This document shows, one piece after another, positions 1 to 32,200 of a stretch of DNA of 32,200 nt. This stretch comes from Alphaproteobacteria bacterium. Lineage in GTDB: Bacteria > Pseudomonadota > Alphaproteobacteria > DSM-16000 > Inquilinaceae. Under the pieces are notes generated by a model. That model saw only the letters and a list, made by a program, of their open reading frames with translations. It had not been told where the DNA came from and did not search any database. Each line of letters begins with the position of its first letter. Within the stretch, counting starts at the first letter, position 1. The position numbers and the translations under genes were made by a program. The stretch lies in contig JAAAOG010000150.1 in the NCBI GenBank assembly GCA_009909005.1, positions 1 to 32,200 of the forward strand. Direction: 5' to 3'.

Positions 1-110
1 GGCATGGAAATATCCATCCGCCGGGCCGCGCCGGCGATTTTCACTCTTGCCGGAACGAAGCCGGAACGCTATGCAGCATCTCAGGAGTCTGCGTCGGGAT
101 CTGCCGGACC

Positions 111-1742
111 ATGGCCGTCGATCAGCACAGAAAGGGCCGCGGGGCGTATTTCACCCCGCCGGCGATCGCCGACTATCTCGCCGCCTGGGCCATCCGCGCC
201 CCGGCGGACAGCGTGCTGGAGCCGGGCTGCGGGGAGGCCGGTTTTCTGCTGGCGGCCGCCCGCCGGCTGGCGGCGCTGGGCGCCCCGAACGGGCTCGCGG
301 CCGGGCAGCTGACCGGTGTCGAGGTCTACAGCGAATCGGCCGACCGCGCCCGCGCCTTGCTGGCCGGGGCTGGCGTAGCAGCGACGGTCCGGGTCGAGGA
401 TTTCTTCGAGCACCCGGCGGAGCGCCGCTACGACGTCGTCCTCGGCAACCCGCCTTTCGTGCGCTACCAGAACTTTGCCGGCCGCAACCGGGCCCGCGGC
501 CTGGAGGCGGCGCTGGCCCAGGGAATCCGCCTGTCCGGCCTCGCCAGCTCCTGGGCGTCCTTCCTTATCAAGACGTGCCTGCACCTCCAGCCCGAGGGCC
601 GGCTGGCGCTGGTCCTGCCGGCCGAGCTGCTGAGCGTCAGCTATGCCAAGGAGGTGCGGCGCTTTCTGCTGGAGCGCTTCCAGCGGGTGCGGCTGATCCT
701 GTTCGAGGAGCGGGTGTTCCCCGGGGTGCTGGAGGAGGTGGTGCTGCTGCTGGCGGAGGGCAGCGGCGGGGCCCGGTGCATCGAGGTGCACCAGGCGCGC
801 GACGTCGGCGCATTGCCGCCCGTCGAGACCGCCGCCTGGGTGAGCCATGCCCCGGCCGGGCACAGCAAATGGACCGACGCCCTGCTCGAGCGCGAGGCCT
901 TCGCACTTTATGACGATCTGCGGGCACGGTCGTTCGAGCCGCTGAGCGCCTGGGGGCGCACCTATCTGGGGGCGGTGACCGGCCGCAATGATTTTTTTGC
1001 GCTGAGCCTCGCCGAGGCCGAGCGGCTCGGGCTCAGCGAACGCGACACTCTCCGCATCTCGCCGCCCGGCACGCGCCATCTGCGCGGCCCGGCCTTCACC
1101 GAGGCCGGCTGGACCGAGCAGGCACGGCGCGGGGCACGCGGCCTGCTGCTCTATCCTCCGGACACGCCCTCGCCCGCCGCCCGGCGCTATATCGCCGAGG
1201 GCGAGGCGCGCGGCGTCGCCGACGCCTATAAGTGCCGGGTGCGGCGACCCTGGTGGCGGGTGCCGCTGGTGCCGGTGCCCGACCTGTTCCTCACCTATAT
1301 GAACCATGACCGGCCGCGGCTGGTCGCCAACGCGGCGCAGGCGCAGATCCTCAACTCTCTGTACGGCGTCACCCTGCAGGAGGGCCGCAAGACCATCGGC
1401 CGGGCGCTGCTGCCGCTCGCCTGCCTGAACAGCCTGACGCTGCTCGGCTGCGAGCTGGTCGGCCGGGCCTATGGCGGCGGCCTGCTGAAAATGGAGCCAC
1501 GCGAGGCTGACCGTCTGCCCCTGCCCTCCCTGGCGCTGTTGAAGAACCGCCGCAGCGATCTGCAGGCTCTCAAGCCGCGGCTGGCGGCGCTGCTGCAGGG
1601 CGGCCGGCTGGCGGACGCCGTCGAGGCCGTGGACGCCGTCGTGCTGGCCGATGTGCCGGTCCGCGACCGCGACGCGTTGCGGCTGGCCCGCGCCGCCCTG
1701 TTCGGCCGCCGGCGGGCGCGGGGACAGCGTGCCGGCGGTTGA
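111..1742 (+). CDS. N6-adenine DNA methyltransferase of a Type II-like restriction-modification pair
   Basis: Probably transfers a methyl group from S-adenosylmethionine to adenine N6 in a specific DNA site, protecting host DNA. The 543-residue protein opens with a GRGAYFTPP segment typical of Eco57I/TaqI-like methylases. It then has the SAM-binding motif I (VLEPGCGEAGFLLAA, about residues 35-49) and the catalytic motif IV NPPF (in VLGNPPFVRYQNF, about residues 110-122). The remaining roughly 400 residues would hold the target-recognition region. The ATG at 111 puts the GRGAYFTPP block right at the N-terminus, as expected; its ribosome-binding site is weak. The 3' end overlaps the next gene by 14 bases, implying translational coupling with a restriction partner. 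Base composition matches the chromosome, so the pair is either long resident or from a GC-rich donor. The methylase call is firm; the target site cannot be read from sequence. Confidence 0.85.
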   Translation: MAVDQHRKGRGAYFTPPAIADYLAAWAIRAPADSVLEPGCGEAGFLLAAARRLAALGAPNGLAAGQLTGVEVYSESADRARALLAGAGVAATVRVEDFFEHPAERRYDVVLGNPPFVRYQNFAGRNRARGLEAALAQGIRLSGLASSWASFLIKTCLHLQPEGRLALVLPAELLSVSYAKEVRRFLLERFQRVRLILFEERVFPGVLEEVVLLLAEGSGGARCIEVHQARDVGALPPVETAAWVSHAPAGHSKWTDALLEREAFALYDDLRARSFEPLSAWGRTYLGAVTGRNDFFALSLAEAERLGLSERDTLRISPPGTRHLRGPAFTEAGWTEQARRGARGLLLYPPDTPSPAARRYIAEGEARGVADAYKCRVRRPWWRVPLVPVPDLFLTYMNHDRPRLVANAAQAQILNSLYGVTLQEGRKTIGRALLPLACLNSLTLLGCELVGRAYGGGLLKMEPREADRLPLPSLALLKNRRSDLQALKPRLAALLQGGRLADAVEAVDAVVLADVPVRDRDALRLARAALFGRRRARGQRAGG

Positions 1743-2472
1743 CGAGGCCCTGCGTCTCGCCCTGATGCGCCAGGGCGACAAGCCGCCGGATACCGCCCGG
1801 GCCTCGGACAAGAAGCGCTACAGCGAGCGCATCTCCCACACCGTCGCCGTGACGCTGGGTGCGGAGTTTCACAGGCGCGGCCTGGAGGGGGCACGGCCGG
1901 TCGGCGCCGACCCGGGCCATGCCGATCCGACCGGCACGGAGCGGCGCATGGCGGGCGGCATCGGCGCCAAAAAGGTCGACGTCACCTGGGCGACCGAGGA
2001 ATCGGGGCTGCTGCTCGGCATCTCGATCAAGACCATCAACTTCCGGGATTCCAAGACCGGCAATTTCCAGAAGAACCTGACCAACCGCCGCGGCGACATG
2101 CTGTTCGAAGCGGTGACCCTGCACCGCCGCTTTCCCTATTCGGTGCTGGGCGGGCTGTTCTTCCTCGACGCCGCTGCGGCGCATGACGCCACCGGCCGGC
2201 GCCGTTCGACCTTCCTCAACGCCCATGCCCGGCTGCGGCTGTTCACCGGCCGCAACGACCCCGGCGGCCGCGACGAGCAGTATGAAAGCCTCTATATCGT
2301 GCTGCTGGAGGCCTCGGCCGCGAACGCCCGCATCGAAATCACCCCCGTCGGCCAGCCCGAGGCGCCGGTCAGCCTGGAAACGGCCATCGAGACCTGGCTG
2401 CACCTCACCGCCATCCGCAACCCGGATTTCTATGAGTACGAGGACGGCTGCCTGCGCAGGGTGCTGGGATGA
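1729..2472 (+). CDS. Probable restriction endonuclease partnered with the adenine methyltransferase
   Basis: Likely the cleaving subunit of the pair begun by the upstream methyltransferase. I place the start at GTG 1729, with a GGGGA ribosome-binding stretch just upstream, inside the last codons of the methylase. An ATG at 1765 is the alternative. The product has about 247 residues. A possible nuclease core is KKVDVTW followed about ten residues later by LLGISIKTINF, resembling the D...(E/D)xK arrangement of PD-(D/E)XK enzymes, but the residue two before the lysine is serine rather than Glu/Asp. Downstream are blocks FQKNLTNRRGDMLFEA and HRRFPYSVLGGLFFLD that look conserved. I do not recognise a named family with certainty, so the assignment rests on the overlap with the methylase plus this candidate motif. 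Confidence 0.6.
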   Translation: MPAVDEALRLALMRQGDKPPDTARASDKKRYSERISHTVAVTLGAEFHRRGLEGARPVGADPGHADPTGTERRMAGGIGAKKVDVTWATEESGLLLGISIKTINFRDSKTGNFQKNLTNRRGDMLFEAVTLHRRFPYSVLGGLFFLDAAAAHDATGRRRSTFLNAHARLRLFTGRNDPGGRDEQYESLYIVLLEASAANARIEITPVGQPEAPVSLETAIETWLHLTAIRNPDFYEYEDGCLRRVLG

Positions 2473-2876
2473 GGCGGAGCGGACCTCCCGGTCAAGACGG
2501 TCGCGGCGCGGCAGTCTCGCGCCGGAAGGGGCCGAACAGGCCTCGCTGCAGACGTTCCGTACTCTTCTCGGCGACGTGGACGGCCACCGCCTCGTCCTGG
2601 GTCTCGGCAATGCCCCAGAGCGGCTCGCCGAGGCTGAACAGGAATGGTTCGCCCACTTTCGAGACAGCGCGACGACCATGATCAGGCCACACCGGCCAGC
2701 CATAGTGGCAGACTAGGTGCAGCCCGCGCCGGCCCGTGTAGTGTCCGGCGTCGCTTGGTGCTTTGCCAAGCCGGCGTTGCGAATGTCGGATGAATTGACG
2801 AGGGTGATGCCGGATGGGAGCATGACACCGGACTCGGGTCGATCCCGTTGATCCGCCCGCAAATGAGGAGGCAGCC
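2473..2876. other. 404-base gap with no convincing gene
   Basis: Open frames exist on both strands here and none has a clear ribosome-binding site and recognisable motifs. A minus-strand frame ending at 2492 reads like a plausible C-terminus (LWGIAETQDEAVAVHVAEK) and a plus-strand frame ending at 2716 also has GC-rich third positions. The region may hold the remnant of a degraded gene. The segment just before 2877 carries the ribosome-binding site AGGAGG at 2866-2871 for the next gene. Confidence 0.4.
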
Positions 2877-3299
2877 GTGATCGAGGTCGCACGTTCCGTG
2901 GAAGTCAGCGAGCCGCCGGCCGTGCTGTGGGCGCGCATCGGCCCCTTCGGCGCCATCGGGGACTGGCACCCCGGCATCGCTTCGGCCGAGATGTCGAGTG
3001 TCGACGGGCGGGAGCGGCGCACGCTCACCTTGCCGAACGGGGCGGTGATCGTCGAAGACCGGACCGACGATGGCCGCACCTCCTTTACCTATAGCTATTG
3101 CATCGTCGAGAGCCCGCTGCCGGTCGCCGACTACGCGGCACGGCTGTGGGTCGAACCGCTCGGGCCGGGCTCCCGGCTGACGTGGCACGGGCGGTTCCGG
3201 CCAAGCGGCGTCGACGAGCCCACGGCAACGGACCTGATCGCCGGCATCTACGAGGCCGGCCTGAGGGCGATCGCCGAATCCACCAGGCCCGTGATCTGA
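2877..3299 (+). CDS. SRPBCC-fold (polyketide cyclase/START-like) protein
   Basis: A 140-residue protein of the SRPBCC superfamily, whose members form a small helix-grip fold with a cavity for hydrophobic ligands. It starts at GTG 2877, set by a strong AGGAGG at 2866-2871. Family signs are the opening MIEVARSVEVSEPPAVLWARIGPF strand-helix pattern, the central GDWHPGI, the strand-rich middle (RRTLTLPNGAVIVED, TSFTYSYCIV) and the final long helix (IAGIYEAGLRAIAE). The length is normal for a single-domain member. No signal peptide is visible, so it should be cytoplasmic. The ligand and reaction cannot be predicted and the neighbours give no metabolic context. Confidence 0.75.
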   Translation: MIEVARSVEVSEPPAVLWARIGPFGAIGDWHPGIASAEMSSVDGRERRTLTLPNGAVIVEDRTDDGRTSFTYSYCIVESPLPVADYAARLWVEPLGPGSRLTWHGRFRPSGVDEPTATDLIAGIYEAGLRAIAESTRPVI

Positions 3300-3383
3300 G
3301 ACCGCGCTGCCGCCGGCGCGGTTGACGCAAGGGGCGGCTCCGTGGCTTCAGAGGAACAATCCGCAATCCGGAGGCCCGGCCCC

Positions 3384-5066
3384 ATGCTCGTCCCTGCCCG
3401 CCTTGCGCCCATTCTCGCCTGCCTGCTGTTGCTGGCCGCGCTGGCCGGACACGGCCCGGCCCGCGCCCAGGGCGACGGCACGCTGACCATCGGGGTGTCG
3501 CAGTTCCCGCCGACTTTCCACCCCAGCATCGAGCCGTCGGTGGCGCAGTCCTACACCCACCACATGGCCTGGCGGCCCTTCACCACCTACGACGCGGACT
3601 GGCGGCTGATCTGCATGCTCTGCACCGAACTGCCGACGCTGGAGAACGGCCTGGCGGTGCTGGAGGAGACGCCGGAAGGTGAGGAGGGCATAGCCGTCAC
3701 CTATACCATCCGGCCCGATGCGGTCTGGGGCGACGGCACGGCCGTAACCACCGACGACGTGCTGTTCACCTGGGAAGTCGGCCGGCACCCGCAATCGGCC
3801 TTCGCCAATATCGAGCTCTACCGGCAGATCTACGCCGTCGACATTGTCGACGCGAAGACCTTCACCCTGCATTTCGACCGGGTGACCTTCACCTACAACG
3901 CCATCAACGATTTCCGGCTGCTGCCGGCGCATCTGGAGCGCCCGGTATTCGACCGCGACCCGGTCGCGTACCCGAACCGGACGCTGTACAATACCGACAC
4001 GACCCGTCCCGGCCTCTATTTCGGCCCCTACCGGATCACCGAGGTGGAGAGCGGCGCCTATATCGTGCTGGAGCCGAACGACACCTGGTACGGCGAGCCG
4101 CCGCATTTCGACCGGATCATCGTCCGCACCATCGAGAACACCGCGGCGATGGAGGCCAATCTGCTCTCCGGCTCGATCGACATGATCGCCGGCGAGAACG
4201 GCGTGACGATCGACCAGGCGCTGGCCTTCGCCGACCGGCACGGCGACGATTATCAGATCCTGTTCCAGCCCGGCCTGTTCTACGAGCATATCGACCTCAA
4301 TCTCGACAACCCGCTGCTGGCCGACCGCCGCATCCGCCAGGGGCTGCTCTACGCGCTCGATCGCGAGACCATGGTCGACCGGCTGTTCGACGGTCGCCAG
4401 CCGGTGGCGCGGACCAGCGTGTCGCCGCTCGACCACGCCTTCGCCGCGGATGCGCGCAGCTATCCGCACGACCCCGACCGCGCTGCCGCCTTGTTCGAGG
4501 ACGCCGGCTTTACGGAGATGCGCAACGGCATCCGGCACCGGGCGGACGGCACGCCGCTCGCCTTCACGCTGATGACCACGGCCGGCAATCGCACCCGCGA
4601 GCTGGTGCAGCAGGTGCTGCAGGCGCAATGGCGGGCGGCCGGCGTCGACATCAGGCTGCGGAACGAGCCGGCCCGGGTGTTCTTCGGCGGCACCGTCTCC
4701 CGCCGGGAATTCGAGGCGATGGCGATGTTCGCCTGGTTCTCCTCGCCGGAAAACGTGCCGCGCACCGTGCTGCACTCCGACCATATCCCGACGCCGGAGA
4801 ACAACTGGTCGGGCCAGAACTATACCGGCTTCACCAATGCCGCCATGGACGTGCTGATCGAGGCAACCGAGGAGGAGCTGGATGTCGAGCGCCGGCTGGA
4901 GCTGTGGCGCTGGATCCAGCGCATCTATGCCGAGGAGCTGCCGGCCCTGCCGCTGTTCCACCGCGCCAACGCCTATATCCTCCCCACCTGGCTGGAGGGC
5001 GTGGAGCCGACCGGCCACCAATACGGCACGACGCTGTGGGTCGAGCATTGGCGCCGGGCCGATTGA
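3384..5066 (+). CDS. ABC transporter substrate-binding protein, family 5 (peptide/oligopeptide type)
   Basis: A periplasmic receptor that delivers a solute, usually a peptide or small metal or opine complex, to an ABC importer. I choose ATG 3384 over the upstream ATG 3342 because it has GGAGG at 3370-3374 and gives a clean signal peptide: MLVPARLAPILACLLLL, then cleavage near ARAQ. The mature part shows SBP_bac_5 features: TIGVSQFPPTFHPS at the start, YTIRPDAVWGDGTAVTTDDVLFTWE, GLYFGPYRITE and LADRRIRQGLLYALDRETMVDRLF. The length of 560 residues is normal. No permease or ATPase genes lie beside it, so it is an orphan receptor or its transporter is encoded elsewhere. Family assignment is firm; the substrate is unknown. 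Confidence 0.88.
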   Translation: MLVPARLAPILACLLLLAALAGHGPARAQGDGTLTIGVSQFPPTFHPSIEPSVAQSYTHHMAWRPFTTYDADWRLICMLCTELPTLENGLAVLEETPEGEEGIAVTYTIRPDAVWGDGTAVTTDDVLFTWEVGRHPQSAFANIELYRQIYAVDIVDAKTFTLHFDRVTFTYNAINDFRLLPAHLERPVFDRDPVAYPNRTLYNTDTTRPGLYFGPYRITEVESGAYIVLEPNDTWYGEPPHFDRIIVRTIENTAAMEANLLSGSIDMIAGENGVTIDQALAFADRHGDDYQILFQPGLFYEHIDLNLDNPLLADRRIRQGLLYALDRETMVDRLFDGRQPVARTSVSPLDHAFAADARSYPHDPDRAAALFEDAGFTEMRNGIRHRADGTPLAFTLMTTAGNRTRELVQQVLQAQWRAAGVDIRLRNEPARVFFGGTVSRREFEAMAMFAWFSSPENVPRTVLHSDHIPTPENNWSGQNYTGFTNAAMDVLIEATEEELDVERRLELWRWIQRIYAEELPALPLFHRANAYILPTWLEGVEPTGHQYGTTLWVEHWRRAD

Positions 5067-5351
5067 CAGAATATCTGACGTCAATCTGTAAATAAAGTTT
5101 CCCAAAAATCGCATCTCTTGTCCAGTATCGGACCGGCCGGTTTTTTTCGCCTGGGCGCTTTCTTTTGAAGATTCCGACGGATCATCGCCAAACCGTCACA
5201 GAAGATCGTCTGTGCGCTATGACGGGCCGCCATAGGGCGCACGCTCTCGCCGCCAGTCGGTCTATAACTCAGGCCTCGGGAAAAAGAAACCGCATAACCC
5301 TCCCGAGGATGTCCCGGTTCCACCGGTTGAGTTCTACTTGCTTCAACGGCA
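5067..5351. other. AT-richer intergenic junction, left edge of acquired segment
   Basis: Base composition drops sharply right after the binding-protein stop codon. The stretch holds a ten-base palindrome ACCGGCCGGT (5132-5141) running into a seven-T tract (5141-5147). This might act as a weak terminator, but the palindrome folds only a three-pair stem with a normal loop. It also holds an inverted repeat CACAGA...TCTGTG near 5198-5216. No open frame here is convincing. Confidence 0.35.
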
Positions 5352-6233
5352 TCACACGATCAGCCGCGTCAGAAACATAATTGCTTCTTCAACACGCTGG
5401 CGAATAGACTGCAGCTGCGGAATATCGAATTTTCCGGCCGTGCCATGCGTGCCTTTATTAAATGTGTGGAAGAGCTGCACAACATTTTCCATGTCCGCCT
5501 CAACAAAGGATTCCAGCTCGTCCTGCCCCATTCCCTTTAAATCTAGGATGTATTTGATCCGGGCGCGACGGGTCGGCGTGCCCTGCTGCGTCCGCTGGCA
5601 ATTGGGGATCGCGCTACTGACGGCATCATCCGGAGCTTTCGTATCGAGAATTCCGGCGATGATCTCTCGCGCGCTAGTGCAGAAATGCCTCGCGGCATCT
5701 GGGTTCCGGGGACTCAAGGCAAACAGAGCGCCCTGCCATCGGTCGGCAAGATCATCCGAGACACGGCGAAGGAGAGGCGTCACCTGACTGTCAGCCGAGT
5801 CCGGCCACGCCGCTTCCGACTCCGGCTCGGCATCTCCGAGCAGTGCATTCATGAGGCCTGCGTTGTTGGCGGCCTCCCGTTCAGACAGATCCAGAATGTC
5901 GTTGTAGCGCTCGTCGTAACGATCGGACTCCGCTGCTGATTCCAGCCGATCATAAGCGTACTGTACCTGACTGACTGACGCGCGAAACGTCGCATACTGT
6001 CCGGTGTTGCTCTTACGGGCGAGTTTGCCGATTTCGCTTTTCAACCGTTGCCGATTGGCGCGAACCCTCTGATTATGCGCCCTGACCTCGCGATTGTAAT
6101 TGTCTACTGCCTGTTTGACCTTTTGGTTATACTCCCGGACTTTGCTGTTATAGTTGTTAATCGCTTGGCGCTTTTTTTGCTCTAGCTGTCTAGCCTTGTT
6201 CTTTAATTGCGAAAAATTGATCTTTCTGGCCAT
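5352..6233 (-). CDS. Candidate pPIWI-associating nuclease family protein
   Basis: A 293-residue basic protein. I set the start at the ATG at 6233, preceded by GAGGTAAAT, rather than the in-frame ATG at 6287. Residues 1-70 are a charged, probably coiled-coil region with an 18-residue repeat (NYNSKVREYNQKVKQA, then NYNREVRAHNQRVRAN). The C-terminal half has blocks HFCTSAREI, GTPTRRARIKYIL and FNKGTHGTAGKFDI. These resemble, from memory, proteins annotated as predicted pPIWI-associating nucleases, a family proposed from neighbourhoods of prokaryotic PIWI genes. No PIWI gene is next to it here. I see no textbook PD-(D/E)XK triad, so nuclease activity is inference. Codon use is AT-richer than the chromosome, suggesting horizontal transfer. 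Confidence 0.5.
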   Translation of the reverse strand: MARKINFSQLKNKARQLEQKKRQAINNYNSKVREYNQKVKQAVDNYNREVRAHNQRVRANRQRLKSEIGKLARKSNTGQYATFRASVSQVQYAYDRLESAAESDRYDERYNDILDLSEREAANNAGLMNALLGDAEPESEAAWPDSADSQVTPLLRRVSDDLADRWQGALFALSPRNPDAARHFCTSAREIIAGILDTKAPDDAVSSAIPNCQRTQQGTPTRRARIKYILDLKGMGQDELESFVEADMENVVQLFHTFNKGTHGTAGKFDIPQLQSIRQRVEEAIMFLTRLIV

Positions 6234-6305
6234 ATTTACCTCACAAATTTTGTCTTCATATGCGTCATGCCCTTGTGAGCACGGCAAATCTTACCACGTG
6301 GCCGA

Positions 6306-6334
6306 AAAATATCCTACCGATACGATTGAGGCAA
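6306..6334 (-). promoter_or_regulatory. Possible sigma-70-type promoter for the 5352-6233 gene
   Basis: Read on the minus strand, TTGCCT (complement of 6329-6334) and TATTTT (complement of 6306-6311) are separated by 17 bases and lie about 75 bases upstream of the ATG at 6233. The spacing and -10-like box are reasonable, but single promoters in AT-rich DNA are easy to find by chance. Confidence 0.3.
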
Positions 6335-6367
6335 CCTGCAATCTTCCTCTTATCGCCGCATTTTAAA

Positions 6368-6778
6368 TCACCTATGGCCGCGAGGGCTGGACAGGCGGAG
6401 GAGTGGGATGGCGTCGCTGTGGTGGCGGTCTGCCTCCAATCTGGCGAGGTCGCGAACGCTGCTTAGCAGCACACGCAGAGTGCCGAGCTGGGCGCGTGCA
6501 AGGGCATCCTGCTCGACCTCCCGGATCGTGAATTCAATCATCGCCTCGACGCCGGCCAGAGTTGTGGGCCGGTAGTCCTCCAGCAGAGCGTAGAGGGGCG
6601 AGACGAGGTCGTGGAGCGGTTGCTCATCGTCAGGCCGGGCGGCGCGGCTCCAGGCTTCGACCATGTCATGCAGGGCAATCAGAATGGTCGTAATCTCTCC
6701 GTCCGCGGGTCGCGGCGCATGCGCCAGCATGGTGCGGATCAGTTCGGTTCCAAAGGACTCTGTGTTGGATGATGGCAT
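6368..6778 (-). CDS. Hypothetical helical protein divergent from an XRE regulator
   Basis: A 136-residue protein of unknown function. The start at ATG 6778 is favoured over 6832 because GGAGGG lies about eight bases upstream, and because 6832 would put the N-terminus over the inverted repeat shared with the divergent regulator. The sequence is leucine- and alanine-rich and predicted helical throughout (for example TTILIALHDMVEAWSRAA, LYALLEDYRPTTLAGVEAMI), with no signal peptide or membrane segment. GC content is close to chromosomal. Its 5' end faces the XRE-type gene 90 bases away, so the two are probably co-controlled through the operator between them. I do not recognise the family. Confidence 0.6.
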   Translation of the reverse strand: MPSSNTESFGTELIRTMLAHAPRPADGEITTILIALHDMVEAWSRAARPDDEQPLHDLVSPLYALLEDYRPTTLAGVEAMIEFTIREVEQDALARAQLGTLRVLLSSVRDLARLEADRHHSDAIPLLRLSSPRGHR

Positions 6779-6826
6779 GGCCGCGCCCTCCGTAATTGAC
6801 CATCGCTCAAGCTTAGGCCAAAATAG

Positions 6827-6874
6827 TGACATATGGCGGCGGCCATGTCAATATATTGAGCTGACCTTATGTCA
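6827..6874. promoter_or_regulatory. Putative operator: three TGACAT half-sites between divergent genes
   Basis: The intergenic region has TGACAT at 6827-6832 and its complement ATGTCA at 6845-6850, forming an inverted repeat, with a second ATGTCA at 6869-6874 that includes the start codon of the XRE-type gene. A TATATT box (6852-6857) sits between the two ATGTCA copies. The layout fits autoregulation by the HTH protein encoded at 6869. The half-sites are seen directly; binding is inferred. Confidence 0.45.
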
Positions 6875-7111
6875 AAAAACATAATCACACCGGAGCAATG
6901 CCGCATGGCGCGCGGGGCGTTGAACTGGAGCCAGGCCAAGCTGGCCGCCAAGGCTAATGTTGCCAAGCAGACCCTGGCCGATTTCGAGCGCGGTGCCCGA
7001 AACCCCTACGACCGCACACTCATGGACATCCGTTCGGCTCTGGAAGCGGCCGGCATCATCTTCATCGATACCAATGGCGGTGGCCCGGGGGTGCGTCTGG
7101 GCGAGCCCTAA
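6869..7111 (+). CDS. XRE/Cro-type helix-turn-helix transcriptional regulator
   Basis: A compact 80-residue DNA-binding protein made of little more than one HTH_3 domain. Residues 9-40 (QCRMARGALNWSQAKLAAKA, then VAKQTLADFERGARNP) are the classic helix pattern, with the recognition helix around VAKQTLADFE. The tail AALEAAGIIFIDTNGGGPGVRLGEP is a common ending for small alphaproteobacterial XRE proteins. The ATG at 6869 has only a weak ribosome-binding site. It probably represses itself and the divergent gene through the TGACAT half-sites between them. A toxin-antitoxin role is possible given its size, but no toxin is recognisable beside it. Confidence 0.8.
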   Translation: MSKNIITPEQCRMARGALNWSQAKLAAKANVAKQTLADFERGARNPYDRTLMDIRSALEAAGIIFIDTNGGGPGVRLGEP

Positions 7112-7228
7112 TGAAAATGTTGGCTTTGCAGACCGTTTCTTGACTCACCCAAGGAACGTTGACTTCTAGTAAATCAACTTTCCAAAAAATGGCGGACAAA
7201 CAATGGTGTCGGCGCTCGATGATACAGT

Positions 7229-7942
7229 TCACCACCTAAAAGCAGTTACCAGCGCAGCGCTGATATTTGGGAAAAGTTGTGATAAATGTCGCTCAGAAAT
7301 TTCATCTAGAGTCACACCTTGTTCTCGTAAAGACCTAATTCTAGAAAAGGCGTCAGGATGGAGTTGTAATAATCTCTCTACCATATCTAAAGCATTTGCA
7401 TACTCTTCATTCACACCGGGCTGATATCTCAAAGATTGCAATTTGTTTAAGCAATTATCGTCATGCTCAAACCAGTCTTCCAATAACTGACTTGCAAAAT
7501 ACTCAGCAAGCCCCTCTTCAAAGTAAGAGGCTGTTCCAGGCCCAGGGTCAATAAGATGCATAGCCTCGTGTGCAAGTTGATACGATGCTACGCATTCATC
7601 GTGCGAATTTTCAGAAGGAATTTGAACAATTACATACCTCTCCCCAGAATCGTGCCGGGGATACCAGACCTTAGGCCGGGAGGAGTCTATGACTAATTCA
7701 ACGCCTAGGATCGTATATTCTTTATTTCTCTCCCCAATACGCTCTTCGATGTAATCGATTGCATTTCCCAGACGGGATACAAGTGTCCAAGTGTAGGTGC
7801 ATTCTTCATTGTCGCAGCTTTCTGTTTCCAGCACATGCTGAGCAGGTGCGTTTTGTGGAGTATTTACTGTTGAGCATGCCGCAAGGATTGATGTCAAAAA
7901 CACTGACGCGACGAAGTATCGTAGATTTCGCGAAGTCTTCAT
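7229..7942 (-). CDS. Lipoprotein with gluzincin zinc-metalloprotease signature
   Basis: A 237-residue predicted lipoprotein. The N-terminus has a basic start, hydrophobic stretch FVASVFLTSIL and lipobox LAAC with lipidated Cys23, so it should be anchored on the periplasmic side of a membrane. A HExxH zinc motif is present as HEAMH at 125-129, followed by EEGLAEYFA at 142-150, whose glutamate can serve as the third ligand as in gluzincins. GAGGGT lies six bases before the ATG. The gene is strikingly AT-rich compared with every neighbour, a clear mark of transfer from a low-GC source. Cysteines at 43, 48 and 117 could form disulfides. The substrate is unknown; protease activity is inferred from the motif. 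Confidence 0.68.
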   Translation of the reverse strand: MKTSRNLRYFVASVFLTSILAACSTVNTPQNAPAQHVLETESCDNEECTYTWTLVSRLGNAIDYIEERIGERNKEYTILGVELVIDSSRPKVWYPRHDSGERYVIVQIPSENSHDECVASYQLAHEAMHLIDPGPGTASYFEEGLAEYFASQLLEDWFEHDDNCLNKLQSLRYQPGVNEEYANALDMVERLLQLHPDAFSRIRSLREQGVTLDEISERHLSQLFPNISAALVTAFRW

Positions 7943-8164
7943 GTTACCCTCTGGATTGCACCTTACATAATCTTAAGGTAGCAATGTTTATCCTGTCTGA
8001 CAATAAAAAACTTTGACGGTTGCAGAGGGTTACGTTGCGACCGACGATCCCTTTCGAAAAAAATTGAAGAGCTCGGGACCGCGCTTTCGCGAGATGACAG
8101 GTGGGGCCACCGAACGTTACGGCCGATGTGCCTCCGCGCTTATGCCTGGAGGGCGGACGGCCGA
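7943..8164. other. Intergenic, right edge of the AT-rich segment
   Basis: The first part (to about 8060) is AT-rich and holds the upstream region of the lipoprotein gene. The composition then returns to chromosomal GC toward 8164. No open frame with a convincing start is seen, and no flanking direct repeat matching the 5.1 kb edge was found by eye. Confidence 0.35.
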
Positions 8165-8716
8165 TCAGTCAACAATGCCGTCATAGATCGTCGCCAAGCC
8201 GATCTCCAAAGCGAGCGATGCCAGCGGCAATGCGGCATCGCCTTCAAGTTCTTGCAGGCGCCAGTCCGTGCCCCGCCGGGTCCAGAGTTCGACCTTGCGA
8301 CGATCCGCATGCAGCAAAACGATTTCCTGCAGCGATGGGACCTCCCGGTATTTCGGCAGCTTGACCAGCCGGTCCTCTCGCGCCGTCCCGCGCGACAGGA
8401 TTTCAAAAACAGTCTGCGGATACAGGTGATACGATGTCGTCAGATCGATCGGGACACAAAATACAGCCAAGTCGGCAACAAAAAACGAATCGTCTGCATT
8501 GGAAAATGCAATACCTGCGTCGATGACGCCCTGGCAAGGCTTTTGAAGGTTTGTCTCCAGGATGCTCGCCAATCTCATCTGCAACCGGCCATGCCCGAAT
8601 TTTGCCGGCGCCATGGCGACCGGGACGCCGTCGATCAGCTCGTAGCGGCGGTCGGTGCCGTCATCCCATTCCAGGAATTCGGCCAGGGTCATGCGGCGGA
8701 TCGCGGGATCGGCCAT
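8165..8716 (-). CDS. Uma2 family endonuclease (DUF820)
   Basis: A 183-residue member of the Uma2/DUF820 family, which adopts a restriction-endonuclease-like fold and is often found in multiple copies in bacteria with no assigned role. Diagnostic segments in order are MTLAEFLEWDDGTDRRYELIDG (residues 9-30), where the glutamate of YELIDG is conserved, then FFVADLAVF, which carries the P/A-D-x motif, and VFEILSRGTAREDRLVKLPKYREVPSLQEIVLL. It starts at ATG 8716 with GGAG upstream and is divergent from hypB. Length is typical. Composition is nearly chromosomal. Nuclease activity is a fold-based prediction; no biological target is known. Confidence 0.85.
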   Translation of the reverse strand: MADPAIRRMTLAEFLEWDDGTDRRYELIDGVPVAMAPAKFGHGRLQMRLASILETNLQKPCQGVIDAGIAFSNADDSFFVADLAVFCVPIDLTTSYHLYPQTVFEILSRGTAREDRLVKLPKYREVPSLQEIVLLHADRRKVELWTRRGTDWRLQELEGDAALPLASLALEIGLATIYDGIVD

Positions 8717-8755
8717 CGGGCTCGCTCCGGCAATTGAGAGGCACGCGCAACGCGA

Positions 8756-8769
8756 CTGATCTGGATCAT
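8756..8769. promoter_or_regulatory. FNR/FixK-like binding site upstream of hypB
   Basis: TGAT (8757-8760), four bases CTGG, then ATCA (8765-8768) matches the core of the FNR/FixK consensus TTGAT-N4-ATCAA except for the outermost base on each side. It lies about 120 bases before hypB and 40 bases before the Uma2 start on the other strand. A TTTAAT at 8798-8803 could be the matching -10 element. Oxygen-responsive control of hyp genes by such regulators is established in other bacteria; use here is inferred. Confidence 0.45.
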
Positions 8770-8889
8770 GGACCGGCCGTGCGGACCTGTCTCATGCTTT
8801 AATGTGAGAGAGTATAGCAAAGCGCAACAGCCTCCGGGCGACAATCCGCGACAGCCGGGCTTTCCGGGCGACTGAAAGGACAGCCGATC

Positions 8890-9972
8890 ATGTGCAGTGT
8901 GTGCGGCTGCGGCCATGGCGAGGCGACCATCGAGGGCGGGGCAACAGGCCACGGCCACGCTCATCACCATGATCATCACGACCATGATCATCACGGCCAC
9001 GATCATCACGGCCATGATCATCATGGCCACGATCATGATCATCACGGCCATGGTCACCACCACGATCACGGCCATGACCATCATCACGGTCATGATCATG
9101 GCGATCACGGCGACCATGCTCACGGCCACGCCCATGGCCACGGCCATGCCCATACGCACGCCCACAGCCATGCCGAGGCGCATGCGGCCGCCCATGCGGC
9201 CGGCGTCCGGCACGCCCACGACCATGACCATGACCACGATCATGCCCACCACCATGCTCACGGGCATGCTGCCGATCCCGCCCGGGCGCGGATCATCAGC
9301 GTCGAGCGCGACATCCTGGCCAAGAATGACGAGTTCGCCGGCGCCAACCGCCTGCTGTTCCGCAGCCTCGGCGTCCTCTGCCTGAACCTCGTCTCCAGCC
9401 CGGGCGCCGGCAAGACGACGCTGCTGGTGCGCACCCTCGACGCGATCAAGGACCGGCTGACCACCGCGGTGATCGAGGGCGACCAGCAGACCGGCCTGGA
9501 TGCCGACCGCATCCGCGCGACCGGCGTCCCGGCCGTCCAGATCAACACCGGCAAGGGCTGCCATCTCGACGCGCAGATGATCACCCGGGCCGCCGGCTCG
9601 CTCGGCCTCGCCCCTGGGTCGGTGCTGTTCATCGAGAATGTCGGCAACCTCGTCTGCCCGGCCGGCTTCGACCTCGGCGAGGCGCACAAGGTGGTCATGG
9701 TCTCGGTCACCGAGGGCGACGACAAGCCGCTGAAATACCCGGACATGTTCGCCGCCGCCGACCTGATGCTGGTGACCAAGATCGACCTGCTGCCCTATCT
9801 GCCGGCCGATGCCGATACGCTCATCGCCAATGCCCGCAAGGTCAACCCGAAGATCGAAGCGCTGAAGGTCTCGGCGACCGCCGGCGACGGCATGGCCGAC
9901 TGGCTCGCCTGGCTCGACCGCGAGCGCGCCGCCCTGGCGGCGGGCGACGCCGCCGGCGCGGCGGCCGAATAG
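8890..9972 (+). CDS. hypB: Hydrogenase nickel-incorporation GTPase HypB
   Basis: GTPase that, with HypA, inserts nickel into the large subunit of [NiFe]-hydrogenase after the Fe(CN)2CO centre is built. The N-terminus MCSVCGCG is the high-affinity nickel motif. It is followed, to about residue 129, by a metal-storage tract holding about 56 histidines, mostly in HDH, HGH and HAH runs. The GTPase domain follows with P-loop SSPGAGKTT (about 168-176), the GDQQTGLDA switch, [11 protein letters not shown] with the metal-binding cysteine and histidine, and VTKIDLL as the NKxD-like base-recognition motif. The 360-residue length reflects the long histidine tract. It heads the operon hypB-F-C-D; hypF begins four bases after its stop. 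The partner hypA is not in this window. Confidence 0.96.
8986..9030 (+). repeat. 15-base tandem repeats inside the hypB histidine tract
   Basis: Three adjacent units of GATCATCACGGCCAC (8986-9000) with one or two silent changes in the second and third copies, encoding DHHGH three times. The near identity suggests recent slippage-driven length change of the metal-storage tract. Confidence 0.75.
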
Positions 9973-9976
9973 CGCC

Positions 9977-12241
9977 ATGCCCGACGCCGCCGCCGCTCCT
10001 CTCGCGCGCCGCCGGGTGCGGGTGCGCGGCCTGGTCCAGGGGGTCGGCTTCCGCCCTTATGTCTACGCCCTGGCGCGGGCGCACGGCCTGACCGGCTGGG
10101 TGCTGAACGACGGCGACGGCGTGCTGCTGGAGGTGCAGGGTTTCGAGACCGGGCGGTTCCTGACCGACCTGGAGCGGCGGCCGCCGCCGCTCGCCCGCAT
10201 CGACGCCGTCGAAGCGACCGGCATGCCGGCCCAGGCTGGCGAGTGCAACTTCACCATCCGGGAGAGCGAAGGCGGCGCCGTCTCCACGGCGATCTCAGCC
10301 GACGCGGCCGTCTGCCCGGACTGTCTGGCCGAGCTGTTCGATCCCGCCGACCGGCGCTACCGCTATCCCTTCCTCAACTGCACCCATTGCGGGCCGCGCT
10401 ATACCATCACCCGCCGCCTGCCCTATGACCGGCCGCAGACCGCCATGGCCGGCTTTCCGCTCTGCCCGGACTGCGCCCGGGAGTACGCCGACCCCGCCGA
10501 CCGCCGCTTCCACGCCCAGCCTGTCGCCTGCCCGGCCTGCGGCCCGCGCCTCTCGCTGCCGGTCGAGGACATCCTCGCGGCGATCCGGGCCGGCCGCATT
10601 GTCGGGCTGAAGGGGCTCGGCGGCTTCCACCTCGTCTGCGATGCCCGCAATGCCGAGGCCGTCGAGCGCCTGCGGGCCCGCAAGCACCGCGACGCCAAAC
10701 CTTTTGCGTTGATGGTCGCGAACCCGGAGAGCGCCGCCGCGCTGGCCGAAATCGGACCGGAGGAAGCGCGGCTGCTCACCGGCGTCGAGCGGCCGGTCGT
10801 TCTGCTGCGCCGGCATGAGGGCGCGCCGCCCCTGCCCGAGGCCATCGCCCCGGGGCTCGGCTGGCTGGGCGTCATGCTGCCCTATACGCCGCTGCACTAT
10901 CTGCTGTTCCACGAGGCGGCCGGCCGGCCCGCCGGCACCGCCTGGCTCGGCGCGCCGCAGGACCCGTGCCTGGTGATGACCAGCGCCAATCCCGGCGGCG
11001 AGCCGCTGGTCATCGGCAATGAGGAGGCCCGACAGCGCCTCGCCGGCATCGCCGATATCATCGTCGACCATGACCGCGACATCGTCATCCGCGCCGACGA
11101 CAGCGTCACGCGGGTGATCGCCGGTGCCCCGGCGCCGCTGCGCCGGGCCCGCGGCACTGTGCCCAAGGCCATCCGCCTGGCCCGGACGGGGCCGCCGGTG
11201 CTGGCGGTCGGCGACTATCTGAAGACGACGATCTGCGTCACCCGCGGCGACGAGGCCTTCCTCTCCCAACATATCGGCGATCTCGACAATGCCGCGACCA
11301 TCGGCTTTTTCGAGGAGACGGTCGCCCATCTCCTCCACGTCCTGCAGGTCGAGCCGATTGCGGTGGCACACGACCCGCACCCGGATGTCTGGTCGACACG
11401 CTTCGCCGCCGGCATTGGCCTGCCCAGCATCGCCGTCCAGCATCATCACGCCCATATCGCCGCGGTGCTGGCCGAGCACCGGGTGACCCGCCCGGCTCTC
11501 GGCCTCGCCCTCGATGGCGTCGGCCTGGGCCGCGATGGCGGCATCTGGGGCGGCGAGCTGCTGCGGGTCGACGGCCCGGACTTCGATCGGCTCGGCCATT
11601 TGCGGCCGCTCGCCCTGCCCGGCGGCGACATTGCCGCCCGCCAGCCCTGGCGCATGGCCGCTTCGGCGCTGCACGCGCTCGGCCGCGGCGACGAGATCCC
11701 GGCCCGCCTCGGGAGCCATGGCGATGCCGCGGGGATCGCCCGGATGCTCGACCGTGGCATCAACGCGCCGCTCACCAGCTCCTGCGGCCGGCTGTTCGAT
11801 GCCGCCTGCGGGCTGCTCGGCGTCGTGCCGCAGGCCCGCTATGAGGCCGAGGCGCCGATGGCGCTGGAATCGCTGGTCCGCACGCCGCGGGTTCTGGCGG
11901 ATGGCTGGCGGATCGACGAGGACGGCCGTCTCGACCTCCTGCCGCTGCTGGCGGCGCTGATCGGCCGCGACCCGGCGGACGGGGCGGAGCTGTTCCACGG
12001 CACCCTGGCCGCCGCGCTGGTCGCCTGGACGCTGCCGGCCCTTTCGGCCCATGACCTCGACACGGTCGCGCTCGGCGGCGGCTGCCTGTGCAACGCCGTG
12101 CTGGCCGAAGGGCTGATCGCCGGTTTCGCGGCGCAGGGCGTCACCGCCCTCTACCCCCGCCAGGCGCCGGCCAATGACGGCGGGCTGGCTCTGGGCCAGG
12201 CCTGGGTCGCGGCCCGGGCCCTCGAAGAACACTCTCTTTAG
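9977..12241 (+). CDS. hypF: Carbamoyltransferase HypF
   Basis: Makes the thiocarbamate precursor of the cyanide ligands of [NiFe]-hydrogenase by moving the carbamoyl group of carbamoyl phosphate to HypE. Domains are in the usual order. An acylphosphatase-like domain covers about 10-100 (VRVRGLVQGVGFRPYVYALA). Two zinc-finger-like modules cover about 110-190 (CPDC...CTHCG and CPDC...CPACG). A YrdC-like domain covers about 200-390 (LKGLGGFHLVCDA, KHRDAKPFALM). A Kae1-like domain fills the remainder (VQHHHAHIAAVLAEH, LALDGVGLGRDGGIWGGELL, VALGGGCLCNAVL). The length of 754 residues is full. It starts four bases after hypB and ends 15 bases before hypC, so it is part of one transcript. Its acceptor HypE is not encoded nearby. 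Confidence 0.97.
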   Translation: MPDAAAAPLARRRVRVRGLVQGVGFRPYVYALARAHGLTGWVLNDGDGVLLEVQGFETGRFLTDLERRPPPLARIDAVEATGMPAQAGECNFTIRESEGGAVSTAISADAAVCPDCLAELFDPADRRYRYPFLNCTHCGPRYTITRRLPYDRPQTAMAGFPLCPDCAREYADPADRRFHAQPVACPACGPRLSLPVEDILAAIRAGRIVGLKGLGGFHLVCDARNAEAVERLRARKHRDAKPFALMVANPESAAALAEIGPEEARLLTGVERPVVLLRRHEGAPPLPEAIAPGLGWLGVMLPYTPLHYLLFHEAAGRPAGTAWLGAPQDPCLVMTSANPGGEPLVIGNEEARQRLAGIADIIVDHDRDIVIRADDSVTRVIAGAPAPLRRARGTVPKAIRLARTGPPVLAVGDYLKTTICVTRGDEAFLSQHIGDLDNAATIGFFEETVAHLLHVLQVEPIAVAHDPHPDVWSTRFAAGIGLPSIAVQHHHAHIAAVLAEHRVTRPALGLALDGVGLGRDGGIWGGELLRVDGPDFDRLGHLRPLALPGGDIAARQPWRMAASALHALGRGDEIPARLGSHGDAAGIARMLDRGINAPLTSSCGRLFDAACGLLGVVPQARYEAEAPMALESLVRTPRVLADGWRIDEDGRLDLLPLLAALIGRDPADGAELFHGTLAAALVAWTLPALSAHDLDTVALGGGCLCNAVLAEGLIAGFAAQGVTALYPRQAPANDGGLALGQAWVAARALEEHSL

Positions 12242-12256
12242 GGAAGGACGGAACCC

Positions 12257-12511
12257 ATGTGCCTGGCATTCCCCGCGCAGGTCATCGAACTGCTGCCGGC
12301 CGAGCAGGCGGTGGTCGACCTCGACGGCGTGCGCAAGACGGTCTCGGTGCTGCTGCTGGAGGACGTCGCGATCGGCGAGTATGTGATGGTCCATGTCGGC
12401 TTCGCGCTGGCCAAGGTCGACGCCGAGGAGGCCGCCCAGACCCTCGCCCTGATGAAGGAAGCGATGGCCCTGACCGGGCCGCTCGCCGATCGCGAGGAGG
12501 TCCCGGCATGA
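12257..12511 (+). CDS. hypC: Hydrogenase maturation chaperone HypC
   Basis: Small chaperone (84 residues) that works with HypD to assemble the Fe(CN)2CO unit and then binds the hydrogenase large-subunit precursor. The invariant start MCLAFP is present, with Cys2 as the functional residue, followed by the typical beta-barrel strands (AVVDLDGVRKTVSVLLL, GEYVMVHVGFALAKVD) and a helical tail (EEAAQTLALMKE). GGAAGGAC precedes the ATG. Its stop overlaps the hypD start as ATGA, so the two are translationally coupled. Confidence 0.97.
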   Translation: MCLAFPAQVIELLPAEQAVVDLDGVRKTVSVLLLEDVAIGEYVMVHVGFALAKVDAEEAAQTLALMKEAMALTGPLADREEVPA

Positions 12512-13647
12512 GGTTCGTCGACGAATTCCGCGACGGCGCCGTCGCCCGCACCCTTGCCGCCCGCATCGCCGATTTGGTCGAGCCCGGCCGGTCCTATCGG
12601 CTGATGGAGTTCTGCGGCGGCCACACCCACACCATCAGCCGCTACGGGCTGGAGGATTTGCTGCCGGAGAGCATCCGGCTGATCCACGGCCCCGGCTGCC
12701 CGGTCTGCGTGCTGCCGATCGGCCGGCTCGACATGGCCATCGACCTTGCCCGGCGGCCGGAGGTGATCCTCTGCTGCTATGGCGACATGATGCGGGTGCC
12801 GGCTTCCGGCCGCGCCAGCCTGATGCGCGCCAAGGCGGACGGTGCGGATGTCCGCATGGTCTATGCCAGCACCGACGCGCTGGCCCTGGCCCGGGCCAAC
12901 CCCGACCGCGAGGTCGTCTTCTTCGCCATCGGCTTCGAAACCACGACGCCGGCCACCGCCGCCGCCCTGAAGCAGGCCGGGGCGATGGACCTCGGCAATT
13001 TCAGCGTCTTCTGCAACCATGTGCTGACCCCTTCGGCCATCGCCGCCATCCTGTCGCTGGAAGACAGCCCGGACGGCGAAGGCCTGCAGGTCGACGGCTT
13101 TGTCGGTCCCGGCCATGTCAGCACGGTCATCGGATCGGCCCCGTACGAGCCCTTTGCCCGCGATCATGGCAAGCCGATCGTCGTGTCGGGCTTCGAGCCG
13201 CTCGACATCCTGCAGTCGGTCGAGATGCTGGTGGTGCAGTTGAACCAGGGCCGGGCCGAGGTCGAGACCCAGTACAGCCGCGCCGTCGGCCGCGACGGCA
13301 ACCGCAAGGCGCTGGACCTGATCCGCGAGACCCTGGCCTTGCGCGAGTCGTTCGAATGGCGCGGCCTGGGCAGCATCCCGGAGAGCGCGCTCAGGGTCGC
13401 CGATGCCTATGCCGCGTTCGACGCCGAGCGCAAATTCGGCCCGGAGTCGCTCTCCGTGCCCGACCATCCGGCCTGCGAATGCGGCACCATTCTGCGCGGC
13501 GTCAAGCGCCCGGCCGAATGCCGCATCTTCGGCACCGGCTGCACCCCGGACAACCCGATCGGCTCCTGCATGGTCTCCCCCGAAGGCGCCTGCGCCGCCC
13601 ACTATCTTTATGGCCGCTTCCGCACCGAGAGAGCGGCCGCGGAATAG
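12508..13647 (+). CDS. hypD: Hydrogenase iron-cofactor assembly protein HypD
   Basis: Iron-sulfur scaffold protein on which, with HypC, the cyanide and CO ligands are attached to iron. The product has 379 residues and begins at the ATG overlapping the hypC stop, with GAGGAGG just upstream. Conserved blocks are MEFCGGHTHTI (Cys36), GPGCPVCVLP (61-70), GFETTTPATA and FCNHVLTP. The C-terminal cysteine cluster for the 4Fe-4S centre is CECGTILRGVKRP...CRIFGTGCTPDNPIGSCMVSPEGACAAHY. Length is normal. hypE commonly follows hypD, but here a convergent recombinase gene starts its stop codon only 23 bases downstream. Confidence 0.97.
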   Translation: MRFVDEFRDGAVARTLAARIADLVEPGRSYRLMEFCGGHTHTISRYGLEDLLPESIRLIHGPGCPVCVLPIGRLDMAIDLARRPEVILCCYGDMMRVPASGRASLMRAKADGADVRMVYASTDALALARANPDREVVFFAIGFETTTPATAAALKQAGAMDLGNFSVFCNHVLTPSAIAAILSLEDSPDGEGLQVDGFVGPGHVSTVIGSAPYEPFARDHGKPIVVSGFEPLDILQSVEMLVVQLNQGRAEVETQYSRAVGRDGNRKALDLIRETLALRESFEWRGLGSIPESALRVADAYAAFDAERKFGPESLSVPDHPACECGTILRGVKRPAECRIFGTGCTPDNPIGSCMVSPEGACAAHYLYGRFRTERAAAE

Positions 13648-13670
13648 GGAGAAGCCGGCTCGGCATCCCG

Positions 13671-14624
13671 CTACCCCGGGGGGCGTTGCACGCGGAGGAG
13701 GGTGGCGCGGAGGCTTTCGTCGCTGACGGCCGTGTACATTTCGGTGGTCGAGATGCTCTGGTGGCCGAGCAGCTTCTGGACGAAGCGGATGTCGACGCCG
13801 GCCTCCAGCAGCTGGGTCGCCGCCGTGTGGCGCAGCATATGCGGGGTGATCTGGCGCTCCAGCCCGGCCTCCTCCGCCAGATCGTGCAAATGCTTGCGGA
13901 CGAACTGGGCCGTCGCCGGCACCCCGCGCCCGGTCACCAGAACGAGGTCGGTGAGCGGCGCCGCCCGCTCCCGGAGCGCCACATAGGTCTCGACCAGAGC
14001 CGCCATCGCCTGATCGACCAGAAACACCCGCCGCTCGCGATCGCCCTTGCCGTGGATGCGGATCACCGACGACGGCAGGTCGACGTCCCGCAGGCGGATG
14101 GACGTCAGCTCCCCCACCCGCACGCCCGTGGTCAGCATCACCTCGATCGCCACAAGCGCGGTGAAGGCGTCGAAGTTCCCGACATCCACCGCCCGGCGCA
14201 GCACCGCGCGGTCATAGGGCACCCCGGCCCGCAGGCCCAGCCGCCGCACCGCCGCCGCCACCACGGCCTTCGACTCGTGTCCGCTGAGCGCCCGCGGCAG
14301 CCGCTTCGGCAGGCGGATGCGCACGCCGAGCCGGTGGAAGGGCGACAGCGTGATCACCTCGTCCGACTCCAGCCAGTTGAACATCACCTTCAGGCAGGCC
14401 ATGCGGCGCTTGACGCTGGACGCCTTGAGCCCGCGCGCATCGACCAGATGCTGGAGAAAGGCGCGCAGGCGCAGCCGGTCGATTGCCTCGACATCGACGC
14501 CCGGGCCGACAAAGGCCTGAAACTCGGCCAGATCGACGCCATAGGCGCGCAACGTGTTGCGCGACAGGGTCTTGGCCAGCCGGCAATGCACGAGAAACTG
14601 CTCGCAGGCCTCGTCAAGCGTCAT
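13671..14624 (-). CDS. Tyrosine recombinase (phage integrase / XerD-like)
   Basis: Site-specific recombinase of 317 residues that would cut and rejoin DNA through a covalent phosphotyrosine intermediate. An N-terminal SAM-like core-binding domain (about 1-90: EACEQFLVHCRLAKTLSRNT) precedes the catalytic domain with all active residues: Arg169 (TTGVRVGEL), Lys193 (HGKGDRERR), His262 and Arg265 (HMLRHTAAT), His288 (LLGHQSISTTEMYT) and nucleophile Tyr297. It therefore looks intact. It is convergent with hypD, and its upstream region holds an 18-base palindrome. Size and form are XerC/D-like rather than a typical tRNA-targeting phage integrase, so it may belong to a small mobile unit. Its partner sites cannot be identified from this window. 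Confidence 0.9.
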   Translation of the reverse strand: MTLDEACEQFLVHCRLAKTLSRNTLRAYGVDLAEFQAFVGPGVDVEAIDRLRLRAFLQHLVDARGLKASSVKRRMACLKVMFNWLESDEVITLSPFHRLGVRIRLPKRLPRALSGHESKAVVAAAVRRLGLRAGVPYDRAVLRRAVDVGNFDAFTALVAIEVMLTTGVRVGELTSIRLRDVDLPSSVIRIHGKGDRERRVFLVDQAMAALVETYVALRERAAPLTDLVLVTGRGVPATAQFVRKHLHDLAEEAGLERQITPHMLRHTAATQLLEAGVDIRFVQKLLGHQSISTTEMYTAVSDESLRATLLRVQRPPG

Positions 14625-14680
14625 GGGAGCATGGTGACGGTCAGTGGAACCACCCGAGCGGGCAATACCGGGATTTATTC

Positions 14681-14698
14681 ATTAGTTAGCGAACTAAT
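14681..14698. promoter_or_regulatory. 18-base palindrome ATTAGTT-AGCG-AACTAAT
   Basis: Perfect 7-base arms around a 4-base centre, 57 bases upstream of the recombinase start. It is an AT-rich patch in GC-rich DNA and has no T-run, so it is not a terminator. It resembles operators of MarR-type regulators (TTAG-N-TAGC-type palindromes), but no such regulator gene is adjacent. It could instead be a recombination site. Confidence 0.4.
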
Positions 14699-14814
14699 CA
14701 ACCGTAAAAGAGACCGGGGTATGCAACATCGCGGGCTGTGGTCGCGGCGACCGCGGCCCGGAGCCGGGGGCGCTCCGGCCGCGTGGGTCAAAAGGATCGG
14801 CGCATCGGACCGGT

Positions 14815-15579
14815 CTAGAATTCCAGGACCAGGCCGTCATGGGCCGGCAGGACGTTGGCCGGCAGGATGCGGGTCAGATAGTCATAGTCCATCGTATGGT
14901 TCATATGGGTGAGATAGGCGGTGCGCGGCCGCAGCCGGTCGATCCACTCCAGCGAGCGGGCGAGATGGGCGTGGCTGGGGTGCGGCTGTTCGCGGGTCGC
15001 ATCGACCATCCACACCTCCACCCCTTCAAGCACCCGGAACGCCTCGTCGGACAGGGTCACGACGTCGGTGGAATAGCCGAAGGGCCCGAAGCGGAAGCCG
15101 AGCGAGACGGTGTTCCCATGGCCCTGCTCGAACGGCACGATGTCGAGGTCGCCGAGGCGCAGGGGCCCGTCAATCCGGTTGGCGACGACGATCGGCTTGT
15201 ACGGCCCACGGTCGGTGTCGACCGCGGCGACGGCATAGCCGAAGCGCTCCTCCAGCGAACGCACGGTGACGTCGTTGGCATAGACCGGCACCGGCTTGCC
15301 GGTCCGGTAGGTGAAGGGCCGCAGATCGTCGATGCCATGCACATGGTCGGCGTGCTCATGGGTGAACAGCACCGTATCGACATGGCCGACCGCGGCGTCG
15401 AGCAGCTGGGCGCGCAGATCGGGCGTGGTGTCGACCAGCACCGTCGTCTTGCGGGTTTCGACCAGGATCGACGGGCGGCGACGGCGATTGCGGGGATTGG
15501 CCGGGTCGCACTTCCCCCAATTGTTGCCGACCATCGGCACGCCCATCGAGCCGCCGCAGCCCAGCACCGTCACCTTCAT
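14815..15579 (-). CDS. MBL-fold metal-dependent hydrolase (PhnP-like)
   Basis: A 254-residue metallo-beta-lactamase-fold hydrolase resembling PhnP, which opens cyclic phosphodiesters. Key features are VTVLGCGGSMGVP at the start, GKCDP near residue 22-26, and the metal-binding motif THEHADHVHG (HxHxDH, 74-79). Further metal ligands are probably His114-type residues around FEQGHGN and the later GYSTD, HLARSLEW and LTHMNHTMDY. It is the last gene of a minus-strand operon: its ATG overlaps the tatD stop (15576-15579). In many alphaproteobacteria this hydrolase follows tatD in the same order. The true substrate is unknown. Confidence 0.88.
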   Translation of the reverse strand: MKVTVLGCGGSMGVPMVGNNWGKCDPANPRNRRRRPSILVETRKTTVLVDTTPDLRAQLLDAAVGHVDTVLFTHEHADHVHGIDDLRPFTYRTGKPVPVYANDVTVRSLEERFGYAVAAVDTDRGPYKPIVVANRIDGPLRLGDLDIVPFEQGHGNTVSLGFRFGPFGYSTDVVTLSDEAFRVLEGVEVWMVDATREQPHPSHAHLARSLEWIDRLRPRTAYLTHMNHTMDYDYLTRILPANVLPAHDGLVLEF

Positions 15580-16403
15580 GAGGCCGCCCTGGCCTCCGCT
15601 CCGAGCACGGCCGGGGCCGGCACCTTGTCGAACAGCGCGAAGAAATTGGCGGTGGTCCGCCGCGCCGTCTCGGCCGGGGTCAGGCCCTTCACCTCGCCCA
15701 GCCGGGCGGCGGTGTGGACCACCATGGCCGGCTCGTTGCGCCGGACCTTGCGCATCGGGTCGGGCGTCAGGTAGGGCGCGTCGGTCTCGACCAGCAGCCG
15801 GTCAATGGGCAGGTCGGCGACGATATCGCGGATCGCCTGCGAGCGCTTGAAGGTGAAAATGCCGGACAGCGAGATGAGGAAGCCGAAGCCGATCGCCGCC
15901 TCCGCCAGCTCGCGACCGCTGGAAAAGCAGTGGATCAGCCCGCGCAGGGGCTTGTCGCCGCCCTGCCCGGCCCCCTCTTCCGCCAGCACCCGCGCCGTGT
16001 CGGCATCGGCATCGCGGGTATGGACGATGAGCGGCAGGCCGGTCTCCCGCGCCGCCCGGATATGGGTGCGGAAGCTCGCCTCCTGCGCGGCGCGCGGGCT
16101 GTGGTCGTAGTAGAAGTCGAGCCCCGTCTCGCCGATGCCGACGATCTTCGGGTGGCGGGCGATCTCGACCAGCCGGTCGAGCGCGACGTCCCCCTCTTTC
16201 TCGGCCTCGTGCGGGTGGACGCCGGCGGCCCCGTAGACGCCGTCATAGCGCTCGATCAGCTCGAGCGTCCGCTCCAGCCGGTGCAGGCGGGTGCAGATGG
16301 TCAGCATGTACGCCACCCCGGCCGCCTGCGCCCGGGCGATCACGCCGTCCAGGTCGTCGGCGAAGTCCGGGAAATCGAGATGGCAATGGCTGTCGACCAG
16401 CAT
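15576..16403 (-). CDS. tatD: TatD family hydrolase (metal-dependent DNase)
   Basis: TIM-barrel metal-dependent deoxyribonuclease family, 275 residues. The start at ATG 16403 overlaps the metG stop; the open frame extends further upstream only as an artefact. Metal-binding signatures appear in order: MLVDSHCHLDFPDF (His6, His8), GIGETGLDFYY (Glu), LPLIVHTRDADAD (His), LRGLIHCFSSG (His) and LLVETDAPYLTPDP (Asp). Length is standard. It sits in the conserved operon metG-tatD-MBL hydrolase. The TatD name is for the family; in this operon position it is often annotated as YcfH/TatD-like. Confidence 0.94.
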   Translation of the reverse strand: MLVDSHCHLDFPDFADDLDGVIARAQAAGVAYMLTICTRLHRLERTLELIERYDGVYGAAGVHPHEAEKEGDVALDRLVEIARHPKIVGIGETGLDFYYDHSPRAAQEASFRTHIRAARETGLPLIVHTRDADADTARVLAEEGAGQGGDKPLRGLIHCFSSGRELAEAAIGFGFLISLSGIFTFKRSQAIRDIVADLPIDRLLVETDAPYLTPDPMRKVRRNEPAMVVHTAARLGEVKGLTPAETARRTTANFFALFDKVPAPAVLGAEARAAS

Positions 16404-17956
16404 CAGCCCGCCTCGCTTTTGTCGACATAGCGCGGGAAGACGCCCTGCGGCGGCGGCAGTTTCGTACCGCCGGCCAAGGCGTGGCCCTCGGTCAAATGGG
16501 CGAAGGTCCGCACCTCCGGCCCGACGCCCAGCTGGTCGAGCAGCCGCCCCATGGCATCCGGCATCACCGGCTGCAGCAGAATGCCGACATGGCGCAGGGC
16601 CTCCATCACCACATAGAGCACCGTGCCCATGCGCGGCGGGTCGGTCTTGCGCAGTGCCCAGGGGGCCTGCTCGTCGACATAGCGGTTGGCCTCGGCGATG
16701 ACGCTCCACACCCCTTCCAGCGCGCGGTGAAAGGCCTGAACGGCATAGTCGGCGCGCAGCCGGGCGGGCAGCGCCCGCGCCTTGTCGAGCATCGCCCGGT
16801 CCGAGTCGGTGAAGGCGCCCGGCTCGGGCACTGCCGCGCCGCAATGCTTGCCGACCATCGACAGCACCCGCTGCGCCAGATTGCCGAGATCATTGGCGAG
16901 GTCGCCATTGATCCGGCCGACCATCGCCCGGTGCGAAAAATCGCCGTCATTGCCGAACGGCACCTCCCGGCTTAGGAAATAGCGCACCTGGTCCAGGCCG
17001 TACTCGCCGACCAGGGCGTGCGGGTCGATGACATTGCCGAGCGACTTGGAGATCTTCTCGCCCTCGTTCGTCCACCAGCCATGGGCGAAGACGCGCCGCG
17101 GCGGCGGCAAACCGGCCGCCATCAGGAAGGCCGGCCAGTAGACGGCGTGGAAGCGCAGAATGTCCTTCCCGACCATATGCAGGTCGGCCGGCCAGTATTT
17201 GCGAAAGCTCAGGCTGTCGGTGTCGGGATAGCCGATCGCGGTGATGTAGTTGGTCAGCGCATCCAGCCAGACATACATGATATGCTTGTCGTTGCCCGGC
17301 ACCGGGATGCCCCAGTTGAAGGTGGTGCGGCTGATCGACAGATCCTGCAGCCCCTGCTCGACGAAGCGCTTCACCTCGTTGAGGCGGGTGGCCGGCATCA
17401 CGCAGTCGGGATTGTCGCGGTACCAGGCCAGCAGCCGGTCGCCCCAGGCCGACAGGCGGAAGAAATAGCTCGGCTCCTCCACCCACTCGACCTCGGCGCC
17501 GCTCGGCGCAATCCTGCGGCCATCGATGGTGCGCAGCTCGTCCTCACCGAAAAACGCCTCGTCGCGCACCGAATACCAGCCGGCATAATTGCCGAGATAG
17601 ATGTCGCCATTCGCCTCGATCGCCTGCCAGAGCGCCTGGCAGGCGCGGACATGGCGGTCCTCGGTGGTGCGGATAAAGTCGTCGTTGGAGAAATTCATCA
17701 GCTTGTCGAGCTCGCGGAAATTGCCGCTCACCCGGTCGGTAAAGGCCTGCGGATCCATGCCGGCGGCCCGGGCCGATTTCTCCACCTTCTGGCCGTGCTC
17801 ATCGGTGCCGGTCAGGAACCAGACATCGTGCCCGTCCAGCCGCATGAAGCGCGCCATGACGTCGCAAGCCAGGGTCGTATAGACGTGGCCGATATGCGGC
17901 CGATCATTGACGTAATAGATCGGCGTGGTGACGTAATAGCGTGTGGCCGCAGCCAT
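16403..17956 (-). CDS. metG: Methionyl-tRNA synthetase
   Basis: Charges tRNA-Met with methionine; essential for translation. The start at ATG 17956 has GGGAGA upstream and gives the canonical N-terminus YYVTTPIYYVNDRPHIGHVYTT with the HIGH motif (PHIGH). Further motifs are FLTGTDEHGQK, the GNYAGWYSVRDEAFF insertion domain, NDKHIMYVWLDALTNY and the KMSKS motif as KISKS in GEKISKSLGNVIDP. The product has 517 residues and ends without the C-terminal tRNA-binding domain found in enterobacterial MetG. It is the short form without obvious zinc-knuckle cysteines, as is normal for alphaproteobacteria. The stop overlaps the tatD start; holB ends about 120 bases upstream. Confidence 0.97.
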   Translation of the reverse strand: MAAATRYYVTTPIYYVNDRPHIGHVYTTLACDVMARFMRLDGHDVWFLTGTDEHGQKVEKSARAAGMDPQAFTDRVSGNFRELDKLMNFSNDDFIRTTEDRHVRACQALWQAIEANGDIYLGNYAGWYSVRDEAFFGEDELRTIDGRRIAPSGAEVEWVEEPSYFFRLSAWGDRLLAWYRDNPDCVMPATRLNEVKRFVEQGLQDLSISRTTFNWGIPVPGNDKHIMYVWLDALTNYITAIGYPDTDSLSFRKYWPADLHMVGKDILRFHAVYWPAFLMAAGLPPPRRVFAHGWWTNEGEKISKSLGNVIDPHALVGEYGLDQVRYFLSREVPFGNDGDFSHRAMVGRINGDLANDLGNLAQRVLSMVGKHCGAAVPEPGAFTDSDRAMLDKARALPARLRADYAVQAFHRALEGVWSVIAEANRYVDEQAPWALRKTDPPRMGTVLYVVMEALRHVGILLQPVMPDAMGRLLDQLGVGPEVRTFAHLTEGHALAGGTKLPPPQGVFPRYVDKSEAG

Positions 17957-18076
17957 GTCGCGGTCTCCCGAAGCATCGGAGCGGGGCGGGGCCTGCCAGA
18001 CATAGGCCGTGCCGGGCCGAACCCCAATGTCGCGGCCGCCACCGGCGCCGCCCTGTGTCCCCCGAACCACCCGAGA

Positions 18077-19171
18077 TCAGCCCCGGAACCCGGCGGAGAG
18101 GGTGGCGAACGCCGCCAATACGGCCTGTTTGCGGTCGAGATTGGCGCCGTCGGTCCGGGCGAACAGATGCCCGGTCTTGTCCCACAGCGCCAGCAGGCGA
18201 TCAAGGCTGCGGCGCCCGCCCAGCCTGTCCATCAGCGCCGCCTCGCCGCCGACGATATCGGCCGGCCAGGCGCCGCGGGCGGCACCGCGCACCAAGCGCT
18301 CCAGCCAGCCCTGCAGCAGTTCGGTCATGGTCTGCCAGGCCTGTTCCCCGCCCGGGCCGCTGAGCCGGTCGCCCAGCGCGTGGACGACCAGCGGGTCGGG
18401 GTCCGGCAGGCCGGCCAGCAGATCGAGCAGCGCCCGGTAGAGCGCCAGCCCGTCCTCGCGCAACAGCCCGAGGGCCCGGCCGATCGATCCCTCGGCCAGC
18501 CGGGCCAGCGCCCGCCGATCCGCCTCCGGCATGTCGGGGGCCGCCTCCGCCAGTACCGCGGCGACGCGCGCCTCCGGCAGCGGCGACAAGCGCAGCAGGC
18601 GGCAGCGCGAGCGGATTGTCGGCAGCAGGGCGCCCGGGTTGTTGGCGACGAGGATGATCAGGGCGCGGGCCGGCGGCTCCTCCAGCACCTTCAGCACCGC
18701 ATTGGCGCCGTGCCGGTTCATGCGCTCCGCCTCGTCGAGGATCACCACCCGCCAGCCGCCTTCGGCCGGGGTCATGCGCAGGAATGGCGCGATGCGCCGC
18801 ACCGCTTCGATCGGCAGGTCGCGGGCCCGCCGCTCGCCCTTGTCCTTGCTCTCGACGACCGGACGCTCGACGGTCAGCAGATCGGCATGACCGCCCGAGG
18901 CGACGCGGCGGAAGGTCGGGTGGTCGGGCGGGATGGCGAGGCTCTCGGGCCCGGCGCCGAACAGGCCGCCGCCGGCCTCGGCCTCACCCGACAGCAGGAA
19001 GCGGGCGAAGCGGAAGGCCAGGGTCGCCTTGCCGATGCCCGGCGGTCCGGCGAAGAGCCAGGCATGCGGCAGCCTGTGACCGAGCACGGCGGCGAGCAGG
19101 TCGCGCTCGGCCGCCTCATGGCCGACAAGGTCGGCCCGCGCCCGCGGCGGCGGCAGCGTCTCCGGGCTCAT
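18077..19171 (-). CDS. holB: DNA polymerase III subunit delta-prime
   Basis: Clamp-loader subunit that works with delta and tau/gamma to place the beta clamp on DNA. The product has 364 residues and its ATG overlaps the tmk stop (19168-19171). The N-terminal AAA+ module has HAWLFAGPPGIGKATLA (Walker A, about 36-52), WRVVILDEAERMN (Walker B region), NAVLKVLEEPP, and the SRC sensor motif in LPTIRSRCRLLRL. The Walker A is intact, and the rest of the protein is a helical lid and collar region. Position after tmk is the usual alphaproteobacterial arrangement. Confidence 0.95.
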   Translation of the reverse strand: MSPETLPPPRARADLVGHEAAERDLLAAVLGHRLPHAWLFAGPPGIGKATLAFRFARFLLSGEAEAGGGLFGAGPESLAIPPDHPTFRRVASGGHADLLTVERPVVESKDKGERRARDLPIEAVRRIAPFLRMTPAEGGWRVVILDEAERMNRHGANAVLKVLEEPPARALIILVANNPGALLPTIRSRCRLLRLSPLPEARVAAVLAEAAPDMPEADRRALARLAEGSIGRALGLLREDGLALYRALLDLLAGLPDPDPLVVHALGDRLSGPGGEQAWQTMTELLQGWLERLVRGAARGAWPADIVGGEAALMDRLGGRRSLDRLLALWDKTGHLFARTDGANLDRKQAVLAAFATLSAGFRG

Positions 19172-19800
19172 GCGCCCCGCAGCCGCGCATCGACGGCGCG
19201 CAGCACCGCCGCGGTCACCGCCTGGACCGGCGCGGTGGCGTCGACGACCACGCAGCGCCCGGGTTCGCGGGATGCGATGTCCAGGAAGCCGGCCCGCACC
19301 CGCTCATGGAACTCCCGGTCCATGCGCTCATAGCGGGTTTCCGCCCCTGCCCGGCCGTCGGCGCGGGCAAGGCCGTCCGCCACCGGGAGGTCGAAGACCA
19401 GCGTGAGGTCCGGCGCCAGTTCCTCCAGCGTCAGCGCCGCCAGCGTTTCGATGGCCGGCCGTCCCAGGCCGTGCCCATAGCCCTGATAGGCCATGGTGCT
19501 GTCGGCGAAGCGGTCGCAGACCACCCAGCACCCGGATCGCAGCGCCGGGCGGATGGCGGCGACGACATGGGCGCGCCGCGCCGCGAAATGCAGCAGCGCC
19601 TCGGTCAGCCCGTCCCAGCGGCCCGGCTCGCCCTCCACCAGCAGGGCGCGGATATCCTCCGCCCCGGGCGCGCCGCCGGGCTCGCGGGTCGCCAGCACCG
19701 GCAGGCCGCGCGCCGCCAGCGCCACGGTCAGGGCCCGGGCCTGGGTCGACTTGCCGGCCCCCTCGCCGCCTTCCAGCGTGATGAAGCGTCCCGGCGCCAC
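19168..19800 (-). CDS. tmk: Thymidylate kinase
   Basis: Phosphorylates dTMP to dTDP with ATP, needed for dTTP supply. The product has 210 residues with P-loop ITLEGGEGAGKSTQ near residue 8-20, the DR motif in WVVCDRFADSTMAYQGYG, and the lid region near ADGLARADGRAGAETRYE. Length is standard. It starts three bases after the dacC stop and overlaps holB, so dacC-tmk-holB form a tight operon. Confidence 0.96.
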   Translation of the reverse strand: MAPGRFITLEGGEGAGKSTQARALTVALAARGLPVLATREPGGAPGAEDIRALLVEGEPGRWDGLTEALLHFAARRAHVVAAIRPALRSGCWVVCDRFADSTMAYQGYGHGLGRPAIETLAALTLEELAPDLTLVFDLPVADGLARADGRAGAETRYERMDREFHERVRAGFLDIASREPGRCVVVDATAPVQAVTAAVLRAVDARLRGA

Positions 19801-19803
19801 GCC

Positions 19804-20967
19804 CTAGAGCCAGCCCAGCACGAAATGCTCGACCGCGCCGGCGACGCGGCCCAGAAAGCTGCGCCCCGGCACCGCATGGGCGGCGAGCAGCGGCTCTTCG
19901 CGGGTCGGCATGCCTGGCAGCGAGATGCTGAGCGTGCCGATCGGCGCACCGGCGACGATCGGCGCCGGCACCGGCTCCGCGACCCGCACGGCGACGCGCA
20001 GGCCGTCGCGCTCGCCGCGGCGAAGGGTGATCGCCAGGGCCTCCGGCGCGACCAGCCCGACCTCGCGCTCGGTGCCCATCCACACCTCGGCGTGCTCGAC
20101 CACTTCATGGGCGGCGAAGAGGTTCAGCGTTTCGAACTCCCGGAAGCCCCATTCCAGCAGCCGCACCGCCTCCTCGGCCCGGGCCGAGGCGCTGGGCAGG
20201 CCGTTGATCACCAGCACCAGCCGCCTTCCGTCGCGCACCGCCGACGCGGTGAGGCCATAGCCCGCCTCCTCGGTATGTCCGGTCTTCAGCCCGTCGGCGC
20301 CCATATCCCGGTAGAGCAGCGGGTTCCGGTTGTGCTGCGGGTCCATCGGCTCGCCGCTCGCCGTTACCCCGTACTGGAAGCTCGTCTCGGAGTAATATCG
20401 ATAAAATTGCGGGAAATCGCTGATCAGCCGCTGCGCCAGCAGCGCCAGGTCGCGGGCGGTGGAATAGTGATCGGGGTCCGGCAACCCGGTGGCGTTGGTG
20501 AAATTGCTGTTGACCAGGCCCAGCTCGTGCGCCCGCTCGGTCATCAGCCGGGCGAATTCCGCCTCGGAGCCGGCGAGGCCCTCGGCCAGCACAACCGAGG
20601 CGTCATTGCCGGAATGGACGATGACGCCGCGGATCAGGTCCTCGACGCGCACCATCGCCCCGACCTCGACGAACATGCGCGAGCCGATGGTCTGCCAGGC
20701 CCGCTCGGAGACCGGCAGCCGGTCGTCGAGTTCGAGGCGGCCCTCGTCCAGCGCCTCGAAGACCATATACATGGTCATGATTTTGCTCATCGAGGCGGTC
20801 GGCATGCGCTGGTCGGCATTGTGGTCGAGCAGCACCGAGCCGGTGGTGACATCGATCAGGATGGCCTCGCGCGCCGAGGTCTCGATCGTGGCGCGGGCCG
20901 GGAGCGTGACGCACAGCAGCAGCACCGCAGCGAGCGCCAGCCTGCCGGCACGGGAGATCAAAAACAT
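19804..20967 (-). CDS. dacC: D-alanyl-D-alanine carboxypeptidase (PBP5/6 family)
   Basis: Periplasmic penicillin-binding protein that trims the terminal D-Ala from peptidoglycan stem peptides. The N-terminal signal peptide is RLALAAVLLLCVTLPARA, with cleavage around residue 26. The three active-site motifs are present: SMSK with nucleophile Ser59 and Lys62, SGN at 119-121 and KTG at 228-230. The C-terminal beta domain (APIVAGAPIGTLSIS) and a final amphipathic helix (FLGRVAGAVEHFVLGWL) for membrane attachment follow. The 387-residue length is usual. First gene of the operon to tmk, holB, metG, tatD and the MBL hydrolase; a promoter should lie in 20968-21212. The dacC versus dacA/F symbol is arbitrary. 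Confidence 0.95.
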   Translation of the reverse strand: MFLISRAGRLALAAVLLLCVTLPARATIETSAREAILIDVTTGSVLLDHNADQRMPTASMSKIMTMYMVFEALDEGRLELDDRLPVSERAWQTIGSRMFVEVGAMVRVEDLIRGVIVHSGNDASVVLAEGLAGSEAEFARLMTERAHELGLVNSNFTNATGLPDPDHYSTARDLALLAQRLISDFPQFYRYYSETSFQYGVTASGEPMDPQHNRNPLLYRDMGADGLKTGHTEEAGYGLTASAVRDGRRLVLVINGLPSASARAEEAVRLLEWGFREFETLNLFAAHEVVEHAEVWMGTEREVGLVAPEALAITLRRGERDGLRVAVRVAEPVPAPIVAGAPIGTLSISLPGMPTREEPLLAAHAVPGRSFLGRVAGAVEHFVLGWL

Positions 20968-21212
20968 CGCCTAACCCCATGACGGATCGCGGGAACGGGG
21001 CGGCCGGCGGCCACCGCCCCGGCTCATAAACCCGGATCATAGGATAGATCGTCCCCCCGCGGTAGGGCATGCGAGGGCCGCGATCCCTGTCCCCGGATCT
21101 GGTGACCACCGGGCCGGGCGCCATGCAGGCCGCTCGCCCGTGCGGTGGTTGACAGGAGCGGCAAAACCGCCGACCGTTCGACGTTTCGCGGAGCCGGAGG
21201 AGAGCCGCCGCC

Positions 21213-21506
21213 ATGATGGAAGACGATCCGCAACGCGATGAGATCACGGCCGAGGTGCTGAAGTTGGCCAATGGCGCCCTCGGCGAGGGCACGGAAATCA
21301 CCCGGATCATCCTCGGGGTCAGCCGGGCGATGGCCGAGCTGACCGCCGTCATGCTGCTGCAGCTCGACAACGCCGCCAGGGCCGGCGGCGAGGACATCGA
21401 CACCGAGCAGGTGTTCGACGACCTGAAGAGCACCTACGAGACGATGACCCGGCTGGCCTACACAAGGCTGACCGGCGAGGCGGCCGACGAAGACGACGAA
21501 GCCTGA
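21213..21506 (+). CDS. Small conserved-looking hypothetical protein
   Basis: A 97-residue acidic helical protein of unknown function, divergent from dacC. A strong GGAGGAG at 21196-21202 sets the ATG at 21213. Segments such as EVLKLANGALGEGTEITRII and MAELTAVMLLQLDNAARAGG suggest packed helices, and the tail is rich in Asp and Glu. No motif or membrane segment is evident. TTGACA at 21149-21154 may be part of its promoter. It ends about 60 bases before the tRNA-Ser gene. Codon use is chromosomal, so it is probably a real host gene. Confidence 0.65.
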   Translation: MMEDDPQRDEITAEVLKLANGALGEGTEITRIILGVSRAMAELTAVMLLQLDNAARAGGEDIDTEQVFDDLKSTYETMTRLAYTRLTGEAADEDDEA

Positions 21507-21566
21507 CCAACCGCCGGCGGCAATTTGAAAGCGGCCCCGGCTCTGCTACATTGCCGGAACAGCGCC

Positions 21567-21656
21567 GGATGGGTGGCCGAGCGGTTGATGGCACCGGTCT
21601 TGAAAACCGGCAGGCGCGAGAGCGCCTCGTGGGTTCGAATCCCACCCCATCCGCCA
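21567..21656 (+). tRNA. tRNA-Ser (UGA anticodon)
   Basis: Class II tRNA with acceptor GGATGGG (21567-21573) pairing with CCCATCC (21646-21652), discriminator G and encoded CCA (21654-21656). The anticodon stem CCGGT/ACCGG (21594-21598 and 21606-21610) encloses loop CTTGAAA with anticodon TGA at 21601-21603. A long variable arm (AGGCGC...GCGCCT region) and T-arm GTGGG-TTCGAAT-CCCAC confirm serine. tRNA-Ser genes are common integration targets, and the acquired defence island starts just downstream, but no matching attachment repeat is visible in the window. Confidence 0.97.
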
Positions 21657-21682
21657 CTTGCCTTCACGAAAGCGTTCTCTCG

Positions 21683-21703
21683 ATCCGGTTGCGGCCGGAT
21701 TTT
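21683..21703 (+). terminator. Possible terminator of tRNA-Ser
   Basis: ATCCGG (21683-21688) and CCGGAT (21695-21700) form a six-pair stem with a six-base loop, ending in TTTT. The T-run is short, so this is a weak candidate, 27 bases after the tRNA end. Confidence 0.4.
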
Positions 21704-21924
21704 CTCGTTGTTTTCGAGGGTTATGCGGGTTGGGCTGTTCACTGGCGGCAGCGCCGGGAGGGCCAGAAGCGGTCTCTCAGGGCCGATATTCTCCGGACCT
21801 GATGACTGCGCCGATTTGGTGAACTGGTTATTAAGCAGCTGAAATATATAAAAAATTCTTTCTGCGAAGCTACTCATTTCGATGGGAGTCGCTTTTCGAG
21901 AAGGCCAGAAAGTTAATCTACGCA

Positions 21925-21954
21925 GCGGATTGGGCGCCTGCGGATCGGGCGCCT
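21925..21954. repeat. Two-copy 15-base tandem repeat
   Basis: GCGGATTGGGCGCCT is followed immediately by GCGGATCGGGCGCCT, one mismatch apart. It lies in the gap between the tRNA and the operon; the function is unknown. Confidence 0.6.
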
Positions 21955-22101
21955 ATTGGATTGGACTTTCGCGACGCTTTCGCTGACGATTTTTGGGGCA
22001 CGCGCCCCTCATACCGGCAGCAGGTTGGCAAAGGGGGCAGATGGAGACCCGGCCATTTCCGAGACCTCATTTGTACCGACCCTAAATATAAGCTTTACCT
22101 T

Positions 22102-23094
22102 TTACTCTGCTGCAATCGCGGGTGCGCGCGTTTGTGTAGAAAGTGTGGTGGATGTCAGTGTCCGGACGATCGCTTCCACCACCGGCGGCGCGACACCATT
22201 CCCCAAAAGCTTGATGTTCTCCCTGCGACAGCCTTGCTCCAGCAGGAAGTCCGGCCCAAAGCCCATCGCTCTTCGGAGTTCGGGGACCTGCAGCATTCGC
22301 AAGGTCGGCTCTCCATCACGCCAACGCACCAGTCCGAAACGGTCCAGCGTCGTTATCGTGCGAAGCGGGCGGTCCAGGCTTTGCCAGCCGCCGGAGGCAT
22401 CGCTGCCGTAGTAGACCATCAGGAAGTCGATGCCTTCGCCAAGAGCATCAATGCCTCGCTGCGCACGGGCCAGCGTGGCGACGGCCCTGCGGCCATTGTC
22501 TAGCGGACCGGCCTTCCAGGTCCCGTCCCATTCTATGATACTGCGGGCTGTCCGGGGGGCGGCCGACCAAGTTGGCAGGACCGCCTCAGGTAGGCGTTCT
22601 CGATCGCAGAGCAGAAAGAGGCGGCGACGTGTCTGGGGGACACCGAAGTGCGCGGCGTCGAGGGGCTGCTCTCGGACGAAATAGTCGTTCTCAAGTTCAT
22701 CGATCAGTGCCCTGTACCCGGCCCACTTCTTCATGTGGACAACGTTTTCCAGAATGACCCAGCGCGGCTGCAGAGCACGAGCAAAATTCAAGACAAAGCG
22801 GGCTGTGGCGCGGCTGCTCTCGTTGCGCTCCTTGGCGCCCCTGGCGCAGGTATGGTGGGTACATTCAGGCGACGCCAGGATCAGGTCGATCTGCCCAATA
22901 CCGCCCGTCAATTCCGCCGGGCTGCTGTCCTCTCTCATCCAGGCTTTGATGGCCTTTGCTTTTGGGAAATTTTGACGGAAGGTCTTAATGGCTACATCCC
23001 AGCCATCAACTCCGCACACGATCTCGGCACCAGCCCGTTCTGCTCCATGGCTGCTCCCTCCCCCACCACAGAACAGGTCAAGAACACGAATCAT
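22102..23094 (-). CDS. DNA (cytosine-5-)methyltransferase
   Basis: Methylates cytosine C5 in a specific DNA site using SAM. The 330-residue protein has motif I DLFCGGGGSS (6-15), motif IV as ASPECTHHT with catalytic Cys78, motif VI ENV (116-118), motif VIII QTRRR (154-158) and final motif X GNGVAPPVVEAI. In motif IV the residue before the cysteine is glutamate, PEC, instead of the usual PPC. The target-recognition region between motifs VIII and IX/X is short (about 100 residues). It is the last gene of the six-gene island operon, 41 bases after the Vsr-like gene. With that gene it forms the methylation and repair end of the island. Its modification site is unknown. Confidence 0.9.
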   Translation of the reverse strand: MIRVLDLFCGGGGSSHGAERAGAEIVCGVDGWDVAIKTFRQNFPKAKAIKAWMREDSSPAELTGGIGQIDLILASPECTHHTCARGAKERNESSRATARFVLNFARALQPRWVILENVVHMKKWAGYRALIDELENDYFVREQPLDAAHFGVPQTRRRLFLLCDRERLPEAVLPTWSAAPRTARSIIEWDGTWKAGPLDNGRRAVATLARAQRGIDALGEGIDFLMVYYGSDASGGWQSLDRPLRTITTLDRFGLVRWRDGEPTLRMLQVPELRRAMGFGPDFLLEQGCRRENIKLLGNGVAPPVVEAIVRTLTSTTLSTQTRAPAIAAE

Positions 23095-23135
23095 AATAAA
23101 ACCATTATATCACCATTAGCGGGAAGGCGCCAGGC

Positions 23136-23603
23136 CTACTTTGGGCCGGCCCGGGCCTCGCTCTCACCCAGTGCCACCAGAATTCGTTCAAGGCAACGGT
23201 CGGGATCCTTTCTGATTTGGTGCTCCCATATGCGTAGCACAGTCCAACCTTTGCGTCTCAGGCGCTGGTGGTTCTTCCGGTCTCGCGCCCTGGTTGCGGC
23301 GATCTTCGCCTCCCACTTCTCGGACAGCTTGTCGCGCCACAGGGGGAACCGCCAGCCGTGCCAGAAGTCTCCATCAACAAAAATGGTCACGCCCTTGTCT
23401 CGGAAGACGAAGTCGGGTCGGCCCGGAAGATCCCCTGCGTGCTCCTCCCAGTCGAGACCGACACCGTGCAACATGGCTGCCACGGCGCGCTCCGGGCCGG
23501 TACCCTTCCCCCTGATCCTCGACATCACGGCCGACCTCGTTTCAGCGGACATGATGTCTCCACGATGTCGGCGGGGACGCGTCTCTTCCTTCACTTCGTC
23601 CAT
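23136..23603 (-). CDS. vsr: Very short patch repair-like endonuclease (Vsr family)
   Basis: Vsr nicks DNA at T:G mismatches that arise when 5-methylcytosine deaminates, so it normally accompanies a cytosine methyltransferase, as here. ATG 23603 is preferred to 23642 because GGAGG lies seven bases upstream. The product has 155 residues. Signatures are the start SAETRSAVMSRIRGKGTGPE, LPGRPDFVF (59-67, catalytic Asp63 region), VDGDFWHGW (76-84) and the end WTVLRIWEHQI. E. coli Vsr has GCFWH with a zinc-binding cysteine; this protein has GDFWH, a variant that lacks that cysteine. It ends 41 bases before the methyltransferase start. Confidence 0.88.
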   Translation of the reverse strand: MDEVKEETRPRRHRGDIMSAETRSAVMSRIRGKGTGPERAVAAMLHGVGLDWEEHAGDLPGRPDFVFRDKGVTIFVDGDFWHGWRFPLWRDKLSEKWEAKIAATRARDRKNHQRLRRKGWTVLRIWEHQIRKDPDRCLERILVALGESEARAGPK

Positions 23604-23642
23604 GATCCTCCAGCCTCCCAAAGACCGGAGGCCCCCGCGCAT

Positions 23643-25742
23643 CTATACCGGTTCGTCAATGACCTCGGGCGCCTCCCAGCCGTGCTCTCCTGCTCGGGCA
23701 AGAAGCGCCCAAAGAGCACGCGACTGAATCTCATTGGCCGGATTTCTCGTCTCACGGCAGGCTGCCCGCAGAGCCGTCTCGTCATTCGGCAGCAACAGCT
23801 TGTGCGTGCGGGCGTACTGGCGCAATGAAGACCAGGTTGTTACAGAGATCCTCAGGACAGCCTGCATCCTCCTGAGGTCGTCATCGATTGCGCCTGTCGC
23901 TCGCGTCTCCTTGTGCTCGGCGAGGTCGATATCCGCGTCCACGAGCCAGTCTTGGAAGCCAGCCACCACATTTAGAGATGTCTTCAGGGCCCTCTCTCGA
24001 CATGCCTGCTGCTTCGCCCATTCGCTGACGTTCTGCCCCTCGCGCGGCGGAGAGCGGAGCACTTCCATCATCTGCTCCGCGATGATGTACACTTGCTGCC
24101 TGAGTACGTCATCTCCGCCCTGAAGGTTCCATACCCGGCGGTAGTCAAGGCGTCCGCCGCTCGAAAGTTCTGACGCCAGAGACGCGAGTTTTGCGCAAGT
24201 GTATGCTACTGCCTGGGCGCGATACCCGCCTTCGTACCAATCAGCTGTCGAGACGACACTCTCCGTCATTCGAAAAAGGATCGTGCGCGCAACGGCCGCC
24301 CTGAACCATTCATCACTGAATCCAGCGCGCTTCCTCTCGTCCTTCCACTCCTCGGTGATCCGCTTGGCGTAAGCGACGAAAGCCTTCTCTGCACCCCGAC
24401 AGGCCGTGTCCGGCTCAAGGTGAAAGCAAGTTTCCACCTTCCCCAGGTCCGTCTTTGTGATGACTTGCTTCTCCGGATTCATGTTTAGGAACTGCTGTTT
24501 CTGGGCCGCTGTCATGCCCGCCTGATCGTTCAGAAACTGTCCGCGGGCCCGCTCGTAGTACCAGTGTGTCTGCACCTGCGAACCGTCGACGGCTGGGGCC
24601 AGAATACGCCGTGACATCCCTTCCACTTGCCGATGGAAGGGGTGATTGGCGAAGAAATCGCTTGCCCGCACGGTGTTCTGACTATTCGCGTAGCGCGAGA
24701 TTTGGGGAATGAGGTCTTCGGCTGCGGCAGGTGGAATGACCGACAGCTTCACCGGAACGAAAACACCGCCATCCGGGAGCTTCCTGTCCCGAAGAGCCAC
24801 AGCAAGTGAGGCTGTAGTCTGGGCACCGTTCACGATCTGCAGGTCGGTGGCGCTGGTTATGAGAACGCCGCCGGCCTCATCCCCGTTCGCCTTGATCGCG
24901 GACGCCGTCGCGGCGATGCCGTTATTGTAAGCAAAGAATCGCGCCGGTTCCTCGCTGATCGTCTTCTGAATTCCTTTGTTCACGTTTCCCCGGCGTCCCA
25001 GAAACGTCCGGACGTTGCCCTCCAGCAATCGACTGCCATACCTCAAGTATATCGCCGCAAGGTGTTCCGCAGGAATGACAGCCAAGTAGGCTTCATAGTC
25101 CTCCTGGCCGCTGGTCGCTTTCAGGGCCCGCAACCCTCCGCCCGGAAGGCCAGACAAGTCAACCTCAAGATCGTCGCGGAGATTTGACGCCTCATGTATT
25201 CGCTTGAGGCGGGTTAAATCCCAGACCTGAAATGTAGCGAGAACTCCTCCATCTAGCACCTCATCCGGGATAGATTTTACCCTCTGACTGAGCGGACGGT
25301 CAGTAAGGATGTGCAGGCGGACAACAGAGTAGTGCCCACGCCGGATGAGGTCAGCCAGCGACCAAGCAGGTCGGCTCTCTTCGACATGCTGGGTTATCCA
25401 TCCATCACGCGCATGGTCGTGGAACGCAAGAAGCCGCCCGAACCCCTTTTCCCTGGCTTCGGCTGGAGCAAGTGAAGGCGGATTATTCTTACCGTATGGC
25501 AGAGCGACAAACAGGTGCAGGCTCGCGTCGGCGTCATCGACGGCCTGGGCATCCACAGCCAGCTTCCGGGACCGGGCTCCAGTCAACTGCTCAGCGCAGA
25601 CCTCGGCCTCCGGCACCTCGCCCGCTTCCCAGAGACGCTCAAGCATTTCCATGACGAAGGCTTCATGCCAACCGATGCTTACAGACTGGGCCTTGGCCGA
25701 CGCGGAGGCTATCAGGTCTGCGTGGAATTCTGAGATATCCAT
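23643..25742 (-). CDS. AIPR (abortive infection phage resistance) family protein
   Basis: A 699-residue protein of the AIPR family, named for phage-abortive-infection proteins. Its mechanism is poorly defined, although some members are linked to nuclease-like conflict systems. Typical blocks are FFAYNNGI (269-276), LQIVNGAQTTASLA (301-314), RYANSQNTV (350-358) and DFFANHPFHRQ following it. The N-terminal region (RLLAFHDHARDGWI) is divergent. The start overlaps the upstream PD-(D/E)XK gene by 31 bases, a sign of coupled translation. The Vsr-like gene starts 39 bases after its stop. Mildly lower GC than the chromosome fits an acquired island. Family call is firm; the role as toxin or effector within this island is inference. 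Confidence 0.88.
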   Translation of the reverse strand: MDISEFHADLIASASAKAQSVSIGWHEAFVMEMLERLWEAGEVPEAEVCAEQLTGARSRKLAVDAQAVDDADASLHLFVALPYGKNNPPSLAPAEAREKGFGRLLAFHDHARDGWITQHVEESRPAWSLADLIRRGHYSVVRLHILTDRPLSQRVKSIPDEVLDGGVLATFQVWDLTRLKRIHEASNLRDDLEVDLSGLPGGGLRALKATSGQEDYEAYLAVIPAEHLAAIYLRYGSRLLEGNVRTFLGRRGNVNKGIQKTISEEPARFFAYNNGIAATASAIKANGDEAGGVLITSATDLQIVNGAQTTASLAVALRDRKLPDGGVFVPVKLSVIPPAAAEDLIPQISRYANSQNTVRASDFFANHPFHRQVEGMSRRILAPAVDGSQVQTHWYYERARGQFLNDQAGMTAAQKQQFLNMNPEKQVITKTDLGKVETCFHLEPDTACRGAEKAFVAYAKRITEEWKDERKRAGFSDEWFRAAVARTILFRMTESVVSTADWYEGGYRAQAVAYTCAKLASLASELSSGGRLDYRRVWNLQGGDDVLRQQVYIIAEQMMEVLRSPPREGQNVSEWAKQQACRERALKTSLNVVAGFQDWLVDADIDLAEHKETRATGAIDDDLRRMQAVLRISVTTWSSLRQYARTHKLLLPNDETALRAACRETRNPANEIQSRALWALLARAGEHGWEAPEVIDEPV

Positions 25743-26665
25743 GTATCCGGATCCCGTGTCTCTGAGGGCCGAGGCAATCTGATCGTATATGACGCATCCA
25801 GAACACCTCGCGGCACGATGGACCCTGTCAGCCTTGGAAAGGCAACATCCACAGGGTAGACTCCAATAGAGCCCAGCTGGACGGCATAGTTCTCCCCGCC
25901 CCCCGACCAGCCCGTGAAGGAGAGGAGGTTTTCGAACTCGGTTGCCGCCCGGGGCGCCTCTGTTAGTTCTTGTCGGATCGCATCGACAAGAAGACCTACG
26001 GTGACTGCGCCAGCAGCGTCCGCCCCGGTCTTTTCCATCTCGACCGTCAGGAGTTGCAGGACATCGTTGCCCGCGTCCAGCTGCTGCAGTCCATTGATCC
26101 TGACACTGTCAGCATTTCTTCCGACAGCCTTGACCTCCATGTGCGTTCCGTCTGGCAGGAGGAAGTCCTGAGGCATGGCAAGCGGCCCTGTCCAAGCTGC
26201 CACTGCCTGTTCTCGCGACCAACAGGGAAGCACGACCGTTTGCAGAACGGTCAACTCGGCTATCAACCCCCGCGACTGTTCCACTGACAGGCCGGAGGCG
26301 CCCTTCTCCAGCAGCAGGCGCCACCGCTCGATCCGGTCGATGAACGCGGATGCCGCCCTGCGATCAGGAACGTCTTTTCTCAGGGCTTCGATGATGTCAC
26401 GGCAGAGCTCCGCGAAAACCGGTAGCAAGCCGGGCACTTCAAGAGACATTCTCACGGACCAGCGTCCGTCATTGCGCAGCCCAGATTCAAGGCTGATGGC
26501 CCTGGGCATGAAATGATCCGGGGGACGCTGACCCGTGATAAGCATCAGCCCGGGGCGGTCTGGCAGCCTGAAGTCTGCGTAGAGATCAAGTGGGTGGAAC
26601 TGATCGACTCTCTGCTGCGCCTCCCGGCCACCGCGCCGGATTGACTGCCAGAGGGCTTCAATCAT
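25712..26665 (-). CDS. PD-(D/E)XK motif nuclease-like protein (DUF4420 type)
   Basis: Probable DNA nuclease subunit of 317 residues. I choose ATG 26665, overlapping the stop of the Z1 gene by eight bases, over the upstream ATG 26701. The candidate active site is Glu137 (GLIAELTVL), Asp167 (MPQDFLLPDG) and Glu177-Val-Lys179 (THMEVKAV), a convincing PD-(D/E)XK arrangement. Glutamate in a leading helix followed by D and ExK matches the family known as PD-(D/E)XK motif protein, which is repeatedly found next to Z1-domain and AIPR genes. It ends inside the AIPR start region. The predicted active site suggests DNA cleavage, possibly driven by the Z1 and GHKL ATPases; the target is unknown. Confidence 0.82.
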   Translation of the reverse strand: MIEALWQSIRRGGREAQQRVDQFHPLDLYADFRLPDRPGLMLITGQRPPDHFMPRAISLESGLRNDGRWSVRMSLEVPGLLPVFAELCRDIIEALRKDVPDRRAASAFIDRIERWRLLLEKGASGLSVEQSRGLIAELTVLQTVVLPCWSREQAVAAWTGPLAMPQDFLLPDGTHMEVKAVGRNADSVRINGLQQLDAGNDVLQLLTVEMEKTGADAAGAVTVGLLVDAIRQELTEAPRAATEFENLLSFTGWSGGGENYAVQLGSIGVYPVDVAFPRLTGSIVPRGVLDASYTIRLPRPSETRDPDTWISQNSTQT

Positions 26666-29456
26666 CGGTGTCCTCGTCCGCAGGAACGTCTTCATCCACA
26701 AGGCCCTGTTCGATCTGGGCGACGCGGTTCAAGCGGTAACGGATGTAATGCTTCCTGGCGTTCGGATCACGCTCACCGGGAAAGTGCAGTCCAAGTGCAG
26801 GCAGCAACTTTCCATTGTCAAAAATGCTACCGTCCTTCAGCTTTCCGCGCACGAGATAGATCAGGAGCAGAGGGCAACTCATGACGGACCGGCCAATGTC
26901 TTCCGGAAGAGGCCCTTGGGCATCAGGGAATTCACGGGCTTTGATGGCCAGCGCCTCCTGCTCTTCATCACCGGTAAGACCATACAGGACATCTGAGCGG
27001 CTCCCCACTCTCGCGTTCTTGCCGGATATCAGGAGAGATGGTGGAGGAGGCGCCCCCCGGGGCAGAACGATACGCGAATTCGGGGTGACCTCCAGGTTGT
27101 GGGCCGAATCGAGGCGCCAAGGATCGCCTTTGTCTTTGCCCTTGCGTGGCAACGCGACCTTCCATTTCGCCCATGGATGTCCCGGCTCCCCCGCTGCATT
27201 CCGCAGATGCGCAGCGATGCTGTCTCCCTGGAAGTCATGATTCTGGAGATGAACGAGGAACTGCTCGACAAACTCCGCCACCTGCTCTGCCGGCACACCG
27301 GTCCAGAGATAGCCATGACCATCGCGAGCGTCCTGCGGCGGCTGCTGCGCACACAAGTGAGTCAGGAACTGCTCGACCAAAGACAGGTTTTGGGTATTGT
27401 ATTCATCCTTGCGATGCAGTCTTGCCGTCTCGATTCCCCGGCCAGTCAGGGAAACATCCTGTACCGCAGCCACAATATCGACACCGCTCGCCATCTTGTT
27501 TCGCGCGGTGATGATCAGTGTATCTGGATGAGTGCGAACGCGAAGACCGAACTCCCGCGGCGTGGCCTTCTGCAGCCGCATGCGTCGGAAGTCACGCTTG
27601 AGCTCGTTCGTGGCCATGGTGATGTGCCGGTACCATCCCTCTGCTTCGGCAGTCATCCACAGTCTGCAAAGGTCTTCGTAGCCGTCGCGATACCCGAACC
27701 AGCGGCCCATCTGCAGAAGCGTGTCATAGGCTTTCGAATTGCGCAGGAAATAGCTGACCGTGAGCCCTTCCAGCGTGATGCCACGTGACAGGCTGTTGCC
27801 ACCTACGGCGATGACCCGGATGCCAGGCGGTGCCTTGACCGCGCCGTAGTCTAGAACCGCCGACCCTGTCCGCTGATTGATGGGCTGAACCTGAACGGGT
27901 GCGATGGCTTCATGGAGGGCGCCCAGGACATCTCCCCACTGGAATCCGCAGGCGTAACCATGAACATCGAAGACTTCTCTCAGGGTGGCAATCTCTGATG
28001 CCGATGCCTCAGCATCATCAGGGTGCTTCCGCCCATGGTGCCGAACCGCAAGCTGGATTCGCTCCAGCTCCATCTGAACATCCCGGGCCACTGCATCCTG
28101 TATGTCGGTGAAACGAGAGACATTGATCAGCATTGAGCGATGGATGGGACCGCCCTTGTGAGAGTCTCCCCTTTCATACCTCAGGTCCCGGATGGCACAG
28201 CTCAACAAATACCAGTTAAGTGCCTGTCGTAGCGTCTCAGGTAGCGGGCCTGGCACATGGTCCTTCTTGTGATCGACGGGAAGCCAATTGGATTCATCGT
28301 CGATCTCCTGGGTCAGGTCCTCAGGCGCCGAAACTTCGTCTTCATCGCCCTCCGGCACAGGAAAAGCGCTGCCCATGCCGAAGTAGTTGTTGGGAGGTTC
28401 AAGGAGATGAATGAAATGGCGTGGAAAGATATCGTCATCGAGAATGTCGTCATAGTTCTCTGGGTCGATGAAGATATTGGCAAACGGGGTTGCCGTGAAG
28501 CCGACATAAGAGGAACGCTTGAACAGTGTTAGAAGACGCCTGATAGCGGTGTTGATTGCGGTCATTTCCCGGGGGTTGTTCTTCGTGTTGATGGAGGCAT
28601 TGTCGGCCTCGTCATCAATCAGCAGAAGCGGCAGGTCGATCCGTCCCTCGCGGTCCGCATTTCGTGACCCCAGCCAGCTAGCCAGTCTTTCAAGGACGGC
28701 CTTGTTCTTTTTGCTGACCACAAGGACAGGGTCTTTGACTGAATCCAGGCCGATGTTGAGCTGAGTTGCGGTGTTCTTGCGAAAATCCTTGTCCCGTGAC
28801 GTGAAGACGACCCCGTCCCTGCGACCGTCAATGAGCCCTACGCCGATATGTCTCTTCCTCTGCAACTGACCGGCCGTCAGGTAGTCCCTGCTGTCAAAGC
28901 CGACGAACGCGGCATCAAGTCGCTCCTGGGTCTGCCGGCGCACGTTCTCGAGCGTGCCCGTCAGCAGGATGATCATTCGATATCCGGCATCCGATGCCTT
29001 GTTGATCAGGCCGGCGTAGGTTGCGGTCTTGCCGGACTGGACGTCGCCGACCACCAGCCCCCGGCGCTTCCAGGGACGCGGGCTGTCGGGATCGCCCAGC
29101 AGATTGAGGATTTCATCGAGATTCTTGTTGAGTGTCGAGACGACATAGGGCCCCCTTCCCTCACGCTCCAGCGACTTGCGGTACCGTTCCCAGTAGAATG
29201 GGTCGATGCCGGCCTGACGACGGGCCAGCCAGGGTTCATGCTCATCGTCGCTGACAATGGTCTGCCCCTTGTCCATCTGAAGCTGGAAACGGGCATGCAG
29301 TGCGTGACGGGCTTCGCGCACGATATCCTCGGCGACGCCGAACGCAGCCTGCAACGCGCCCAGAACGCGCTCCACCTCTTCTTCGCTTGGCGGAGGCTCA
29401 AGTCGCAGACCGCTTTGCGCCATCGAGACCAGGCGTTCCGCATCAACCTCGATCAT
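26658..29456 (-). CDS. Z1-domain superfamily II helicase-like ATPase
   Basis: A large predicted nucleic-acid motor of 932 residues. Helicase-type motifs appear in order: Walker A GDVQSGKT (137-144), Walker B DDEAD (281-285), motif III region GFTATPF (319-325) and motif VI LQMGRWFGYR (581-590). The last motif and the surrounding LRNSKAYDTL are hallmarks of the Z1 domain (Pfam family next to AIPR). The C-terminal 300 residues include a probable DNA- or partner-binding region. Its start overlaps the GHKL gene by four bases (ATGA) with GGAGG nearby, and its stop overlaps the PD-(D/E)XK start. Likely moves along or remodels DNA for the nuclease; this is inferred from neighbourhood. Confidence 0.9.
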   Translation of the reverse strand: MIEVDAERLVSMAQSGLRLEPPPSEEEVERVLGALQAAFGVAEDIVREARHALHARFQLQMDKGQTIVSDDEHEPWLARRQAGIDPFYWERYRKSLEREGRGPYVVSTLNKNLDEILNLLGDPDSPRPWKRRGLVVGDVQSGKTATYAGLINKASDAGYRMIILLTGTLENVRRQTQERLDAAFVGFDSRDYLTAGQLQRKRHIGVGLIDGRRDGVVFTSRDKDFRKNTATQLNIGLDSVKDPVLVVSKKNKAVLERLASWLGSRNADREGRIDLPLLLIDDEADNASINTKNNPREMTAINTAIRRLLTLFKRSSYVGFTATPFANIFIDPENYDDILDDDIFPRHFIHLLEPPNNYFGMGSAFPVPEGDEDEVSAPEDLTQEIDDESNWLPVDHKKDHVPGPLPETLRQALNWYLLSCAIRDLRYERGDSHKGGPIHRSMLINVSRFTDIQDAVARDVQMELERIQLAVRHHGRKHPDDAEASASEIATLREVFDVHGYACGFQWGDVLGALHEAIAPVQVQPINQRTGSAVLDYGAVKAPPGIRVIAVGGNSLSRGITLEGLTVSYFLRNSKAYDTLLQMGRWFGYRDGYEDLCRLWMTAEAEGWYRHITMATNELKRDFRRMRLQKATPREFGLRVRTHPDTLIITARNKMASGVDIVAAVQDVSLTGRGIETARLHRKDEYNTQNLSLVEQFLTHLCAQQPPQDARDGHGYLWTGVPAEQVAEFVEQFLVHLQNHDFQGDSIAAHLRNAAGEPGHPWAKWKVALPRKGKDKGDPWRLDSAHNLEVTPNSRIVLPRGAPPPPSLLISGKNARVGSRSDVLYGLTGDEEQEALAIKAREFPDAQGPLPEDIGRSVMSCPLLLIYLVRGKLKDGSIFDNGKLLPALGLHFPGERDPNARKHYIRYRLNRVAQIEQGLVDEDVPADEDTDD

Positions 29457-30940
29457 GCATCCTCCAGCTTCTTCATTAGCCGTCTTGTGGCTTCCGGCAG
29501 ACGGCTAAATGGCTCGATATCGGGTATATTGTTCAGCATCCTGCGACGGACCTCCGCATCCCCGGCGACCGCGTCGAGGATGCGCCGGGCGAGGTCTTCG
29601 AGTTCTTCGTCGCTCTCGTCCGGATCCTCGACCGCAATGTCACTCGCCAGATGAACATGGATGTCATGCACCGGCAGGTTCTGCTCAAGCAGGCGCAGCA
29701 GCCGATCGATTGTCTCGGGCGCCTCGTTGCAAAGGGCCCGGACTGCGGGATGCTCCCGATCGATAGACCATGACACCGCACCTTCCCTCAGGGATGTCCT
29801 GAGCCACAACGGGCGGCGTCCGTTCTCTCGCGAGGCATTGCCTCGAAACTGGTAGATCTTCCGACTGCGGCTGGCCGCCTGCCCGACGATCCGACGCAGT
29901 CCCTGGCGCAGCTCACGTGGCGGATCCACCACCGTTTTGCGAATATCGAGCTTCCAGAGGTGGTCGAGTTCAATGGGCACGTCGACCCGAACCCTTGCCA
30001 AGCGGACGAGCTCATCGGAGGGCACAATTCGGAACCAGCCACCAGGCACGACCAAGCGGCCCCCGCGGTAGATGTAGAACCCGTGCCCCGACTTGAGACG
30101 TTCTCGGCCACCCGCGCGCGTCATCTCCTTCTCGGAGAGGCGAGAGGGAAAGGGCAGCACGAAAGGCGTCACGGTCACCATGGAGCCTTCGACAGAAAGC
30201 TCCTCCGTTTGCAGCATCTGCCCCCTGGTGTGGCCCTCCAGGAACGGGTCGTAGGCTGGAACTTCCCGGCCGTTCAGGCTGATCGCGACGTGTTCCCTCG
30301 CTCGCGCATCGGTGAAGCGATGAAAGGTGAAGCCCAGGTGCTCCGCCAGGCCGGCGAGAGCATCGTCAAGCGCTCTGCCGCAACCATCCTCCAGCGGAGC
30401 CAAACGGTCCAGGTGGCGCCAAAGAACAACAGTGCCCGAGCCCTGTTCCCGCAGTCGGGCGACAAGCGCGGGTGCTTCGTTCTCGGGGGCAGGCCGTCTG
30501 AGCCACCATGAATCTCTTTTCTCGCACTCTTCGAGGTCCCACTCCGCTGCACCCAGCTGCCCCCTTCGCAAGGAGATGACGGTCACCCTGCGGCACTGTG
30601 ACAGCGAGGCGGTCTTCATGCCCAGGCCGAAGCGTCCGAGGTCTCGGGCATCCCGCGCGTCCCGGGGATCACGGCTGCCGAACCTCATGGCCTCGACCAG
30701 GGTCGCCTCGTCCATACCTTCGCCGTCATCAACTATGGCGACATGAGGCTCTGGAACCGCAGCGAAAGTTACGTCGATGCAGCGAGAACCGGCAGCAATA
30801 CTGTTGTCCACAAGATCGGCAACCGCAGCCTCGACCGAATACCCCAGAGCCCGAAACGACTGCATCAGGACCGGCGCAACAGGCGGAAGTTCTTGGCCCG
30901 GAGGGCTCCACTCATTGTTACCCATAATCCGATCTGCCAT
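29453..30940 (-). CDS. MORC/MutL-like GHKL ATPase, first gene of the defence operon
   Basis: A 495-residue protein with an N-terminal GHKL (gyrase, Hsp90, MutL-type) ATP-binding domain. The N-box EAAVADLVDNSIAAG (37-51), the G1 box DDGEGMD (71-77) and G2 box GRFGLGMKTAS (102-112) match the MORC-type subgroup known from predicted restriction-modification systems. A short RDPRDARDARD repeat sits at about 90-100. The following half should include an S5-like region. The stop overlaps the Z1 start by ATGA. The start is ATG 30940, with no strong ribosome-binding site; ATG 30925 is an alternative. As first gene of the transcript it may act as an ATP-driven clamp that senses or loops DNA for the downstream nuclease, by analogy with MutL and MORC. 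Confidence 0.85.
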   Translation of the reverse strand: MADRIMGNNEWSPPGQELPPVAPVLMQSFRALGYSVEAAVADLVDNSIAAGSRCIDVTFAAVPEPHVAIVDDGEGMDEATLVEAMRFGSRDPRDARDARDLGRFGLGMKTASLSQCRRVTVISLRRGQLGAAEWDLEECEKRDSWWLRRPAPENEAPALVARLREQGSGTVVLWRHLDRLAPLEDGCGRALDDALAGLAEHLGFTFHRFTDARAREHVAISLNGREVPAYDPFLEGHTRGQMLQTEELSVEGSMVTVTPFVLPFPSRLSEKEMTRAGGRERLKSGHGFYIYRGGRLVVPGGWFRIVPSDELVRLARVRVDVPIELDHLWKLDIRKTVVDPPRELRQGLRRIVGQAASRSRKIYQFRGNASRENGRRPLWLRTSLREGAVSWSIDREHPAVRALCNEAPETIDRLLRLLEQNLPVHDIHVHLASDIAVEDPDESDEELEDLARRILDAVAGDAEVRRRMLNNIPDIEPFSRLPEATRRLMKKLEDA

Positions 30941-31315
30941 TTGTCTGGTCTATGCAGCCAATCAGTCGTTTACATGAGAGCTGTAGCGGCTTTCATTCAT
31001 CCCCTCAATTTTTATTGTGTTCTTAATTAGGAATGTGTTCGTATTATTACGAGTTCTGAGACGGACACTGCCTCCATCGCCTGAAAACTCTTCCCGTGGC
31101 TTGGCGGCGGGGCATTCGCTGTACTGCATCGCAACAGGGCCCCATCAGACTCCTCGTACCTCATTGATATTGCTAAGGAAAAATGAGGGAATTCTTGAGG
31201 TAGCGATTTGCCCATTTTCTGCGCAGATTACCTGAAAAGCTGGCCCAAAAACAACTGAGTAATTTCACTTCTTCGTTTTTCGGTCAGTGTGAACCAGAAA
31301 AGACGGAGGCACGAG
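30941..31315. other. 375-base gap between the defence operon and IS debris
   Basis: AT-rich region that should hold the promoter of the minus-strand defence operon. A 14-base palindrome lies at 31039-31052. A minus-strand TTGAGG and TACAGC pair 17 bases apart (about 30979-31007) is a poor but possible promoter. Small open frames here lack any motif and are not called. The left terminal repeat of the IS5-type fragment was not identified. Confidence 0.4.
31039..31052. promoter_or_regulatory. Palindrome TCGTA-TTAT-TACGA upstream of the defence operon
   Basis: Perfect five-base arms around a four-base AT centre, about 100 bases upstream of the GHKL start. Could be an operator for the operon; no dedicated regulator gene is visible beside it. 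Confidence 0.3.
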
Positions 31316-31560
31316 ATGTGGACTGAAACCACCCGGCCGAAATATGCCCCCGCGCATCTGCGCTACGCAACCGACTCGGCGGATGCGGAGTTGGCGCTAA
31401 TTGCAAATCAGCTGCCGGAGGATAGACCGCTCTGTCGCTCGCGGGAGATGGATTTGCGGGAGGCCCTTGACGCTATCCTACACGTCCTTCGTGCCGGATG
31501 GGTCATGTCCCTGGCGGCTGTTGGCACGCGAGTTTCTGAGCGATCGATGTCAGATATTTG
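31316..31560 (+). pseudogene. IS5-family transposase fragment (DUF4096 type), frameshifted and truncated
   Basis: The frame from ATG 31316 begins MWTETTRPKYAPAHLRYATD and continues DAELALIANQLPEDRPLCR and MDLREALDAILHVLRAG, matching the N-terminal domain of IS5-type transposases. After that the matching sequence continues in another frame (CPWRLLAREF, where CQWRALPREF is typical), so a frameshift lies near 31495-31506. The coding match stops at 31560, exactly where an IS66-type end begins. The catalytic part is absent, so this is dead. CGGAGG precedes the ATG, a relic of the original start. Confidence 0.75.
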
Positions 31561-32200
31561 GTAAGCGATGTTGTGAGGGCACCTTGCGGGCGATGCGGCG
31601 GGGGGTGAGTCTGGCGGCCTGAGGGGAGGAGGCCGTTGGACATATGACCATCACTGAGCTTACGCCTAAATCGGAGCCGGCCCAGAGGTTCGAGGTCTTC
31701 ACGGGCGCGGGCCGGCGGCGCATCTGGACCGCAGAGGAAAAGGCCCGGATCCTTTCCGAGACCGAAGTGCCGGGCGCCTCTGTCAGCGCGGTGGCACGGC
31801 GGCATGGCCTGACGCCGCAACAGGTGTTCACCTGGCGCCGGCAGGCTCGTCAAGCCGGGGAGACATCGGGCGAGGACCCGATGAGGTTTGCGCCGGTTGT
31901 CGTCGCGGCCGATGCGGCCGATGGGATCGCTGCGAACACGCCGGTCGTCGAGATCGCGCATGTCGCGGTCGCCAAATATGCCGACCACTTTCCGCTTTAT
32001 CGGCAAGCCCGGATTTACGCCAGACAAGGCATCGACCTCGACCGCTCGACCCTGGCCGACTGGGTGGGCCGGGCGGCCTCGTATCTGGACCCGCCGGCGG
32101 TCGGCTATGTCTACGCCCCCGACCGCAAGGGCGAGCGTCCGGCTGCGCATCTCACCGGCTTTGCCGGGATCCTGCAGGTCGACGGCTATGCCGGATACCT
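31561..32200 (+). mobile_element. IS66-family element (partial, internally deleted), left end inside window
   Basis: Begins with GTAAGCG at 31561, the typical terminal sequence of IS66 elements, placed at the exact breakpoint of the IS5-type fragment. It carries an open frame from 31644 to the window edge that joins TnpA and TnpC parts. The right end lies beyond the window, so the target duplication cannot be checked. Confidence 0.7.
31644..32200 (+). pseudogene. In-frame chimera of IS66 TnpA and deleted TnpC, open to the window edge
   Basis: Reading from ATG 31644 (GGAGGAGG upstream), no stop appears in 185 codons. Codons 1 to about 105 are TnpA: the N-terminus, then helix-turn-helix SVSAVARRHGLTPQQVFTWRRQ-type sequence. 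At about 31959 the frame passes directly into TnpC core HVAVAKYADHFPLYRQARIYARQG and STLADWVGRAA, with TnpB and the N-terminal part of TnpC missing. At about 32088 it jumps again from AASYL to DPPAVGYVYAPDRKG and GILQVDGYAGY, so the usual segment with the first catalytic aspartate (DET block) is missing. Transposase activity is therefore unlikely. Both joins preserve frame. This is an inference from remembered IS66 protein order. Confidence 0.7.

Follow-up and report, generated by a model that had tools for sequence, protein, structure and literature searches.

Background

Pfam describes the family pP_pnuc_1 (PF18165) as a predicted pPIWI-associating nuclease, a name that implies a PIWI gene close by. 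Our literature search found no relevant paper naming pP_pnuc or PF18165, and the available portions of two papers that treat pPIWI neighbourhoods (PMC3702460, PMC2743648) do not describe this helical family. The candidate defence system PDC-S66, which occurs in the portion of PMC12482510 available to us, is a single gene that joins an Asn-rich N-terminal coil, starting at the Met, to a TIR effector. The HEPN RNase toxins (HepT, AF0298, Csm6) are helical bundles that carry the arginine of an Rx4-6H motif. In the accessible part of their description, CoCoNuTs (coiled-coil nuclease tandems) combine a coiled coil with a nuclease and belong to a type IV restriction (McrBC) branch.

Here we compare with these systems a gene in a window of 32,200 nucleotides, by which we mean the whole stretch of alphaproteobacterial DNA that was analysed. 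We tentatively favour the view that it encodes a one-gene effector against phages (or plasmids), acquired horizontally and acting by abortive infection, with a coil as sensor or oligomeriser and a HEPN-like RNase toxin domain. New in this analysis are the likeness of the coil to TIR proteins, the absence of a shared partner gene and the reassessment of the "PIWI-associating" name.

A solitary gene in a low-GC segment

The gene, its parts and its neighbours in the window are the following.

5352..6233, minus strand: gene for the pP_pnuc_1 (PF18165) protein, 293 codons (293 aa), ATG at 6233
6239..6242, minus strand: Shine-Dalgarno-like GAGG, 5 nt upstream of this ATG
6018..6215, minus strand: N-terminal Asn-rich coiled coil, residues 7-72, periods 7 and 18, resembling the TIR coils of loci L010, L012 and L013
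5370..5765, minus strand: C-terminal pP_pnuc_1 domain, residues 157-288, matched by Pfam and all-helical by prediction
5664..5690, minus strand: R182-H183-x3-S187-x-R189-E190 block, named residues invariant in 8/8 aligned members
5445..5459, minus strand: N259-K-G-T-H263 motif, N and H invariant in 8/8, in the loop preceding the last predicted helix
6368-6832, minus strand: protein of 154 residues without a family match, same low-GC segment
6869-7111, plus strand: XRE-type regulator, same low-GC segment
7229-7942, minus strand: lipoprotein-like protein, same low-GC segment; lipobox and a metallopeptidase-like HEAMH motif identified by visual inspection
8165-8716, minus strand: Uma2 protein (PADLOC PDC-S03), after the low-GC segment

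The reading frame is that of the first-pass annotation, and the C-terminal blocks quoted there are present in its translation. The GAGG 5 nt before the ATG makes a ribosome-binding site plausible, and the start Met is common to the homologues L002-L005, whose alignment begins at the same residue. The surrounding segment had been called AT-rich, and indeed its GC content is 52.6% over about 3 kb (5067-8160) vs 69.6% on one side (1-5066) and 70.2% on the other (8717-21500), the gene itself having 54% vs about 70% in its flanks. It is probably a horizontally acquired, solitary gene. In an empty-site comparison, the upstream gene 3342-5066 was present in 5 of 16 other genomes of the same bacterial family, and in four of these five we looked through the 12-20 kb around its homologue for a further 22 window ORFs, many of them only mechanical, none of which was present.

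Among the neighbours, the 154-residue protein is divergently oriented to the XRE gene, which resembles restriction-modification (R-M) control proteins (PADLOC Control_protein, 7.2e-14). The lipoprotein-like protein, for which Pfam gave no family match, lies where the GC content of the window is lowest (46%), and its HEAMH motif is zincin-like. The Uma2 protein is the nearest recognised defence candidate to the pP_pnuc_1 gene within the window.

Family membership and distribution

The first-pass annotation had proposed a pP_pnuc family and a Pfam search to check it, and this search settles the assignment: residues 157-288 match PF18165 over profile positions 3-133 of 133 with 161.9 bits (curated cut-off 26.3) and E 8.1e-48. 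PADLOC matches the protein to Aga_Nuclease (E 1.1e-13), and all 8 members of our alignment A2 match PF18165.

Plasmids of Phaeobacter, Sphingobium, Bradyrhizobium and Dinoroseobacter carry full-length relatives with 42-54% identity in the alignment, as does a contig of a Rhodobacter MAG; for Dinoroseobacter, three equally long records gave the same match, and one of them was used. Distant relatives (21-22% identity) with the domain in common lie on Leptospira and Leptolyngbya plasmids. A ninth plasmid match, from Clavibacter, covers the coil only and was left out of the relatives. Invariant in all 8 aligned members are W166, G168, A169, R182, H183, S187, R189, E190, L196, A200, V205 and R222, together with F243, F255, N259, H263 and R280.

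The source genome has one copy. Counting this genome each time, the family profile matched 1 of 17 genomes of the order, 2 of 385 of the class (the second at only 20.5 bits, below the cut-off) and 1 of 398 of the phylum; with matches in so few genomes the gene is rare, and its vertical history cannot be drawn. Searches of phages returned no relatives of the window protein (P0001) or of the L012 TIR coil, and five viral-contig scans gave no relatives either.

Defence neighbourhoods without a shared partner gene

At 6 of 7 distinct loci, recognised defence genes lie within 8 kb of the homologue, as judged by product names, PADLOC and Pfam.

L002: Dcm-type methylase, EcoRII-C, PDC-M33A (partial, 8.6e-20)
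L003: PaeR7I-type R-M pair, ending 9 nt upstream of the pP_pnuc gene
L004 (Dinoroseobacter plasmid), 9234-12477, minus strand: RT_UG9 (1.9e-242) adjoining an RT-associated PolA-like polymerase, beside the pP_pnuc gene
L005: LmuA and LmuB (Lamassu)
L007: RT_UG5-nitrilase-like protein (1e-40)
L008: type I R subunit

The seventh locus, L006 (Bradyrhizobium plasmid), yielded no recognised defence gene by these means. By product names, cyclase-domain, E2-domain, DUF2235 and AAA genes lie there beside the pP_pnuc gene (8919-16347, minus strand), and this group might be a signalling-type defence cluster. In a small control, product names indicated defence genes in none of six distant, similar-sized stretches of the same six plasmids; these stretches were judged by names alone and the test loci by PADLOC as well, and if PADLOC is set aside, five of the six test loci on plasmids still count. 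pP_pnuc_1 is a catalogued but uncharacterised family, and the gene is a real, defence-type one.

We also compared all proteins against all others (E <= 1e-5; frames of at least 60 residues, taken from the seven loci and from the window's first 14 kb). Beyond the pP_pnuc gene and antisense frames, the loci had in common only two conjugation genes (L003 and L004) and an IstB IS21 helper (L003 and L005), and none of the seven contained a relative of the XRE, lipoprotein-like or 154-residue gene of the window. The survey of homologues' neighbours that had been proposed showed no PIWI gene at these loci, as far as product names and scans of some neighbours reach, and offers no shared partner in its place. 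With no neighbour gene shared, the earlier suggestion of joint action with the lipoprotein protease or the XRE gene is unsupported, and on present evidence both genes stand outside the proposed mechanism.

An N-terminal coil resembling that of TIR proteins

The N-terminus had been described as an 18-residue-repeat coiled coil, and the repeat is genuine: self-identity is 31% at a shift of 18 and 29% at a shift of 7, and the shift-18 value was reached by 0 of 20,000 shuffles and, at any shift from 3 to 32, by 0 of 3,000. In the predicted model, residues 7-72 form one helix.

TIR proteins encoded on actinobacterial plasmids have an N-terminus to which the window coil can be aligned from its first Met. 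A coil profile built from six coil-bearing pP_pnuc members scored 48.0 bits against the L010 TIR gene (34.9 if the longer open frame is taken, and about 33-34 for the best domain), 21.8 bits against L012 and 18.8 bits against L013, scores that include large bias corrections of 17-34 bits. Among 200 shuffles the highest score was 9.5 bits, and among 887 frames only the members and these three TIR genes were matched; the TIR protein L014 (Niallia) was not matched by this profile. With up to 12 candidates scored in each genome, a combined profile of both coil kinds matched the source genome alone out of 372 in the class at E <= 1e-5, and is therefore not a generic coiled-coil detector. By tblastn, the Sphingobium coil retrieved the L010 TIR gene at 2e-4 and the L013 TIR coil retrieved the Bradyrhizobium member at 4e-3, with a second member at 0.07, on a par with an unrelated match at 0.05. 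The window coil reached TIR only at 1e-2, the L012 coil retrieved TIR genes alone at E <= 0.01, and the Bradyrhizobium coil retrieved no TIR at E <= 1.

PDC-S66 is matched by the TIR protein P0003 at 6.8e-32 over both coil and TIR; the relative at L003 matches PDC-S66 at E 0.027. A similar Asn-rich coil starting at the Met may link the window protein to PDC-S66, whereas the effectors differ, being TIR in PDC-S66 and pP_pnuc_1 here; the window protein has no PADLOC match to PDC-S66, and no match to a TIR domain, at E <= 1. The likeness suggests a portable coil with exchangeable effectors. Extending this, the (Y/H)N-repeat Asn-rich coil could be a portable trigger or oligomerisation module of one-gene bacterial immune proteins whose killers are exchangeable (TIR in actinobacterial plasmids, pP_pnuc_1 here), with pP_pnuc_1 being a divergent HEPN-type toxin that has no intrinsic PIWI tie, although we consider this combined proposal doubtful. 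If the coil is a sensor common to TIR and pP_pnuc effectors, coil swaps could show what such coils detect.

An unannotated stretch of the Clavibacter plasmid (L011, 5001-5171, plus strand) resembles the coil only (57 residues, 42%, E 5e-7) and could be a remnant or belong to a third type of protein.

The C-terminal domain and its possible activity

The C-terminal domain is predicted to be all-helical in AlphaFold models of low confidence (from two sequences; mean pLDDT 67.1 for the whole protein and 62.2 for the domain alone). When the domain model was compared with solved structures by VIA-align, 8 of the 50 listed rows were HEPN proteins, as recognised by title, except for 7bxo and the Csm6 entry 6tug, which we take to be HEPN proteins. 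They are 2hsb (Z 8.4, 116 residues, 3.6 A), 6m6w (Z 8.3, 124 residues, 3.8 A), 6m6u and 7bxo (both Z 8.0), 8xdj (7.2), 3o10 (7.1), 8xeh (7.0) and 6tug (7.0). The best of the 50 listed rows is a vinculin tail at Z 8.7, the HEPN proteins score on a level with vinculin, FAT and designed bundles, and such Z values are common for helical bundles. Foldseek gave no match at E <= 0.001 for either the full-length or the domain model, its comparison of the domain model with 7bxo_F having E 1.6, probability 0.63 and TM 0.50/0.55. Fold matches of the full-length model were to coils and bundles only (catenin, vinculin). Sequence searches of solved structures gave one chance match for P0001 (E 1.7) and a best E of 0.39 for the domain profile A2, nothing relevant in either case. 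Of the "nuclease" in the first-pass annotation the family name therefore stands, while the structure prediction suggested there has demonstrated no nuclease fold and hints weakly at a HEPN-like bundle.

The invariant N-x3-H (N259, H263) precedes the last helix, where HEPN domains would end their Rx4-6H. At the position of the Rx4-6H arginine, the window protein has H, three of the 8 members have R (as R-x6-H), and the rest have H, D or Y, so that the window protein itself lacks the HEPN motif. Ex3[KR] is a secondary motif of many, though not all, HEPN families. No K or R stands four residues past the invariant E190, which need not be the place of such a motif in pP_pnuc_1. The part of PMC3710099 available to us describes one family in which the H is kept and the R is gone, and suggests that other basic residues take its place; by analogy, R182, R189 or R222 would be candidate substitutes for the missing arginine.

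None of the HEPN families in Pfam was matched by any of the 8 members even at E <= 10. Profile comparison by hhalign, using 19 of 20 matches for DUF4145, 20 of 35 for HepT and 20 of 56 for Hpt as an unrelated control, gave probabilities of 0.2% for DUF4145, 0.7% for HepT and 2.6% for Hpt, and only 4.6% for a HEPN-HEPN control pair; in global mode the values were, in the same order, 1.6, 0.2, 0.7 and 6.6%. The unrelated control thus scored as high as the HEPN families or higher, and HEPN assignment by this route is unsupported, the HEPN-HEPN pair also being weak. Set against the HEPN RNase toxins, the window protein has a bundle of similar size in its weak model (Z 7.0-8.4) and a conserved N-x3-H before the last helix, but neither the Rx4-6H arginine nor a significant sequence or profile match. 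Our tentative view is that the domain may work like HEPN, as the models hint; we do not place it within the HEPN superfamily. The pairing of a coiled coil with a putative nuclease also recalls the CoCoNuTs, from which the window gene differs in that no McrB-type gene is present among its scanned neighbours.

It is possible, if on the low side of probability, that the protein is an effector acting alone in defence, its helical domain having a non-HEPN fold and the activity of a DNA nuclease or another enzyme. This would fit the missing Rx4-6H arginine and the hhalign result, which favours HEPN no more than an unrelated bundle, and the invariant R182, H183, S187, R189, E190, R222, N259, H263 and R280 could form another kind of site; two weak points argue for HEPN instead, namely the frequency of HEPN chains among the structural matches listed for the domain model and the position of N-x3-H ahead of the last helix. 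We regard it as unlikely that the domain binds protein or RNA without catalysing a reaction and that the protein is a regulator or adaptor rather than a killer. The arginine of Rx4-6H is indeed not conserved, and motif-less HEPN domains are described as probable RNA binders in the accessible part of PMC3710099, but R182, H183, N259 and H263 are invariant in 8/8 members from three phyla, which suits an active site while being no proof of one, and no partner gene is shared.

According to the HEPN-like effector reading, which we prefer and which draws on analogy with one-gene effectors, the Asn-rich coil would oligomerise and/or sense the invader, for instance a phage, and thereby bring the C-terminal pP_pnuc_1 domains together. 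These would then act like HEPN RNase toxins, cutting (or binding) RNA, and the RNA damage would stop the growth of the infected cell, resulting in abortive infection. In this reading the gene would offer a small, one-gene defence candidate that can be put to the test.

The PIWI connection

The first-pass annotation had remarked on the lack of a PIWI neighbour. We likewise found none among 5 window neighbours scanned with Pfam, and PF02171 (Piwi) has 0 matches in the 96%-complete source genome while detecting its control, Methanocaldococcus jannaschii; with this profile, then, no PIWI gene was seen adjacent to the gene or elsewhere in the genome. RNaseH_pPIWI_RE (PF13032) also had 0 matches in the genome, but no control matched it either, which makes this result uninformative.

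The absence had been read as peculiar to this copy, for which the homologues give no support. No PIWI or Argonaute gene is named in the six plasmid stretches (about 8 kb on each side, with incomplete gene tables and most hypothetical proteins unscanned), and none was found by Pfam among ten neighbour proteins of homologous loci; for the MAG contig of 11 kb, profile scans covered three neighbours and the remainder were read as ORFs. Since product names and partial scans show no PIWI gene at any of the seven homologous loci, its absence at the window is usual rather than special, and looks like the normal state of this pP_pnuc_1 branch. The window protein is covered by PF18165 over nearly the whole profile and far over its cut-off, yet lacks the PIWI neighbour that the name implies, as do the seven loci, and adds an N-terminal coil. 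That it is a partner nuclease of a pPIWI/Argonaute protein encoded elsewhere and working in trans, as the Pfam family name and the Aga_Nuclease label might suggest, is very improbable and for the source genome largely refuted, given the lack of a Piwi match there with a working control, the six plasmid loci without a named PIWI gene (in incomplete tables) and the ten scanned neighbours without one. The effector reading would thus correct a misleading family name.

Other features of the window

About 16 kb from the pP_pnuc_1 gene, an MZA-like defence operon (22102-30940, minus strand) comprises MzaB, MzaC, MzaD and MzaE (PADLOC), with Vsr and a DrmMII-like cytosine methylase. Its scores lie below the NCBIfam equivalog cut-offs, which points to a diverged version. 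A tRNA-Ser(tga) at 21567-21656 coincides with a drop in GC and is a possible integration site.
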